From Spartinivicinus ruber (GTDB lineage Bacteria > Pseudomonadota > Gammaproteobacteria > Pseudomonadales > Zooshikellaceae): 64,000 nt of DNA. The notes under the pieces are model-generated. The model made no database searches, was not told the origin of the DNA, and was given only the letters and a program-made list of their open reading frames with translations. Below, one piece after another: positions 1 through 64,000 of this stretch (its first letter is position 1; each line of letters starts with the position of its first letter). The translations under genes and the position numbers were made by a program. Location: positions 4,556,354 through 4,620,353 of the forward strand of contig NZ_CP048878.1 in the NCBI RefSeq assembly GCF_011009015.1, written 5' to 3'.

Positions 1-170
1 CTTTAGTCATAAACCATCAGGTTAATAACTGAAAGCAAGTGTACTTCCAGTCTGTTAGTTACTAGGTGGGATAGCATATATGTCAAGCCTGGGAGTTATG
101 ATATTGTTCCTATCAGGACGCATGAGTACCGCAATAAATAGCCTAATATAATTAAACGAGAATGTTTTAA

Positions 171-1055
171 ATGATAAAAAAAGCGATTCTGCTAGGCGTA
201 GTAAGCACTTCCATTTTAGCTATTGGTGGCTATTGGGTTCTAAAAGCTACCGCCAAATCCGCCCCTCATTACCCTGTTTATGATGATTTACCGACACCTG
301 CTGTGATTGCTCATCGTGGCGGAAGAGGATTGTGGCCTGAAAATACCTTATATGCCTTTCAGAAAGCTGTAAAGCTGGGTGTAGATATGCTGGAGCTTGA
401 TATCCGTCAAACCAAAGACGGACAGCTCGTAGTATTACACGATGAATATGTTGATCGTACCACCAATGGTGAAGGCCCCATAAATAGCTTTACCTTAGCA
501 GAAGCAAAGAAACTAGACGCTGGCTTCAACTGGACCAAAGATAATAAGAGCTTTCCCTTTCGTGGCAAAGACATTGTTATACCGACATTTCAGGAAGTAC
601 TTGAAAACTTTCCAGCGCAAAAAATGATTGTCGAAATAAAACAGGCTCAACCAGCAATCGAGCGAGCTGTCTGCCAGGCAATTCAGGCGGCAAAAAAAGA
701 AGATCACATCATTATCGGCTCTTTCTACCCTGAAGTATTAAAACGCTTTAGACAAGTGTGTCCGGAAATTGCTACCTCTGCTAGCCCTAATGAGGTCAAG
801 CTACTATTTGCTGCTGAGCGGCTAGGGCTAACTGACTTACTTAGCCCTGCTGCCAGTGCTCTACAAATTCCCAAGCAAGATGGCAAGATCGAAGTTGCTA
901 CACCGTCATTCATTAGAGCAGCTCATGATCGCATGTTGCAAGTGCAAGTGTGGACGATTAACGACCCAGACATGATGCTCTCATTAATTGCAAACGGGGC
1001 TGATGGGATTATCACTGATTACCCTGATCGATTACTGAATTTGATGCGTAAATAA
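171..1055 (+). CDS. Glycerophosphodiester phosphodiesterase family protein, membrane-anchored or exported
   Basis: A 294-residue GDPD-fold protein. Residues 5-24 form one hydrophobic N-terminal segment (signal anchor or uncleaved signal peptide), so the enzyme probably acts outside the cytoplasm. The family's catalytic signature is visible: the HRG motif with His48-Arg49, the PENT motif at 56-59, the metal-ligand pair Glu75 and Asp77 in LELDIR, and His90 in VLHD. The family hydrolyses glycerophosphodiesters to glycerol 3-phosphate and an alcohol. The C-terminal part keeps the typical barrel-end patterns VQVWTIND and ADGIITDYPD. It stands alone, convergent with riboflavin synthase. The substrate cannot be read from sequence. 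Confidence 0.88.
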   Translation: MIKKAILLGVVSTSILAIGGYWVLKATAKSAPHYPVYDDLPTPAVIAHRGGRGLWPENTLYAFQKAVKLGVDMLELDIRQTKDGQLVVLHDEYVDRTTNGEGPINSFTLAEAKKLDAGFNWTKDNKSFPFRGKDIVIPTFQEVLENFPAQKMIVEIKQAQPAIERAVCQAIQAAKKEDHIIIGSFYPEVLKRFRQVCPEIATSASPNEVKLLFAAERLGLTDLLSPAASALQIPKQDGKIEVATPSFIRAAHDRMLQVQVWTINDPDMMLSLIANGADGIITDYPDRLLNLMRK

Positions 1056-1058
1056 TTT

Positions 1059-1098
1059 AAGGGCATCTCAAAAAGTTACTTTTTTTAGAGGTGCCCTT
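1059..1098. terminator. Long hairpin between convergent genes
   Basis: The arm AAGGGCATCTC and the arm GAGGTGCCCTT pair around an inner A-rich/T-rich arm that also pairs (AAAAAGT with ACTTTTT). It lies just after the glycerophosphodiesterase stop and before the riboflavin synthase stop. It fits a bidirectional terminator, although no clean T-tract follows on the plus strand. Confidence 0.6.
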
Positions 1099-1154
1099 CA
1101 CTCTATTATCTTCGTTGCATCCTGTATATAGATAGGAATACAACGTTGGATGCA

Positions 1155-1784
1155 TCACCGATTAGCCTTATCAGTATATTGTTTTTTCACATTGATCCGT
1201 TTGACGGTATCCACAACTGCCTGGGTTTGACTGTCCACTTCCAAATTGACTTGATCACCCACTTCAACCTGACCAAAAGTAGTTACCCGCAAAGTTTCAG
1301 GGATAAAATAAACACTAAAACTATCTTGATTTAATTCAGATAAAGTCAGACTAACTCCATTTAGCGCTACATAACCTTTTTCAAATAAATAATCCTGCAA
1401 CTCAGTTGGCACTTTGAAGGTCACTTTTTTATTATTTTCTGGTGATTCAGTAGCAATGACCTCCGCCATAGCATGGATATGCCCAGATAAGAGATGCCCA
1501 CCAATTTCATCGCCAAACCGTGCAGCACGCTCAAGATTTACCTGATCACCTACATTTAAATTCACTAAGTTGGTGATCCGCAGGGTTTCCATCATAGCGT
1601 CAAAGCTGACCACATCACCTTCTATTGCTGTGACAGTCAAACAAGCCCCATTAATGGCAACACTTGCTCCCAGTGTTAGGCCCACTAATAACGATTCAGG
1701 AAATTGAAACGAAAACCGATATAACTGATGTTTTTTTTCAATATTTGCAACAGGTAATGTACAAGCGACTATTCCAGTAAACAT
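1155..1784 (-). CDS. ribE: Riboflavin synthase (alpha chain)
   Basis: A 209-residue protein with two tandem lumazine-binding domains, the normal length for the trimeric enzyme that dismutates two 6,7-dimethyl-8-ribityllumazine into riboflavin and a pyrimidinedione. It begins with the family hallmark MFTGIV. The first domain carries INGACLTV, with the Cys expected in an active enzyme (as opposed to non-catalytic lumazine/yellow proteins), and GGHLLSGHIH. The second domain repeats the pattern as LNGVSLTL. No FMN riboswitch was recognised upstream, and no other rib gene adjoins it. The E. coli equivalent is often called ribC. Confidence 0.93.
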   Translation of the reverse strand: MFTGIVACTLPVANIEKKHQLYRFSFQFPESLLVGLTLGASVAINGACLTVTAIEGDVVSFDAMMETLRITNLVNLNVGDQVNLERAARFGDEIGGHLLSGHIHAMAEVIATESPENNKKVTFKVPTELQDYLFEKGYVALNGVSLTLSELNQDSFSVYFIPETLRVTTFGQVEVGDQVNLEVDSQTQAVVDTVKRINVKKQYTDKANR

Positions 1785-2059
1785 AAAGCAACTCCTTTAA
1801 ATATCATGCACTGCTAACGATCTTCACTTAACCAAGCCAACACCATATCCAGCGGCATAAAAAAACACAAGCTACCTGTCTGGCTCCAGTCCAAATAACG
1901 TTCCCACAGCACGATCTTAACTATGCTCACCTATCACTCCCAATACCGTCAATTGCTCCCAACAAAGTCCAGAGAGCCAACAAATTTATCAAACAACCAA
2001 CCCTGTCCTTGTTATGCTATATCAAAGGAAACTCAGTAAACAAAAGGTAACGTTATAAC

Positions 2060-3436
2060 ATGAAGCAGGAAGAGTTAATTTCGACCATCGTTAGTCCAAT
2101 AGGAACGATGAATGTGCTGTCAAGCAGTGAAGTCAGCAAGTTACAAGATACTACCCTGGGTGGACTCTATAAACTATTCCGTCAATGCGCCTTAGCCGCA
2201 CTAAACTGTGACGAACACTCTGACAACCCTTACAAAATTCTTGAACAACATAAAAGCTTTGATATTCGCATTATTCAGGAACACCGAGGCCTTAAACTGG
2301 AATTGATTAACGCCCCCGCAGATGCGTTTGTTGATGGTAAGTTGATAAAAGGTATTCGCCAAAACCTTTTTTCAGTGGTAAGAGACATTCTTTATGTAGC
2401 GAATGAAGTCACTGCAGGCAATCAATTTGACATTAATAAATCAGACGATATTAGTAATATGGTTTTCCATATGCTCCGTCATGCCAGAGCATTTGTCCCT
2501 AAAGTCCTGCCAAACATCGTCGTATGCTGGGGAGGACACTCTATTTCTGACTACGAATATAAATATACTAAACGTGTAGGTTACCAGCTTGGCCTGAGAG
2601 GTTACCATATTTGTACCGGGTGTGGCCCAGGAGCAATGAAAGGTCCTATGAAGGGAGCTACAATTGGTCATGCCAAACAACGCACGAGTGATAGCCGTTT
2701 TATTGGCATAACAGAGCCAGGGATTATTGCCGCTGAATCACCTAATCCCATAGTGAACGAACTCATCATTATGCCAGACATAGAAAAGCGTCTGGAAGCG
2801 TTTGTTCGGTTTGGCCATGGGATTGTCGTATTTCCTGGTGGGCCAGGCACTTGTGAAGAAATCCTATATATTTTAGGTATTTTGCTGCACCCTAAAAACC
2901 AACATATACCATTTCCTCTAATTTTTACAGGTCCAGACAAGTCAAAAGAATATTTCAAACAAATAGATAATTTTATTGGAAAAACGTTAGGCCCAAAAGC
3001 ACAGCGTCGTTATAAAATAATTATTGAAAATCCACCTGCGGTTGCTAAGGAAATGAAACAAGGACTTGAAGAAATTTCTAAATTTCGTAAACAAACAGGT
3101 GACGCCTATCATTTTAATTGGTTACTCACTATTGATCATGAGTTTCAACTTCCCTTTGAGCCAACTCATCAAGAAATGGCCGCACTAAAATTAACTAAAG
3201 ACCAGCCAACTTATATGTTAGCAGCAAACCTTAGACGGGCAATGTCAGGTATTGTTGCTGGCAATGTTAAGGAAGTAGGTATTAAAGCTATAGAAGAACA
3301 TGGCCCTTTTGAATTAACAGGTGACCCTGAATTAATGGCTGACATCGACCAGCTACTGCAGTCTTTTGTTGAACAACACCGCATGAAACTGCCTGGCAGC
3401 CATTATGAACCTTGTTATAAAATCATGAAAAATTAA
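2060..3436 (+). CDS. ppnN: Pyrimidine/purine nucleotide 5'-monophosphate nucleosidase PpnN (YgdH, LOG family)
   Basis: 458 residues, close to the roughly 454 of E. coli PpnN. The LOG-family signature PGGPGTCEE sits at residues 259-267 in the central Rossmann domain, preceded by GCGPGAMKGPMKGA. N- and C-terminal extensions flank the central domain, as in the PpnN architecture (DUF4478 - lysine-decarboxylase-like - DUF3412). The family cleaves nucleoside monophosphates to base and ribose 5-phosphate and is known to be stimulated by (p)ppGpp in E. coli. It is monocistronic here. Confidence 0.92.
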   Translation: MKQEELISTIVSPIGTMNVLSSSEVSKLQDTTLGGLYKLFRQCALAALNCDEHSDNPYKILEQHKSFDIRIIQEHRGLKLELINAPADAFVDGKLIKGIRQNLFSVVRDILYVANEVTAGNQFDINKSDDISNMVFHMLRHARAFVPKVLPNIVVCWGGHSISDYEYKYTKRVGYQLGLRGYHICTGCGPGAMKGPMKGATIGHAKQRTSDSRFIGITEPGIIAAESPNPIVNELIIMPDIEKRLEAFVRFGHGIVVFPGGPGTCEEILYILGILLHPKNQHIPFPLIFTGPDKSKEYFKQIDNFIGKTLGPKAQRRYKIIIENPPAVAKEMKQGLEEISKFRKQTGDAYHFNWLLTIDHEFQLPFEPTHQEMAALKLTKDQPTYMLAANLRRAMSGIVAGNVKEVGIKAIEEHGPFELTGDPELMADIDQLLQSFVEQHRMKLPGSHYEPCYKIMKN

Positions 3437-3504
3437 AATATACGCTTTATAAAGAATTTTCACTACAACTTGCTCCTCAAATGAGCTAATTGATTACCGC
3501 TTAT

Positions 3505-4662
3505 TTAAGGAGCAGAACGAGCAGCCAAGGCATCTTTATCTTTTAGCTTGAGCTCTATATTTTTCTTTTCTGATCTGAGCTCACCTATTTCCAGTTTAAG
3601 CTTTGTTATTTCATCACAAAAATCTTGTTGCATTTTTCTCATAGATACATCATCCTGTAACGCATCTTTCAAAATATGCTCAGTATTCTGTTGCAATCGA
3701 TTGCTTTTCATTTTCAAATGAACAATTGTGGTATCCTTTTCTTTTACCTCTTCTTTAAACTTATCAAGCTGATATCGCGAGGCTTCTAATAATTCATTAT
3801 ATTCAGCTACTCTTTCCATTTGCTTGGCATCATTACCTGAAAGCCCTTTCTGTATACAATTATTAATTTCAGTTTTATTCAGCGCAAGCAATTGCTCCTG
3901 CTGCTTCATCCTTTTATTACAACACTGTAGTTCTTTTTTGTATTGCTCTATTACAAGCTTTGTATAGTTATTCCCATACTCATTTTCACCCGCAACAAGT
4001 AACTTTTCAGGTAGAGCAACATTTTGAAACAAGGCTCGATACTGATTAAAAAGCTCTTCATAAAACTGACTTGTGGTAAACTCTGTTTTTAACAAGCCAG
4101 CTTCTAATGAAAATAGTGCTTTTCGCAATGCTAATACTGCCTGACGAGACAAATGGGCAATAGCAACTTCATCAAGACCCACTTGCCCATAAAAACGTTC
4201 TTGTTGAGTTGTTGTTTCTACTTGCTTAATCAAATGATCATGAAAACCAAATTGCTGTTTATCAACAATCGTATTAAAACTCTCTTGTAGCTGACATAAA
4301 AGCTGATTATAAGCTTGAAAGATTAAATCCTCTGTTTTACTTGAAATAGATTGATTTTGATCAATATCAGCAAAGCCCTTTTGTTCTGCCAACATGACTT
4401 GTTTTCGAAAGGCAAGAATATGTCGTTTGGTAATTCGTTGCTGCAATATGTCACTAAAGCTGACTTCTCCCACTCGATCTAAACTATGTTGTGCTTCATT
4501 TATACAAGCTTCAATATAATTAAGCTGACTATTCTCAGAGGATTTAGTTTGAAATCTCGCTATTCTTTTGAATTTAACTAACTGCCAACCAAGCACTATT
4601 ACCAAGATCATCAGCAATAACGCAAAATTTGCCACTGCCACTAGCCATATTGAGTTTTGCAT
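3505..4662 (-). CDS. Membrane-anchored coiled-coil protein of unknown function
   Basis: 385 residues. A single hydrophobic segment spans about residues 6-26, followed by a basic stretch (KFKRIARF), which suggests a cytoplasmic body anchored in the inner membrane. The C-terminal third, from about residue 240, is rich in Lys, Glu, Gln and Leu with heptad-like spacing and should form a long coiled coil. No catalytic motif was recognised. It lies alone between ppnN and the peptide transporter operon. The function is not assigned. Confidence 0.6.
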   Translation of the reverse strand: MQNSIWLVAVANFALLLMILVIVLGWQLVKFKRIARFQTKSSENSQLNYIEACINEAQHSLDRVGEVSFSDILQQRITKRHILAFRKQVMLAEQKGFADIDQNQSISSKTEDLIFQAYNQLLCQLQESFNTIVDKQQFGFHDHLIKQVETTTQQERFYGQVGLDEVAIAHLSRQAVLALRKALFSLEAGLLKTEFTTSQFYEELFNQYRALFQNVALPEKLLVAGENEYGNNYTKLVIEQYKKELQCCNKRMKQQEQLLALNKTEINNCIQKGLSGNDAKQMERVAEYNELLEASRYQLDKFKEEVKEKDTTIVHLKMKSNRLQQNTEHILKDALQDDVSMRKMQQDFCDEITKLKLEIGELRSEKKNIELKLKDKDALAARSAP

Positions 4663-4820
4663 TCAGCCTCCCTGCGAGAGTTAGTGCTATATATAAAATA
4701 TACTCCCCACTCTCGTTATTCTCAAACAAGGAAACGCCTTCCCTCAATATTATTTATAGCCAAAAAAAATTGGTAATGCTCTAAAAGCAAGCTTAAAAAA
4801 TAAGTAATAAAAAAAACAAA

Positions 4821-4852
4821 AAGGCGCCACAGTATAGTAACTGTAGCGCCTT
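4821..4852 (-). terminator. Rho-independent terminator of the peptide transporter operon
   Basis: The arms AAGGCGC.ACAGT and ACTGT.GCGCCTT pair with one mismatch around a 6-base loop. On the minus strand the stem is followed directly by a run of T interrupted once. It sits 27 bases beyond the stop of the last transporter gene. Confidence 0.85.
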
Positions 4853-4878
4853 CAATATAAGCTTAAGAAATATTTCTG

Positions 4879-5814
4879 TTAGATTTCTTTATACAGCTTA
4901 GGATTTAATACATCTCTGAGCCAATCACCCAGTAAATTAATTGTTAGCACTAAAACTACTAACACAAGGCCTGGAATAACAGTGATCCACCAGGAGCCAC
5001 TTAATAAATATTCAAAACCACTACGGATTAATGAGCCCAACGAAGGAGTCGTTTCTGGCATTCCTAACCCTAGGAATGAAAGCGCTGCTTCACTCATAAT
5101 AGCATTGGCTACTTGTACAGTGGCAATAACAAAGATAGGCGGTAAACAGTTAGGCAAAATATGTCTCACCATAATACGTAGTCCACCAAAACCCATTACT
5201 TGGGCGGCCTGAACATACTCTTTTTCTTTTTCAGCTAATACCGAAGCCCGAATGGTACGAGCAAACTGAGGCCACTCAGAAATACCAATAATAAGTACTA
5301 ACAAATAAATTGCTACTTCATGAAACGTTTCTGTACCCAATTGGGCCTGAAAGAAAGTGGACACTACAATTGCAACCATCAGTGTTGAAAAAGATAATTG
5401 CACATCTGCCAAACGCATTAGAAAACTTTCTAACCGACCTCCGTAGTAACCTGCTGCAAGCCCTATGGCAATGCCTAACACTGATTGTAATAATACGGCA
5501 AAGAGCCCAATAATTAGTGAGGTGCGAGTACCATATAAAATAGTACTCAACATATCCCGCCCTTGGTTATCTGTACCCAACAAAAATCGTTCATCGGCCT
5601 CACCCTCCTGCCATACAGGTGGTAACGTGGAGTCCATGACGTCAATACTTGCTAAATCATAAGGGTTAAAGGGAGCAATTAATGGTGCCATTACAGCAGC
5701 AAGCACCATTATAAAGAATATGATTGCGGAACCAATTGCAACTTTATCTTTTTTAAAATAGTAAAGCAGATCAGAGTTTTTAAATTGCTGCCAGGCTGAT
5801 GTTGACGTGCTCAT
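4879..5814 (-). CDS. Peptide ABC transporter permease, DppC type
   Basis: 311 residues with an N-terminal membrane segment (about 27-50), then the usual cluster of five further segments. The cytoplasmic EAA-like loop appears around ARTIRASVLAEKEKEYVQAA, the part that contacts the ATPase. The C-terminal NLLGDWLRDVLNPK is characteristic of DppC/OppC permeases. Its start overlaps the end of the DppB-type gene by four bases (ATGA), so the two are probably translationally coupled. It is the last gene of the operon. Confidence 0.9.
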   Translation of the reverse strand: MSTSTSAWQQFKNSDLLYYFKKDKVAIGSAIIFFIMVLAAVMAPLIAPFNPYDLASIDVMDSTLPPVWQEGEADERFLLGTDNQGRDMLSTILYGTRTSLIIGLFAVLLQSVLGIAIGLAAGYYGGRLESFLMRLADVQLSFSTLMVAIVVSTFFQAQLGTETFHEVAIYLLVLIIGISEWPQFARTIRASVLAEKEKEYVQAAQVMGFGGLRIMVRHILPNCLPPIFVIATVQVANAIMSEAALSFLGLGMPETTPSLGSLIRSGFEYLLSGSWWITVIPGLVLVVLVLTINLLGDWLRDVLNPKLYKEI

Positions 5815-6791
5815 TTACTACCTCCTGCTACATTCACTGTAGGATCAATCAGCCCATAGATAAGGTCAACAATAGTATTGGTGATAACAAAAATTAGCCC
5901 TACAACTATCAAATAAGCCTGAATTAAGGGGATATCGGCACGATTAATAGCTTCCAAAAACATAAAGCCCATTCCCGGCCATTGGAAAACAGTTTCGGTA
6001 AGAATTGTGTATGCCACCATGGTGCCTATTTGCACACCACCAACAGTAACCACTGGCAATAGAGTATTTTTCAAGGCATGAATAAACCAAACACGGTATT
6101 TCGCTAATCCTTTAGCCCAGGCAAACCGTACATATTCGGCATGCAACACTTCCAGCATTTCCGAGCGAATTAAACGAATAAATAGAGGCAGCATAATGCT
6201 AGCTAACGCAATACTAGGCAACACCAAATGTAATAAACCATCCCACGTCAGAAAACCTGTTTCCCAATAACCCATGATATGGACAACCTCACCCCGACCA
6301 AATGAAGGCATCCAATTTAATTCAATCGCAAATATATAAACCAACATAATAGCAGTCAGGAAAACAGGAACTGAAATACCAATAATACTGAATCCCATAA
6401 TTGCTTTTGTAAAAAAACTATTGGGCTTAATTGCGGCATAAACACCTAATGGGATTGATAAGAAAACAATAATTAAAGTAGCACCAAATACAAGTTCCAA
6501 GGTAGCTGGCAATTTCTTTAAAATTACTTCAAGTGCAGGCTCTTTAAAAAAATAGGAAGTCCCCAAATCACCTTTCACCGCTTTTTTCAAAAAGCGCCAA
6601 TATTGCTCTAAAAAGGGATCATTTAAGCCTAACTTATCTTTTAAAGCTTCCCGTTCCTGTTCAGAAACAGATTGGCCAACCATTTCTCTTAATGGGTCAC
6701 CTAAATTATCCTGAATAGCAAACCCAATTAAACTTAATACAAGCATTACTACTAACGCTTGCAATAGCCGCTTAGCTAAAAATGCAATCAT
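5811..6791 (-). CDS. Peptide ABC transporter permease, DppB type
   Basis: 326 residues. The N-terminal segment (about 9-26), the long periplasmic loop with the LGLNDP motif and the core of membrane segments are typical of DppB/OppB permeases. The EAA-like loop is RLIRSEMLEVLHAEYVRFAW. It pairs with the DppC-type subunit to form the channel and lies in the order ATPase, binding protein, DppB, DppC. The likely cargo is di- or oligopeptides; the exact substrate is not readable. Confidence 0.9.
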   Translation of the reverse strand: MIAFLAKRLLQALVVMLVLSLIGFAIQDNLGDPLREMVGQSVSEQEREALKDKLGLNDPFLEQYWRFLKKAVKGDLGTSYFFKEPALEVILKKLPATLELVFGATLIIVFLSIPLGVYAAIKPNSFFTKAIMGFSIIGISVPVFLTAIMLVYIFAIELNWMPSFGRGEVVHIMGYWETGFLTWDGLLHLVLPSIALASIMLPLFIRLIRSEMLEVLHAEYVRFAWAKGLAKYRVWFIHALKNTLLPVVTVGGVQIGTMVAYTILTETVFQWPGMGFMFLEAINRADIPLIQAYLIVVGLIFVITNTIVDLIYGLIDPTVNVAGGSK

Positions 6792-6843
6792 GCTTTAAAA
6801 CCATTATTTAAGTAAGTAGCGAGTAGCAAGGCGCTACTAGTTG

Positions 6844-6873
6844 GTGCTGGCCCTATCAAAAAGGGCACAGCAC
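6844..6873 (-). promoter_or_regulatory. Intercistronic hairpin after the binding-protein gene
   Basis: The arms GTGCTGGCCCT and AGGGCACAGCAC pair with a one-base bulge around a 7-base loop, without a following T-tract. A stem here between binding-protein and permease genes usually favours higher expression of the binding protein through mRNA stabilisation. That role is inferred. Confidence 0.55.
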
Positions 6874-6886
6874 TAGAGGGGTATCA

Positions 6887-8440
6887 TTATTCAATGACTA
6901 GATCACCCAGATAAGGGAAATTCATAACATTCAAAATTGGCTCAATTTTAACATTCTTCTTAGCCGCCCAAGCCAAATCCTGCCAATGTAGAGGTACGAA
7001 TGCTGCGTCATCATAAAGCATTTGCTCAACTTTTTGCAGCATTGCAGCCCGTTTTTCTGAGTTAGTTTCCTTACCACTGGCAATCACTAATTTGTCAACC
7101 GCTGGATTGCAATAGTTGCCGCTATTATATTGACCGAAACCTGTTTCCTTATCAGGACACATCAATAAAAACTCAGTGAAATTAGCCGAGTCTTCTGTAT
7201 CTGAATGCCAGCCTATCATCATTATATCCGCAGCACGTTTATCAAACTCTGCCCAGTATTGTGCTTTTGGCATTGTTTTTAGGTCTACTTTAATATTTAT
7301 TTTGGCTAGCATACTTGCCACAGCCTGAGCAATTTTAGCATCATTCACATAGCGGTTATTCGGTGCCATCATTGTTACACTAAATCCTTTTTCATGACCT
7401 GCCTCCTTCATTAATTGCTTGGCTTTTTTCAAGTCATAACGAGGTTTAAGGTTTGGATTAAATCCAGAATAACCTTTTGGACTTTGCTGAGCAGCAGTCG
7501 TCGCAAACCCTCTCATGATTTTTTTGGCAATACCTTCATTATTGATAGCATAAACAATGGCTTGCCTAACCTTAGGATTTTTAAAAGCTTCCACTCTTTG
7601 TTGGTTTAATTGAAAAGTGATAATTCGAGTACCCGATAAAGTCACTAAATCTACTTTAGGGTCTTTTTTGATTCGATCTAAATCAGTAGGTGGTACTGGA
7701 GCGATAAAATCAACATCTCCTGATAACAATGCTGCAACTCGAGTTGGAGCTTCTTTAATTGGTGTTAATACAATTTGCTTAACATTACCAGGTGATTTTT
7801 TATCCCAATATTGATCAAAACGTTTGAAGTCAACCCGAACTCCTTGCTCGCGTTTCTCAACAATAAATGCACCTGTGCCGGATGCATGTGTGGACGCATA
7901 AGAATTACCATGTTTTACCAAAGCATCTTTTGACTTATTATTACCATCAAAACCTGTATAGAACTTACTATCCATAGGGAAAATATAAGTTGCAGCATTA
8001 AGTGTTAATGGATAAGGCTCGGCTGTCACCAAATCGACAGTATATTTGTCAACCACTTTTACCGCGTCAAAAGGCGCAAAAATCGCTTTAAAGTCTGGGC
8101 TGGTTCTTAAACGATTAAAGGTCCATTTAACATCCAGTGCCGTTAGTTCATTCCCTGAGTGAAACTTAACGCCTTTATGCAGGAAAAAGCGTACGGTTTT
8201 ATCGTCTATCCGCTCCCAACGTTCAGCTAAACGACCTTCTACTTTTAAGTCTTTATTCCAACGAACCAATGGATCAAAAATCATATGCGACAACTGCAGT
8301 GTACCACCTGAAAGCTGCTCATGAGGGTCAAGTGAGACTGGGTCTGCATCATAGGCCATTTTAAGTGTCTTAGCCGCCGCCGCAAAACTCATCGTTGCAG
8401 CTAAGGCGACACTTGCCAGTAAGGTTACTCCACGTTTCAT
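6887..8440 (-). CDS. Peptide-binding periplasmic protein (SBP family 5, DppA-like)
   Basis: 517 residues with a clear Sec signal peptide (basic MKRG, hydrophobic 5-22, AAA-type cleavage region) and no lipobox Cys, so it is soluble periplasmic. The mature protein begins with the family-5 pattern around DADPVSLDPHEQ and contains the KGVKFHSGNELTALDVKWTFNRL signature block. It captures peptides and delivers them to the adjoining permeases. A strong ribosome site (AGGGG) lies seven bases before the ATG. It is preceded by a 212-base gap after the ATPase gene, so it may have its own promoter. Confidence 0.92.
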   Translation of the reverse strand: MKRGVTLLASVALAATMSFAAAAKTLKMAYDADPVSLDPHEQLSGGTLQLSHMIFDPLVRWNKDLKVEGRLAERWERIDDKTVRFFLHKGVKFHSGNELTALDVKWTFNRLRTSPDFKAIFAPFDAVKVVDKYTVDLVTAEPYPLTLNAATYIFPMDSKFYTGFDGNNKSKDALVKHGNSYASTHASGTGAFIVEKREQGVRVDFKRFDQYWDKKSPGNVKQIVLTPIKEAPTRVAALLSGDVDFIAPVPPTDLDRIKKDPKVDLVTLSGTRIITFQLNQQRVEAFKNPKVRQAIVYAINNEGIAKKIMRGFATTAAQQSPKGYSGFNPNLKPRYDLKKAKQLMKEAGHEKGFSVTMMAPNNRYVNDAKIAQAVASMLAKINIKVDLKTMPKAQYWAEFDKRAADIMMIGWHSDTEDSANFTEFLLMCPDKETGFGQYNSGNYCNPAVDKLVIASGKETNSEKRAAMLQKVEQMLYDDAAFVPLHWQDLAWAAKKNVKIEPILNVMNFPYLGDLVIE

Positions 8441-8515
8441 AGTTTACCCCTAATATCTCCTATTTGATTATTATTGCTGCCTTCAAGCCTGGCTTATCGC
8501 CACTTCAGGCATTAT

Positions 8516-8537
8516 AAGAGTGGCCCAAACCACTCTT
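8516..8537 (-). promoter_or_regulatory. Perfect 8-bp hairpin between ATPase and binding-protein genes
   Basis: AAGAGTGG and CCACTCTT flank a 6-base loop. No T-tract follows on the minus strand. It could separate expression of the ATPase gene from the downstream binding protein. Confidence 0.4.
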
Positions 8538-8652
8538 TAACTAACAGCAAAATGATCGCGTTTTACCCTTTACAAAAAGTTTGGTCTGAAACCTTTGTTG
8601 GGTAACGTGGTAACTCAGGATTCACCTATTACCACTCCAACCACTTTTACCA

Positions 8653-10386
8653 TTAAGCTCGTGATTCCACAATCTCCAACCCTTCTCGGGATAACTGGGT
8701 TAACTTTGGCATTAGATCTAGCAGTTGTTGTGTATATTCATGTTGTGGATTAGTAAATAACTGCTCTGTTTCAGCCACTTCCACCAAACTTCCATAGCGC
8801 ATCACTCCAATGCGATCACACACTTGACGTATAACTGGTAAATCATGGCTGATAAACAGCATCGTCAGCGACAACTCATCCTGCAAATCTTTTAACAAGT
8901 TAAGAATTTGCGCCTGTACAGATACGTCCAATGCAGAGGTGGGTTCATCACAGATTAAAAATCGCGGGCGTGTGGCCAATGCTCGTGCAATCGAAATTCT
9001 TTGTCGCTGCCCTCCTGAAAACTCATGAGGATACTTAACACCCGCTTTACGACCAAGGCCAACGTGCTCTAACAAATCACCGACTATCTGTTGTATTTGT
9101 TGGTTGGAGGATGCCAGTTTATGAAATCGAATAGGCTCTGCAATAATATCTGCTATGCACATTCTGGGATTCATTGAAGAGTAAGGGTTTTGGAAAACCA
9201 TTTGCAATTCACGACGAAATGGTCTTCGCTGTGCTTCTGTTAAGCCAGTGAGCTCTCTTCCTGCAAATTCGATAACACCAGAGTCAGGTGTGTAAAGTCC
9301 AGCAATTATTCGTGCAATGGTTGACTTTCCACTGCCGCTTTCCCCTACTAGACCAAAGGTTTCCCCTGCTTTTACCGTAAAGGATACATTATCAGCTGCT
9401 TGCACATACTTACAGTTTTTCTTTAATAAAGCCGATTGCGTTTTAAACTTTAAGCAAACCTTATCAACTTTTAACAAATGGTCTGCATCGGTCGCTTCAA
9501 AATGATTTCCCTGACCAAGCCAATGGTTACTGATATCAATTTTTTCAAAAGCAACTTCTGCTGCTTCGATGTAATCAACTAGTGGAAATCGCGCTAATTT
9601 TACATCGGAGCGAGGAACCGCACTGATCAAGCTTTTTGTATAAGGATGCGACGGTTTGCTTAGAATTTGTTCAGTCGTCCCCATTTCTACAATTTTACCG
9701 CGGTACATAACTGCTACACGATCAGTTACGTTAGCAATAACCCCCATATCGTGGGTAACCAGAATACACCCCACCTGACGTTGTTTACATAACGACTTTA
9801 TCAGCTCCAGTATTTGGTCTTGAATGGACACATCCAGAGCCGTTGTTGGTTCGTCTGCAATAATCAATTTAGGCTCAGAACATAAAGCAATAGCTATAAC
9901 AACTCGCTGCCGCATCCCTCCAGAAAATTGATGAGGATATTGCTTAATTCTAATTTCCGGTTCAGGAATACCCACCTGTTGTAGCATTTCTAGCGCTTTT
10001 TGCTGAGCTTGCTGCTTTGATATACTACTATTTGCCAATATGGTCTCAACCATTTGCTGTTCAATAGTCAACAAAGGATTAAGTGATGTCATTGGATCTT
10101 GAAAGATAAAACCAATTTGTTGGCCGCGAATTTCTCGAATTTTATCTGCCGGCAGTTGTGATATTTTCTCTCCTTTTAAAAACACTTCACCACCTGCTAC
10201 TCGACCCGGTGGGCTTAATAAGTCAATAATAGCATTACCAATGGTTGATTTACCTGCACCACTCTCTCCAACTAAACCAACAACTTCACCCGGCTCTACT
10301 GAGAAACTGGCCTCATGTACCGCCGTTGCAACACCAAAGCGGGAAGGAAATTCAATTTTCAGATTTTTTACTTCTAGTAATGCCAT
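8653..10386 (-). CDS. Fused two-domain peptide ABC transporter ATPase (DppD-DppF type)
   Basis: 577 residues containing two complete nucleotide-binding domains. The first has Walker A GESGAGKST at 40-48, signature FSGGMRQR and Walker B LIIADEPTTALD. The second has GESGSGKST, FSGGQRQR and FLICDEPTSALD. Each domain ends with the peptide-transporter extension (HPYTKSL and HEYTQQLL). The fusion replaces separate DppD and DppF and is known from YejF-like and related systems. It is the first gene of the operon, with GGGG before the ATG. Confidence 0.93.
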   Translation of the reverse strand: MALLEVKNLKIEFPSRFGVATAVHEASFSVEPGEVVGLVGESGAGKSTIGNAIIDLLSPPGRVAGGEVFLKGEKISQLPADKIREIRGQQIGFIFQDPMTSLNPLLTIEQQMVETILANSSISKQQAQQKALEMLQQVGIPEPEIRIKQYPHQFSGGMRQRVVIAIALCSEPKLIIADEPTTALDVSIQDQILELIKSLCKQRQVGCILVTHDMGVIANVTDRVAVMYRGKIVEMGTTEQILSKPSHPYTKSLISAVPRSDVKLARFPLVDYIEAAEVAFEKIDISNHWLGQGNHFEATDADHLLKVDKVCLKFKTQSALLKKNCKYVQAADNVSFTVKAGETFGLVGESGSGKSTIARIIAGLYTPDSGVIEFAGRELTGLTEAQRRPFRRELQMVFQNPYSSMNPRMCIADIIAEPIRFHKLASSNQQIQQIVGDLLEHVGLGRKAGVKYPHEFSGGQRQRISIARALATRPRFLICDEPTSALDVSVQAQILNLLKDLQDELSLTMLFISHDLPVIRQVCDRIGVMRYGSLVEVAETEQLFTNPQHEYTQQLLDLMPKLTQLSREGLEIVESRA

Positions 10387-11260
10387 TTATATCCCCTACA
10401 CAATAGGCAAAGCAACGACAACATAGCGATAAGGTAATTCATAAAACCTTTATCTACCATTCATCTCTGTTTAATATTTAAACGCTATAAAGTATTTTAA
10501 GAAACAAACTCATAAGATAACCATTTTTTATTGTTAGTATTCTATTCCAGTGGTTACTGCTATATATCAAGCAATTAAGACCTGAATTTTTATGGCTGAT
10601 ATATCGCCTATTTATGCATTACCTGTTGTAAATGTCATCTATCAATTGAAGCTCATACCTAACTGTTTGTAACAGTCCACTTTAACCCCTAAATGTTACT
10701 TTGGCCCTTCTCTTTTTTACCTTAAGTTTTACTTTGGAGCCTTCTTTAAAAATATAATTCTTTCTTTTACCTTTCCCGATTTCTACCTTCACAGTGGACG
10801 CCCGACTTACTTTGGCTTAAATCCAGCTAATTTAGAAAGCACCAAACAAAGACTTTTGATCAAATAATCAGCAATTTCTATTATTTATAACTTCTTAAAA
10901 TAATCAACCCTTAAAATCATCCCATCTATAATTAATAGGAATATAGATAATAACAATAACTTACTTTCAGTTACATATATTATCATTTTGTTTCCAATAG
11001 TATCTTATAGTCAACCCAAATCAAACATCTGAGCAAAGGCGCACAAAACTAGACTAAATAGTCACAAGATGCAAAGGTTGACCAATAGAGCCCAGCTCTG
11101 CTGGTTTGATCAAACAGACTTGAAGCCATTTACAGGAGAGCAACTAGATAGGCATGTCCTAGGTGTGAACTATAACTGGAGGGAAAATAAGTAGTTGTTG
11201 CTGGGTTTAGCCTGCAATCGCTTGTTTGAAAGAGAGTTACTCAACAAACTACACCCTTTG
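10387..11260. other. Gene-free region of about 870 bases
   Basis: No convincing coding frame was seen. The promoter of the transporter operon should lie in the first part. At 10671-10815 there are three copies of TTACTTTGG (10696, 10729, 10807) and an inverted GTCCAC/GTGGAC pair, which resembles the repeated ends of a degraded insertion sequence. Confidence 0.5.
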
Positions 11261-11704
11261 TTAGGATGCAGTACCAGGTATTACTTCAATTCTGAACAGG
11301 TTTCTACAAAACTGTAAATAAATACCGTAGGGCCTTGCCATAAATATTGATGCAATAATCAACACACTACAAGCAGTAACTATTTGTTCAACATTTGCAC
11401 CCACAGCCACCAAAGTTAAACCATAAATAACCGGATGAAATAAAACAAAAGCCAAAGTATCTACTGCTGAGCGCTTCAGCTGTGAGGCATTTATGGCATT
11501 AAATAGCTTAAATATCCAGTCGCGAAATAACCCATAAGGCGAAGCAATTAGTATATTAACTGGGATATTTACCAACCGGGATTGCAGTGACTGCTCCACA
11601 GAAAGCCCTGTTACAACAATTTCAAAAAACAACCCAGTAACAAATGCAAATGAGATAAACGCAAACGTATCTGCCAATGAGCGTTTCGAAAACCAATAAC
11701 GCAT
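11261..11704 (-). CDS. alaE: L-alanine exporter AlaE
   Basis: 147 residues with four hydrophobic segments. It matches the AlaE family in order and spacing: ADTFAF near the start, SRLVNIPVNILIASPYGLFRD in the middle, a second DTLAF block and the AxPYGIYLQFCRxLF ending. AlaE exports L-alanine through the inner membrane and protects against toxic accumulation during peptide uptake. Its position next to a peptide transporter is therefore sensible, though the two are not one operon. It is single-gene and read on the minus strand. Confidence 0.88.
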   Translation of the reverse strand: MRYWFSKRSLADTFAFISFAFVTGLFFEIVVTGLSVEQSLQSRLVNIPVNILIASPYGLFRDWIFKLFNAINASQLKRSAVDTLAFVLFHPVIYGLTLVAVGANVEQIVTACSVLIIASIFMARPYGIYLQFCRNLFRIEVIPGTAS

Positions 11705-12320
11705 GACAACCCCTAATGACTTTTTTAAACAATGAGGTCTTACTTACAAGCCAATCTGTCTATGGTTGCTTCTGGCTTAAACAGCACCTTGCCTTAGCCT
11801 GGTTCACACATAACCATTCACACCTTTTCTAAGGTGTTAACGCAACAGATCAACTCATTGGAAAAATGCTAAGTTTTAGTTAGAAGGAAGAATACCCAAA
11901 GAGATCGGTATTCTCAGGGGAACAGAAAAATTGTAGTTGGCTACTTTTGATAATAACTCTGGTCACTTTGCTTTAACCCAACCAAGCACAATACATTTGC
12001 AGCAAGTATCTTGAAAAATAAAAAACGATCAATTAGCCACCCGTCAGGGTAGCCGCCGAATAGTAACTAGATGTAAACAAGGTTGCAATGAGTAAAATCC
12101 GAAGCTGGACTGTAACAGATAGCTGTAAAGAAAAGGGATTACACCTTTGCAATCTAAGTTGAATCCCTGTGAATTAAGAGACTCATGATTAGATAACCGT
12201 TGAGCGTAATTTCTAATCGTTATTATTAACTATTACTCCCCTAAATGTCAGATGTGGCTCTGCCAACTATAATAAAGAGGGTCTTCAGTTACCAACTGAT
12301 CACTTTTCAAGGATGAAGCT
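11705..12320. other. Gene-free region between alaE and a chemoreceptor gene
   Basis: About 616 bases. Two stem-forming stretches are visible, AGAATACC/GGTATTCT at 11889-11914 and AGGGATT/AATCCCT at 12134-12168. No protein frame is supported. A small RNA cannot be excluded, but nothing identifies one. Confidence 0.4.
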
Positions 12321-13943
12321 ATGGGCTTATTATCTCACTTATCAGTTCAACAAAAATTCATCTGTTTATTTATTATTCTTTCATTCATTTTGATTGGCTC
12401 ATCCTTTTACTCCTATCAAGCAATCATCCCTATTGAGCAAAGCTGGGGAAAATACCAACAAGAAGCCGTCAAGAGAAGTAAACTACTTGAAGCAATCCAG
12501 GAAAACCTCGGTTATGGGGGCCTCATCCATAATTTTAAAAACTATGTTTTGCGAAAAACAGATAAATACTACACAAAAATATCCCAAAACTATCAGCATA
12601 TTTCTGACAGCATAAGAAAGTATCAACAACTCCCACATCTTACCCCAATAGAACAAACTGCACTGCAAACTATTGCCGAAACAGCTGAGCAATATTTTAA
12701 CAATGCTAAGCAAATTAAAAGTTTTATTCTTAATAATTACTCAATTAGTGAACTGGATAATTCCGTTAAAATTAATGACCAACCAGCATTATCTGCTATT
12801 CACCAATTAAGTCAGACCATTAATCAACATACAGGAGAAACCAGTCAGCAAGTCACCAAGCATATTAGTCAAGCCACCAAAGTAATGGTGACCAGTGCAG
12901 CTATTGCCTTATTACTTTGTATAGGCGCACTTGCATTAATTTACCTAGCCATTAATGGGCGGATTAGCCAGCTAAGAGCAATCATGACAGATCTTGCCAC
13001 TGGTGAAGGTGACTTAACCAAGCGTATGCCTGATCAAGGGCACGATGAATTAGCCTCCGTATCTCAACAGTTCAATTTGTTTATCAGCCGTATTCATGAC
13101 TTAGTCAAACAAGTTTCCAAACTAGTAGAAAAACTTTCATCCAGTTGCCACACCGTATTAGACATTGCCAAAAATACCTGCAATGGAGTCAACCTCCAAC
13201 AAGGAGATATCAACCAGATTGCTACTGCTATTCAGGAAATGTCTGCAACCATTCAGGATGTTGCACAAAATGCAAATCAGGCTGCGAAAGCCACCAATGA
13301 AGTAGAGCATGAAACCAATGAAGGAACTCGCTTAATTCACAATACCCAAACCAGCATCAACCAACTAGCCCAGGAAATAGAAGACTCAACATCAGTCATC
13401 GTTAAATTGGAGCAAGAAAGCGATGCTATTGGCAGTGTGCTTGATGTCATCAGAGGCATTGCCGAACAAACTAACCTGTTAGCACTCAATGCTGCAATTG
13501 AAGCAGCCAGAGCCGGTGAGCAAGGACGTGGGTTTGCAGTCGTCGCTGATGAAGTGCGCAATCTGGCAAACCGAACCCAACAATCGACAGAAGAAATCCA
13601 CTCAATGATAGAGCGTTTACAGTCCGGTTCTCACAACTCTGTCAATGCTATGACACAAGGCTGCAATCAAGCAAAAGATACTGTAAAACTAGCCTGTGAG
13701 GCTAATAAGTCGCTGGAGTCTATTGCAGGTTCCATCGAAACCCTAACCAAAATGAATGAACAGATTGCCAGTGCTGCAGAAGAGCAAAGCGCTGTTTCTG
13801 AAGAAATTAATCGCAATGTTGTTGCTATAAATCATGTGGCGGAAGATACCACTAAAATGGCCGAAGACTCTGCTGATGCTTGCGAAGAAATGTTTCGCCT
13901 AACAGCTGAGCTGGAAAATCTAATGAAACAGTTTAGAGTGTAG
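12321..13943 (+). CDS. Methyl-accepting chemotaxis protein
   Basis: 540 residues. Membrane segments at about 12-31 and 188-210 enclose a periplasmic helical sensor domain of about 155 residues carrying [15 protein letters not shown] near its start. A HAMP linker follows (about 212-265), then the signalling domain with the conserved hairpin tip [20 protein letters not shown] and [17 protein letters not shown]-rich helices around it are the probable methylation sites. It feeds CheA/CheW complexes. The nearby chemotaxis cluster is damaged, so this receptor may serve another cluster elsewhere in the genome. The ligand is unknown. Confidence 0.92.
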
Positions 13944-14049
13944 TACTGAATTCTGCATCGGTTACTCACTGGCAAGATAGCTAGACTCACATTATGCTTA
14001 AAATATACCCAAAAGGGTGATGCCTTTACCATGGACCAGGCTGAGTATT

Positions 14050-14358
14050 ATGAAGTCACTATTTGCCGACAGTAAAAGCAATCATATTAAGCTTGTTTAC
14101 ACTTTAGTTGATCACATTCTAGCCACCGAAGATAATCCCACCCAATGGCGCCATCAGCTAATCGAAAGCTGCATTTACAATACAGACCAAGCTTCACAGC
14201 TATCTGATGACCAACTTGCAATGATTTACCGAGCGATTCTCATCGCCAAGTACCTTAAATATTCTTATGATGAGTTAATTCCAGAGTTTGAGCATTATCA
14301 AGTTCGCTACAGCATTGATCTGGATGATGATTACACTGCAGGAGCAGTGGCTTACTAG
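14050..14358 (+). CDS. Small hypothetical protein
   Basis: 102 residues from the ATG at 14050 (MKSLFADSK). An in-frame ATG at 14017 with AGGG just before it would add 11 residues, so the start is not settled. The protein is acidic and probably all-helical, with no recognised domain. It lies between the chemoreceptor and thpR, convergent with the latter. The function is unknown. Confidence 0.55.
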   Translation: MKSLFADSKSNHIKLVYTLVDHILATEDNPTQWRHQLIESCIYNTDQASQLSDDQLAMIYRAILIAKYLKYSYDELIPEFEHYQVRYSIDLDDDYTAGAVAY

Positions 14359-14370
14359 CGAGTTGAGCCA

Positions 14371-14976
14371 CTAGCCATGAGCTAAAGGAAAGGTCGCTAG
14401 TGCTTTATAGTGAGAGCCCATGTTATCCACTGTACTCTGAAACAACTTCACCTCATTTACCTCAAATAACTGGGTAAGTCCAACAGGTAATACTTTTTTT
14501 GTATGCATAGTTTTTTTTAAGCGGGCTAATGTTAAATGAGGTCTAAATGGCCTGGTTTCTTTAGGTATCTGCCATTGTTGACACAACTGATCAACCTTCA
14601 ACGCCAATGCAGGCAATATACCTTTAGAACTTACTGATAAAGCTAATAACCGAGCTCTATTTTTATTGGGAAACCAATGAAGGTCTTTCAGCTGGCAACT
14701 AAAACAGGTTTGTTCAGCTATTAACTGTGTTAAATGACTAGCCAAGCTCTCAACCACTCCAGAATCTAATGCAGCGATAAATTTTAAAGTGATATGAAAG
14801 TGCTCTAGTTTGGTCCAACGAAGGTTTTTACTGATGAAGGCCTCAGAAAAAGCTCCCTGGTAATAATGGAAAATAGTTTCTGCCAAGTCTGTGGCAATTG
14901 GTATACCAATAAATACCCGTATCGGCTGTGAGTCAGTTGTATCTGTGGTATGCTCTGGCTGGTTAGCAGTTCCCAT
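14371..14976 (-). CDS. thpR: RNA 2',3'-cyclic phosphodiesterase (2H family, LigT)
   Basis: 201 residues of the 2H phosphoesterase superfamily. The two catalytic tetrapeptides are visible: HITL in EHFHITLKFI and HLTL in RPFRPHLTLAR. The N-terminal RVFIGIPI strand is typical of ThpR. Members open 2',3'-cyclic phosphates to 2'-phosphates and can ligate tRNA halves. It is divergent from the following small gene with a 39-base gap, so the two likely share a promoter region. Confidence 0.9.
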   Translation of the reverse strand: MGTANQPEHTTDTTDSQPIRVFIGIPIATDLAETIFHYYQGAFSEAFISKNLRWTKLEHFHITLKFIAALDSGVVESLASHLTQLIAEQTCFSCQLKDLHWFPNKNRARLLALSVSSKGILPALALKVDQLCQQWQIPKETRPFRPHLTLARLKKTMHTKKVLPVGLTQLFEVNEVKLFQSTVDNMGSHYKALATFPLAHG

Positions 14977-15015
14977 ATGCTCTCACTTAAGTTTACTAAG
15001 AGCTTATTATACCCT

Positions 15016-15333
15016 ATGACAACTAACGCAAAATCTGCCAAGCAGTGGCTTGAAACTCAGGGCATCAACGAGCCCCGTGAACGTATAGAGCAAATTGCCC
15101 AAAATATTCTTAACAAACTAGCCGAATTGGATGATGAGCACCCTCAACAACAAGGCTTATTAGACGCTTTGGCCGTTGTGGAGGATTACCTGGCAAGCTT
15201 GCCTCCCCTACCACAACCAAGTAGCAATTGGGATACTACCCCTTTGGGTGACCCACCGACTGATACCATTCCCCAATTATCCCAAGAAGAAAAAAAACAA
15301 CAGTTTCAGCAACTATTAAAGCAGCAGGAATAG
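15016..15333 (+). CDS. Small hypothetical protein, Gln/Pro-rich C terminus
   Basis: 105 residues from the ATG at 15016 (MTTNAKSAK); a longer reading from 14950 would run across the thpR start and is unlikely. The N-terminal half is helical and charged, the middle is Pro-rich, and the end is Gln/Lys-rich. No known domain was recognised. Confidence 0.55.
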   Translation: MTTNAKSAKQWLETQGINEPRERIEQIAQNILNKLAELDDEHPQQQGLLDALAVVEDYLASLPPLPQPSSNWDTTPLGDPPTDTIPQLSQEEKKQQFQQLLKQQE

Positions 15334-15365
15334 GAGTTGATGATTAATCGCGATTGACAATAGGA

Positions 15366-16439
15366 TTATGCATTCACCACCAATGAAGGTTGGTACAAGG
15401 ATGTTATTTCTTTTGCGATATCATCCAGCCCTAGGGTCATAACTGCTGCCCCTATACCCACCGCAGTGCCAGGCATGCCCCATACAACACTTGTTTCCTT
15501 ATCTTGAGCAATGGTTATCCCACCACATTCCTTAATAGCTAATAGCCCTTTTGCTCCATCAACTCCCATCCCAGTTAATAAAATACCCAGCGAGTTACCA
15601 CCAATTTGTTCCGCAGCAGAATAAAATAAACTGTCAACAGACGGCTTATGACGATTAACCGGTGGAGAGTTATCCAGTACCACCTGAAGCGATGAGCCCA
15701 CTTTTTTGACAAGTAAATGTTTATCTCCCGGTGCTATATAAATATGACCAAACTCTAATTTAGTGGTGCCTGAAACCTCCTTAACAGGCACAGGTAACAG
15801 CTTATCTAAACGCTCTGCATATGAGCGACTAAAAATCGGAGGCATGTGCTGGGTAATAACAATTGGCGGCCCATTTAATGACGTTGACATAATAATATGC
15901 TTTATCGCTTCAGTCCCTCCCGTTGAAGCTCCAATAGCAATTAGCTTGATTTGACTTTGTACTTTCAGCCTAGCCAAATAGCTACGCATTTGAGCTTTAT
16001 GAGTAGACTTCTTTTGTACCCGCTTCTTATTTAAGGCTGTTAGGTTTATTAATGAGGCCGCTTTTACTTTACTTATGAGTAACTCAACAAATTCATCAAG
16101 CAATTGTGGATCAAAAGGTTTTGCCAAATAATCACAGGCACCCTTTTCTAAAGCTGTAAAAGTATCATCTGCCCCTTTCACCGTTTGTGAAGAAACCATC
16201 ACCACTGGCATCGGCCTTAACTGCATAATTTTATCCAAAAAAGTCAGACCATCCATTTTGGGCATTTTTACATCAAGCGTAATGACATCGGGATTATGAT
16301 GCTTAATTTTTTCTCTTGCATCATAGGGGTCTGAAGCAAGATCCACCACCTGAATTTTATTATCCTGCTCTAAAGCTGCTTTTAAAAATTGACGCATTGA
16401 TGGCGAGTCATCAACACAAATCACCTTTATAGGTTTCAT
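15366..16439 (-). CDS. cheB: Chemotaxis protein-glutamate methylesterase/glutaminase CheB
   Basis: 357 residues. The N-terminal receiver domain carries the acidic pair Asp10-Asp11 and phosphoacceptor Asp56 in ITLDVKMP. After a linker, the methylesterase domain shows the catalytic Ser172 in GASTGG, His198 in ITQHMP and the Asp in GMGVDGAKG. It removes methyl groups from chemoreceptors and deamidates receptor Gln. It is intact, unlike several other genes of this cluster, and is the last gene in the direction of transcription. Confidence 0.94.
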   Translation of the reverse strand: MKPIKVICVDDSPSMRQFLKAALEQDNKIQVVDLASDPYDAREKIKHHNPDVITLDVKMPKMDGLTFLDKIMQLRPMPVVMVSSQTVKGADDTFTALEKGACDYLAKPFDPQLLDEFVELLISKVKAASLINLTALNKKRVQKKSTHKAQMRSYLARLKVQSQIKLIAIGASTGGTEAIKHIIMSTSLNGPPIVITQHMPPIFSRSYAERLDKLLPVPVKEVSGTTKLEFGHIYIAPGDKHLLVKKVGSSLQVVLDNSPPVNRHKPSVDSLFYSAAEQIGGNSLGILLTGMGVDGAKGLLAIKECGGITIAQDKETSVVWGMPGTAVGIGAAVMTLGLDDIAKEITSLYQPSLVVNA

Positions 16440-16670
16440 TATTTTTACCAGATTTACTATATACTTCTCGAATAATTTTTAGGTTTTTTTGCCGTTGCTG
16501 ACCACCGAGGGATACCACTACATTAGGAAAATGTAGGAGCAGCATTTAATGGAAATCATCGATCGATAGCGCCCCAAATAACCATTCGTTTTCTATATAT
16601 TTGGGTATTGTAAAGCCTTTATACAAAATAACTTAAAATCAAATCGCATACTAAACTATAAATATAGCTT

Positions 16671-17231
16671 TTACATTTGATACACAGAAGATAGTTCTCT
16701 CATTTTGACAACACCACTCCAAGGTTCAAAAGTAATTTTACGAGCAAAAGAACCAAATAAGTGGGATGCAACAATGGGAATTTCCACTTCTTTTAAGTAG
16801 TTAACGGCATATTCAGCATTTATTTTTCCAATATCCGACATGTGGGTTATCATTTTTGCTCCACCAAAAAGTTTCGCCTGCAAATGATGTAAATGAGCCC
16901 CCTTTTCCAATAGTGCTTCTATTAAGTAAAACATAGCAAAATTACCATAACGCCCCATTAGCATTCGTACTGGAGACTGGCTAGCATTTACTGAATAAAC
17001 ATTTATTTGCTTTTTTGTTTCTGGTAGCATGAAATGATTCATTCCACCTACTTTAGCAATGGGATCCCACAAACAGGTTGCAACACAAGAGCCTATAATT
17101 GTTACAATTTCTTCTTGCTGGCTCGTACCATACACTTCACCAGGTAGTAGTTTAACCACTTCCACTTCATTCGTCGTTTCCTGGCCAGGCAACTTATTGG
17201 TACAGTTTGCCGTTGATTGATCAACAACCAT
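16671..17231 (-). CDS. cheD: Chemoreceptor glutamine deamidase CheD
   Basis: 186 residues. The catalytic Cys49 lies in GSCVATCLWDP and His66 in GGMNHFMLP, both in family spacing; the Thr of the triad cannot be placed with certainty. CheD deamidates selected receptor glutamines. A purine-rich AGGTG stands before the ATG. It lies between a CheW gene and cheB, the usual place after cheR, but no cheR is present. Confidence 0.92.
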   Translation of the reverse strand: MVVDQSTANCTNKLPGQETTNEVEVVKLLPGEVYGTSQQEEIVTIIGSCVATCLWDPIAKVGGMNHFMLPETKKQINVYSVNASQSPVRMLMGRYGNFAMFYLIEALLEKGAHLHHLQAKLFGGAKMITHMSDIGKINAEYAVNYLKEVEIPIVASHLFGSFARKITFEPWSGVVKMRELSSVYQM

Positions 17232-17325
17232 ATGTTACACCTAACTGGAAAAACATACCCCTTGGGGCTATTTCTTTGAAACTCTATTATTCCTAAGTAT
17301 TAGATAGAATTTTCGAAAAATCTAT

Positions 17326-17841
17326 CTAAGCTATCATTTTATCGTCCACTGATACCATACCCGAGATAAAATTATGCTGCTGATAACAAGAAAGATTAGT
17401 GACAGAGCGATAGTTAATTTTTGTAATACGATAGACATCTGCTACGCCATCAACAATCAATCCACTGTATACACTATCCGAGAAACCAGCTATTTGCTGT
17501 TTAATAATAATAACGACTGTTGTATTACTATATTCAGATTTCTGTAACCCCATTCGAGTTCGCATATCAACAACAGGAATTACCTCCCCTCTTAAGTCAA
17601 TCACGCCGTGAACAAAGGTAGGTAAGTTAGGCAATTCACGTAAAGGTGTCCACCCTCTAATTTCCTGAACTTTTAAAATATCAATACCAAATTCATTGCC
17701 ATCAAGAATAAATGATAAAAATTCTCGATCAACTGCTTCATTACTATCCAAATAACCCGACGACAACCCTTGGTCATTTTGTATAGACTTGCTTTGAGTT
17801 AAATTACTCATCAGGCTTTTGCTTCCTGTAACTACATCCAC
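17326..17841 (-). CDS. cheW: CheW coupling protein with prematurely ended C terminus
   Basis: 171 residues with the CheW SH3-like core: FGIDILKVQEIRGW, the HGVIDLRGEVIPVVDMR block and VYSGLIVDGVADV. The frame ends at VDDKMIA with TAG, but the same frame continues with IDFSKILSNT to a second TAG at 17293-17295, which is the expected CheW ending. One base change of a Leu codon (TTG to TAG) would explain this. The product lacks about 11 residues including the last strand, so function may be reduced. The exact start is uncertain; MSNLTQSK at residue 11 is an alternative. Confidence 0.85.
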   Translation of the reverse strand: MDVVTGSKSLMSNLTQSKSIQNDQGLSSGYLDSNEAVDREFLSFILDGNEFGIDILKVQEIRGWTPLRELPNLPTFVHGVIDLRGEVIPVVDMRTRMGLQKSEYSNTTVVIIIKQQIAGFSDSVYSGLIVDGVADVYRITKINYRSVTNLSCYQQHNFISGMVSVDDKMIA

Positions 17842-18150
17842 TTATAGCCAAAGCGGATGTTTTTTAGATGAATGTCTTACAACTGTGAAGCTAGCAATAA
17901 CAGCACTAATTGAAGTAAACAGTGCTAGCTGGATCGTTGATCAATAAGTTCCAGTAACACTTTTATGTAAATTAAAGTAGCTACCGTAAGTCTTTATGTA
18001 TAAGACGTGCCTCTATGAGTTTATCTATTTATAAATAATAGGGGCGAAGGTAGTTAACCCTAGCATATTCCTCTAATGAGTGGTATCCATACTATCACTT
18101 ATAAACTGAATTTCCTCTTCTTTGGTGGTCAGCGACAACAACATAATACC
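17842..18150. other. Gap between two cheW genes where mcp/cheR would be expected
   Basis: 309 bases. A 23-codon frame (from an ATG near 18146, ending in DSMDTTH) is open on the minus strand, but nothing recognisable is encoded. In related clusters with a STAS-cheY-cheA-cheW-mcp-cheR-cheD-cheB order, this place holds receptor and methyltransferase genes. Confidence 0.4.
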
Positions 18151-18660
18151 CTAGAAATCATTCGAGATAGGTATAGATGGTTTAAAATCAAACAACATTT
18201 CAACGGCTAATACTGTTGCTGTTTTTTTCTTAATGTTAATTATACCGCTAATTTTATCAGCAGCGATTACTCCTTTCACTGGCAAAGCACTGCTTAAGGC
18301 ACTTTCAGATATATTAACAACATCAGATACAGCATCAACTACAACACCCATCGTACGATTGACTCCCCCTTGTTTCACACTCAATACAATGACCACTGTC
18401 GTTGCTATACATTCTCCGTTACCCACATTAAAACGTAACCTAAGGTCCATAACAGGAATAATCATACCTCTTATATTTATCACCCCTTTAATATATACAG
18501 GTGCATTAGGTATCAAAGTAGGCTGCTCCCACCCTCTTATTTCTTGTACACTCAAAATATCAACCGCATATAACTCATCAGCTAAAATGAAAGTTAAGAA
18601 TTGTTGTGTATTGCTATCCGTTGCCAACAGCTCATCATATTCCATTACAGCTTCATTCAT
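18151..18660 (-). CDS. cheW: CheW coupling protein
   Basis: 169 residues, normal family length and complete at the C terminus (VLAVEMLF). The core blocks are present: YAVDILSVQEIRGWE, IKGVINIRGMIIPVMDLRLRF and MGVVVDAVSDVVNI. It links CheA to receptors. It follows cheA after a 30-base gap, the conventional order. It is not identical to the second CheW downstream. Confidence 0.9.
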   Translation of the reverse strand: MNEAVMEYDELLATDSNTQQFLTFILADELYAVDILSVQEIRGWEQPTLIPNAPVYIKGVINIRGMIIPVMDLRLRFNVGNGECIATTVVIVLSVKQGGVNRTMGVVVDAVSDVVNISESALSSALPVKGVIAADKISGIINIKKKTATVLAVEMLFDFKPSIPISNDF

Positions 18661-18690
18661 GAATTATACCTATTAATTAGTTTGACATAA

Positions 18691-20832
18691 TCAAGCTGCA
18701 CATGGCTTAAAACAATGGTCATCAGTTACTAATCTTACTAACCCAGAAACATCTAAAATTAGTGCAACCGTTCCATCACCTAAAATTGTAGCTCCAGAAA
18801 TTCCAGTTACTTTATCATAATTAGCTTCAAGACTTTTAATAACAACCTGCTGCTGAGCTAAAAGGTCATCAACTAATAAACCAATTTTATTTCCATCTAC
18901 TTCTACCACTACCAGTAGCGCATTGGTTAAATCAGTGTTAGCTGCTGTTAGGTTCAATAATTGGTACAGTCTGATAACAGGGATATTTTCCTGACGCAAC
19001 CGGTATACTTCAAGAGCACCAGATACCTGCTGAATCGCACCAGGTATCATTAGTAATGATTCCACTATAGAATTCAACGGAATAACATAAGTTTCACTCC
19101 CCACTTTCACTAATTGCCCATCTAAAATAGCGAGGGTTAGTGGCAGCGCAATTTGAAAACGACTAAACAACCCCTGCTCGGATTCAACCGTAATATTTCC
19201 CCCCAAACTATAGATATTTTTTCTAACGACATCCATTCCAACCCCACGACCAGAAACATCTGTTACTGCTTTTTCAGTAGAAAAACCAGGCTCAAAAATC
19301 AGCTCAAAGATTTGGCTATCTGAAAAGTGTTCAGACGATTTAATTAGCCCCTTTGTTTCTGCTTTAGTTAAAATCGCTTGTCTATTTAAACCAGCACCAT
19401 CATCGTAAACCTCTATTATAATATTGCCACCACGATGGCATTCAGATAGCTTAATAGTACCTGTTTCAAACTTATTGTTTTGCATTCGTTGAGTTATTGC
19501 TTCAATACCATGATCCAAAGAGTTCCTAACCAAGTGAACTAATGGATCTGCCAGCTGTTCCATAACATTTTTATCTAACTCAGTACCTTCACCTTCAATT
19601 TTTAAGTCAACTTTTTTACCTAACTGATTTGCTAAATCATGAACTATTCGAGGGAAGCGATTAAAAATAAAACTAATAGGTACCATTCGAATCCGCATTA
19701 CACTTTCTTGCAGTTCCTTGGTATTTTGTAACAATTGGGTAAAGCCTGATTGTAGTCGCTCAATACAATCAAGGTTACCCTGAGAAAATAGGATGCCTAA
19801 CTCATACAACATTGACTGAGTAATCACCAACTCTCCCACCAAATTAAATAAATTATCAATTTTCTCAACATTAACCCGGATTGATTGATTACTTGTATTA
19901 ATAGTAAAGCTTTGCTCTTTTTTAACAGGGGTTAACTGTTGTACTTGACTAGATTGTCTAGTTAATTGCTCAGTAGGATCCAATAATGTATCTCGTTCAT
20001 CACTCTGTTTGTTCTCTTTACTATTTATCGATCTATCTTCATTATTTATTAATGGCGAAATTGTTAACTGGCAATCATCAGCTATCCATTCAAAAACCTC
20101 AAGAATATCTGATTTTGTTATCATTCCCCTTATCTGAATATGCCATGACAAATAACAGTCTTCGGGCTCAAAGAAAGCCCAATTGGGTAACTGTTTGATA
20201 TTAGTATTCACTGTTAGTTCAGCTAATTCAGACAGCTCTCTAATAAAACGAATAGGATCATTGCCTGTCAAAAAAATATTCTGGCTAGGAATAAAAATAA
20301 TTTCCCAGTTATTAATTAATTGTTCATCTTCACTCTTACCACCCGTTTGCAGAGTGTGATTTGCCCCATTGCTTTCGAACTGCTGCGTATGCTCAGCAAA
20401 GTTATGATAGTTATCAGCTTGTACTTCAGCACTGCCTAGATTTTTACTATTCACAATTGCTCGTAAAGAAGCTATAACAGCTTGTTGATTTACTAAAGGC
20501 TCTTGATTTCCTCCTTTTCTCATGTCAATTATTTTACGAACAGCATCAACTGCAGCTAACATTGGAGAAATATCTGACTGTAAAAGACACTTACTCCCAT
20601 CCCGAATAAAATCTAGGATAAACTCTAACTCATGGGTTATCCCTGCAATATCAATGAGATTAAAGGTGGCGGCTCCACCTTTAATCGAGTGCGCAGCCCT
20701 AAAAATATGATTAACTGTTTATTCATCTGCAGTGGCATTACCCAGTGCTAATAACCCTTGCTCAAGAATGTCTAAATTTTCAGTACATTCATCAAAAAAA
20801 ACCTGCTGAAACTGCTCAACATTTATTGTCAT
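18691..20832 (-). pseudogene. cheA: Chemotaxis histidine kinase CheA with a stop codon inside the Hpt domain
   Basis: The full frame from the ATG at 20832 would give 713 residues, but codon 38 is TAA (20719-20721). Beyond it the same frame carries the phosphotransfer motif AAHSIKGG with His at position 48, the canonical site. No ATG, GTG or TTG lies between the stop and His48; the next ATG is at 20562, giving a 623-residue product without the Hpt core. The rest is intact: dimerisation, ATPase N-box LVRNSLDHGIE, G2 block SGRGVGMDVV and the C-terminal CheW-like domain. Either the gene is inactive for autophosphorylation, or the stop is read through or a sequence error. Confidence 0.88.
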
Positions 20833-20912
20833 AAAATACCAACTTTATATTTACTTTACCTAGCTTGGATATTTCATCACACTACAGAAAAGAACCATTC
20901 AGTCTATTTAAA

Positions 20913-21274
20913 CTAATTTAATACTTTTTTAATCGTTTTAATTAAAGTAGTCGGTTCAAAAGGCTTCACAATCCATCCAGTGGCTCCCGCTTGCTTACCT
21001 TCATTTTTTTTGATGCCCCCGCTTCAGTCGTTAAAATTAAGATAGGAGTGAACTTATATTTTGGCATTTTACGTAACTCTGATACCAACTGAATGCCGTT
21101 CATATTAGGCATATTGACATCAGAAAGAATAATATCATAAGAGCCTTGTTTCGCAGTATTTAACGCTTCCTGACCATCACAACATGCTTTTACATCGTAG
21201 CCAGCTTCCTTTAAGGTAAGTGTCACCATTTGTCGCATTGATATAGAATCATCTGCTGTTAATATTTTAACCAT
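20913..21274 (-). pseudogene. cheY: CheY response regulator with a -1 frameshift in an A8 run
   Basis: A 120-residue receiver is expected. The frame from 21274 has the acidic pair in TADDS, phosphoacceptor Asp in ILSDVNMPNMNG and the Thr in ILTTEAGA, then shifts at an A8 run (21004-21011) and ends after 102 codons. Adding one A restores NEGKQAGATGWIVKPFEP, with the conserved Lys of the KPF motif, and a stop at 20913. The present product would lack Lys and the last helix. Transcriptional slippage on the A-run or a homopolymer sequencing error are alternatives to a true null allele. Confidence 0.88.
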
Positions 21275-21558
21275 AATAGTACCTTATTACTTAAAACCAG
21301 CTGCCACTATTTAAACCAGCTGTTGACTACGTCAGGTAAAAATAACCTTATGCACAGAAGTACTCTCAGCACTCATTCTCTAAAATAACTGTAACAATGT
21401 CATTAAACTTCTCTAAATTCCATCATCTCAAATAGATTCAAGTTAATCCCTAAAAGACTTAATATAGCTAGAAATCTATAATGTGGCATAGGTTGGATAG
21501 CTCAATACTCAGTGATAGCCAGCTTTTTGATGAGAATATCTATGTCACTTTATGATTT

Positions 21559-21807
21559 TCAAGCTATAGTTCCAATAACTATAGGTGAGGCATTAATGAT
21601 ATGAAACGTTTTGCTTTGCTTAAGAAACTCTTGTTGACAAACAAGTAATAACTGTAAGCCAGCAGTGTCTATTGATTGAACCTGACTACAATCTATCCCC
21701 AGAGAATTTCTTTGCTGAATATGTTCTGTTAGTTCTCTATAAAGCTGTTCTATCTGCTTAATATCAACAGACTCTGGTAGCTTTACAGTGTGAGAATCTG
21801 CATCCAT
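21559..21807 (-). CDS. STAS-domain protein at the head of the chemotaxis cluster
   Basis: 82 residues from the ATG at 21807 (MDADSHTV; AAAGG upstream); a longer reading from 21858 lacks support. The block LGIDCSQVQSIDTAGLQLLL is the anti-sigma-antagonist/STAS core, with Ser/Thr near the phosphorylation position. STAS proteins commonly begin chemotaxis clusters of this kind. The C terminus stops soon after strand 4 (IVIGTIA) and is shorter than usual, so it may also be truncated. Confidence 0.7.
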   Translation of the reverse strand: MDADSHTVKLPESVDIKQIEQLYRELTEHIQQRNSLGIDCSQVQSIDTAGLQLLLVCQQEFLKQSKTFHIINASPIVIGTIA

Positions 21808-21858
21808 GCACCAACCTTTATTAGTAATAATAACAACTCTATAATATGTATTATACAA

Positions 21859-22249
21859 CTTTTATAGCATAAAATTTTCTTCTTTGTACCTAAACATTCA
21901 ACCTACTATAAAGTCGGATGAAATGAATACCATTAGTGTGTGAGAAAAAGCTATAAACACTATAAATACAGTATTCTTGAATCACTATTATTACCCAGAA
22001 GTATCCTTTGCTACCGACTTTTTAGTAATAGCCTTATACTAGTTAGCTATTAATATTTTTTAACAATAAAGTATGAAGCAAACTAATTATTTGAGAAAAT
22101 AATATTGCTAACTATAATTACATTCATCTAAAACTTAGTGTCAATAAAATTGCGAATAAATGTCCAAGCTGATACAAAAGTGCATACTTTATATCGAGTT
22201 GTTATGTAACTTCGAAAATAAGGGTTCAGCAATAATTTTGTCAGACATA
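21859..22249. other. Gene-free region upstream of the chemotaxis cluster
   Basis: About 390 AT-rich bases with no supported frame. It should contain the promoter reading leftward into the STAS gene. No motif stood out. Confidence 0.4.
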
Positions 22250-22278
22250 AAAATGCCCCATGCTATGTGGGGCATTTT
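22250..22278 (-). terminator. Rho-independent terminator after the DUF748 gene
   Basis: AAAATGCCCCA and TGGGGCATTTT form a perfect 11-bp stem around a 7-base loop, followed by a T run on the minus strand. It lies 28 bases after the stop. Confidence 0.85.
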
Positions 22279-22305
22279 GGCTAATCAGTAATAAAATTTT
22301 ATTTA

Positions 22306-25143
22306 TCAGGGGGCATTAATTGTTAGTACAGTAGAAACATCTCCTTTAACCTTTTCTTTTATGTCTTTAACATCAAGGGTATATATTCTCTCTTTATTAA
22401 TATTACCTTGCCGAACTATATACTCGCTAACCACTTTTGCTCTTCGCTTGGCCAAACTAGTTAATGAATTATTTTTTACCTTTACAGTGCCTGTATATAA
22501 ACGTGTCAGAAACTCAATTGTCATTGAGTCATTAGTAATAATTCCCTCTTTATCTAGCTGGGCCATTAACCACCTTTTTTTCTGCTTGTCAGATATACTC
22601 TCAATTTCACCCAAATCTTTTTTAATATTGTCTAATATAGTCTGCTGAGCCAAACCAGGCTTGTCTTGCTCAGTATCAAACTGTCCCTCAACCTCCAGAA
22701 TCAAATTTGGCCTCTTATTGAGCAGCTTTATTATCGCCACTAACTTCTCTTGTTCAGTCTTAGGTAACTCATAACTGCCTGGTTTGAACTTAATCAAATT
22801 AACATCTGTTCCAGAAAAATCGACTAGGCCTCCCAATAAATTAAATGGTGATGCAGCGATACTTTTAAATATTTTCAAAACAGCATCCACGACTAGTTGA
22901 CCATATTTAACATCTGGCTTGCTAAAGTCACCTTTAACAGGTACATCAAGTGCTATTTTCCCTTTACTGTCTTCTAACAATGCCAATGCTAGTTTAACCG
23001 GTGCATCAACAGCTTCTTTACTAGCTGTTTTATTACCTAATTTAAGCTTATTTAAAGTGACTTTATTATCAGATTGCAGGCTAAAATCCTTAACATTATA
23101 GTAAAGTGTTGCTCCTAGTTTTCCTCTTTTAATTGGATAACCTAAATACTTAGCTGCATAGCTACTAAATATGGGTAAAGACATATTGTTTGCTGCAAAT
23201 TTTATTGATGCTAGTTTTCTGGGGTTGAGTGGTATTAGTTCACCTTCTATTTTTAAGTCAGAATCAGCAATCAAGGCACTAAGCTGTAAATTAGACTTTT
23301 TCTCTTCACTTGATAACTGTTTTATTTTTCCAAAAATTTTACTCAAATTAAGTTCTGCTACAGGTGTTACCGTTTCATCACGAAAATCTAAATCACCCTC
23401 TTTAATCTCAATTGCCCCAATAAACCATTCCCAGGGCTTTGTATCATTCTGCTGTGAGGTTGTTTGATTGCTATTAGTTTTTGCTTGGGCTTTATTAGCC
23501 TGCGGCAATAAGGGACTGAAATTCCACTGTTGCTCTGGTTCTCTTTGTAAAAATACTTTAGGTGAGTTCAAAGCAATAGCAGTAATGTTGAGCTTATTTG
23601 GTAACAAGGAAATACCTTGTAAGCTCAGCTGTTTACCTTGCCCTATCAACTTGTTGGTCTTCGTTTCCTTTAATAACCAATTATCCCATTGAAAATCACC
23701 AGCCATCTGATACGGCTCTGTTTCATTATCTGGTTGCCATTTAGCTTTTACTTTTGTTTTAATGGCTCCCTGCAATTCAGCAGCTAAAAAAGGTTGCCAA
23801 TATCTCTGATAAGGATCTACTAAAAACTCATCCAGTTCAGCTTCAGTTTCCAACTGCAAAGGATTTAAGTGAATATCACTTGATAACTTAAATTTCCCCC
23901 CTGCTGCCAGCTGTCCTTTAGCATTTATCTGTAAAGGTTGTTTTTTTTGATTATTCCACGCCTTTGCTGATACCTCAGCTAATGTTAGCTGATGATTAGC
24001 TTCTGGCTGAATACTCAAGTCATTTAAGCTCAGCTGACTATTTGTGATAGCACCCTGATGCCAACTAATTTGCCAAAGCTTTGTAGTACTTTCTTTCGTC
24101 GTATCTTTCAATGTATTATTTTTTGGCTGTGTTTCTTCCTTAGTTTGAAAGGCAGTCACCCAGTTTAGCTGCCTCTGTTGGTCAAGTTTTCCTCGCCAAA
24201 CTATATTTTCTATCTGCCATTTGCCTAAATTCAACTGATTAGCAGGCCACTTAAAGCTACCATCATTAAGCGTAAAGTTATCAACCGTCAATTTAGCCTG
24301 TTCTTTTTTAGCTAATTTTAAGTCTAGTTTATCTAAACCAATTACAATTTTTTCTAATGATACTGCCAAATTTTTCTGTTGTTTTTTCACTTCAATTTCA
24401 GTTTTAAACTCACGTAGCTCTCCTTGCTTTAAGTTGACCGGTAACGTTAGGGGTAATAATTGCAGAATAGCCGGGATATTAATTTGCTGAATTGCAGCCT
24501 CCCCTTTAACCAACAATGGAATTAAGGCAGTTTCGCCTTGCCATGAAAGCAAGCCATCACTTGCTGCAGCTAAATCCAATTTGGTTTTAAAGGACTGTGA
24601 AAAGTCGCTGGTTAAATTTTCTAATAAAAAATTAATGTCATTCAACTGATAATTAACCGGCGCATCATTTTGGTAAGCACCGTAGTAAATATGACCATCT
24701 TTTATGAAAGCTTCCTGAATAGCGAAGTCTATTGTTTTTTGGTCCGTCGTTTCGGCATCTTTATTGTCAGGTAATGTTAATGATTCAAAATTCCAGACAT
24801 TTTGTTTATCACGTTGCAGCCACAAAGCTGGCTCAATAACAGCTATTTGTTCGATAACAATACGACGATTGAGTAATTGTCGCATACTGATATCAGCACG
24901 TAACTCATGCCATTTAAAAAAAGGAGACTGCTGCTGTTTAATGATGCCTTTCTCAATAGTGACTGTACCTGTAATAGGGTTTAACCAAATGTTCGAAGCC
25001 GAATACTTCACCCCAAACTGCTCACCAATAGTCGGTAATAGCCAAATATTCAATGCCCAGGGAATGATAAGGCATATCAACAGCAATAAAATGGCTATTG
25101 TCACTAGAGTCCCACGAAAAATACTACGCGTTTTAGATATCAT
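22306..25143 (-). CDS. DUF748/AsmA-like envelope protein
   Basis: 945 residues with one N-terminal membrane anchor (about 12-36) and a very long extracytoplasmic body of repeating beta-rich units, as in DUF748 and AsmA-like proteins. The C-terminal third contains the typical LGNKTASKEAVDAPVKLALALLED and KPGSYELPKTEQEKL blocks. AsmA-like proteins are thought to bridge inner and outer membranes for lipid transport or envelope homeostasis; a specific role here is not shown. It has its own ribosome site (AGGG) and terminator. Confidence 0.85.
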   Translation of the reverse strand: MISKTRSIFRGTLVTIAILLLLICLIIPWALNIWLLPTIGEQFGVKYSASNIWLNPITGTVTIEKGIIKQQQSPFFKWHELRADISMRQLLNRRIVIEQIAVIEPALWLQRDKQNVWNFESLTLPDNKDAETTDQKTIDFAIQEAFIKDGHIYYGAYQNDAPVNYQLNDINFLLENLTSDFSQSFKTKLDLAAASDGLLSWQGETALIPLLVKGEAAIQQINIPAILQLLPLTLPVNLKQGELREFKTEIEVKKQQKNLAVSLEKIVIGLDKLDLKLAKKEQAKLTVDNFTLNDGSFKWPANQLNLGKWQIENIVWRGKLDQQRQLNWVTAFQTKEETQPKNNTLKDTTKESTTKLWQISWHQGAITNSQLSLNDLSIQPEANHQLTLAEVSAKAWNNQKKQPLQINAKGQLAAGGKFKLSSDIHLNPLQLETEAELDEFLVDPYQRYWQPFLAAELQGAIKTKVKAKWQPDNETEPYQMAGDFQWDNWLLKETKTNKLIGQGKQLSLQGISLLPNKLNITAIALNSPKVFLQREPEQQWNFSPLLPQANKAQAKTNSNQTTSQQNDTKPWEWFIGAIEIKEGDLDFRDETVTPVAELNLSKIFGKIKQLSSEEKKSNLQLSALIADSDLKIEGELIPLNPRKLASIKFAANNMSLPIFSSYAAKYLGYPIKRGKLGATLYYNVKDFSLQSDNKVTLNKLKLGNKTASKEAVDAPVKLALALLEDSKGKIALDVPVKGDFSKPDVKYGQLVVDAVLKIFKSIAASPFNLLGGLVDFSGTDVNLIKFKPGSYELPKTEQEKLVAIIKLLNKRPNLILEVEGQFDTEQDKPGLAQQTILDNIKKDLGEIESISDKQKKRWLMAQLDKEGIITNDSMTIEFLTRLYTGTVKVKNNSLTSLAKRRAKVVSEYIVRQGNINKERIYTLDVKDIKEKVKGDVSTVLTINAP

Positions 25144-25203
25144 TAATCACCCTGCCTCGTTATTACCAGCCTGCTTATACTACCCTGGACTGCTTTCTAC
25201 TGA

Positions 25204-25992
25204 CTATGCGGGGATGTCAAAAAGGTGATTAATTGAGCCTTTTGAAGTGTCAAATCTCAATTCATTGCTGTGATGAATAGCACGAGTTACCCATGACTTT
25301 GCTGAACGAATGGCATCTAACTGGTCTGGCACTTTGCTTAAATAAACGACAAGTGCCGCTGCCAGGCTACAACCAGCGCCTACTACTGGCATGTGATCTT
25401 GCTTAGCTGCTAACTCCACACAACTCTCAGTAGTAGCATAACAGTCGATAACAAACTCATCTGACCAGTTTCCCCCGGTAATAAGTAATTGTCCATTACC
25501 CTGTTTCAGTAGCTGTAACGCTAATTGTTGCATTTCAGGGAAATCACTAGGGTACTTTTGATCAGTCAACCAAGCAGCCTCCTCACAGTTCAAGCAAGTA
25601 ATGTCTGCTTTTTTCATTAAGTTAAATACAATACTTTTTACTGTTTCTGCGGGCAGCCCATGCTTATTGTTCAATAGTGCAAACCCAGGTGAAAATACCC
25701 ACTTCAACTGTTGTTGCTCAGATAATAACGTTATTATCCTCTGTGTCAGAGTTTCATTTCCTAGCCAGCCAACTTTACAACAGCTGATGGGGGTCGTTGC
25801 TAAAACAGCTTCCAGCTGACCAGTTACAATATCATTACTGAGCTCTGTATATAGATCCGTTCCATGGGCAGTAATTGCAGTAACGACAGAGGTACTATAG
25901 GCCCCCAGTGCAGTGAATGTTTTTACATCCGCCTGAATCCCAAACCAGCCCACCGAATCTGAAAGTGAAATCGTCAAAACATTAGTAATCAT
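25204..25992 (-). CDS. ThiD-like hydroxymethylpyrimidine/phosphomethylpyrimidine kinase family protein
   Basis: 262 residues from the ATG at 25992 (AGGG eight bases before). It follows the ThiD fold: GIQADVKTFTALGAYSTSVVTAITAHGT at the start and VGAGCSLAAALVVYL at the end, keeping the Cys and GAGC anion-hole region. The usual GSDSSGGAG N-terminal substrate motif is altered to LSDSVGWFG, so substrate use may differ from canonical HMP-P kinase. No other thiamine gene is adjacent. It could be a divergent pyridoxal/HMP kinase. Confidence 0.75.
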   Translation of the reverse strand: MITNVLTISLSDSVGWFGIQADVKTFTALGAYSTSVVTAITAHGTDLYTELSNDIVTGQLEAVLATTPISCCKVGWLGNETLTQRIITLLSEQQQLKWVFSPGFALLNNKHGLPAETVKSIVFNLMKKADITCLNCEEAAWLTDQKYPSDFPEMQQLALQLLKQGNGQLLITGGNWSDEFVIDCYATTESCVELAAKQDHMPVVGAGCSLAAALVVYLSKVPDQLDAIRSAKSWVTRAIHHSNELRFDTSKGSINHLFDIPA

Positions 25993-26201
25993 AGCCAACC
26001 CTAAAAGTCACTCGCGGAGGGTATATAAAGTTAAACATAGGAGGGTCGCCATCAGTCTGCTAGCTCAGTTTGCAATATAGCGGTTCTTTGTTAACAAGAT
26101 CTCATCACTCACTTTTAAGCCCTTCACTTTCTCTATAGATGTTTATACTTACTAATAAGCTTTTCGTGAACTCGAGGGATTGACGAACAAAGGAAGGGCT
26201 T

Positions 26202-26744
26202 ATGAAACGTTTATATTACCTTACCGAAAACATTGATAGTGCTGACCTTATTTCTGCTGACTTACACAAAGAAGGGGTAAGTGACTGGCGCTTTCATATC
26301 ATGACCAAAGACGAAGCTGGCTTATATCACCACCACTTGCATGGCGCCACGCCATTTCAGCGTTATGACATTATCCATCGTGGCGAGCAAGGTGCTCTGA
26401 TAGGTATTACTTTAGGGCTGATTGCCAACCTAATATTACTGTTGACCAGCGTGGTTGACAGCCTAAACCTCCTTACTATGCTTCTGTTAACAACCGTTTT
26501 TGCCTTGTTTGGTGCGTGGACAGGAGGCCTGGTTGGGCTGGCTCATGACCACTATAAAATAGAGCGCTTTAAACCAGAGTTAGAAAAAGGCAAATATTTA
26601 GTTATGGTTGATGTAAAAAAAGCTGAAGAAGAAACTGTGCGATTTGTTATGAGTCGCTATCACCCTGAAGCAACCTTATTGGCAGAAGATTCACCTTTTT
26701 CAAACCCTTTTGTCAACCGAGTTGCTGCTAAAGCTTCTCAATAG
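26202..26744 (+). CDS. Two-helix membrane protein of unknown function
   Basis: 180 residues. A soluble N-terminal domain of about 65 residues is followed by two adjacent hydrophobic helices (about 66-85 and 90-112, the second Gly-rich) and a soluble C-terminal domain with VMVDVKKAEEE. A strong AGGAAGGG ribosome site supports the start. The layout resembles small gammaproteobacterial membrane proteins with ACT-like soluble parts, but no function is known to me. Confidence 0.65.
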   Translation: MKRLYYLTENIDSADLISADLHKEGVSDWRFHIMTKDEAGLYHHHLHGATPFQRYDIIHRGEQGALIGITLGLIANLILLLTSVVDSLNLLTMLLLTTVFALFGAWTGGLVGLAHDHYKIERFKPELEKGKYLVMVDVKKAEEETVRFVMSRYHPEATLLAEDSPFSNPFVNRVAAKASQ

Positions 26745-27011
26745 TGCTACAAAGCACGCCTTGCAAATAACGACTCAGTGGCCTGCTATAATTGGTTACT
26801 TTATTTAAGCCTGTCTAACTGGCGGGCCACCTGATTAGTTCTTCAACTTTCAATCCCACTAGCTTCCAACCAAATAGCAGCTGTTAATATTTTCGGTATT
26901 TAAAGCCATATTGGTTATTTAATGCAGTTATTTACACTACAAGTGTTGATCAAGGCAACTTTGTGGTGAAAACTAGCCCTAATAAATAATAGTGAGCTAT
27001 TTGATCTTTTG

Positions 27012-27644
27012 ATGGAAAAAAACACATACCATCACGGTAATTTACGATCAGCAGTGTTAGCTGCTGCATTAACACGCCTGACCTCAGAAGGCCCTGAAAA
27101 GCTCAGTCTAAGGGGACTTGCCCGAGATGTAGGGGTTTCAGCAACAGCTCTTTACCGTCATTTCAGTGATAAAGATGCTTTACTGGTTACTTTAGCCAAA
27201 GAAGGCTTTGACTGTTTATCTCAAGCCATTGCCACTGCTCAACAACAAGCGGTAAACCCAGCAGAATCATTATTAGCTGCAGGACGAGCTTATGTTCAAT
27301 TTGCCCTGACTCATCCACAACAATATCGCCTGATGTTTGGCCGCTATTTTTGTGGAGAAGATGCGAACCCACCCGAGGATTTGGATAGTGCTGCCAATCA
27401 AGCTTACCAGGTACTTGCTAACATTATTGAGCAAGGCATTGAGTCTAGACAGTTTACAGCAAAGCTTGCCAAGGTTCATGCGGTGGCCGCTTGGTCAATG
27501 GTACATGGGTTAGCATCATTGTTGATTGATGGGCTTCTGGTTAACTCTCCTAGTAAAGCGATTAACCTTTCCCCTGAAGAGCTTGGCCCTTACATTGAGC
27601 AAGCAACTGAAACCTTTTTAAACGGCATAATAGCCAAAGGCTGA
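27012..27644 (+). CDS. TetR/AcrR family transcriptional regulator
   Basis: 210 residues from the ATG at 27012. The N-terminal HTH is clear: LRGLARDVGVSATALYRHFSDKDALLVTLA. The C-terminal ligand domain with AGRAYVQFALTHPQQYRLMFG and AWSMVHGLASLLIDG is the WHG type found in TetR repressors of detoxification or fatty-acid genes. The regulated gene is not adjacent on the same strand. The inducer is unknown. Confidence 0.88.
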   Translation: MEKNTYHHGNLRSAVLAAALTRLTSEGPEKLSLRGLARDVGVSATALYRHFSDKDALLVTLAKEGFDCLSQAIATAQQQAVNPAESLLAAGRAYVQFALTHPQQYRLMFGRYFCGEDANPPEDLDSAANQAYQVLANIIEQGIESRQFTAKLAKVHAVAAWSMVHGLASLLIDGLLVNSPSKAINLSPEELGPYIEQATETFLNGIIAKG

Positions 27645-27718
27645 TTCCTTTGTAGTCGCTTGACTGCGCTAAAGGCTGTTCTAGGCTTATTAATAGAAGT
27701 ATTGAAACGAATAAGTTT

Positions 27719-27835
27719 GTGTTAAAAAGTCGTTATCAACATTTAGACAAAGTAGAACATCAAATTGGTGATGTTGGGCTGTGGGTAATTACTTTCGGGG
27801 CAATCTGTTTGTCCCTCTTTCTGCTACTAATGTAG
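27719..27835 (+). CDS. Possible 38-residue membrane peptide
   Basis: A GTG-initiated frame: a charged half containing KVEHQ, then a hydrophobic stretch ending SLFLLL, and stop TAG. A perfect hairpin begins eight bases later. No good ribosome site is visible, so this is only a candidate small protein. Confidence 0.3.
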   Translation: MLKSRYQHLDKVEHQIGDVGLWVITFGAICLSLFLLLM

Positions 27836-27842
27836 TAGATTT

Positions 27843-27866
27843 CAGCCCTTGCTTCGGCAAGGGCTG
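27843..27866. terminator. Perfect 10-bp hairpin with TTCG tetraloop
   Basis: CAGCCCTTGC and GCAAGGGCTG close a TTCG loop. It lies between the plus-strand TetR region and the end of putP, so it may end transcription from either side. No long T-tract is present. Confidence 0.6.
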
Positions 27867-27903
27867 ATGACTAGTGGCCTACCACAGTTATCAAACCAGC
27901 ATT

Positions 27904-29433
27904 TTAGTCAATGACTAAAGAGCCTTTCACATTGTCCGTGCTACTGTATAGCTGCTTTTCCATATCATTAAATTGTTTAGTTACGGCTTCTTCGGGTTCT
28001 TTTGTCAACAACGAAGTCACTACAACAGCAATAGTAGCTAAGATAAAGCCTGGAACAATTTCGTACAGCTCAAATATACCACCCCCTAACTGCTTCCAAA
28101 CCACAACGGTGACACCACCAACAACAATACCCGCCAAGGCACCTTGCCAGTTCATCCGTCGCCAGAATAAAGCCAGTATTAAAGTTGGTCCAAATGCAGC
28201 GCCAAATCCAGCCCAAGCATAAGATACTAAATCAAGTACGCTGTTGTTTTTATCCATCGCTAATGTCAACGCAATAATGGCAATGACAATAACCGCTACT
28301 CGACCAACAGTAACCACTTGCTTTTGAGTAGCTTCTTTATTAAATAACGTTTTGTAAAAATCCTCAGCCAGGGCAGAAGAAGATACTAACAACTGTGAGT
28401 CAGCCGTACTCATAATAGCAGCCAAAATCGCTGCTAATAAAATACCAGCGACAACAGGATGGAATACGGCTCCAACCAGGTGCATGAATATTTTTTCACT
28501 ATCAGCTAATTGAACTCCAGTAGCATCTAAATAGTTAATTCCAGCCAAGCCAACAAGCGTTGCACCAACTAAAGAAAGGAATGTCCAGCTGACAGCAATT
28601 CGACGAGCAGTCGGTAATTCCTGGTTTGAGCGGATCGCTTTGAACCGAGCCAAAATATGTGGCTGACCAAAATAACCTAATCCCCAAGCAGCCAGATTAA
28701 CAATAGCAATTAAGCTTAATGCTTCCCCTTTATTATTGTTAAAGTAAGTCAATAACTCCGGATTTTTCTCTCTAATAGCCTCAATAGAAGCATTAAAACC
28801 ACCAGCATCTTGCATAACGACCAATGGCACAATTACTAGAGCAGCTGCCATTAACAAACCTTGTACTAAGTCTGTCCAAGATACTGCTAAGAAACCACCA
28901 AACAGGGTGTAAGAAATAATACAAACTGTACCAATAACTACCGCTAGCTGATAATTCAAACCAAAGACTTCTTCAAATAATTTACCACCAGCCACTAAAC
29001 CTGAACTGGTGTAAAACAAGAAAAATAGCAAAATAAAGAAAGCAGAAACGGTTTGAATTAGCTTAGTTTTATCACGGAAGCGGTTGGCAAAGAACTCAGG
29101 TAAAGTCAGTGAGTTATTGGCTACGATACTATAGGTTCTTAAGCGCCTAGCCACAATTAACCAGTTTAGCCAAGTCCCAAGTAGTAAGCCGCCAGCTAAC
29201 CAGACTGACTCTAAGCCAGAGCCTAGTGCAAAACCTGGCATACCTAGTAATAACCAGCCACTCATATCTGATGCGCCGGCACTTAATGCAGCAGGCCAGG
29301 GTCCTAAGGACCGCCCACCAAGAAAGTAATCAGTTGAATTCGCAGTGCGCTGATAAGCCCAGTAGCCTATCCAAAGCATTCCCGCAAGATACACTATAAA
29401 AGTTGCTAGAATCGTAAGATTTTCTGTTGTCAT
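27904..29433 (-). CDS. putP: Sodium/proline symporter PutP
   Basis: 509 residues from the ATG at 29433, the likelier start because GGGG lies upstream of it; an earlier ATG at 29448 adds five residues. About 13 membrane segments are expected. Diagnostic blocks of the solute:sodium symporter family are DYFLGGRSLGPWPAALSAGASDMSGWLLLG at the N terminus and STADSQLLVSSSALAEDFYK in segment 9. It imports proline with sodium. It lies directly downstream of putA on the same strand, forming a proline-utilisation locus. Confidence 0.93.
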   Translation of the reverse strand: MTTENLTILATFIVYLAGMLWIGYWAYQRTANSTDYFLGGRSLGPWPAALSAGASDMSGWLLLGMPGFALGSGLESVWLAGGLLLGTWLNWLIVARRLRTYSIVANNSLTLPEFFANRFRDKTKLIQTVSAFFILLFFLFYTSSGLVAGGKLFEEVFGLNYQLAVVIGTVCIISYTLFGGFLAVSWTDLVQGLLMAAALVIVPLVVMQDAGGFNASIEAIREKNPELLTYFNNNKGEALSLIAIVNLAAWGLGYFGQPHILARFKAIRSNQELPTARRIAVSWTFLSLVGATLVGLAGINYLDATGVQLADSEKIFMHLVGAVFHPVVAGILLAAILAAIMSTADSQLLVSSSALAEDFYKTLFNKEATQKQVVTVGRVAVIVIAIIALTLAMDKNNSVLDLVSYAWAGFGAAFGPTLILALFWRRMNWQGALAGIVVGGVTVVVWKQLGGGIFELYEIVPGFILATIAVVVTSLLTKEPEEAVTKQFNDMEKQLYSSTDNVKGSLVID

Positions 29434-29694
29434 TAAAATATGCCCCATTGCTAGTGGTGCCTCACGGCACTGTTGTTATTCTCCTGGTGCATCCTTGCTA
29501 TCGAACAGCTTGACTCTAATTGGCGAGTAGCTCCTTGCTACACCCGAATATTTCACCAGATAGCAGAATATCTGGGGAAATATCTAGGCTAAGAGATAAA
29601 TTAAACGCTCACTAGGAGCACATTGTACCTTTGCTATATCAGCCTGTCACAATGTGCTACCAGCCCTCCTTTAATGCTCCTTAATGGTAAAAAG

Positions 29695-32600
29695 TTACAC
29701 AGTTTCACTGGATAAAGACAGCAAGCTCGCATTACCGCCTACAGCGGTGGTATTTATTGTGCGCACTTTCTCAGTGGCAAACCGATACAGATAGTGTGGC
29801 CCCCCTGCCTTCGGACCAGTGCCGGATAAGCCTTGCCCACCAAATGGCTGAACACCTACCACAGCACCAATTTGGTTACGGTTAACATAGACATTCCCTA
29901 CATTTACCTTGTCAGCAATATAGAGGGTTAATGCTTCATTTCGCGAGTGCACTCCCAGGGTTAACCCAAAGCCTGTTTCATTGATGTTGTTAATAACCTG
30001 ATCTAATTGAGAGGCCTTATAACGAACCACATGTAATATTGGTCCAAAGTTCTCTTTAGTCAGTTGATTAATACTCTCAATTTCTATTGCCGTGGGAGGT
30101 ACAAAATAACCATTCACATTAGGCAAACTAACTTCAGCAATCACTTTGGCTGACTGCTTCATCTGACTAATGTGTTGTAACAACTGCTGTTGTGCCTGTT
30201 GGTCAATCACTGGGCCTAGGTCAGTTGACATTAAGCTTGGATCACCCACTTCCAGCTCTGCCATCGCACCTTTCAGTAATTCAGTGATGCGATCAGCCAC
30301 ATCTTCTTGGACAAACAGCACTCGTAAAGCAGAGCAACGTTGCCCAGCACTGGCAAATGCAGAGTGCACAACATCTTTCACCACCTGCTCAGGCAGTGCA
30401 GTACTGTCTACAATCATTGCATTCTGCCCACCAGTCTCAGCAATTAAAGGTACAATCGCACCTTTACGGGCAGCCAGGGTGCGATTGATTAACTGAGCAG
30501 TATCGGTTGAACCAGTAAACGCAACCCCAGCAATCACATCAGCTGCAGTCAATGGCGCACCTACCTGAGCCCCATCTCCTGGTAAGAACTGAATAACGCC
30601 TTTAGGAAAGCCTGCTTCCAGCATCAGCTGCACTGCTTTAAAAGCAATTAAACTAGTTTGCTCTGCGGGCTTGGCAATAACCGTATTCCCTGCAGCTAAA
30701 GCGGCTGCAACTTGACCAAGGAAAATCGCCAATGGGAAGTTCCAGGGGCTGATACACACAAATACCCCTCTACCAGCTAAGCTCAACTCATTGGATTCGC
30801 CGGTTGGGCCAGGCAATACTTGAGGATTTCCAAAACGCTCTTCCGCCTGCACCGCATAGTAGCGACAAAAATCGACAGCCTCCCTGACTTCATCAATTGA
30901 GTCCTGAATTGTCTTGCCCGCCTCTCGGTGGCACAACGCAATAAACTCGGCCAAATTGGTTTCCAGTAAATCAGCCAATTTTTGCAAGCATTTGGCCCTT
31001 GTCCCAACAGGCTGAGTATTCCAGGATAAAAAAGCCTCTTTAGCCACAAGCAATGCTTGCTTAACTTCCTGCTCTGTTGCCCAATATACCTCACCCACTG
31101 AGTCACTGAAACGATAAGGACAATAAACCGTTTTTTTATCTTTCGTGGTAACGACCTCACCATTAATAATGGGGCCTGCCTGCCAAGGGTGGTTCATATA
31201 AGTACGGATTTTAGAGGCTAAAGGGTGCCACTGGGATTCAATTAAAATATTGATGCCAGCTGAATTACGTCGCTCATTGCCATAGATTCTGGACGGAGTT
31301 GGTATCCGGTCATTAGCCAAACAAACATAGGATTTTAATACTTCAACCGGGTGCTTAGTCAGGTCTTCAACGGGAGTTTTAGCATCGACTAGCCGATGTA
31401 CAAAGGAAGAATTAGCACCATTTTCTAATAAACGACGCACTAAGTAAGGTAATAGATCTTTATGCGCTCCTACTGGTGCATAAATTCGTACTGGCACCTG
31501 GCAATTGGCTAATACCGTCTTATATAAACCATCACCCATACCATGCAAACGCTGAAACTCATACTCCCTTCCTTTAGCCATCGCTAAAATAGATGCGACG
31601 GTATGGGCATTATGGCTAGCAAACTGAGGGTAAATATTACCTTTGGTGGCATCGCTTAATAAAAATTGAGCACAGGCCAAATACGACACATCGGTTGCTT
31701 CTTTACGGGTGAAAACTGGATAGCCTGTTGTACCAAGTTGCTGGCAAAGCTTTACTTCACTATCCCAATATGCTCCTTTAACTAAACGCAAAGGAATCAT
31801 ATCTCCCTGCTGAGCAGCTAACCCATTTAGCCAACACAAGACGGGTAACGCTCTTTTAGAGTATGCCTGAACCACTAAGCCAAATTGTCCCCAACCTTGA
31901 GTAGCAGGATCTCGATAAAGCTTTTCAAACAGTTGCAGAGAAATTTCCAGTCGGTCCGCTTCTTCTGCATCAATGGTAATCCCTACTTCCTGTTGCCTAG
32001 CGACTTTAATTAACTCAATAATAGTATTAAATAATTCAGTCATTACTCGCTGTTCATGACTTTTTTCATAGCGCGGATGCAATGCTGAAAGTTTTATTGA
32101 AATGGTAGGACGCAGCGTTTTCTCATTGCCATAAGTTTCACTACCAACAGCTTTAATGGCATTTAAATAGTCATTAAAATATTTGTCTGCATCACTTCTA
32201 GTTAATGCCGCTTCACCCAACATGTCGTATGAGTAGGTATACCCTAAATCGCGATTTTTGCGGCTGTTTTTCAGTGCTTCCTGAATAGTACGCCCCAGCA
32301 CAAACTGCTTACCCATCACTTTCATTGCCTGGTTCATTACTTTACGAATCACAGGCTCACCTAACCGATTAACCAAACGGTTGATGACGCCAGCAGGACT
32401 ACCATCTATGTTGCTATCCATTGCAGTGACTTTGCCAGTAAGTAACAGCCCCCAGGTGGATGCATTCACTAATACAGAGTCACTTTTTTTCAAGTGCCGC
32501 TGCCAATCTGCCACACTTAATTTATCTTTAATTAATGCATCCGCTGTGTCTGCATCAGGAATTCGCATTAACGCCTCAGCCAAACACATCAGCAAAATGC

Positions 32601-32862
32601 CTTCTTTGGTGTCCAGGCTATATTCCAGCAACAAAGCATCAACCATATGAATTGCATCATCTTGCGCTCTTACTTGCTCAATTAGCTTTCTGGCCTGCTC
32701 GGTTACTTTTTGAAGCTGCTCTGAAGATGGCTGAGCTATTTCAATAAGTTGACTTAGGTATTGTGCTTCATCAATCTCATAATGAGGTGAGATAAAAGAC
32801 TTCAATTGCTGGGGGGGCAAGGTATAAAAGTCTGATTTAAAAGCATCAGCAGCATTGAACAT
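29695..32862 (-). CDS. putA: Bifunctional proline dehydrogenase / L-glutamate gamma-semialdehyde dehydrogenase PutA
   Basis: 1055 residues. The N-terminal half is the FAD-dependent proline dehydrogenase barrel (PTISIKLSALHPRYE, EEADRLEISL, VKGAYWDSE, RIYAPVGAHKDLLPYLVRRL). The C-terminal half is the NAD-dependent aldehyde dehydrogenase with LIAETGGQNA and catalytic Cys in SAGQRCSALR. It oxidises proline to glutamate with channelling. It lacks the ribbon-helix-helix repressor domain and C-terminal extension of the 1320-residue E. coli protein, so it cannot self-regulate; the AraC-type gene upstream probably does that job. Confidence 0.95.
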   Translation of the reverse strand: MFNAADAFKSDFYTLPPQQLKSFISPHYEIDEAQYLSQLIEIAQPSSEQLQKVTEQARKLIEQVRAQDDAIHMVDALLLEYSLDTKEGILLMCLAEALMRIPDADTADALIKDKLSVADWQRHLKKSDSVLVNASTWGLLLTGKVTAMDSNIDGSPAGVINRLVNRLGEPVIRKVMNQAMKVMGKQFVLGRTIQEALKNSRKNRDLGYTYSYDMLGEAALTRSDADKYFNDYLNAIKAVGSETYGNEKTLRPTISIKLSALHPRYEKSHEQRVMTELFNTIIELIKVARQQEVGITIDAEEADRLEISLQLFEKLYRDPATQGWGQFGLVVQAYSKRALPVLCWLNGLAAQQGDMIPLRLVKGAYWDSEVKLCQQLGTTGYPVFTRKEATDVSYLACAQFLLSDATKGNIYPQFASHNAHTVASILAMAKGREYEFQRLHGMGDGLYKTVLANCQVPVRIYAPVGAHKDLLPYLVRRLLENGANSSFVHRLVDAKTPVEDLTKHPVEVLKSYVCLANDRIPTPSRIYGNERRNSAGINILIESQWHPLASKIRTYMNHPWQAGPIINGEVVTTKDKKTVYCPYRFSDSVGEVYWATEQEVKQALLVAKEAFLSWNTQPVGTRAKCLQKLADLLETNLAEFIALCHREAGKTIQDSIDEVREAVDFCRYYAVQAEERFGNPQVLPGPTGESNELSLAGRGVFVCISPWNFPLAIFLGQVAAALAAGNTVIAKPAEQTSLIAFKAVQLMLEAGFPKGVIQFLPGDGAQVGAPLTAADVIAGVAFTGSTDTAQLINRTLAARKGAIVPLIAETGGQNAMIVDSTALPEQVVKDVVHSAFASAGQRCSALRVLFVQEDVADRITELLKGAMAELEVGDPSLMSTDLGPVIDQQAQQQLLQHISQMKQSAKVIAEVSLPNVNGYFVPPTAIEIESINQLTKENFGPILHVVRYKASQLDQVINNINETGFGLTLGVHSRNEALTLYIADKVNVGNVYVNRNQIGAVVGVQPFGGQGLSGTGPKAGGPHYLYRFATEKVRTINTTAVGGNASLLSLSSETV

Positions 32863-33021
32863 GTGCGGTACCCAATTAGTAAAAATTGTTTAATTAGTAT
32901 AAAAATTATTTTCATGCCCAACAGCCGTTCCCCAGTTAACTAGGTTTGCTCTATTACCCGTCCTACCTAACCTAAAGAGGCTCTAAAATGGACGAAAAAC
33001 ATGCTGAAGGGTGCCTATTAT

Positions 33022-33051
33022 TTGTTATTGCAATTAATTGTTATTGCAATT
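33022..33051. promoter_or_regulatory. Direct repeat upstream of putA
   Basis: Two copies of TTGTTATTGCAATT at 33022-33035 and 33038-33051, period 16, lie in the 312-base gap between the AraC-type gene and putA. They may be an operator or promoter element; the function is inferred. Confidence 0.4.
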
Positions 33052-33093
33052 GTGAGATGACGGGATAGTCTAGCTAGAGGGAAAGTATCGGTT

Positions 33094-33127
33094 CTTGCAA
33101 AAAACTAGGCTAAGCTTGCAAAAAGCT
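33094..33127. promoter_or_regulatory. 21-bp-spaced direct repeat, candidate AraC-type operator
   Basis: CTTGCAAAAA(A)CTA begins at 33094 and CTTGCAAAAAGCTA at 33115. Half-sites 21 bases apart on one face of the helix are usual for AraC-family activators. The adjoining gene encodes such a regulator and the downstream gene is putA. Confidence 0.45.
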
Positions 33128-33174
33128 ACGATTCACTTGAAATTTGGGTAATCTGTCAACAACTATTGACGTTG

Positions 33175-33951
33175 TTAAGAAACAATTGCGCCTTGCCGAC
33201 GCAGCCTAAATGCTTTTGGTGTATAGCCAATCACTTGCTTAAAGACTCGGTTCAACGCACTTTGGTGACAAAAGCCAGTTAAGCTGGCAATTTCTACTAG
33301 AGGCAACTGAGTAGTAGCAAGCAGCCGTTCTGCCTCTTGTACCCTTAGCTTGATCACATACTGAAATGGTGTCATACCCACTTGTTGCTTGAAGACTGCA
33401 TGGAAGTGGCTAGGGCTCATGTACTGGTCTTTCGCTAGCTCAAAAATACTGATTTTTCGTGACAAATTCGTTAAAACAAATTTATTGAGTCTGGAGAGAT
33501 CAACTTTATTAGCTGGCAAAGCTTTGCACTCTATAACCTGACTCGCATGGTACAGTGCATGGAGAAAAGTAGCTGCTAGATGACTTGCCAGCACTTTATC
33601 TTGAGGCGCAAGCGTTAGCTGCTGAACACTGACATGAATGAGCTGTTGTAAGGGAGGCGTGAGCTTTTTATAGCCTGGGTGAGCAAACAGTTGGTCAACC
33701 ACTTGAGGAGCAACCCAATGCTGGTTTGCTTGAGCCGGTACGTTCAAAACGAGAATTTGATTGTGATCATCGCCAGCAAAATCATGCGGCTGATTCGCAG
33801 GTACCAAACAGCTTAATTGTTGGCCTAACCGGTTAGCCATCCCGCCCACCTCAAATAAGGTGTCGCCATTAAGACCCACTACGAGTTGATGAAAGGGATG
33901 AAAATGATTAGCTGGTTTTTGTGGTAGCTTTTTTATAGCAACTGTCTGCAT
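33175..33951 (-). CDS. AraC-family transcriptional regulator, probable regulator of proline catabolism
   Basis: 258 residues. The N-terminal half has cupin-like strands with HFHPFHQLVVGLNG, a ligand-sensing arm. The C-terminal half has two HTHs: ISIFELAKDQYMSPSHFHAVFK and LPLVEIASLTGFCHQSALNRVFKQ followed by GYTPKAFR. It lies immediately upstream of putA on the same strand. PutA here lacks its own DNA-binding domain, so control of putA/putP by this protein is a reasonable inference. Confidence 0.87.
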   Translation of the reverse strand: MQTVAIKKLPQKPANHFHPFHQLVVGLNGDTLFEVGGMANRLGQQLSCLVPANQPHDFAGDDHNQILVLNVPAQANQHWVAPQVVDQLFAHPGYKKLTPPLQQLIHVSVQQLTLAPQDKVLASHLAATFLHALYHASQVIECKALPANKVDLSRLNKFVLTNLSRKISIFELAKDQYMSPSHFHAVFKQQVGMTPFQYVIKLRVQEAERLLATTQLPLVEIASLTGFCHQSALNRVFKQVIGYTPKAFRLRRQGAIVS

Positions 33952-34105
33952 ATCCCCCCCTTAATTTAAGCCTGGATTTACTGGTATGAAATCTTCACAA
34001 GAAACTAAGCTTTTACTCCAATTTACCCAATTTGGCAATGAAGTTAAGACTTTTTGACAGTTAAAAATAAAGGAATACAACCACTGAACTTAGCGACTTA
34101 ATGTA

Positions 34106-34372
34106 TTATTTTTCTAGCATTCTTAAACCAAAGCCTTCTGGCTCCAACCTGACAACTTCCATAGTACAAACGGGTGCTGGGATAGGTAAGCCTTGTACCT
34201 GAACTTTCACAATCGTGCCTAAAGGAGGGATGCTGTCTTCTTCAGCTAACAAAAATATGCCACTATCTGAAATGTCTCGGGTTTTTAGCGTTATCCCTTC
34301 ATCACCGTTGCTCATTAGCTTAATTTGCAGGGTAACTTTCGTCCGCTGATGGCGTCTTTTATCTTCTGACAT
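34106..34372 (-). CDS. Single-domain PilZ protein
   Basis: 88 residues, essentially one PilZ domain. The c-di-GMP-binding motifs RRHQR and DISDSGIF (D-x-S-x-x-G) are both present at the expected separation. It should act as a small c-di-GMP receptor. The partner is unknown. It lies between the AraC gene and msrC. Confidence 0.85.
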   Translation of the reverse strand: MSEDKRRHQRTKVTLQIKLMSNGDEGITLKTRDISDSGIFLLAEEDSIPPLGTIVKVQVQGLPIPAPVCTMEVVRLEPEGFGLRMLEK

Positions 34373-34445
34373 TGATTGGCTAAACTGTTAGCTGCATGCA
34401 ATTATAATTAGCATAGTCCATATTCTTTTGACTTATCATAGTAAA

Positions 34446-34955
34446 TTAATTTTTAGTATCTTTGCCTTTGAACCATAACTGCTTTTCGATGTAGTAGGCT
34501 ATGGCAAGTAAGCCTGCTTGATCCTGCTCATCAAATCGATCAACCGCTGGGCTGTCAATATCAAGCACCGCTTTTACCTGACCTTGCTTCTTTATGGGTA
34601 ACACAATTTCACTGTTAGTATCAGCATCACAGGCAATATGCCCAGTAAATTGGTGGACATCTGCAACCCTCTGCACCTGGCCTGTGTCAGCAGCTATACC
34701 ACAAACACCTTTACCCAGAGGGATTCTGATGCAGGCTGGCTTACCATGAAAAGGACCTAACACTAACTGATCCCCTTCTCTCAGGTAAAAACCAGCCCAA
34801 TTAACATCTTCCAGTTGCCAAAACAACAAACTGCTTATATTAGCCAAATTGGCAATCATATTAGGCTCGTCCTGGGTTAACGACTTCAATTGCTCCAGCA
34901 GCCACTGGTATGACGTTGATTTATCCCTTTCAGTTAATGACTCTAGCTGGAACAT
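34446..34955 (-). CDS. msrC: Free methionine-(R)-sulfoxide reductase (GAF domain)
   Basis: 169 residues, a lone GAF domain of the fRMsr family. The conserved NWAGFYL, LGPFHGKPACIRIPLGKGVCGIAA and HIACDADTNSEIVLPI blocks contain the three redox Cys of the family. It reduces free Met-R-sulfoxide in the cytoplasm using thioredoxin. AGGGG lies before the ATG. It lies 47 bases downstream of the DAHP synthase gene and may be co-transcribed with it. Confidence 0.9.
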   Translation of the reverse strand: MFQLESLTERDKSTSYQWLLEQLKSLTQDEPNMIANLANISSLLFWQLEDVNWAGFYLREGDQLVLGPFHGKPACIRIPLGKGVCGIAADTGQVQRVADVHQFTGHIACDADTNSEIVLPIKKQGQVKAVLDIDSPAVDRFDEQDQAGLLAIAYYIEKQLWFKGKDTKN

Positions 34956-35001
34956 GTTATTCCCCTCACCCTTACGTTGTTATTTTTTTGCTTGCCATCA
35001 A

Positions 35002-36363
35002 CTATTCTGATTGTTGGCGACAGGACTTTAAGGTTTCTGCAATTAAGAATGCCAATTCCAGTGACTGATCTGCATTTAACCTTGGGTCACAGTGAGTATG
35101 ATAACGATCCCCTAAACCTTCCTCTGTAATAGCCTGAGCACCTCCAATACATTCCGTGACATTCTGTCCTGTCATTTCGAAGTGCACCCCCCCAGCATAA
35201 CTGCCTTCAGCATGATGCACTTGGAAAAACTCCCTCACCTCTTGCAGAATTTGATCAAAAGCACGGGTTTTGTAGCCAGAGCAAGCTTTGATAGTATTGC
35301 CATGCATTGGATCACAGCTCCATACCACATGGCGCCCTTCTTGTTGGACTTTTCTGATCAACGCTGGTAAACCATCAGCTACTTTCCCAGCCCCCATTCT
35401 GACAATAACAGTGATTCGACCAAACTCATTTTCAGGGTTTAAAGTATCTATTAACTGAATCAGCTCTTCAGGTTTCAACGTCGGACCAGCTTTAACACCG
35501 ATAGGGTTTTTTACCCCTCGTAAGAATTCAACATGAGCTCCCTCTGGCTGCCGAGTTCGATCACCAATCCATAGCATATGGGCAGAGCAGTCATACCAAT
35601 CACCAGTGATGCTATCTTGGCGAGTTAAGGCTTCTTCATAATTTAATAACAATGCTTCATGGGAAGTATAAAAGTCTGTTTCACGAATGGCTGAGCTGGT
35701 TTGCGCAGTAATGCCACAGGCCGCCATAAAAGATAGGGTTTCATCAATTCGCTCAGCCAGGTGTTGGTAACGCTCTTTTAGCGCACTGCTTTTGACAAAC
35801 CCTAAATTCCAGCGATGAACCTGGTGAAGATCAGCCAGCCCGCCTTGAGCAAATGCCCGCAACAAATTCAATGTCGCTGCTGCTTGGTTATAGGCTTTTA
35901 ACAGTCGATTAGGGTCAGGTACTCTAGACTCTTTATTAAAAGCTATGGAGTTAACAATATCTCCCCGATAACTAGGGAGAGATATGCCATTTTGAGTTTC
36001 CAGGCCAGCAGAACGTGGCTTGGCAAACTGGCCTGCCATGCGGCCAACCTTAACGATAGGGCAAGCACCGCCAAATGTCAGCACAATGGCCATTTGCAGC
36101 AGCACTTTGAAAGTATCACGAATATTATTAGCATTAAACTCTGCAAAGCTTTCTGCGCAATCCCCTCCCTGTAATAAAAATGCTTTGCCTTGAGCTACAT
36201 CGGCCAACTTGGCCTGCAACAATCGTGCTTCACCTGCAAATACTAGTGGGGGATTTTGCTGTAACTGAGTTAAAACTGACTCAAGTGCCTGAGCGTTTGG
36301 ATATTCTGGCTGCTGTTTGATGGGGAGTTGCTGCCAACTACTGGGAGACCACTGCTTCGCCAT
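35002..36363 (-). CDS. Class II 3-deoxy-7-phosphoheptulonate synthase
   Basis: 453 residues, the length of plant-type DAHP synthases. Hallmarks are [11 protein letters not shown] near residue 85, the [11 protein letters not shown] block, [27 protein letters not shown] and the metal-binding CDPRLN near the end. It condenses phosphoenolpyruvate and erythrose 4-phosphate, the first step of aromatic amino-acid synthesis. Class II enzymes also occur in secondary-metabolite clusters, but no such genes are present here. Confidence 0.93.
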
Positions 36364-36558
36364 GCTGTAAACCTATGAAATATTGCGAGCTAATGAAAAT
36401 AATAAATAAGAGCTTCATTAGAAAGCCTTTTAAGACCGACTTCAAGCCCTATAGCAAGGATAATCAGAAGCAGAAGTTTAACAAGAGACAGGAGTCCAAC
36501 TTGTTGGAATTGCAAACTGCACAGTTCCTTGTGCGCAGCTAAAGAGAATATAGGGTTA

Positions 36559-36936
36559 TTAAGAATTTACACCAATCATATCAACGGTGGTTTCGAGTTC
36601 GTCTAAAAAGAAGCCTACCAGCTGACGTCGGGTTGGATAAGTATCATGTTCTTGGCGGTATTCTTCTATTAAACGTGTAACTTCAGACTTAGAACTTTTG
36701 CCTATATTGAAAGGCACAACATTAGCAAAACTATAAAACTCATTAGCTGATGTCACTAACTTACCACCTTGTTCTATTTTGCTGAGGTATTTTTCTTTTA
36801 GCGAATGGATTTTATATTTTAAAACGGCCAACTGCTGATCAGGCATAAGAAAGTCAAATGCCATGGCTGCTTTTTCATTGCCTTTCGCGGCCATCGAGAT
36901 CAGCTGGGCATAGTGGGCTACATCAAATTGATCCAT
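36559..36936 (-). CDS. Hypothetical helical protein
   Basis: 125 residues from the ATG at 36936 (MDQFDVAHYAQ, with GGAG upstream); an earlier start at 36990 is possible. The N-terminal half is Ala/Met-rich and helical; the C-terminal half has EYRQEHDTYPTRRQLVGFFLDELE. No domain was recognised. Confidence 0.55.
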   Translation of the reverse strand: MDQFDVAHYAQLISMAAKGNEKAAMAFDFLMPDQQLAVLKYKIHSLKEKYLSKIEQGGKLVTSANEFYSFANVVPFNIGKSSKSEVTRLIEEYRQEHDTYPTRRQLVGFFLDELETTVDMIGVNS

Positions 36937-37123
36937 AGCAATCAAAACTCCATAACTACTATCGTAACGACTGTAAAACCCACTTAACAATAACTAAGAA
37001 TGAAACACAAATAGACTACGCATTTTTTTGACAAAAGTTTAAAGTAAGCATACAGAGCTATAGCGATATATTATAAAAAAGTCGAGAGTAGTTATTAGAT
37101 AATAACACCTAGGTTTTGGCTAT

Positions 37124-37414
37124 CTATAAGCTAATTAAGTCAATTTTACGGCTATATATATCTTGCCACTGGGTTAAGGAGACCCAAATTTCGCCTTCTA
37201 TAGGGTCACGATAAATCCAACCATTACAGGAATAACTGAGCTCCCTTAGCCTTTTTATATGTTCTTGAGTAAGGCTTAATCGTCCATATTGGAATGGGCC
37301 AACTACAACAGCATGCCACAACACAAACTCCAAATGCTGAAGCCGTCCGGCAGGGTAAGCTAACAATGCCAGTTCATTCATATAATTAGCAAGTTGTTGA
37401 GCAGCAGCATCCAC
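37124..37414 (-). CDS. Small hypothetical protein
   Basis: 96 residues starting at GTG (37414), with GAGG upstream. It contains an aromatic-rich end (WIYRDPIEGEIWVSLTQW). No known domain was seen. It is separated from neighbours by gaps on both sides. Confidence 0.5.
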   Translation of the reverse strand: MDAAAQQLANYMNELALLAYPAGRLQHLEFVLWHAVVVGPFQYGRLSLTQEHIKRLRELSYSCNGWIYRDPIEGEIWVSLTQWQDIYSRKIDLISL

Positions 37415-38072
37415 TGTACTCAGCCTCTCTTTTAATCATCTTCGATATAATAAGCTTATCTTAAACCGCCCTAGCTATTTTTCTTACCAAGTCTATTTGA
37501 GCATTATAAAGCAACGCTCTTCCAAATCATGGAAAATAAAAAGCTATAACATACATATGCATTATACTTTTAAATATTAAAGTGTCCCTGTGTGCTGTGC
37601 ATGTTCTATTTCTTTTAAGTTATCACTAAAAAATACAATAGTTTAGTTTGCTTTATTGCATTTATCCCTATTCATAATCTCCTCCTGTTACAGTCAATAT
37701 AGCTCAGCCGCAAGTTCTCTGAATATAGGTACTGACTATTGGCCATATGACTTTCATTTAAACAACGACTTTCTCTCAACCTAATAGAGCAGCCTTTAGA
37801 TCAACTATAACTTTTAAAGCAAACCTCAGACTATCAGTTGCTATACAACAAGTACTTTGCAAAGAAATAAGCTGTCAGATTTCTACACACTCCCCCTAAA
37901 AATTTAAAAGGCGGGATGCCAGATAAAAAAATCTAATAAACAAAATCAACCAATAACAGCTACTGGCGTAAATTATGCTTAAGTTCTGACAATGCCATAC
38001 CTATGGCCGTATTTCTAAAGAGCATCTTTGTAAGTATGTTAGATTGATATCCCTTAAGAAAGGAGCTATGCG
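37415..38072. other. Gene-free region of about 660 bases
   Basis: No supported frame and no obvious hairpin or repeat. The last bases carry the strong ribosome site of the next gene. Confidence 0.4.
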
Positions 38073-38273
38073 ATGAGAAATTTGAGGATTAATGAAAACA
38101 AATTTTTTGGCAAACGATCTGAGCGCTTCTTTCGGAAAAAAAGCATCTGGTTTTTCAAAACAAGGGAAGGTATTGATATAGGCCCATTCAAAAATATTTA
38201 TGATGCTAAAGAAGGAGCTGGTGACTATATTGACTTTATTATTCAAGTTAATTCAAGAGTTCTAAAGTTTTAA
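38073..38273 (+). CDS. DUF6316-like small protein
   Basis: 66 residues. The pattern W-F-F-K-T-R-E-G-x-D-I-G-P-F followed by DAKEGAGDYIDFI matches the short DUF6316-type domain seen in gammaproteobacteria, where it is uncharacterised. A near-perfect AAAGGAG ribosome site eight bases before the ATG makes this strand the real gene; an open frame on the other strand is a shadow. Confidence 0.72.
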   Translation: MRNLRINENKFFGKRSERFFRKKSIWFFKTREGIDIGPFKNIYDAKEGAGDYIDFIIQVNSRVLKF

Positions 38274-38616
38274 CTGCAAAACAGGAGACAACTGACAGAA
38301 ACATCTGCCATTAGTAGAAGAAAACAACTGTGCTGCAAAAACAATGAGTTGATAATTATCCCCATCAACCCGGTAAAGCTAAAACCAGCTAGTGACTGGG
38401 GAAGTCACTCTAAGAGGTAAACTACTGCTAAAATAGCGCCTAAAACCAGTACTTCAATCATTATGTAGACTCTTCTATTTCAAAACTGAACCAGTACGAC
38501 CAAAAGCGTGTTGATGAACGAGACTGCAGACTGTATCACAACCAAGCTCAAGTTAGCAAAAGTAGGATTTAGGCCATATTGTAAAGCATCTGCCTTCTCT
38601 ATTGGCTAGGTTGAAC
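38274..38616. other. Gene-free region
   Basis: About 340 bases between a plus-strand and a minus-strand gene end. No hairpin terminator or coding frame was recognised. Confidence 0.35.
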
Positions 38617-39437
38617 TTACTCAGTTACAACACCTGCCTTATCAAGGCCTGTATATTTTTCAAACAAGTCTTGATAGGTACCATCTGTAAGTAACTCAAA
38701 TAATACCATGTCAAATTTAGGGATAAGTGAGGTCTTTTCCGCACGCTTAGAAAAAGTCAAATAAGCAGCTCTAGCCGTTAACGGTACAGGCAATGTGATA
38801 ATGTTAGATAAATTTAACTGTTTTAGTAAGTATGCCCCTACATGACGATTAACCAGCACCATGTCAACTCGTTTTGCGGCTAACTTTTCAAAGTTCTGCT
38901 TAAAATCATTAACAGAACTAACCCTAAACCAGTGTTTACTCAATGCCTCATCAAACTCAGGCGATGTAGTAAATTCAGAGACTAAACCAATATTGCGTCC
39001 CTTTAGATCCTCTAGCGTATTAAATTGAAAGGGTCTGTCTTTATGCACAAAAAAAACTAAAGCAGACACATGAATAGGTACATTGGTATAGTCCATATAG
39101 GCTAACCGCTCTTCCGTTTTAAAAGCAGCTATCATGCAGTCCAAATTCCCCTTCTTGATCATGGCAAGCATACGACTCCAGGGAAATAAATTCAGTTTAG
39201 TTTTAATATTTAGCCGTTTGCCAATTTCATGGACAGCTCAACCTCAATCCCTTTTAACTGCCCATCCTCGATAAAACCAAAAGGCGCAAACTCGTTAGTA
39301 CCACATATTAACGTATCGGTTGGCTTAGCCCATACAACAGTTCCCATACTCAGTAACAAACAAGCTATAAATGGACGACTTATTCCTTGGTAAATACATT
39401 GAGCATATATAACCAGAAGAGCAAATAAAAAGTACAT
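38617..39437 (-). pseudogene. Family-3 extracellular solute-binding protein, frameshifted
   Basis: Two frames together make one SBP_bac_3 protein of about 273 residues. The first (from 39437) holds a hydrophobic leader and TLICGTNEFAPFGFIEDGQLKGIEVELSMKLA. At 39217-39219 an AAA run lacks one A; adding it continues with KRLNIKTKLNLFPWSRMLAMI and joins the second part (GNLDCMIAAFKTEERLAYM, LKGRNIGLVSEFTTSPEFDE). Such proteins bind polar amino acids or act as stand-alone sensors; no transporter genes adjoin. Homopolymer sequencing error is an alternative. Confidence 0.85.
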
Positions 39438-39477
39438 TTACTTACCCAATACTATTTTTATCCAATATCTACTACTG

Positions 39478-39816
39478 TCATCCAGCTAATTGCTCTAAAG
39501 CAATAAAGGCAAACTCTTGATCAAAAGCATTACCTTCAACATCTCCCGTTTTCACCAACATTTGGTTACAGTCAATGGAAATGATTAACGCATTAATTTG
39601 AGTGTTATCCCCTGTAATCGAAAAGTCTGTCCCCCCTGGTTGATAAACAGTCACCACTGCAGTAGGTGGCGATTGAAAATGCTGCTTAAAGTGAACCAAA
39701 TACAAGCCTTTTGACTTCTTAGAACTACTACGAATGCCACCAGTGGGGTTGGTAATAATCGTACCATTTGGGCTAATCCGTCCTGCAACTACTCTTACAC
39801 CATTTCCTGAAACCAT
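39478..39816 (-). CDS. Hypothetical beta-rich protein
   Basis: 112 residues, Gly/Thr/Ser-rich, probably beta-structured, with GLYLVHFKQHFQSPPTAVVTVYQPGG in the centre. GGAGAAG precedes the start. It resembles C-terminal modules of phage or secreted adhesive proteins in composition only; no family is claimed. Confidence 0.5.
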   Translation of the reverse strand: MVSGNGVRVVAGRISPNGTIITNPTGGIRSSSKKSKGLYLVHFKQHFQSPPTAVVTVYQPGGTDFSITGDNTQINALIISIDCNQMLVKTGDVEGNAFDQEFAFIALEQLAG

Positions 39817-40498
39817 ATGACTTCTCCAGAGTACAGTTAAACTTACCTATGACACCCACAATACCCTACGCACGAGGTATATTAAGAACACTACTAGTAA
39901 GAATAGCCAATTAACACATAACTGAAACTTAAATTAACCATATACCAAAGCAACACATTGCTATTGTTTAAGTCAACACTATCAGCTACCCTCCTCTATC
40001 TACCATACAACCCAAGTTACCTATAAAAATCTGTGAAGCGATAGATCGATATTTCGGAAGACTTTTACACAGTTGATGACTCCATGAAAAAGGATGGTTT
40101 TGTAAGCACTTGTTTAGAATAGGGAACTGGTCAGAGTTACTAGATTCAAACCTGCGCCCCTTGCCTCCCGAAGCCAACAAAAAACAGGTACACTCCACAA
40201 CTACCTGTTTTTACTATAATTTTATTGGCATTTTAATTGCCGACAAGGGTATTTTTAACTGAATTTAGATAAAGTTAGGCACAGTATTAAATTATAACTG
40301 AGGCTTGTTTAGTTCTGAATGGAAGTAGCTGCATTTATGCTTAATAAGGGGCTTAAGTAAAACAATATAGATTGCCCCCTATTTTTTGTATTTTCTTGGT
40401 AAACATGTATATGTTCGACATACTTACCAAGGATATACAGACTTTTTACTTTTCTTTTTTTTATCACAATAGACAATTACTTCAGTTATATCATTGCT
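39817..40498. other. Gene-free region left of the first IS1595 copy
   Basis: About 680 bases. A hairpin (AAAAACAGGTA/TACCTGTTTTT) lies at 40180-40212. Beside it, on the minus strand near 40130-40175, GGTTTGAATC is followed by CTCTGACCA, reminiscent of a degenerate tRNA 3' end. No cloverleaf could be built. Confidence 0.4.
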
Positions 40499-40506
40499 TA
40501 TTTTTT

Positions 40507-41537
40507 CCTAATTATCACTATACCTAAGCCATTAACTGCTGTATATTTGAACAGCATGGAAACTTAATTGAGAAGGTATAAATAATGGCTATCAACAAAG
40601 TTCAATTTCAAAAAGGCCTGAGTTTAAACGAGTTTCTCAAACAATATGGTACAGAAGAACAATGCTTTAATACCTTATACAAATTGCGATGGCCAGAAGG
40701 TTTTCAGTGCCCCAATTGTGGATACGACAAATGCTGTCAACTCACTACTAGAAAGCTTCAGCAGTGCTATAAATGTCACCAGCAAACATCTGTAACTGCA
40801 GGTACTATCTTTGAATCAACCAAATTACCATTAAAGACTTGGTTCCAAGGGATGTATTTGATCTCCCAAGACAAAAAAGGTATATCAGCCATAGAATTAC
40901 ATCGCCATTTAGGTATTTCCTATCAAGCTGCCTGGAGAATGAAACATAAGCTCATGAAAGTGATGCAAGAAAGAGAAGGCACCAAGCAATTGTCGGGTTT
41001 TATTGAAATTGATGATGCCTATCTTGGTGGTGAGCGTACAGGTTGCAAAAGAGGTAGGGGAGCAGATGGGAAAATACCTTTTGTAGCAGCCGTAGAAACA
41101 ACAAAACAAGGTCAACCGACACGAATTAAACTGAGCATTTTAAAAGGGTTTAATAAAGAAGAGATAACGGCTTGGAGTAGGCAGAATTTGGCCAAGGGCA
41201 GTACCGTAATCTCCGATGGACTGGCCTGTTTTAATGGTGTCATAGAAGCAGGTTGTCTTCATGATAAAATTGTATGCGGTGGTGGTCGTGCATCAGTAGA
41301 GGAACCTGAATTTTATTGGGTTAACACCATCCTTGGAAACTTAAAAAGTGCTTTACGTAGTACTTATCATGCTATTCGCGCTAAATATGCACAACGTTAT
41401 CTTGCTGAATTTCAGTATCGATTTAATCGAAGATTTAGCTTAGTAGAATTTATTCCTAGGCTAGCATTTGTAGCACTGAGAACACCTCCACTACCAGGTA
41501 AGCTACTAAATATAGCTTAGGTATGATGATAATTAGG
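40507..41537 (+). mobile_element. IS1595-type insertion sequence, copy 1
   Basis: 1031 bp. Terminal inverted repeats CCTAATTATCAC.ATACC and their complement at the right end agree at about 21 of 23 positions. It is flanked by the 8-bp direct repeat TATTTTTT at 40499-40506 and 41538-41545, the duplication length typical of IS1595. It encodes one transposase. A second copy of the same length lies at 50575-51605 in the opposite orientation. Confidence 0.93.
40585..41520 (+). CDS. IS1595-family transposase
   Basis: 311 residues. An N-terminal zinc-ribbon (CPNCGYDKC, then CYKCHQQTS) is followed by the DDE-type nuclease domain starting FIEIDDAYLGGER, as in ISXO2/IS1595 transposases. It is encoded within matching inverted repeats and is identical in protein sequence to the copy at 50592-51527, so it is probably recently active. 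Confidence 0.93.
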   Translation: MAINKVQFQKGLSLNEFLKQYGTEEQCFNTLYKLRWPEGFQCPNCGYDKCCQLTTRKLQQCYKCHQQTSVTAGTIFESTKLPLKTWFQGMYLISQDKKGISAIELHRHLGISYQAAWRMKHKLMKVMQEREGTKQLSGFIEIDDAYLGGERTGCKRGRGADGKIPFVAAVETTKQGQPTRIKLSILKGFNKEEITAWSRQNLAKGSTVISDGLACFNGVIEAGCLHDKIVCGGGRASVEEPEFYWVNTILGNLKSALRSTYHAIRAKYAQRYLAEFQYRFNRRFSLVEFIPRLAFVALRTPPLPGKLLNIA

Positions 41538-41660
41538 TATTTTTTTATATAGACGTTTTCTTGTTATGGAGCTTGGTGGTCCCCAGGGTGGTACAGACAT
41601 TCTTATAATCCTTCACTAGATATCTAAAAGTTAATATCTGAGTTAAACCAACCGTCATTG

Positions 41661-41810
41661 ATGACAGATGAGATTGGTCATGTGAGCATAGAAGAGTATA
41701 AGGAGTTAAAAAATAAATATTTAAAAGTGACTATCAAAGCTATAGAAATGGAGCAAGCTTTACGCACAATTAATAGAGCATCAACTATTGCTCTTTTGGA
41801 TGAGTGTTAA
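41661..41810 (+). CDS. Candidate 49-residue protein
   Basis: ATG to TAA, with a charged helical pattern (SIEEYKELKNKYLKVT). The ribosome site is weak. It may be a small gene or a remnant. Confidence 0.3.
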   Translation: MTDEIGHVSIEEYKELKNKYLKVTIKAIEMEQALRTINRASTIALLDEC

Positions 41811-41828
41811 CATCGAAGAATAAGTTAT

Positions 41829-41859
41829 CTTGGTTAGCTATGGTGTTGAAGTACATAGC
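41829..41859 (-). repeat. 31-base dispersed repeat, copy 1
   Basis: On the minus strand it reads GCTATGTACTTCAACACC followed by ATAGCTAACCAAG. It matches 56484-56514 (plus strand) at 29 of 31 positions. The two copies are inverted relative to each other and bracket the accessory region. Confidence 0.7.
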
Positions 41860-42147
41860 AAGCCGAAAAATAAGCTGTAAGTAACCGTGTTTAGTCTTGC
41901 TTCCAACCACATCATATAGCAGGCCCAATATTGGGTTAGCTTTCCTTTCTTATTCATTTTTCATGTTCAATGTCAAGCTTGGTTGAGTGGTATTTTCTAC
42001 GTAATTACCGACCTATTATTCATCAAACTTTTCCAACAATATCAGTAAAATAACCCATATTTATAATACTCGAAATTGATTGAACATTAATCAATTTTAA
42101 GTAGAATGCTCGGTTTATCACAAAATCCTTTTCAGGCTGTTGTTTAT

Positions 42148-43635
42148 ATGAAAAAAGTATCCATCCTTTTATTGAGCTTGCTAAGCACAAGCATTTCTCT
42201 AGCACAGAACAAATTACCCGAAGGCATGTGGGGCGTTAGCGGAACTTACGCAGGAGCGTGGCCTACTCTGCAAGCGGCTTGTGCTGCAAATAAACAGTGG
42301 TATGAAGAAAAATTTGCTATATGGCATAAGGGCCGACCTGATAGGCCTTATGGTAAATTTATTGATAAAGGATACACCTACCCTCTTAAGACTACAAAAC
42401 GATTGATTGGCCACTGCCATTATGATTATTTTGATGGAGTTACGTGGTGGCGAAATAAAAAAATTCAGTTTTCTAGATCTATTTTATTGTCTCCTAAAGA
42501 AAATGGTTCAAGCAGTTGTACTGCTCCAAACACCACACCAAGTGTAGGCCAGCCTATCCGCATTTCTACGGGAAATATGTACCATATTGATGTTGATATT
42601 CCAGGGGAAATTCCTGTATCACGCACATATAATAGTAACACCGGTTTTTGGTCTCATAATTTTTCTACACGGCTTATGATAGTGAAAGGTGAGCAGCAAA
42701 TAGGATTGCAACTTCACGACGGTAAATACTATCAGTTTACTTTAGTTAATTCCGAATGGACCAGTGATCCAGATGTTTTTCATAAACTAGAGCCCACTCA
42801 GGAAAATGGAGCTAAGTGGAAAGTTCTTTTTAGTGACAATCATCAAGCTTGGTTTGATGAAAAAGGACGGCTTCTTAAACAAAAGTGGTTGGGTGGTAAA
42901 ACATATAACTATCATTATGAATCTGATAATACAGTCATCACGGATAATCAAGGAAATGAGTTAACACTAAAATATAACAATAAATTTCAATTAATTGAAG
43001 CCAAAGCTGATAATAATTATCAGATTACTTACCAGTATGATGCGAGAGGACGACTAACCACAGTCGCTTATCCTGACAATAAAACGCGTCGTTTTCACTA
43101 TGATGATGAGCGCTTTCCATTTTACTTAACAGCAGTGACTGATAAGCGAGGTGTTAAATCACTTCAGTGGGAATATGACGAAAAAGGACGTGCGATAGTT
43201 AGTGAAATAGCCAATGGTAAAGAGCATTATAGTTTAGCTTATGGTGATAACCAAACGACTGTCACTAACCCTCTAGGCAAGAAAACAACTTATTATTTTA
43301 AAAATTATCATGGCGTGAATAATGTTATCAAAGTAGAAGGTCACGCATCAGCTAACTGCGCGGCAGCCAATAAGAATTACGAATATTTTGATAATGGGTT
43401 ATTAAAATCCAAAACCGACTGGCAAGGGGTTAAAACAACCTATCAATATAATGATCGTGGTTTAGAAACTGAAAAAACAGAAGCAGCAGGTACACCACAA
43501 GCTCGAACAGTATCCACGGAATGGCACGAAACCTTTAGTTTACCAGTAAAGGTGACAGAGCCAGGTAAAACCTCCACTTATGAATATAGCGATAAAGGCC
43601 AGCTAACAAGTCAACGGCAGGAAAGCGCTAAATAA
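42148..43635 (+). CDS. Secreted RHS-repeat protein, N-terminal component
   Basis: 495 residues from the ATG at 42148, which opens a Sec signal peptide (MKKVSILLLSLLSTS, cleavage near SLAQ). Residues around 150-190 match the RHS N-terminal domain (GQPIRISTGNMYHIDVDIPGEIPVSRTYNS, DUF6531-like). YD-type repeats follow (YQYDARGRLTTV, YQYNDRGLETEK) and run to the stop. The gene ends inside the repeat series, and a second secreted RHS gene begins 76 bases later. The two together make the content of one ordinary RHS toxin, so they may be two chains of one shell or a split gene. Confidence 0.82.
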   Translation: MKKVSILLLSLLSTSISLAQNKLPEGMWGVSGTYAGAWPTLQAACAANKQWYEEKFAIWHKGRPDRPYGKFIDKGYTYPLKTTKRLIGHCHYDYFDGVTWWRNKKIQFSRSILLSPKENGSSSCTAPNTTPSVGQPIRISTGNMYHIDVDIPGEIPVSRTYNSNTGFWSHNFSTRLMIVKGEQQIGLQLHDGKYYQFTLVNSEWTSDPDVFHKLEPTQENGAKWKVLFSDNHQAWFDEKGRLLKQKWLGGKTYNYHYESDNTVITDNQGNELTLKYNNKFQLIEAKADNNYQITYQYDARGRLTTVAYPDNKTRRFHYDDERFPFYLTAVTDKRGVKSLQWEYDEKGRAIVSEIANGKEHYSLAYGDNQTTVTNPLGKKTTYYFKNYHGVNNVIKVEGHASANCAAANKNYEYFDNGLLKSKTDWQGVKTTYQYNDRGLETEKTEAAGTPQARTVSTEWHETFSLPVKVTEPGKTSTYEYSDKGQLTSQRQESAK

Positions 43636-43655
43636 AATCAATTAATTTAAATTGC

Positions 43656-43675
43656 TAGGCGGTTCACGACCGCCT
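43656..43675 (+). promoter_or_regulatory. Hairpin between the two RHS genes
   Basis: AGGCGGT and ACCGCCT pair around TCACG, with GGCCAGGTTTTAAATTTATTTT following. It could be a weak terminator or a control element setting the ratio of the two RHS products. Confidence 0.45.
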
Positions 43676-43711
43676 TGGCCAGGTTTTAAATTTATTTTGA
43701 GTAGTAATATT

Positions 43712-46381
43712 ATGCAGTTTAAACAGACTTTATTAGCCGGGGCGTTATCGTTATTTATTTCCCCGTTAGCGCTTTCAGGTGCGAGCAGTACCACCAGTTA
43801 TCAATACAACGATCAGGGCAATGTTACGCAAATTGATGGCCCACGTACAGATGTGCAGGACATTACCCAATTTAGCTACAACGACAAAGGGCAATTAGCC
43901 GAAGTTGTTAATGCATTAGGGCATTCCACACAATTATCTAACCATAATGTCTTTGGTAATCCCCAGAAAATTACCGATGCGAATGGCACAGTCACTCACC
44001 TGTCTTATGATGAGATGGGCCAATTAACCCAATCCATTATTAAAAGTGCAGCGGGCGATATCACTACGCGCTTTGAATACGATGCTATTGGCCAAGTGAC
44101 GGCGGTTTATTTACCGAATGGTAGCGAACTGCATTATGAATACGATGGAGCGAAACGTTTAACCGCTATTCAAAATGGCTTAGGCGAACGCATCGAATAT
44201 CAACACGATAATGCCGGGAATATTACCAAGCAGGTTGTTAAATCTTCAACCGGTGCAGTAGTGAGCCAATTTAGCCAGGCTTATGATGAAATAAGTAGAC
44301 TGTTAAAGTCTGTTGGCGCTAATGGCCAAACCAGCCGGTTTGAATACGATAAAAACAGCAATACAACAGGTGCTACTAACCCTCGTAATTATAAAAGCGG
44401 TAATGCATATGATGCGTTAAATCGGTTAGTCACTAGCACTGATGCATTAAACCAAAACACCCAATTTAAATACGACTCGCAAGATAATTTAACCCATGTC
44501 ACTGACCCGCGTGGTGTTACCACTACTTATCAATATGATGGCTTAGGCCGTTTAGTTAAAGAAATTAGCCCAAGCAGTGGTGAAACGGTTTATAGCCATG
44601 ATGCCGCCGGTAACATTACTCAAAAAGTCGATGGCCGTGGTGTTGTTACCAAATACAGCTATGACGCTTTAAACCGTCAAACCAGCCGGTCTTATCCTGC
44701 TAGCCCTGAGTTGAATGTTACTTATCTTTATGATGGCACCAACGATGGTAACAAAGGCATTGGCCGTTTAACTGGCATTCAGGACCAGTCAGGCTTAATT
44801 GCTTACCAATATGATGACCGGGGCAATGTCACCAAAACTATGCGCTCGGTTAGCTTGAATGGTAAGGATCAATTCTTTGGCGTGGCTTATGGCTACAACC
44901 TGGCTAATCAGCTGACCCGTATTCAATACCCCTCTGGTTTAACCATCAGCTACCAACGCAATAGTAATGGGCAAGTTAACCAAGTCACGGGACAATTTAA
45001 GGGAAGTGATCAGGTCATTAATTTAGCCAACAATATTGGCTATGTACCCTTTGGCCCTGTACAACAATTGACGTGGGGTAACGGTAAAACCTTAAACCGC
45101 CAATACGATCAGGATTTACAGTTAATTCAGCAAACGGTACAAGGCATCCAAGAGCTGAATTACCAGTACGATCCTAATGGTAATATTACCGGCATTGATA
45201 ACTTATTAGCCCAGCAAAATAACAGTAGCTACGGTTACGATGCCTTAGACCGCTTAATCGAAGAGCAAGCCAACTACGGTCGTAAAACCTATGAGTATGA
45301 CCCGGTCGGTAACCGCACCAAGCGTACAACCGAAAAAGCCGGTAAAACTGAAACCCAAAAACTAACTTATGCCGAAAACAGCAACCGCTTAATCAAGCAT
45401 GAAGAAAGCAATGTCAGTTATGACGGCATGGGCAATACCCAAAATAATGGTAATGGTTTACAGCTCCAATATGATGGTCAAGGGCGACTAAAAGCCGTTG
45501 TTAAAGGTGGGAATACACAAGCTGAATACCGTTATAACGCGATTGGCGAGCGAATCGTTAAAGAGCTTGGCAACCAAACCGTTATTTATAGCTACGACCA
45601 AAACGGGCAACTGTTAGAAGAAGCTTATTACAACGCTAGCAATAAACTGTTCTACACCCGTAACTATGCGTGGTTAGGTACTCAGCCCATAGCTATGTTA
45701 GAGCAATGGCTAAACGACAAAGGCCAAAGCACAAAACAGCAAGTTGCGTATATCCACAGTGATCACCTCAACACCCCACGGGTTGCTACCAATAAAGCAG
45801 GCCAAGCAATCTGGCAGTGGCAATCAGATGCGTTTGGGGTTGGCGTAGCCAATGAAGATGTGGATGGCAATGGCCAGAAAACAGTGGTTGCATTGCGTTT
45901 TCCTGGGCAGGTTTTTGACCCAGAGTCAGGGCTACACTACAACTATTATAGAGACTACGATCCAACACTTGGACGGTACATCGAAAGTGATCCGATTGGG
46001 TTAAATGGTGGCTTAAATACTTATGCTTATGTTGATGCTAACCCAGTTTTGTATGTAGATCCATTAGGTCTTGTAAAGTGTACTTGTAAGGCAAAAAACT
46101 CAGGAGGTGTTGGAGAAGTAAATGGAGTTAAGCAGTGTGCCTACTCTTGTACCTCTGAAGATGGGCTGGAGTTTAACTTTACTGGTGATGGCCATAATCT
46201 AACACATGGTGATGTGTGCAGAGGAGCAGATTGGGATACTACAGTACGAGGTGAGAATCTTTCAAATGTAACTAGAAGTTTAGATAATTTCCAAGTGGAT
46301 ACTGATGATTATTGGTTTTGGCAAAGTAACTTTCAAAAACAAACAGAAAGTGCTTATAATAAAGCAAAAGATTCTAAATAA
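43712..46381 (+). CDS. Secreted RHS-repeat protein with variable C-terminal tip (candidate toxin)
   Basis: 889 residues from the ATG at 43712, with its own Sec signal peptide (MQFKQTLLAGALSLFISPLALS). Many YD repeats occupy residues 25-700. The RHS-associated core follows: YIHSDHLNTPRVATN, SGLHYNYYRDYDPTLGRYIESDPIGLNGG and VDPLGL ending at residue 787. Beyond that boundary lies a 102-residue tip with several Cys (CTCKA, CAYSC, DVCRGADWD) that I do not recognise. In RHS toxins this position holds the exchangeable toxic domain, released by core autoproteolysis. A membrane protein encoded just downstream is the likely immunity partner. Confidence 0.85.
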   Translation: MQFKQTLLAGALSLFISPLALSGASSTTSYQYNDQGNVTQIDGPRTDVQDITQFSYNDKGQLAEVVNALGHSTQLSNHNVFGNPQKITDANGTVTHLSYDEMGQLTQSIIKSAAGDITTRFEYDAIGQVTAVYLPNGSELHYEYDGAKRLTAIQNGLGERIEYQHDNAGNITKQVVKSSTGAVVSQFSQAYDEISRLLKSVGANGQTSRFEYDKNSNTTGATNPRNYKSGNAYDALNRLVTSTDALNQNTQFKYDSQDNLTHVTDPRGVTTTYQYDGLGRLVKEISPSSGETVYSHDAAGNITQKVDGRGVVTKYSYDALNRQTSRSYPASPELNVTYLYDGTNDGNKGIGRLTGIQDQSGLIAYQYDDRGNVTKTMRSVSLNGKDQFFGVAYGYNLANQLTRIQYPSGLTISYQRNSNGQVNQVTGQFKGSDQVINLANNIGYVPFGPVQQLTWGNGKTLNRQYDQDLQLIQQTVQGIQELNYQYDPNGNITGIDNLLAQQNNSSYGYDALDRLIEEQANYGRKTYEYDPVGNRTKRTTEKAGKTETQKLTYAENSNRLIKHEESNVSYDGMGNTQNNGNGLQLQYDGQGRLKAVVKGGNTQAEYRYNAIGERIVKELGNQTVIYSYDQNGQLLEEAYYNASNKLFYTRNYAWLGTQPIAMLEQWLNDKGQSTKQQVAYIHSDHLNTPRVATNKAGQAIWQWQSDAFGVGVANEDVDGNGQKTVVALRFPGQVFDPESGLHYNYYRDYDPTLGRYIESDPIGLNGGLNTYAYVDANPVLYVDPLGLVKCTCKAKNSGGVGEVNGVKQCAYSCTSEDGLEFNFTGDGHNLTHGDVCRGADWDTTVRGENLSNVTRSLDNFQVDTDDYWFWQSNFQKQTESAYNKAKDSK

Positions 46382-46428
46382 TACAGATGGGTCACTTTAG
46401 ATAGAATATTAAACTGATAGCTATAAAT

Positions 46429-46956
46429 TTGTTATATGTAGTTGTCAGTTACTTTCTGAAAGTGGATTTCCGAAATTTTATAGCCTATAAAGTTTATTGT
46501 AAATTTATGCAACTTAACATGACATTATGGCTGTTAATGAATACAGTTTTTATATATGTATATGCTATATATGATTTAAGCTTGGTATTTCAGTTAGGAA
46601 TGTGGACAGCAGGTGTTACTAGTAAGTATTGGGGAGGGGGATTAATTATAGGACAAGCCTTACTTTTAATCTCGATGTTTAAAGGGAGTATGAGACCATT
46701 AGCAATTTTTATTAACTCCCCTTTAATTGTTGTCTTGTATATAAAGCTAATTTATTATTTGATTTTGGGTTTTTTGATTAGCTTTTCTGAGAGTATCTTT
46801 TTTGGATTTATGCTAAATGCCTCTGTTGTTTTTTTATATTCTTTGCTTGCTGTAAGAGTACTTAGAATCAAAGTCTATAGTTTCTGTATTCTTGTAATGG
46901 CTTTTTCTCTTATACCAATTTCTTATCAGTTTGTGCGCTATACAATGTTACCTTAA
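46429..46956 (+). CDS. Multi-spanning membrane protein, candidate immunity protein
   Basis: 175 residues if begun at TTG 46429, or 149 from the ATG at 46507; neither has a clear ribosome site. About four to six hydrophobic helices are predicted by eye, with hardly any soluble part. It directly follows the RHS tip-encoding gene by 47 bases and shares its AT-rich composition. This is the standard place for an immunity gene. A membrane immunity protein would suit a toxin acting at or across the inner membrane. No family was recognised. Confidence 0.6.
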   Translation: MLYVVVSYFLKVDFRNFIAYKVYCKFMQLNMTLWLLMNTVFIYVYAIYDLSLVFQLGMWTAGVTSKYWGGGLIIGQALLLISMFKGSMRPLAIFINSPLIVVLYIKLIYYLILGFLISFSESIFFGFMLNASVVFLYSLLAVRVLRIKVYSFCILVMAFSLIPISYQFVRYTMLP

Positions 46957-47389
46957 TCATTTTCACTCTTATTGAAAGGTAACAGGTGGAAGGGCATAAT
47001 AAGTGTTGGAAGTTACACATCGTTTCTATTTACATGTAGCGAACCAAATTACCTCCATACTTTTTACCAAAGTATTGGTCGTACGGTTTGGTAATCTAAG
47101 TAGGTAATCCCCTGCTAATCAGTGGGCTTGCCTGCATTCCCTTCCCATCGATTTATTGCCTCATTCATCTACTTCATCAGAGTAACAGTGTTTTTTATAT
47201 AATCTCATTGTCGTTTGTCGATGGGCTTTCAGGATAGGCTTTGTAGCATCTTGAGTTAAGGTGAGTAGATTAAGGTGAAGAGGTAGTAAGCCTCACAAAT
47301 TAAAGTAGTATAAATATTTTTCAGGTAATGAAGTATCCTTCTATACTAGAAAAAATACCTATAACACAACATCAAATAGTGGCCGAGTT
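46957..47389. other. Gene-free region between the RHS locus and the cassette array
   Basis: About 430 bases. No further attC-like site or coding frame was found, so the array seems to end near 47390. Confidence 0.35.
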
Positions 47390-47758
47390 TTACCCACTGA
47401 GTTTCGTATAATAGGTAAGCACTTCTGAATAAACACCATTAGCGCCAACTTTGATAAGGCCACTACCCTTAATTGGTGTACCCGGAATGCCCCACCAACA
47501 CCAGGCAGTAAAAATACTTCCTTCTTCTTTGGTAAGCACTTCCGATGCCTCTACTAGTGGATTTGGTAGTTGACCGTCGCAAAGAGAAGCTACTACTTTC
47601 TTTAATTCTTCAAAATATTCCATAAATTCACTTTTCGAAACCATGCCATGATTGGGGTCATCAAGAGTGTAGTCTGTCGCTGTTGCTTTCAAAATTAGTT
47701 CTGCATCTCCCTTACCCCAACCTTCCAGATATGTATTTAAATGTTCTGAAGCACTCAT
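47390..47758 (-). CDS. SnoaL/NTF2-like protein (cassette gene)
   Basis: 122 residues forming one cone-shaped NTF2-like fold: HLNTYLEGWGKGDAELILKATATDYTLDDPNHG at the start and a Trp-rich strand WCWWGIPGTPIKGSGLIKV. Members are small enzymes or binding proteins; the substrate is not readable. AGGAAG precedes the ATG. It lies ten bases after the 68-residue gene, both downstream of attC-like site A, and so is probably part of a two-gene cassette. Confidence 0.75.
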   Translation of the reverse strand: MSASEHLNTYLEGWGKGDAELILKATATDYTLDDPNHGMVSKSEFMEYFEELKKVVASLCDGQLPNPLVEASEVLTKEEGSIFTAWCWWGIPGTPIKGSGLIKVGANGVYSEVLTYYTKLSG

Positions 47759-47768
47759 TTTAATCTTC

Positions 47769-47975
47769 CTAAGTTTTAGCTTTAATCGTCTTAATGCTTT
47801 GAATTACAGGATCTTTTAGCTCTTGGTCAAATTGTGCAAAAAGAACCCTTTTTGTCTCTAAAAAAGATATGTATTCCACCACATCTTGCTTTTCAGGATT
47901 ATTAAGGAGCGATTTAACAGCACCACCGATAGTTACTATGTCGCCAACTAAAGATACTAACGTAAGGAATCTCAT
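47769..47975 (-). CDS. Small hypothetical protein (cassette gene)
   Basis: 68 residues with a hydrophobic N-terminal third (FLTLVSLVGDIVTIGGAV) and a charged remainder. A good GGAGAG ribosome site supports it. It is the first gene after attC-like site A on the minus strand and is followed closely by the NTF2-like gene. The function is unknown. Confidence 0.6.
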   Translation of the reverse strand: MRFLTLVSLVGDIVTIGGAVKSLLNNPEKQDVVEYISFLETKRVLFAQFDQELKDPVIQSIKTIKAKT

Positions 47976-48002
47976 TATGTTCTCTCCACGAACTCACCCT
48001 AT

Positions 48003-48077
48003 GAATAACGCCTCGCATCAGCGGCTAAACCGCGAGCGCAGCGAGTGGTTTGGTCCGGCTGCATGTGCTTGTTATAT
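48003..48077 (-). other. attC-like recombination site A
   Basis: On the minus strand it begins TATAACAAGC and ends GAGGCGTTAT, the layout of integron attC sites. The arms pair imperfectly: GCACATGCAGCC with GGCTGATGCGAGGC-type complement, and CCAAACCA with the TGGTTT-type complement around a central loop. AAC and GTT core triplets are in place. It lies four bases beyond the methyltransferase stop. Confidence 0.8.
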
Positions 48078-48081
48078 TTAT

Positions 48082-48912
48082 TCAATTTTTATGGGCGATT
48101 ATCTCCACGGGGGCAATATAATCAGCTGTGATATTGCCGATCATATTCTTAATTTTAATTGAAGTACTTTCCTTCATTAGCGTATGTAATCCAAGCGGAG
48201 GTGGGCCGCCACTTGCCTCTGTTTTTTCAAGTACCTTCCTGAAAAAATCCAGCGCAAAATCACGACGATTATTTTCTTTAGAAACTTCAAATCCAGCATC
48301 ATTCAGAGCTTGTCTGTATTGGTTGGGTGTAGCTAACCTGCTAGTACTCTTTTCTGTTGCCCAAGGGACCGGGTAGGTCAGGTCACCCTCGTTGATGCGC
48401 ATTACATCATAGACACCGAAAGATGATCCCTGTCGTAACACTCGAAAAATTTCCCTGAAAAGCAATTCTTTGTCTTCGATGTTCATACCTACATGTAACA
48501 TGTAGCCGCCGTCAAACAATTCATCCTGAAAGGGCATCGCAGTTGCGCTCCCCTGTTGAAGAAAAACCTTTTTATCCAGATTGACCCAGGCACATAGTGA
48601 CTTTCCTGCTTCAACGTATTCCTCTGTCAAATCTATCCCAGTAACATGGTTGTTGTACTTGTCTGCCACAAATCGTGCCGCGCCACCCAGACCACAACCT
48701 ACATCAAGTATATGGTGTTTCTCGGAAAAGCTGAGCTGGTTTAGCAAATTTTCAGTTGCTAACCGCCCCCCAATATGAAATTCGTCAACAGGTGCAAGAT
48801 CTTCAATTGATATGTTATCAATCGTTTTACCGAGTTTTTTAATTGATGCGCGAATCGCTTGCAGTAAATAACCGTGCAAGTAGTGTTCGGATATTGCTTT
48901 ATCACTTGTCAT
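48082..48912 (-). CDS. Class I SAM-dependent methyltransferase (cassette gene)
   Basis: 276 residues from the ATG at 48912 (MTSDKAIS). A longer reading begins inside attC-like site B and is not real. Motif I is ILDVGCGLGGAARFVA, followed by VTGIDLTEEYV (acidic ribose-binding residue) and a post-motif FDGGYMLHVGMNI. It resembles small-molecule methyltransferases of the UbiE/sarcosine-methyltransferase kind. The acceptor is unknown. It is enclosed by attC-like sites B (upstream) and A (downstream), that is, a single-gene cassette. Confidence 0.88.
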   Translation of the reverse strand: MTSDKAISEHYLHGYLLQAIRASIKKLGKTIDNISIEDLAPVDEFHIGGRLATENLLNQLSFSEKHHILDVGCGLGGAARFVADKYNNHVTGIDLTEEYVEAGKSLCAWVNLDKKVFLQQGSATAMPFQDELFDGGYMLHVGMNIEDKELLFREIFRVLRQGSSFGVYDVMRINEGDLTYPVPWATEKSTSRLATPNQYRQALNDAGFEVSKENNRRDFALDFFRKVLEKTEASGGPPPLGLHTLMKESTSIKIKNMIGNITADYIAPVEIIAHKN

Positions 48913-48941
48913 AATGATCATCTCTTTAGTTTGGCCGAAAA

Positions 48942-48989
48942 ATATAACGCCGCATTCAGCGGCTTGTCCGCTGCAATGCTTTGTTATGC
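48942..48989 (-). other. attC-like recombination site B
   Basis: A compact 48-base site: on the minus strand GCATAACAAAGCATT, then GCAGCGG, loop, CCGCT, and GAATGCGGCGTTATAT. The GCATT/AATGC and AGCGG/CCGCT arms pair with an extra base on one side, the asymmetry that gives attC its direction. The stop codon of the kinase gene lies inside it, as is common in cassettes. Confidence 0.85.
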
Positions 48990-50038
48990 AATTTATTGTA
49001 TGAAATGACAAAAGAAAATTTTGAATACGGAATGTTATTCAATCTGACACTTGAGCCTTCGACATTTACAGCTAGATTAATATTATGAAGTTCGCAAATC
49101 AGTTTTGCAAAATAGAGTCCATAGCCACCGCCACTAGTATCAACTAGTTCAGCGTTTTTCCCTCTAATTTTTTTGTTAAAGATTTTATGCTCTTCTCCAT
49201 CCCTTAGGCTAGGACCAATCGACTCGACTTTTATTTCAAATGAGTCACTGTGCTCTTTGAAAGCTACTTCAATAGTTTGGTTGCTAGGGGAGTATTTAAT
49301 GGCATTCTCTAACAATACATGAGGTACGAAATCAAATATTGGAAACATATCGATATTCGTATGTAGACGACCTTTAAAAGGGGATATTCGAACTCCGGCA
49401 TCTCTTGCGTATATTTCCAAGCAATGCGAAGCTTTTTGGAATTTCTGAAACACGGACGCCTGAAATGGTGTAGATGCTGTTATGATTTTTGGATTGCTTT
49501 CGAAGTCATATATATTTAGACGATTTGTGATCGAAGAGCTTGATGCGAACACTGTTTTCATTAGTTTTTCATTATCTAAACTGCAAAAATCTTTAGAGGT
49601 TAGGTATTCCTCAGAACTCCTCTTAATGATCAAATTATATTTCCTAACCTCATGTAAACAGAAATCCACAAGATCCTTATCAAATTCTGCTTGAACTTCG
49701 CCTTCAAAAATCTCGCGCTCAATTGACTTTGAATTTGACACGCTTTCAAGAATGACATTCGGAGGTATCGTTGGAAGAAAGGAGCTAGAATTTTTAATCT
49801 TATTTTTTGTGTAATACCCAGCTATTCTTACTCCGGAATATATACTTTCACCCGAGTTGTATGAAGACAGTCCAGCGGGGCATTCATGAAATCCTTTTAA
49901 ATTCTTTATTCTTTCATAGTGTTTTTTACACGTTTTCTTATTTTGTTTCAAACACACATCCGAGACGCTTGAAAAGCAACCGCCTTCCAGCTGTTCCGTT
50001 TCTACATTCCACACTGGAATTGCCGATATTCTACTCAT
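48956..50038 (-). CDS. Histidine kinase with a four-cysteine N-terminal region (cassette gene)
   Basis: 360 residues. The N-terminal 60 residues hold Cys21, Cys29, Cys37 and Cys53 (the last in FHECPAG), spaced as a possible metal or Fe-S site. An H-box-like LHEVRKYN places the phosphorylatable His at 129. The ATPase domain has the N-box PHVLLENAIKYSP (Asn245), a degenerate G1 (VESIGP) and G2 GGGYGLYFAKLICELH. No membrane segment is present, so it is cytoplasmic. Its start overlaps the response-regulator stop by four bases (ATGA), marking translational coupling. The last residues and the stop lie in attC-like site B. The signal sensed is unknown. Confidence 0.85.
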   Translation of the reverse strand: MSRISAIPVWNVETEQLEGGCFSSVSDVCLKQNKKTCKKHYERIKNLKGFHECPAGLSSYNSGESIYSGVRIAGYYTKNKIKNSSSFLPTIPPNVILESVSNSKSIEREIFEGEVQAEFDKDLVDFCLHEVRKYNLIIKRSSEEYLTSKDFCSLDNEKLMKTVFASSSSITNRLNIYDFESNPKIITASTPFQASVFQKFQKASHCLEIYARDAGVRISPFKGRLHTNIDMFPIFDFVPHVLLENAIKYSPSNQTIEVAFKEHSDSFEIKVESIGPSLRDGEEHKIFNKKIRGKNAELVDTSGGGYGLYFAKLICELHNINLAVNVEGSSVRLNNIPYSKFSFVISYNKLHNKALQRTSR

Positions 50039-50574
50039 GCTCCAAACACCATTTTAAACAAAATACTAGCTATAAAGCTGGATATTACATCTCTAATATC
50101 ACCTTCCAAGCCCCTTAAAGTGGAATTTTTTGCAAATTTATCTTTATCACCCTTTAATACAGCTTCAATAAATTCTTGCTCTAACTGAAATACAGTCTTA
50201 ATTGGGACTTCTTTTTCAAGCAAAAAGGTTCTCATCCGCTTCCATTGCTCAACAGGCGAAACCACTTTACTTATGGTTTGGTCAAGCAAGGTAACCCATG
50301 TATCCGAATCTACATCTTTCGTTAACGTAAAATCAGCTAAAGAGAAAAATTTATTATAAGTTGCATCAAATTGTTGACCGGTATAGGCAATCACCACTTT
50401 TTCAGGATAGTGACTCTTGATTTCTTCAATGATATGCCCACCTTCATATATGGAGCCAAAACTTTTACCAACTCCTTTGATATCACAAATAACAACTGGG
50501 TAATCCATAACCGCTTTAATATCTTCAATATCGTTTAAAACACGAATATTAAAATTATGATTTCTAATAATTTT

Positions 50575-51605
50575 CCTAATTATCATCATACCTAAGCTAT
50601 ATTTAGTAGCTTACCTGGTAGTGGAGGTGTTCTCAGTGCTACAAATGCTAGCCTAGGAATAAATTCTACTAAGCTAAATCTTCGATTAAATCGATACTGA
50701 AATTCAGCAAGATAACGTTGTGCATATTTAGCGCGAATAGCATGATAAGTACTACGTAAAGCACTTTTTAAGTTTCCAAGGATGGTGTTAACCCAATAAA
50801 ATTCAGGTTCCTCTACTGATGCACGACCACCACCGCATACAATTTTATCATGAAGACAACCTGCTTCTATGACACCATTAAAACAGGCCAGTCCATCGGA
50901 GATTACGGTACTGCCCTTGGCCAAATTCTGCCTACTCCAAGCCGTTATCTCTTCTTTATTAAACCCTTTTAAAATGCTCAGTTTAATTCGTGTCGGTTGA
51001 CCTTGTTTTGTTGTTTCTACGGCTGCTACAAAAGGTATTTTCCCATCTGCTCCCCTACCTCTTTTGCAACCTGTACGCTCACCACCAAGATAGGCATCAT
51101 CAATTTCAATAAAACCCGACAATTGCTTGGTGCCTTCTCTTTCTTGCATCACTTTCATGAGCTTATGTTTCATTCTCCAGGCAGCTTGATAGGAAATACC
51201 TAAATGGCGATGTAATTCTATGGCTGATATACCTTTTTTGTCTTGGGAGATCAAATACATCCCTTGGAACCAAGTCTTTAATGGTAATTTGGTTGATTCA
51301 AAGATAGTACCTGCAGTTACAGATGTTTGCTGGTGACATTTATAGCACTGCTGAAGCTTTCTAGTAGTGAGTTGACAGCATTTGTCGTATCCACAATTGG
51401 GGCACTGAAAACCTTCTGGCCATCGCAATTTGTATAAGGTATTAAAGCATTGTTCTTCTGTACCATATTGTTTGAGAAACTCGTTTAAACTCAGGCCTTT
51501 TTGAAATTGAACTTTGTTGATAGCCATTATTTATACCTTCTCAATTAAGTTTCCATGCTGTTCAAATATACAGCAGTTAATGGCTTAGGTATAGTGATAA
51601 TTAGG
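50575..51605 (-). mobile_element. IS1595-type insertion sequence, copy 2
   Basis: 1031 bp with the same terminal repeats as copy 1, inverted. The 8-bp duplication ATAATTTT lies at 50567-50574 and 51606-51613. It interrupts the response-regulator gene. The different target repeats show that the two copies inserted independently. Confidence 0.93.
50592..51527 (-). CDS. IS1595-family transposase, copy 2
   Basis: 311 residues, identical to the product at 40585-41520, with the same zinc ribbon and DDE domain. Complete identity points to recent duplication or gene conversion. Confidence 0.93.
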   Translation of the reverse strand: MAINKVQFQKGLSLNEFLKQYGTEEQCFNTLYKLRWPEGFQCPNCGYDKCCQLTTRKLQQCYKCHQQTSVTAGTIFESTKLPLKTWFQGMYLISQDKKGISAIELHRHLGISYQAAWRMKHKLMKVMQEREGTKQLSGFIEIDDAYLGGERTGCKRGRGADGKIPFVAAVETTKQGQPTRIKLSILKGFNKEEITAWSRQNLAKGSTVISDGLACFNGVIEAGCLHDKIVCGGGRASVEEPEFYWVNTILGNLKSALRSTYHAIRAKYAQRYLAEFQYRFNRRFSLVEFIPRLAFVALRTPPLPGKLLNIA

Positions 51606-51685
51606 ATAATTTTTTCATATTCTAAACCCCCCTCTCTGTCAGGCTAGTTGTCGTTTTTATTCACTGAGATGACGACAGATAACTG

Positions 51686-52168
51686 ATGGCTAAATATACC
51701 AAACAGCAAAAAGAAAATATCTTAAAGCTATTGCTCCCACCCGAAAATAAATCAGTCCCAGTGGTACACAAAATGACTGGCATTCCTCAGTCAACCCTGC
51801 ATACTTGGAAAACCAAAGTGCGAAGTCAATCTGCCAACATGCCGAAAGAAACATCAAATCAAAGCTGGTCATCAGAACAAAGGCTTAATGTGATCATTGA
51901 GACAGCGGCCTTATCTCAAGCAGAGCTAGCAGCCTATTGCCGAAAAAAAGGGTTGTATGTTGAGCAAGTTGAGCAGTGGAAACAGGCATTTATTCAGCCA
52001 GAGCAACCCTCCCAGGAGCTAAAGAAAAGCTTGCAAGTGGAAAAGCAGCGGTGCCAACAACTTGAAAAAGAGCTAAAGCGAAAAGAAAAAGCACTGGCCG
52101 AAGCCGCGGCCCTGTTAGTCCTTCAAAAAAAAGCTCAGTCAATCTGGGGACCGGACGAGGAAGCCTAA
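51686..52168 (+). CDS. IS3-family transposase OrfA
   Basis: 160 residues with an N-terminal helix-turn-helix (MTGIPQSTLHTWK), a second HTH-like segment and a Leu/Lys/Glu coiled coil at the C terminus, as in IS3-type OrfA proteins. It overlaps the OrfB frame. Confidence 0.85.
   Translation: MAKYTKQQKENILKLLLPPENKSVPVVHKMTGIPQSTLHTWKTKVRSQSANMPKETSNQSWSSEQRLNVIIETAALSQAELAAYCRKKGLYVEQVEQWKQAFIQPEQPSQELKKSLQVEKQRCQQLEKELKRKEKALAEAAALLVLQKKAQSIWGPDEEA
52125..52132 (+). promoter_or_regulatory. Probable programmed -1 frameshift site (A8)
   Basis: An A8 run in orfA. A -1 shift here passes into the orfB frame, which is open from this point to 53211 (SKKSSVNLGTGRGS and onward). This is the known way IS3 elements make the OrfAB transposase. 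Confidence 0.75.
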
Positions 52169-52338
52169 CGTCGTATGCGGATAGGCAACAAACAGTTCAG
52201 TTAATTGGGGAAGCCACAACTGCAGGGGCTCGGCAATTTAAGGCCTGTGAAGTATTAGGGTTAACCCCGCGCACTTATCAACGGTGGCAGCAAGGCGGTG
52301 AGCTACAACCGGATGGCCGCACCACTGCACAGCGTCCA

Positions 52339-53211
52339 TTGCCGCCTAATAAGCTGCCTCCCAATGTTCATCAACAGATGCGAGAAACGCTGAATTCACC
52401 GGAGTTTGCTGACCTCCCACCTTCTCAGATTGTGCCTAAATTAGCAGATCAAGGTGAGTATATTGCCAGTGAAGCCAGCTTTTATCGGCTCATGCGGGCA
52501 GAAGGGTTATCAACCCATCGAGGGAAGACCCAATCTCGTCAACCCAAACCGAAAACCACCCACACGGCGACAGGCCCTAATCAACTTTGGTGCTGGGATA
52601 TCACTTGGTTGCCAGGTCCCGTCACCGGCATCTTTTTTTACCTGTATTTGATCCTTGATGTTTTCAGCCGCAAGGTGGTTGGCTGGGAGGTGCACGATTG
52701 TGAGCGTAGTAGCCTAGCGGCAGACTTAATACAGAAAGCCTTCTGGCGGGAAAATCTCCATAAAATTCACCAGCAGCCCCTGATATTACATTCAGATAAT
52801 GGGAGTCCAATGAAGGGAAGCGCTTTACAAGTCAAACTCGCTGAACTTGGTATTGAGCCTTCTTATAGTCGACCGCGAGTTAGCAATGACAATGCTTATG
52901 CAGAGTCCATATTTAAGACCACTAAATACCGACCAGATTTCCCTCACCAAGGGTTTACCTCATTAGAAAGCGCTCAACGGTGGGTTGATCAATTTGTTCA
53001 TTGGTATAACCATGAGCATCAGCATAGTGGATTAAAGTTTGTAACACCGGTACAACGCCATACAGGTGAAGACCTAGTTATTTTAAGCCGGCGGAAACAG
53101 GTTTATGAGCAAGCTAAAGCAGCTTCCCCTAACCGATGGAGTGGGAATATACGAAACTGGGAGTTGGCAGATGAAGTCCACTTAAACCCTGAGAGAAATC
53201 AAACTCGTTAA
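52339..53211 (+). CDS. IS3-family transposase OrfB (DDE integrase domain)
   Basis: 290 residues from the first ATG, but the frame is open back to the A8 slip site, so the true product is probably an OrfAB fusion with about 70 more residues. The rve-type core has Asp in CWDITWLPGP, Asp in LILHSDNGSPM and Glu in NAYAESIFKTTKYRP, the DDE triad. The C terminus has WYNHEHQHSGLKFVTP. Confidence 0.9.
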   Translation: MPPNKLPPNVHQQMRETLNSPEFADLPPSQIVPKLADQGEYIASEASFYRLMRAEGLSTHRGKTQSRQPKPKTTHTATGPNQLWCWDITWLPGPVTGIFFYLYLILDVFSRKVVGWEVHDCERSSLAADLIQKAFWRENLHKIHQQPLILHSDNGSPMKGSALQVKLAELGIEPSYSRPRVSNDNAYAESIFKTTKYRPDFPHQGFTSLESAQRWVDQFVHWYNHEHQHSGLKFVTPVQRHTGEDLVILSRRKQVYEQAKAASPNRWSGNIRNWELADEVHLNPERNQTR

Positions 53212-53584
53212 TATCCATTTAAAACTGTGCAACTCCCCTCTTTAATTGAAGCTGCTGAGGATGGATGCTTTGCATCGCAAGGCGTCCACCAGAAGGAGCA
53301 ATGGGTGTTGTCTGTGTTATTAATAATTAGCCCTAAATTGATTATTAATATTTATTATGCCTCACGTTTTGAGATAGCTCGATGAAGATAAGAAGATAAC
53401 ACGACAACTACGTTGACAAACACCGACCCTGATCATCAATGCACAACATTGAAACTGAAGATCTTTCAATTTTTCTTGACTGAGTAACGGTTTTCAGTTC
53501 ACTCAGTTGTCTTATTTTCCCAAATATGTACATAAATTACCTTTAGGAGCATGGAATGATCGGCATAGAAGCTTGGAACGACTG

Positions 53585-53640
53585 GCATAACGCCTTGGTA
53601 AGGTGCGCCGCCAGGCGTCACCTTGAACAACTTGTTATGT
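53585..53640 (-). other. attC-like recombination site C
   Basis: On the minus strand ACATAACAAGTTGTTCAAGGTG, central CGCC-type loop arms, then CACCTTACCAAGGCGTTATGC. CAAGGTG pairs with CACCTT and CGCCTGG with the complementary GGCG arm. It lies 13 bases beyond the stop of the 191-residue cassette gene and 52 bases before the response-regulator start, so it forms the upstream boundary of the two-component cassette. Confidence 0.83.
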
Positions 53641-53652
53641 TTATCGTACTAA

Positions 53653-54225
53653 CTAAGCACCTGTAAACCAATAAAATAGGGAAAGGGCTCTCTTTGATTC
53701 AAATATTACCATGTAATCATTCCAATCATCTGTTGCGACAGTTCCTGGAAGGCTTACCTTGTTAATAAGCTCCTTAGGTAGCCGGGAACTCACGAACTTA
53801 CCATTTTTGTAATAGCCAACTTTATGATCCTTTCCCCAAGCCATTTTTTCGGGATTTTCTAAAACCAATGATTGGCATTCATTTATTATTTCATTTGTTC
53901 TTTCTGTATCAGAATCAGTAGTTACACGAAAATCACAACCGTTAAGAAACTCTGTGAAGCAGCTAAACAAGCTATCTTGCTTTTCTCTAGATGACATTTT
54001 CTCATAGTAGTCTTCGGAGAATTCATACTCTTCAATAGATTTCCAAAGCAGTGCAAATTGAACTTCCGCACTTGGAGGAAGTGGGTATTTGAGTTCCACA
54101 ACAAATAATGAATACATACCCTCATCCCCAGTCTCTAAACTGTGAATTGTAGTGAAATACTTTTTTTCGAAAAAAGCATCTGAAATATCACTAGAAGCCT
54201 GTATTAAACTATCTGTTGAAACCAT
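53653..54225 (-). CDS. Hypothetical cassette protein
   Basis: 190 residues from the ATG at 54225 (AGGATGG six bases before); an ATG at 54231 adds two. It is acidic and soluble, Asp/Glu/Ser-rich, with KYPLPPSAEVQFALLWKSIEEYEF and a C-terminal DDWNDYMVIFESK. No domain was recognised. It is followed directly by attC-like site C, so it is a typical unknown integron cassette gene. Confidence 0.7.
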   Translation of the reverse strand: MVSTDSLIQASSDISDAFFEKKYFTTIHSLETGDEGMYSLFVVELKYPLPPSAEVQFALLWKSIEEYEFSEDYYEKMSSREKQDSLFSCFTEFLNGCDFRVTTDSDTERTNEIINECQSLVLENPEKMAWGKDHKVGYYKNGKFVSSRLPKELINKVSLPGTVATDDWNDYMVIFESKRALSLFYWFTGA

Positions 54226-54253
54226 TTCCATCCTAAAACATAACTATTAATGA

Positions 54254-54291
54254 ACGTCACTATGACGTAATACATTACGTTGTAGTGACGT
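54254..54291. repeat. Near-perfect 38-base palindrome upstream of a cassette gene
   Basis: ACGTCACTA-TG-ACGTAAT and ATTACGT-TG-TAGTGACGT pair except for a symmetrical two-base mismatch. A further TGACG/CGTCA pair follows at 54300-54316. It may be an operator, a promoter-associated hairpin, or a folded remnant of a recombination site. Confidence 0.7.
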
Positions 54292-54331
54292 AATATATTG
54301 CGTCATGCTGACGTATAATTCCCTTTATACT

Positions 54332-55127
54332 TCAATTAATTAAACTAACACTCGTTATATACCTCGAAGCACTTACCGAATGCTTGGCCTGCTTCACCAC
54401 CCACCTACAATCAACACCAGCCCTTACACCTTGAATAATCACAGGCCACTCAGCTATTAACTTAGGGTTACCCACTACAGTTATACTTAAACTGGCTTCT
54501 GTATAATTTAAGCCACTTAGCTTGACTTTGGCGCTGGCTTGGGCTGCTTCCTTGGTTGGATATACAATTTTAATAGTATAGGTCGGTTCGCCATTACCAA
54601 CCTTAACATGCTCTGTCTTGCCACCTTCAGCACTATGATATTTAGCCATCACACTTTTATAATATTGCCTGTCAGGGGCTTTTAAATTCCATTTATTAAT
54701 TTTAGAAATTGTTATTGCTGACAATTGTTTACCGGTGGCTGTTTTGGTTTTCCCTCGCTCAACAAACACTAAATGTTCCATCATCGGCTTAACAATCGCC
54801 CCATGATCTAACGCAATGCGACTTAAAAAATTAATATCAGATTCTTCTGTCTGGTCTATGTGATCAATGACAATAGGCGTAAATACTTCTGCAATTTTAG
54901 GCTTCAACCCATTGTCATTAGCCACGGTGGTTACAATATCTACCAGCTTTTTTTGATGCCAGGAACGTGATTTAGGGCTACGGAGTTGATCACGAAGGTT
55001 GGCACCTTTGGCCTGAATGGTCATTTGGTTAGGAGGGCCAGAGAGTGACACCCCATCAATAATAAAATCACCCATATGAATATTCTGGATGGCAACTGAT
55101 AACTTGGTACCTTTGGCGGGTATGGGT
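54332..55127 (-). pseudogene. Phage late control protein D (gpD-like), N-terminally truncated
   Basis: A 247-residue frame begins at ATG 55075, but coding similarity (PIPAKGTKLSVAIQNIH) extends in frame to a stop at about 55128. The body matches the P2 gpD/VgrG-like tail hub: MTIQAKGANLRDQLRSPKSRSWHQKKLVDIV and DINFLSRIALDHGAIVKP. Intact gpD proteins are about 80-100 residues longer at the N terminus. Its 5' end abuts the tape-measure fragment, so a deletion joined the two. Confidence 0.8.
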
Positions 55128-55130
55128 AAA

Positions 55131-55694
55131 TTACCTTATTAACCCTAAAGGGGAATAACTTAAAAAGCTTTTGGCAATACCTGTTACTCCACCATCAAAC
55201 GCCTGGTTAATTTCATCCCAAAGGTTACTAAAAAAATCACTGATACCCTCCCAGTTGGAAACGATATAACCGAGCGGCGTGAAGTTGAGAAAGTATTTTT
55301 TAATTATTTCAAATGCATCACTACAAGCATTAACAATAGCATCAAAGGTATCCCCTAAAAAAGTAGAAACCGTACTCCAGCTGGTATGAATCAACGTAGT
55401 GCCAACAGCAATGAGTTTAATAATTAAACCAATCGGATTGGCCATCATCGCTAAGCCCATGGCTTTAATGGCTGGAATAATCGTCATTAGCGCAGCACCT
55501 GCAGCTAATACCGCACCGACTAATTTCACCCCAATTAATGCAGCCACAACAGCAGCGATATTTTTCCAGCCAATAGTCGCCTCGATAAAATTATTTATTT
55601 TGCCAGCGACAGTAATAACCATCGAACCCAGATTCCACATAAACCGACCCACATTCACTAAGGAATCCGCTATTTGGATTAACAGTTGATTCAA
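55131..55694 (-). pseudogene. Phage tail tape-measure protein fragment
   Basis: 187 residues, far shorter than tape-measure proteins. It shows their features: hydrophobic Gly/Ala-rich segments (AAVVAALIGVKLVGAVLAAG, AMMANPIGLIIKLI) and Trp-containing NWEGISDFFSNLWDEI repeats. It is cut at both ends and runs into the gpD fragment. This is remnant phage tail DNA. Confidence 0.72.
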
Positions 55695-55745
55695 AATTGA
55701 AGCAACTAATTTTGAGAGCGTTTTTTTGTCCTGTGACTATATTCG

Positions 55746-56210
55746 TTATGCTCTAACTACCGTGCAATTGAAACAGCCAGGTTTGGCATTATGGATTTGT
55801 ATATATTCGATACAAGGCTCTATAAATACTTCATTGATAGTTGTATCTAAATTTACGCCTTCCGTGATATGAGCATCTACCATCATCCCTTGGTCATTAT
55901 ATGCACGTAAAGATAATAGTCTATGGCGAAGCATCATAGGAACTTCATTTATTGACAGGTTAGCTGTTAAGGCGTTTTCTCTAACAAATATTGGGCCTGA
56001 GGCCTTATAGGGTGTATCTACCGAATGATGGCAATAATTAATAGCGAGAATTCTTTCCCCAATGTCTGCGTCTTCTAAAGATACTCGACACGGATAACCA
56101 GGCTTTAAATCAACCTCCATCCACTTGGCATTAGATTCAATGAGCTCAGCATCAGTCAGAGAAGAAAACAAACTTCTCTTCAATGGTACGATTAAAAAAT
56201 TGTTTTCCAT
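55746..56210 (-). CDS. DUF1203 family protein
   Basis: 154 residues. The family pattern is clear: GYPCRVSLEDADIGERILAINYCHHSVDTPYKASGPIFVRE, then MLRHRLLSLRAYNDQGMMVDAH. DUF1203 proteins are small, cytoplasmic and uncharacterised. It lies downstream of attC-like site D and may be a cassette gene. Confidence 0.82.
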   Translation of the reverse strand: MENNFLIVPLKRSLFSSLTDAELIESNAKWMEVDLKPGYPCRVSLEDADIGERILAINYCHHSVDTPYKASGPIFVRENALTANLSINEVPMMLRHRLLSLRAYNDQGMMVDAHITEGVNLDTTINEVFIEPCIEYIQIHNAKPGCFNCTVVRA

Positions 56211-56311
56211 TCCATATATCTCTATTTAGAAAGAGTAACAAATTTATTCAAGAATTAAGCGAAGTTACAACCGAAAAATGAACAAGTAATTTTTGCATAA
56301 TACTAAAAGCA

Positions 56312-56369
56312 ATCAACACTGCATGCTGCGTCTAGGCCCATAGAGGCGTAATTGACAGTATTGTTATGC
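56312..56369 (-). other. Weak attC-like site D
   Basis: On the minus strand GCATAACAATACTG, then nested arms ACGCCTCTA / TAGACGC, then CAGTGTTGATT. AAC and GTT ends and two paired arms are present, but the right box is a poorer match than in sites A-C. It lies between the small secreted-protein gene and the DUF1203 gene. Confidence 0.45.
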
Positions 56370-56483
56370 ATAAACAGTATTGTATAAGTTTGAATAATGT
56401 TGGCATCATATCACTGATCAATATTTAGGTTTTGTATGTTAGACATAATTCAACATATTTGTTTACATCTCACCTTTCAGCCC

Positions 56484-56514
56484 GCTATGTACTTCAACAC
56501 CCTAGCTAACTAAG
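56484..56514 (+). repeat. 31-base dispersed repeat, copy 2
   Basis: GCTATGTACTTCAACACC followed by CTAGCTAACTAAG; 29 of 31 positions match the inverted copy at 41829-41859. Confidence 0.7.
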
Positions 56515-56528
56515 TTTATATCAGCTTT

Positions 56529-56945
56529 TTAGTTACTGTTGTTTTCAATTAATAATTGTCCATTACCATAGGATACTATTTTATAGCCAGTCAATTCAGG
56601 TCTTTGACGAACAATAATAATATTACCTCTGATTAAATTAATAAGTATTACACCCAAAGCCTTTTGATCTATGGAGTTAGGAGATAAATACACCTCAGCA
56701 GCACATAGGCTTGCTGAGTTTGAAACCGTATTTGAAATACCTTCATTACACATTTCAATTAAACTAGACCACAGCATACTACTTTCCATTTCAGCAGGGG
56801 TTATATTACCTGTGAAATAGCCATGAACTTGAATATCCACACCTTCGTCTGAGTCGTTAAATATCTCAAGTTCAGTATGAGTTGCAAACGACTGAATTGG
56901 TAAGATCATTGAAATAGCTATGGTAAGGTATTTAAGTATTTTCAT
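56529..56945 (-). CDS. Small secreted protein
   Basis: 138 residues from the ATG at 56945 (GGAAGA upstream). MKILKYLTIAISMILPIQSFA is a Sec signal peptide ending at SFA-T. The mature part has two Cys (MCNEG, SLCAAEV) that could form a disulfide. No family was recognised. Confidence 0.62.
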   Translation of the reverse strand: MKILKYLTIAISMILPIQSFATHTELEIFNDSDEGVDIQVHGYFTGNITPAEMESSMLWSSLIEMCNEGISNTVSNSASLCAAEVYLSPNSIDQKALGVILINLIRGNIIIVRQRPELTGYKIVSYGNGQLLIENNSN

Positions 56946-57373
56946 TATTCTTCCATGATTCGAGTGATTAAGCACTAGCATCCATTTTAGATTAAACGTC
57001 AACAAACTTAAGACGTCGTCGATATTATCAAAGAGTATCTTCCCAGTGAAGATATTTAGAAGAATTAAATACTTTTACTTATAGCTTTATAATAACGGTG
57101 TGCAAGGGAGATATGGAAGGGTTAAAGATTTTTTACTCAAACCACATTTATTCAGCAGTACCGTACATTTCTTATTGAAAAAGATAGTAATATTAATTTA
57201 TCCAAGCTAGAAAATTCAAAAAATGTCGATTACTAGTATTAGGTATTACCATTATGCTTTGCTTTGCCTATAGTTGTGTCTATTACAATTGTATTTATAG
57301 CAACAGTAAGCCTCTAGATGAAGTTAATGAATTATTAGGATAACTCTATGAGAGTATGCGTGTAATTTATTAA
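56946..57373. other. Gene-free region
   Basis: About 430 AT-rich bases with short stop-broken frames only. No repeat or hairpin stood out. Confidence 0.35.
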
Positions 57374-57736
57374 TTAAATTGCATTTCCTACAAATCTATA
57401 AATAAATTTCTTTGCAAGTGGCTGTATTCGTTTAAATTGCAGCCCAACATGATAATCGTTTTTCCTAGCAATCACATGCCTTACCTCAGCTATAGCATAA
57501 ATTATTAGCTGGTTATTTAAATGATGAGCCTTAATCATGATTGATAATTTTTGCTTAACTTGAAAACTGACTGGGGTTGCTATCATTACTCCTTGTATAG
57601 AAATATTAACAGCTACAGCAGAAATAGCTTCTTCGTTATGATCAGTTCCTTTGATAGCTGCTTGCCAGTTAACCTCTTTACGAGGATAGGCACGTTGTTC
57701 CTGCGGTATTGGTACATCAATCAATTTATCTGTCAT
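57374..57736 (-). CDS. PilZ-domain protein
   Basis: 120 residues from the ATG at 57736. Basic motif EQRAYPRKEV and N-x-S-x-x-G (NISIQGVMI) are the c-di-GMP contacts. The following strands (QKLSIMIKAHHLNNQLIIYAIAEVRHV, YHVGLQFKRI) complete the barrel. It is a small receptor of unknown target, distinct from the PilZ protein at 34.1 kb. Confidence 0.82.
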   Translation of the reverse strand: MTDKLIDVPIPQEQRAYPRKEVNWQAAIKGTDHNEEAISAVAVNISIQGVMIATPVSFQVKQKLSIMIKAHHLNNQLIIYAIAEVRHVIARKNDYHVGLQFKRIQPLAKKFIYRFVGNAI

Positions 57737-58060
57737 ACTCAACTACTACACACTAAAGACAAGCTACCTATACTCTTCGCGAATGATTTTTAGGGTTTGT
57801 TGTCATCGCTGATCACCAGGTTGGTGGTAATATGCAGTTTATATAGGATCAATTAACTGCATTCACCCAAATCAATTAACTCATAGAGCTTAGTCACTTG
57901 ACGGCCGCTCCTAGATAGCATTCGCTTTGACGATACTGTATATTTTTTAATATACATCCTTTGCAAAGTCTACTCAATGTGAGTATCGTTAACAAAAAAA
58001 CATAATAGGCATATGCAAAATAAAAAGGCTAATAATATTAAGCGAGAAGTTATATTTTTT
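57737..58060. other. Gene-free region
   Basis: About 320 bases between two minus-strand genes. No supported feature. Confidence 0.3.
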
Positions 58061-58300
58061 TTATAACTGAGTGATTGAGGAGCCTTCCACCAGCTTATTA
58101 CCATTGCTGACATCACTACCTGTAATAGCCACAGGCCGATCATCTATTTTGATAAAAGGGTGCCCTGTTATAATAACACTTCCATCACTCAGTTTATCGC
58201 CAACCCGCGCAACTGGCTTACCACTTTCCCTATGATTTGGGCTACCTTCAACAATTACATTCCCCCTCGTATCTTTATCACCAACAAGCGCCCATTTCAT
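58061..58300 (-). CDS. Short PAAR-like protein
   Basis: 79 residues with PAAR-type repeats: VARVGDKLSDGSVIITGHPFIKIDDRPVAITGS. PAAR proteins sharpen the tip of type VI or related contractile spikes. The length is at the lower limit and no effector extension is present. No T6SS structural genes are in the window. AAGGTG precedes the ATG. Confidence 0.78.
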   Translation of the reverse strand: MKWALVGDKDTRGNVIVEGSPNHRESGKPVARVGDKLSDGSVIITGHPFIKIDDRPVAITGSDVSNGNKLVEGSSITQL

Positions 58301-58552
58301 TTTATTACACCTTTTTTACTGCTTTACTACTAAGTTTTATATACTAACTATAAATATGTCACTCCCAATAATATAGATTTTTCCTTAGTTATAAGCGTAG
58401 CTGGATTATATAAAGCTTGTGGATAGCACATCAGTATTATTACTTTTTTATTTTTCATTACGCCTTAATTTTTATTAATACAACGTTATCACCCAGAGCA
58501 AGTGAGTTTTGTTTTTTTATCGGAAAGACGACACTATACAGCTACAAAAAAG

Positions 58553-58577
58553 AAAGGGTAACTTAACGTTACCCTTT
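58553..58577 (-). terminator. Terminator of the DUF465 gene
   Basis: AAAGGGTAAC and GTTACCCTTT pair perfectly around TTAAC; on the minus strand CTTTTTT follows. Confidence 0.88.
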
Positions 58578-58588
58578 CACTTGACTCA

Positions 58589-58825
58589 CTAATGAACAAG
58601 CATAGCGTAAATTTGATCCTTCAATTTAACTCGTCGCTTTTTCAATGAGAGATAATTTTCGTCACTTGTCGGAATATCTCTCATCGTTAAGCCACATAGC
58701 TGGTGATCAAGCATGTGATATTCAGCTGCCATTTTGGCGAAGGTGGGGTTTTCATGTTTTAGTTTATTAATTTGCTCCCGACACTGGGGGAACTCATCGA
58801 CTAGGCTGTGTTTATGCCTTAACAT
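58589..58825 (-). CDS. DUF465/YdcH-like protein
   Basis: 78 residues: HSLVDEFPQCREQINKLKHENPTFAKMAAEYHMLDHQL followed by LKKRRVKLKDQIYAML, the two-helix hairpin pattern of the YdcH family, whose role is unknown. GGGAGG lies before the ATG and a terminator after the stop. Confidence 0.88.
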   Translation of the reverse strand: MLRHKHSLVDEFPQCREQINKLKHENPTFAKMAAEYHMLDHQLCGLTMRDIPTSDENYLSLKKRRVKLKDQIYAMLVH

Positions 58826-59161
58826 TGTTTTCCTCCCTATTACTCATTAATAAGTTTAGTAATCTGTTGTTTAGCTCGCCAGCTAATTTTTCAGCTACGT
58901 TAACTCCCGCAAACAAACGATTCTGTTTGCAGTATCACACAGCACTTATTTTTATTAGCAAACCATAAAGCTATGAATAACGGAAATAACCAAACAAGTT
59001 ATTGATGCTGGTCAACTTCAAGTAAAGGCACCTATTAGTTCTTGTTTTTTCCATCAAACTATGCTCTGATTAAAGGAAGCACGTGATAAAGCTCTGCTTA
59101 AATATACGTCACTCGCTTGATGTGTGACTGACGAGACACTTAATTGATGAGTTTGCTTGTA
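58826..59161. other. Upstream region of the ilv operon
   Basis: About 335 bases without a coding frame. The promoter of the ilvL leader should be here; I could not place -35/-10 boxes with confidence. Confidence 0.4.
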
Positions 59162-59248
59162 ATGAATGCCCTGTTAGCTGCTAAAACTATTATCGTGAAG
59201 ATACTCGTGATGATTATTATTCATCAGCGAGGGGGTTCACGTGGCTAA
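59162..59248 (+). CDS. ilvL: ilv operon leader peptide
   Basis: 28 codons. Residues 4-20 are packed with Leu, Ile and Val (LL, TIIV, ILVMIII), 10 of those 17 positions, the products of the pathway. This is the arrangement of IlvL leader peptides. The end of the frame (codons 23-25, RGG) overlaps the strand that can form an antiterminator. It sits 88 bases before ilvG. Confidence 0.85.
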   Translation: MNALLAAKTIIVKILVMIIIHQRGGSRG

Positions 59249-59309
59249 CCACTAAATAAGCTACCAGATACCAAAACCCCCGACTTGCAAGAGCCGGGGG
59301 TTTTTTTTT
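59231..59309 (+). promoter_or_regulatory. Transcription attenuator of ilvGM
   Basis: GGGGGTT at 59231-59237 can pair with AACCCCC at 59275-59281 (antiterminator). The same C-run plus G (59277-59282) can instead pair with CGGGGG at 59295-59300, followed by nine T (59301-59309), a strong terminator. A ribosome stalled at Ile/Val/Leu codons leaves the first strand free; a ribosome finishing ilvL covers it. Supply of branched-chain aminoacyl-tRNA should therefore set read-through. Confidence 0.85.
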
Positions 59310-59336
59310 GCAACAACAATGATGTGAACAGACTCT

Positions 59337-60998
59337 ATGAATGGCGCACAGCATATTATTAAAGCCCTTGAAACTGCAGGAATCAGTACCATTTTTGGCT
59401 ATCCGGGTGGTGCAATCATGCCTGTCTATGATGCGCTTTATGATAGCAAGCTCAACCATGTTCTTTGCCGTCACGAACAAGGTGCCGCTCTTGCTGCCGA
59501 TGGATATGCCAGAAGCACTGGTAATTTAGGGGTTTGTTTAGCCACCTCTGGCCCAGGCGCCACCAACCTACTCACAGGCATTGCCAATGCACATTTGGAC
59601 TCTATCCCCATGCTGGCCATTACAGGCCAAGTTGCCAGCCCCTTGATTGGAACGGATGCCTTTCAAGAAGTCGATATTTTAGGCATGGCCTTGCCTGTGG
59701 TTAAACACAGCTTTCAAGTGCGCACTCCATGCGAATTACCCAGAATGCTGCAAGAAGCCATGCAGATTGCCCTATCTGGGCGACCTGGTCCTGTATTAAT
59801 CGACGTACCAAAAGACATTCAATTGGCAAAAATACCCCCACTGGTTGGCTTTCCCTCACTAGACAACAGTTTGCCTACAGCAGGAACCGGCACCATAGAA
59901 GAAGCCAATCAACTGATTCTACAGGCAAAACGACCTGTGCTTTATAGTGGTGGTGGTATTATGTTGGGCAACGCCGTTGCAGCATTAAGAGACTATGCAT
60001 GCCACTCAGGAATACCCTCAGTCACTACCTTGAAAGGCATTGGCAATCATCTACCAGATGATCCTTATTATCTGGGTATGTTAGGCATGCATGGCACCAA
60101 AGCAGCCAATTTAGCCGTACAACAGTGTGATTTACTGATTTGTATTGGTGCCCGCTTTGATGACCGAGTAACAGGTAAGCTGGACAGCTTTGCAGAAAAT
60201 GCAAAAATCATTCACCTAGATATCGATGCAGCTGAATTTGGTAAGCTCAAAACACCCGATGTAATTATCCATGGCGAACTCAATTACAGCTTAAGTCAAT
60301 TAGCCTACTCTGCTAACATTGCTCAGTGGCAACAACAGTGCACTCAACTAAAAAGCCAATATGCTTTCACCTATCCAGAAAATCCCCCTTCGATTTATGC
60401 TCCCCAGTTAATTCATCGATTAGCACAACTATCTCCAGAAGAAACCATTATCAGTTGTGATGTTGGTCAGCACCAAATGTGGGTAGCACAGCATTACCAG
60501 TTTACTCATCCGCGCCACCATCTCAGCAGTAGTGGCCTCGGTACCATGGGATATGGTTTGCCAGCAGCGATTGGCGCCCAATTTGCTAACCCCAGTGCGC
60601 AAGTTATCAATATTTCTGGAGATGGCTCTTTCATGATGAATATCCAAGAGCTGGCAACCATTATTCGTTACCAACTCCCCATTAAAATTATCATTATCGA
60701 TAACCAGCGGCTTGGCATGGTTAGGCAATGGCAAACCCTGTTTTTTACTGAACGATACAGCGAAGTTGATTTATCAGATAACCCTGATTTTGTAAAAGTA
60801 GCCCAAGCATTTGGTTTAACAGCTCAATGTATTACCCAAACATCTGAAGTAGAGCCCGCTTTGCAAGCTTTTCTCAAGGCAACCAAGCCTTTTCTTTTGC
60901 ATGTATGCATCAACCCCAAGGACAACGTATGGCCACTGGTTCCACCGGGTGTACCTAACGATAATATGCTGGAGTGTACAAACAATGAATTACTATGA
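59337..60998 (+). CDS. ilvG: Acetolactate synthase II large subunit
   Basis: 553 residues. It has the ThDP-activating Glu47 in CRHEQGAALAADGYAR, the FAD-region SGPGATN and AITGQV blocks, and the ThDP/Mg motif GDGSFMMN with DNQ about 27 residues later. It condenses two pyruvates, or pyruvate and 2-ketobutyrate, in Val/Leu/Ile synthesis. Pairing with an IlvM-type subunit marks it as isozyme II, which in E. coli is valine-insensitive. Expression is governed by the upstream attenuator. Confidence 0.94.
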   Translation: MNGAQHIIKALETAGISTIFGYPGGAIMPVYDALYDSKLNHVLCRHEQGAALAADGYARSTGNLGVCLATSGPGATNLLTGIANAHLDSIPMLAITGQVASPLIGTDAFQEVDILGMALPVVKHSFQVRTPCELPRMLQEAMQIALSGRPGPVLIDVPKDIQLAKIPPLVGFPSLDNSLPTAGTGTIEEANQLILQAKRPVLYSGGGIMLGNAVAALRDYACHSGIPSVTTLKGIGNHLPDDPYYLGMLGMHGTKAANLAVQQCDLLICIGARFDDRVTGKLDSFAENAKIIHLDIDAAEFGKLKTPDVIIHGELNYSLSQLAYSANIAQWQQQCTQLKSQYAFTYPENPPSIYAPQLIHRLAQLSPEETIISCDVGQHQMWVAQHYQFTHPRHHLSSSGLGTMGYGLPAAIGAQFANPSAQVINISGDGSFMMNIQELATIIRYQLPIKIIIIDNQRLGMVRQWQTLFFTERYSEVDLSDNPDFVKVAQAFGLTAQCITQTSEVEPALQAFLKATKPFLLHVCINPKDNVWPLVPPGVPNDNMLECTNNELL

Positions 60999-61242
60999 AT
61001 TGCAATTGGTCGCTCGTAACACCCCTGGTTGCTTAGAACGAATTTTAAATACCAGTCGGGTTCGCGGCTTTGAAATAAAACACTTCAACGCAAAACTAAA
61101 TAAGAAACAGGATTATTTTAAAATCGATTTAGCTGTAGCCAGTAACCGAAGTCAACAGCATCTAGTGATGCAATTAGCCAAGCAATATGACATTCGCGAA
61201 CTAACTCCAGCAAAACGAAAACTTGCTGTTGTAGAAGCATGA
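60985..61242 (+). CDS. ilvM: Acetolactate synthase II small subunit
   Basis: 85 residues, one ACT domain (YYELQLVARNTPGCLERILNTSRVRGFEIKHF). The ATG at 60985 overlaps the last 14 bases of ilvG, so translation is coupled. A longer reading from 60901 is inside ilvG and is not used. The length equals known IlvM proteins. Confidence 0.9.
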   Translation: MNYYELQLVARNTPGCLERILNTSRVRGFEIKHFNAKLNKKQDYFKIDLAVASNRSQQHLVMQLAKQYDIRELTPAKRKLAVVEA

Positions 61243-61259
61243 TAAAGGTTGATTATCAA

Positions 61260-61282
61260 GGAGGTAGCAGAATACTATCTCC
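61260..61282. terminator. Weak hairpin between convergent ilvM and GGDEF genes
   Basis: GGAGGTAG and CTATCTCC pair with one G-T around a 7-base loop. There is no T-tract. Confidence 0.35.
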
Positions 61283-61300
61283 TATAGGACTTACTAGTTT

Positions 61301-62551
61301 TCAATCTTTTATCACTACGTTTCTGCCAGCTTGCTTTGCCTGATATAAGCATTGGTCCGCCTTGGCCAACATATCGCTGAGCGAGTTATATAAGTTATCA
61401 GTTACACCTATACTAAACGTAATGCTTAGAACATTATCTCTCACTATTAAGGACTGTTCTGCAATAAGGTTTCGAAAACTATCCAGTAATTGCTTACTTT
61501 TTTCTGCATTAAGCCCATTAAATAAAATGCAAAACTCTTCGCCACCCACCCTAGCAACAGTAAAACGAGCGAATTTTTGCATTAATACATCAGCCACTTT
61601 AGTTAACACATAGTCGCCAGCTTCATGGCCATAACTATCATTAATCTTTTTAAAATAATCGATATCTAACATGGCCAAGCTAAGTTGTTTATTATTTTCC
61701 AGGGCATTTCCATATACTTTCTCAGCCATCTGAAAAAAATAACGCCTGTTGAATAACCCCGTTAGATAATCACGATTTGCAGCATCCTTAACAGCTTCAA
61801 ATAGTTCCATTTCCTCTAAGTTATGCATTAATCTACAGTGCAGCTCTTCATGATAAAAAGGCTTACGTAAAAAATCATCAGCTCCATTTTTAATAAACTT
61901 GGCAGATAACGCCCCACCCCCTTCAGCAGACAAACCAATAATAATTAAGTTCTTATTATGCTGTTTATGCCGAATATGTTTTACCAACTCATACCCATTC
62001 ATATTTGGCATATTGTAATCAACGATCATCAACCGAATATCAGGCTGTTGCTGCAACACATTCAACGCATCAACGCCATCTTCCGCTTCCAGAACTTGAT
62101 ATAAATGTTGTTTCAGTGTTTTTCTGATAAACGCACGAGAGGATTTAGAGTCATCAACCACCAGCACTTTAATAAACTGATTTTTTTGCAACCGTTCGAT
62201 TAATTTAATGACATATTCATAAGAATAACGGCTTTCTTTAACCACATAATCAACGACACCTTTATCTAACAGTGCCTCCCGTTTTTCATCATTATATGAG
62301 CTTGAGAGTACAATACAGGGGATATTTGCATGCAGTATTCTATCAACCACTTCACCATTAGGCGCATCCGGTAAGTTTAAATCAGCTACTGCTACCAAAT
62401 AAGTCTTTTCAGCATTGTTCAAATATCTCTCTGCCTCATTCAAGTTTGCAGCAAATGAAGGGGATAAGTCTTTTCTTGCCTCAAATAGGTGTTTAAGCAC
62501 CTTCCAAACCATGGGGCTATCTTCAACAATTAATACAGAACTCCCCTTCAT
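61301..62551 (-). CDS. Diguanylate cyclase with two receiver domains
   Basis: 416 residues from the ATG at 62551 (MKGSSVLIVEDSP); 62587 would add 12. Receiver 1 has EDSP and the Asp in VAVADLNLPD. Receiver 2 has VVDDSKSSRAF, the Asp in MIVDYNMPNMNG and KPF. The C-terminal GGDEF domain has DYLTGLFNRRYF, LDIDYFKKIND and the active-site GGEEF. No RxxD inhibitory site is visible five residues before GGEEF. It should make c-di-GMP under phosphorelay control, feeding receptors such as the two PilZ proteins here. Confidence 0.9.
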   Translation of the reverse strand: MKGSSVLIVEDSPMVWKVLKHLFEARKDLSPSFAANLNEAERYLNNAEKTYLVAVADLNLPDAPNGEVVDRILHANIPCIVLSSSYNDEKREALLDKGVVDYVVKESRYSYEYVIKLIERLQKNQFIKVLVVDDSKSSRAFIRKTLKQHLYQVLEAEDGVDALNVLQQQPDIRLMIVDYNMPNMNGYELVKHIRHKQHNKNLIIIGLSAEGGGALSAKFIKNGADDFLRKPFYHEELHCRLMHNLEEMELFEAVKDAANRDYLTGLFNRRYFFQMAEKVYGNALENNKQLSLAMLDIDYFKKINDSYGHEAGDYVLTKVADVLMQKFARFTVARVGGEEFCILFNGLNAEKSKQLLDSFRNLIAEQSLIVRDNVLSITFSIGVTDNLYNSLSDMLAKADQCLYQAKQAGRNVVIKD

Positions 62552-62698
62552 ACAAGGTTTCCACTTATTTATAGGAGACTTTCGCAAAGCTATTGCAACA
62601 GCCTCATAGGATGCAATAGTGCAGCACTACAGCTGTAAGTGAACTGTCATTTCAGCTTAATAGTAGAGTATAGCAGCGCAAACTTGCTGCAATATTGT

Positions 62699-63781
62699 TT
62701 AAGCTTTACCAGTTGCGCGCATCCAGGCTTTTCGAGACAGGTGATGTAGCAATAGTAGCGGTGGCATTTTTAACCAGTGGGAACGTAAATAAAGTAATTG
62801 GCAGGCCAGTTTTTTTTGTAACCGTGCTTGCCCCCTTGCTAAAGGTAATATCGCTTCAGGCATTGCCCAATATTTCATCCGTTGAATAGGAGTTGGCTGT
62901 CTAGACAACTCTGCAAGCAATTTCTCATTGACTGAGGTTGCAAAAAACTGCTGTAACAACCACAAAATATCAACCAGAGGGGATGTAACACCGAGTTTCA
63001 CTGCACGTTCTTGAAGCTGCAGCCAAAAGTCAGCCACATGTTGCTCCCCATATTTAAGCAATTGATCTATATCGTATAAATCTCTAATTCGGTTATGATA
63101 ATCCGCGTCATAACCTAAATGGACCACAGCGTGTAACACCATGTCAGGAAAACACAAGGTATTTAGCCCTGGCTCAGTCAGAGGTACAGCCGCATTTAAT
63201 AATAAAGAAGGATCTGGGTTTAAACGACTGGTGCGGGGTAAAATCCGGTGGTGAATATCTACATCATACAACCGTTCGCGATGACGATAAGGAGGTAACT
63301 CATGCATCCACTGACGGTAGTAGGCTTTATCATATTCATTTTGTTTTGCACAAGCCCAACCGTTATCGACTAGTAAAGATTCAATCGTAGGTAAATCCTC
63401 CTCAGCAAATAATAAGTCAACATCCGCTAACAATCGTCCTTCACTAACCGGAATATTATGAAATAAATAAGCCGCTCCTTTTAGTAAAGTTATTTGATAG
63501 CCGGCAGGGTACAGTATCCGCCTGAGTCTATTGATTTCCCAGCGAGCATTACGTTGTAAATATTTTGCAAACTGCAAAGCATCCTGGCATTGACCTTGTA
63601 CCTGCTCAGGTAACTGATCCCAAACCTGTTGCTGCTGAAAACAGTTAGTCAGTGTGGCTAACATGCCAGCCTGTTTAGCCTGAAAAAGCAGGATGTTCCA
63701 TTGCGCTACAGAAAACGGAACCACACTTGATGGTTCTTTAATGGCGTTCAGTAAATAATGATGTTCAGCCCGCTGTTTCAT
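62699..63781 (-). CDS. Nucleotidyltransferase family protein (NTP_transf_5 type)
   Basis: 360 residues from the ATG at 63781 (MKQRAEHHY); earlier ATGs at 63832 and 63874 would overlap the preceding gene more. The core has LLKGAAYLF, GRLLADVDLLF (the paired Asp of the nucleotidyltransferase fold), YDVDIHHRI and VVHLGYDADYHNRIRDLYDIDQLL. These proteins often accompany HprK-like kinases and exported-polysaccharide or exosortase-type loci. The target is unknown. Confidence 0.82.
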   Translation of the reverse strand: MKQRAEHHYLLNAIKEPSSVVPFSVAQWNILLFQAKQAGMLATLTNCFQQQQVWDQLPEQVQGQCQDALQFAKYLQRNARWEINRLRRILYPAGYQITLLKGAAYLFHNIPVSEGRLLADVDLLFAEEDLPTIESLLVDNGWACAKQNEYDKAYYRQWMHELPPYRHRERLYDVDIHHRILPRTSRLNPDPSLLLNAAVPLTEPGLNTLCFPDMVLHAVVHLGYDADYHNRIRDLYDIDQLLKYGEQHVADFWLQLQERAVKLGVTSPLVDILWLLQQFFATSVNEKLLAELSRQPTPIQRMKYWAMPEAILPLARGQARLQKKLACQLLYLRSHWLKMPPLLLLHHLSRKAWMRATGKA

Positions 63782-64000
63782 TAACCACTCTACTAATACT
63801 CTTGGCTGATTGGGAAGCAGGCTGCTGTTCATACAGGCTAAGCAATAATGGAATAACCGCCCGTAAATTATCAAAGTTCAATTCATAGCAGCTGCATTGA
63901 TCAACTAATTGGCGTGCAGCCTGAAACCCTGAGACACCCAATAATTTGTAATTGAATGCATTATTTGCCAGTCTCAATAATGCTTGAGACTTTTCTACTA
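63765..64000 (-). CDS. Partial gene, possible C terminus of an HprK-related kinase
   Basis: The frame is open through the right edge. It contains SGFQAARQLVDQCSCYELNFDNLRAVIPLLLSLYEQQ, whose CYEL-x-F-D-x-L pattern recalls the end of HprK-related kinase A proteins. Those proteins are often encoded just before such nucleotidyltransferases. It overlaps the next gene start by 17 bases. Only about 78 residues are visible, so the identity is tentative. Confidence 0.45.
   Translation of the reverse strand, partial: VEKSQALLRLANNAFNYKLLGVSGFQAARQLVDQCSCYELNFDNLRAVIPLLLSLYEQQPASQSAKSISRVVNETAG

What the first reader, a model, noticed from the sequence alone, without database searches (positions are those of the whole stretch)
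48942..53640. A two-component signalling pair carried as an integron-type gene cassette, later split by two insertion sequences
Seen: attC-like sites C and B enclose a response-regulator gene and a histidine-kinase gene that overlap by ATGA. The regulator is interrupted by an IS3-type element (ACCC duplication) and by IS1595 (ATAATTTT duplication). Removing both restores one receiver frame with Asp33/34, Asp71, Thr105 and Lys126. The kinase is soluble with four N-terminal cysteines (21, 29, 37, 53) and an LHEVRKYN H-box; the regulator ends in an unfamiliar helical domain of about 80 residues. Known: cassettes usually carry single small genes, so a whole kinase-regulator pair of about 1.8 kb is unusual. 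Inference: the pair may be a self-contained mobile redox/metal or stress-sensing module.
Basis: partly seen in the sequence, partly recalled or inferred. Interest (0 to 1): 0.78.

Follow-up and report, generated by a model that had tools for sequence, protein, structure and literature searches.

The report
Kinase–regulator pair in integron cassette
A two-gene bacterial signalling pair, possibly part of an anti-virus alarm, is packaged as a swappable integron gene cassette at the end of a decayed prophage tail operon, where two jumping genes have broken its regulator gene.

Summary
A covariance model built from 29 attC sites of other genomes hits the window at three places, including both flanking sites. 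A stronger test also passes: each cassette's starting heptamer should be the reverse complement of its own attC R'' box, and 3 of 3 window cassettes match perfectly (24 of 34 over all arrays tested; 3.2 expected). The regulator–kinase cassette spans 4,643 bp, 1,804 bp without IS1595 and an IS3-type element. The array begins at a conserved attI-like site behind a decayed phage-tail gene D. The genome's five clear attC clusters all follow gene D copies, and no integron integrase was found over cut-off.

The pair belongs to a sparse family: eleven adjacent regulator–kinase pairs, two on predicted conjugative plasmids. The regulators match PADLOC's phage-defence candidate PDC-M43A; a Shewanella plasmid pair is a clear PDC-M43 member. 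Nine regulators end in a hydrophobic helix; the other two have an N-terminal one instead. I read the pair as a kinase-triggered, membrane-acting anti-phage alarm. The cassette is near certain, the defence role is inferred, and the window copy is broken.

The parts
54332..55075 (-). remnant of a phage tail gene (gene D / baseplate hub, GPD), last gene of a decayed tail operon directly upstream of the array
   Evidence: PF05954 4.7e-9; phrog_52 tail protein 2e-83; 91% identical to an intact copy over residues 36-309, with 3 stops inside the match
54241..54331 (-). leader with ACGTCA/TGACGT palindromes ending in the attI-like core GTGACGTTCATTAATAG^TTA (54241-54260), start of the cassette array
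   Evidence: core found in 12 of 19 sources, from 5 genomes, with up to 4 substitutions allowed; first cassette's start matches its own R''
53653..54231 (-). cassette 1 gene, 192 aa, unknown function
   Evidence: ORF; only a sub-threshold Pfam match (DUF3192, E 0.15); no NCBIfam, PADLOC or PHROGs family at the limits used
53585..53640 (-). attC site B (end of cassette 1, upstream border of the pair's cassette)
   Evidence: R1 42.2 bits, E 1.5e-7
48948..53590 (-). cassette 2: regulator-kinase cassette, 4,643 bp with both insertion sequences, 1,804 bp without them and their duplications
53426..53533 (-). regulator gene, 5' piece (36 codons, includes the Asp33/Asp34 acidic pair)
   Evidence: aligns to residues 6-36 of the intact L079 regulator
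51630..53425 (+). IS3-type element (ORFs 51686-52168 and 52339-53211), ACCC target duplication
   Evidence: rve 8e-22 for the second ORF; boundaries and duplication; 1796/1796 identical to a second copy
51606..51629 (-). regulator gene, short middle piece left between the two insertion sequences (with duplicated target bases)
   Evidence: one frame reads GLEYEKII, compared by eye with L079 GLPYENIL
50575..51605 (-). IS1595-family element (transposase 50592-51527), ATAATTTT target duplication
   Evidence: DDE_Tnp_IS1595 2.1e-39; ends and duplication
50035..50574 (-). regulator gene, 3' piece: rest of the receiver (DIKGVG phospho-acceptor motif, TG, K) plus ~80-residue C-terminal region ending in a hydrophobic segment
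   Evidence: aligned to L079 42-218; PDC-M43A 1.5e-13; mean hydropathy 1.94 over the last 17 residues
48956..50038 (-). histidine kinase, 360 aa, soluble by inspection (not computed), Cys-bearing N-terminal sensor region, H-box LHEVRKYN, HATPase_c
   Evidence: HATPase_c 8.1e-9; alignment of 11 kinases
48942..48989 (-). attC site C (end of the pair's cassette; overlaps the kinase stop codon)
   Evidence: R1 46.5 bits, E 1.4e-8
48082..48912 (-). cassette 3 gene: class-I methyltransferase (start taken at the first ATG; the longest ORF begins at 49011)
   Evidence: Methyltransf_11 6.3e-17 on the longest ORF
48003..48077 (-). attC site A (end of cassette 3)
   Evidence: R1 56.3 bits, E 5.8e-11
47390..47975 (-). 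trailing genes after site A (68 aa; 122 aa, weakly SnoaL-like) with no further attC found

Best explanation
The locus is an integrase-less integron array that begins at an attI-like site at the end of a decayed prophage tail operon. Its second cassette carried a kinase-regulator pair related to the PADLOC phage-defence candidate PDC-M43. Proposed mechanism: the cytoplasmic kinase senses an infection-linked cue through its N-terminal region, autophosphorylates on the H-box histidine and phosphorylates the receiver aspartate of the regulator. The regulator has no recognised DNA-binding domain; phosphorylation releases or oligomerises its hydrophobic helix so that it acts at the cell membrane and arrests the infected cell. 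Shown: cassette boundaries, array, insertion sequences, receiver and kinase motifs, conserved pairing, hydrophobic segment at one end or the other. Inferred: trigger, membrane action, defence, transcription from the tail operon. In this genome the regulator is broken, so the system is probably inactive here.
For: attC model hits and cassette-signature test. Eleven adjacent regulator-kinase pairs, same order and strand. The Shewanella plasmid pair matches PDC-M43A/B over nearly full length at 2.5e-88 and 5.2e-132, and the other 9 relatives' regulators have PDC-M43A as best PADLOC family, at 26.6-62.2 bits. The window regulator piece scores 49 bits to M43A; of six control regulators three match it, at most 31.8 bits; in 293 genomes of the order the next best hit after the window is 31.4 bits, and 0 of 14 control genomes ring. 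Mobile contexts: predicted conjugative plasmids, relaxase-like and tyrosine-recombinase-like neighbours by eye. Membrane output: 9 of 11 regulators end in a segment that is their most hydrophobic stretch (for the window, of the 3' piece); the 2 without it have a hydrophobic N-terminal segment. Model of L079: receiver fold plus helices 147-160, 165-180, 200-217, mean pLDDT 69; solved receivers match by sequence and by fold. Another attI-like array in this genome carries a TIR-type (PDC-S35, 1.5e-31) and a SLATT_5 (2.3e-50) cassette gene. Integrons as stores of defence cassettes are reported (PMC12409362, passages).
Against: I found no anti-phage activity reported for PDC-M43; PDC means candidate only (PMC11514479, passages). 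PADLOC holds few receiver models: two ordinary receivers (L028, L032) also have M43A as best family, so only the score separates them, and L115's regulator (26.6 bits) falls inside the control range. The kinase match to PDC-M43B is not discriminating: 161 of 369 genomes at 1e-8 and 8 of 14 controls ring, with scores up to 66.1 bits against 63.6 for the window kinase; control kinases reach 54.9 bits. The window pair is only distantly related to the PDC-M43 core. Of 10 other proteins in or beside attC arrays scanned, 2 matched PADLOC. No defence island was demonstrated around the relatives. The hydrophobicity comparison had no control set of ordinary regulators, and L077 and L114 score only 1.33 and 1.01. 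C-terminal model confidence is low (block means 49-57 from residue 181 on). Foldseek's best hits include PorX, whose alignments run past the receiver but at rmsd 9-15, so a PorX-like helical linker is not excluded. A kinase model was never collected.
Confidence: 0.5

Rival explanations
1. An ordinary two-component sensor of cytoplasmic stress, redox or metal whose regulator is tethered to the membrane and controls a host process; the pair travels as accessory adaptation, not defence.
For: 5 of 11 kinases keep a C...C...C[PS]xG cysteine pattern in the sensor region (window, L074, L077, L114, L115). Mobile stress-adaptation genes are common on plasmids (general knowledge).
Against: The pattern is incomplete or absent in the other 6, and the closest relative (L079, regulator 66% identical) lacks most of the stretch. 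No DNA-binding output domain was found; regulator score to a phage-defence candidate above controls.
Confidence: 0.3
2. A toxin-antitoxin-like or addiction module: the regulator is a membrane-active toxin held off by the kinase, stabilising cassettes, plasmids and prophages.
For: Two-gene units with overlapping or closely spaced frames on plasmids and in a cassette; a short hydrophobic end on a small protein; toxin-antitoxin-like neighbours (HigB family at L075; small ORFs resembling such genes by eye at L079).
Against: A full kinase with conserved His, N and G boxes is an odd antitoxin. The window regulator is broken while the kinase is intact, so the fate of a free toxin is untested here.
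Confidence: 0.12
3. The apparent cassette is coincidence: the pair is an ordinary operon that happens to lie between two palindromes.
For: None of the ten relatives' loci has an attC hit; no integron integrase over cut-off was found in the genome.
Against: E 1.4e-8 and 1.5e-7 against an independent model; heptamer-R'' match 3 of 3 in the window; 24 of 34 observed against 3.2 expected by shuffling; kinase end encoded inside the attC.
Confidence: 0.02
4. The attI-like leader is only a conserved 3' tail of the phage gene, not a recombination site.
For: It directly follows gene D at several loci and shares strings of palindromes.
Against: Sequences diverge after G^TTA; 10 of 11 first cassettes match perfectly there; no gene D was found by tblastn in the fetched stretches of L181 and L187, which have the core.
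Confidence: 0.06

Closest known systems
PDC-M43 (PADLOC-DB 2.0.0 phage-defence candidate: M43A receiver protein + M43B kinase)
   Same: Two adjacent genes, receiver first then a kinase; the window regulator's best PADLOC family is M43A; the Shewanella plasmid relative is a near full-length member
   Different: The window regulator ends in a hydrophobic segment, whereas the Shewanella member has an N-terminal one; the window kinase has a longer Cys-bearing N-terminus; the kinase match is not specific
Detocs (defensive two-component system)
   Same: A two-component system used in phage defence, ending in a non-transcriptional effector (works like)
   Different: Detocs is a three-gene system whose best-described effector is an ATP-cleaving PNP enzyme (PMC11249213, passages). 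This is a two-gene cassette with no such effector found; homology not tested
Integron cassettes as stores of phage-defence systems (Vibrio chromosomal integrons; mobile integrons)
   Same: attC-flanked small cassettes, some with defence-type domains
   Different: The Vibrio cholerae array holds about 179 cassettes and an integrase. Here arrays with 1-3 detected attC sites sit behind phage-tail genes with no integrase found in the genome. Defence-cassette results known to me only through the review PMC12409362 (passages)
Phage-borne integrons and CALINs, e.g. [quoted passage not shown]
   Same: An attI-bearing attC cluster without its own integrase inside a prophage region (PMC9892861, passages)
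   Different: M16-3 has an integrase elsewhere in the same prophage. Here none of five related genomes has one at 1e-60, and the platform is repeated behind several gene D copies

Membership tests
integron gene cassette | attC site with R/L box structure at the 3' end of the gene | tested here: met
   Sites A, B, C hit by an independent covariance model, E 5.8e-11 to 1.5e-7
integron gene cassette | gene(s) and attC in the same orientation, cassette start heptamer complementary to its own R'' | tested here: met
   3 of 3 window cassettes
integron gene cassette | excision or integration by an integron integrase | not testable with these tools
   needs a recombination assay
complete integron | intI gene beside attI | tested here: not met
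   7 partial TIGR02249 matches in the genome, best 75.6 bits against a cut-off of 265; none at 1e-60 in the 5 genomes G000-G004
CALIN (attC cluster lacking integrase) | two or more attC sites without an integrase nearby | tested here: met
   three attC sites, no integrase over cut-off
two-component system | kinase with conserved H-box His, N box and G boxes | tested here: met
   aligned His and Asn in 11 of 11 kinases (for L075 searches place different histidines in that column); HATPase_c 8.1e-9, HisKA not matched
two-component system | receiver with acidic pair, phospho-Asp, Thr/Ser, Lys | tested here: met
   present in the separate pieces, by alignment to intact L079; receiver profile matches solved receivers
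two-component system | phosphotransfer between the two proteins | not testable with these tools
   needs purified proteins
PDC-M43 | M43A receiver protein | tested here: met
   window piece 1.5e-13, 49 bits, a distant match; six control regulators at most 31.8 bits, though two of them also have M43A as best family; 0 of 14 control genomes
PDC-M43 | M43B kinase adjacent | tested here: inconclusive
   window kinase 3.8e-18, but ordinary kinases score similarly; adjacency met
PDC-M43 | anti-phage activity | not testable with these tools
   candidate designation only; no paper in the library names PDC-M43
Detocs | three genes with a PNP-type or other enzymatic effector | tested here: not met
   besides transposase genes, only two genes between attC sites B and C and no such domain in them; I did not check that this PADLOC version holds Detocs models

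The most novel reading that the evidence does not exclude
In this bacterial family prophages carry their own attI-like cassette landing site at the end of the tail operon, without an integrase. They acquire and may express exchangeable defence cassettes (TIR-type, SLATT, a kinase-to-membrane-receiver alarm) in this way. The window pair would be a two-component abortive-infection cassette that signals by phosphorelay to a membrane-acting receiver rather than to transcription.
Probability: 0.3. Interest if true: 0.82.

Novelty: new variant of a known kind. Interest (0 to 1): 0.62.

Why it matters
It would show that a complete phosphorelay, not just a single small gene, can be traded as an integron cassette, and it would link two-component signalling, integrons and phage defence in one unit. 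The repeated attI-like site behind phage-tail genes, in genomes where no integron integrase was found, makes a testable question of how integrase-less arrays form and whether prophages serve as carriers and promoters for defence cassettes.

Tried and rejected

PDC-M43B similarity of the kinase was considered as proof and rejected, because ordinary kinases match it as well. G294/L072, a 592-aa protein that looks like a chemoreceptor, and the ordinary receivers L028 and L032 were dropped from the family. Of 10 genomes with a hit in the phylum search, the window's own and three (G957, G815, G807) were kept; the other six were not examined. L074 is filed as 'Bacteriophage sp.', but its neighbours look like bacterial surface-polysaccharide genes (by eye), so it is not counted as a phage. 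Single-protein scans of viral contigs found no relatives, nor did the alignment scan. Rfam gave one sub-threshold match near the locus, judged chance. No promoter excess in 53400-54450 (3 found, 3.2 expected). A palindrome scan without a model gave mostly chance hits. The first attC finder was stricter and found fewer sites; the looser one gave 52 candidates, 35 were kept after removing doubtful and near-duplicate ones, and six of the longest were left out by hand. The own-genome attC search scored 150 of 824 candidates, so 10 sites is a lower bound; one further weak site (25.4 bits) lies 4.6 kb downstream of another gene D copy (L160). The core in L186 lies downstream of that locus's attC hits and was not used as an array start.

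Full report
WHAT IS THERE. The window lies in a 6.69-Mb genome of four contigs. On the minus strand, from high to low coordinate: a phage tail gene D remnant, an attI-like leader, a 192-aa cassette gene, attC site B, a regulator gene cut into three pieces by an IS3-type element and an IS1595-family element, a 360-aa histidine kinase overlapping it by ATGA, attC site C, a methyltransferase cassette, attC site A, and trailing genes.

IS IT A CASSETTE? I collected attC sites from stretches next to integron integrases of other genomes of the same order: 52 candidates, 35 kept, 29 used. The covariance model built from them hit the window three times, at sites A, C and B, with E-values 5.8e-11, 1.4e-8 and 1.5e-7, and nothing else in 176 kb. 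A second test does not depend on the model's score. In a true cassette the heptamer at its start (left by the previous recombination) is the reverse complement of the R'' box of its own attC (general knowledge of integrons). In the window this holds for 3 of 3 cassettes, including the regulator-kinase cassette. Over all arrays of this genome and four relatives it holds for 24 of 34, against 3.2 expected when the R'' boxes are shuffled, and none of 20,000 shuffles reached the observed value. Nine of the ten imperfect cases are 839 bp or longer, where a site between may have been missed. The cassette is 4,643 bp, or 1,804 bp without the two elements and their duplications.

WHERE THE ARRAY SITS. 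No integron integrase reaches the curated cut-off in this genome; there are seven partial matches, the best 75.6 bits against a cut-off of 265. None appears at 1e-60 in the five genomes G000-G004 of this family, whereas 63 of the 145 order genomes searched, these five included, have one over the cut-off. The genome has at least ten attC sites at five places. All five lie 459-2,572 bp downstream of, and on the same strand as, a phage tail gene D copy; gene D has ten copies, so the other five copies have no clear attC cluster within that distance, one of them having a weak site 4.6 kb away. A naive chance estimate is 1e-14; it ignores that four of the five gene D copies concerned are 89-100% alike, and the distance limit was taken from the data. 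Between gene D and the first cassette lies a leader with ACGTCA/TGACGT palindromes that ends in a conserved core, GTGACGTTCATTAATAG^TTA, after which the sequences diverge. The core occurs, with up to four substitutions, in 12 of 19 sources searched, from five genomes. Ten of eleven first cassettes match their own R'' exactly at this point. The leader was found in all five genomes of this family and, apart from two marginal hits (E 0.004 and 0.005), in none of the other 327 genomes searched. No gene D was found in the fetched stretches of L181 and L187, which have the core. One copy lies in a 36.7-kb contig of the viral collection (8.5 kb of it seen) that carries the same genes, by eye, as this genome's own locus L148. 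I conclude that it is an attI-like site. In the window the tail operon is decayed: gene D has three stops within its match and the tape-measure ORF is a 187-aa fragment.

THE PAIR AS A FAMILY. The family is sparse: 4 of 369 class genomes at 1e-3, one of them the window's own and one judged a false hit; 10 of 398 phylum genomes at 1e-9, of which four including the window's own were accepted and six were not examined. None of the ten relatives' loci has an attC hit, so the cassette form is known only from this window.

ANATOMY. The regulators have a receiver with a DhxG[VI]G motif at the phospho-acceptor in 10 of 11 (L115 has DVKGVV). In a sequence search of solved structures the matched stretches end by profile position 157 of 212, that is in or just after the receiver. 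A fold search with the L079 model gives receivers; its top hits include PorX over about 200 columns but at rmsd 9-15. The model shows the receiver fold followed by helices 147-160, 165-180 and 200-217 (mean pLDDT 69, low at the C-terminus). In nine of eleven regulators the last 17-20 residues hold the most hydrophobic segment of the protein or, for the window, of the 3' piece (mean hydropathy 1.0-2.0). The two that lack this (L075, L115) have a hydrophobic N-terminal segment instead (1.95 and 2.75). No control set of ordinary regulators was scored for this. The kinases share an aligned histidine followed by E, D or N, and the N and G boxes, in 11 of 11; for L075 the two alignments put different histidines in that column. 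Their N-terminal region varies: a C...C...C[PS]xG pattern in five (window, L074, L077, L114, L115), an apparently related region with fewer cysteines in others, and most of it missing in L079.

WHAT IT PROBABLY DOES. The Shewanella plasmid pair matches PADLOC's phage-defence candidate PDC-M43A and B over nearly its whole length, and the other nine relatives' regulators have PDC-M43A as best family. The window piece scores 49 bits; three of six control regulators match M43A, at most 31.8 bits, and two of them also have it as best family, so it is the score and not the rank that separates them; L115 (26.6 bits) does not clear the controls. The kinase match is not informative. PDC is a candidate label (PMC11514479, passages read), and no paper in the library names PDC-M43. 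Another attI-like array of this genome carries a TIR-type gene (PDC-S35), cut by an identical copy of the same IS3-type element, and a SLATT_5 gene; the other 8 of 10 proteins in or beside arrays that I scanned matched nothing in PADLOC. Integron arrays are reported as stores of defence cassettes (PMC12409362, passages), and integrons and CALINs occur in phages, including an attI-bearing CALIN in a Shewanella prophage (PMC9892861, passages). My reading is a phosphorelay alarm that acts at the membrane; the steps after phosphorylation are inference.

STATE OF THE WINDOW COPY. The kinase frame is open and the regulator is broken by two insertions. The IS3-type element is identical over 1,796 bases to a second copy in the genome, which suggests a recent insertion. 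The pair is probably not working here.

NOVELTY. Two-component defence (Detocs; PMC11249213, passages), defence cassettes and phage-borne attC clusters are each known. I saw no report of a kinase-regulator pair as an integron cassette in the listings of searches; these cover only open-licence papers, and apart from passages of the four papers named above I read listings only.

Noticed in passing
G000:C1 near 84,000; 1,281,000; 1,401,000; 2,681,600-2,686,500; 4,604,000-4,610,000: All five clear attC clusters of the genome lie 0.5-2.6 kb downstream of phage tail gene D copies, behind an attI-like core, and no integron integrase over cut-off was found in the genome.
   Followed up: yes
L146 4140-9018: Cassette array with a TIR-type gene (CAP12/PDC-S35) interrupted by an identical IS3-type copy and a SLATT_5 gene: defence-type cassette genes in the same genome.
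   Followed up: partly
L187 (G004) 431-5561: Seven attC hits behind one attI-like core next to phage-like genes (by eye), in a genome with no integron integrase at 1e-60.
   Followed up: partly
L079 8536-9405: Closest relative's kinase lacks most of the Cys-bearing sensor stretch although its regulator is 66% identical to the window's: modular sensor loss or swap.
   Followed up: no
L074 (MT838345.1): Record filed as 'Bacteriophage sp.' looks like a bacterial surface-polysaccharide locus with the pair inserted beside a dTDP-sugar epimerase-like gene and a partial repeat of it (judged by eye).
   Followed up: no
window 43652-46956: RHS-repeat protein with a following small ORF on the plus strand, converging on the cassette array; an RHS-like fragment (by eye) also lies beside another attC array (L149 2075-2605).
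   Followed up: no
L160 7494-7655 and 2960-3035: A gene D copy with part of the leader but without the attI-like core, followed by an FRG-like gene (by eye) and a weak attC (25.4 bits) 4.6 kb downstream.
   Followed up: no
L149 4022-4411: Cassette gene matching DUF3574 and, more weakly, an S-adenosylmethionine lyase family.
   Followed up: no
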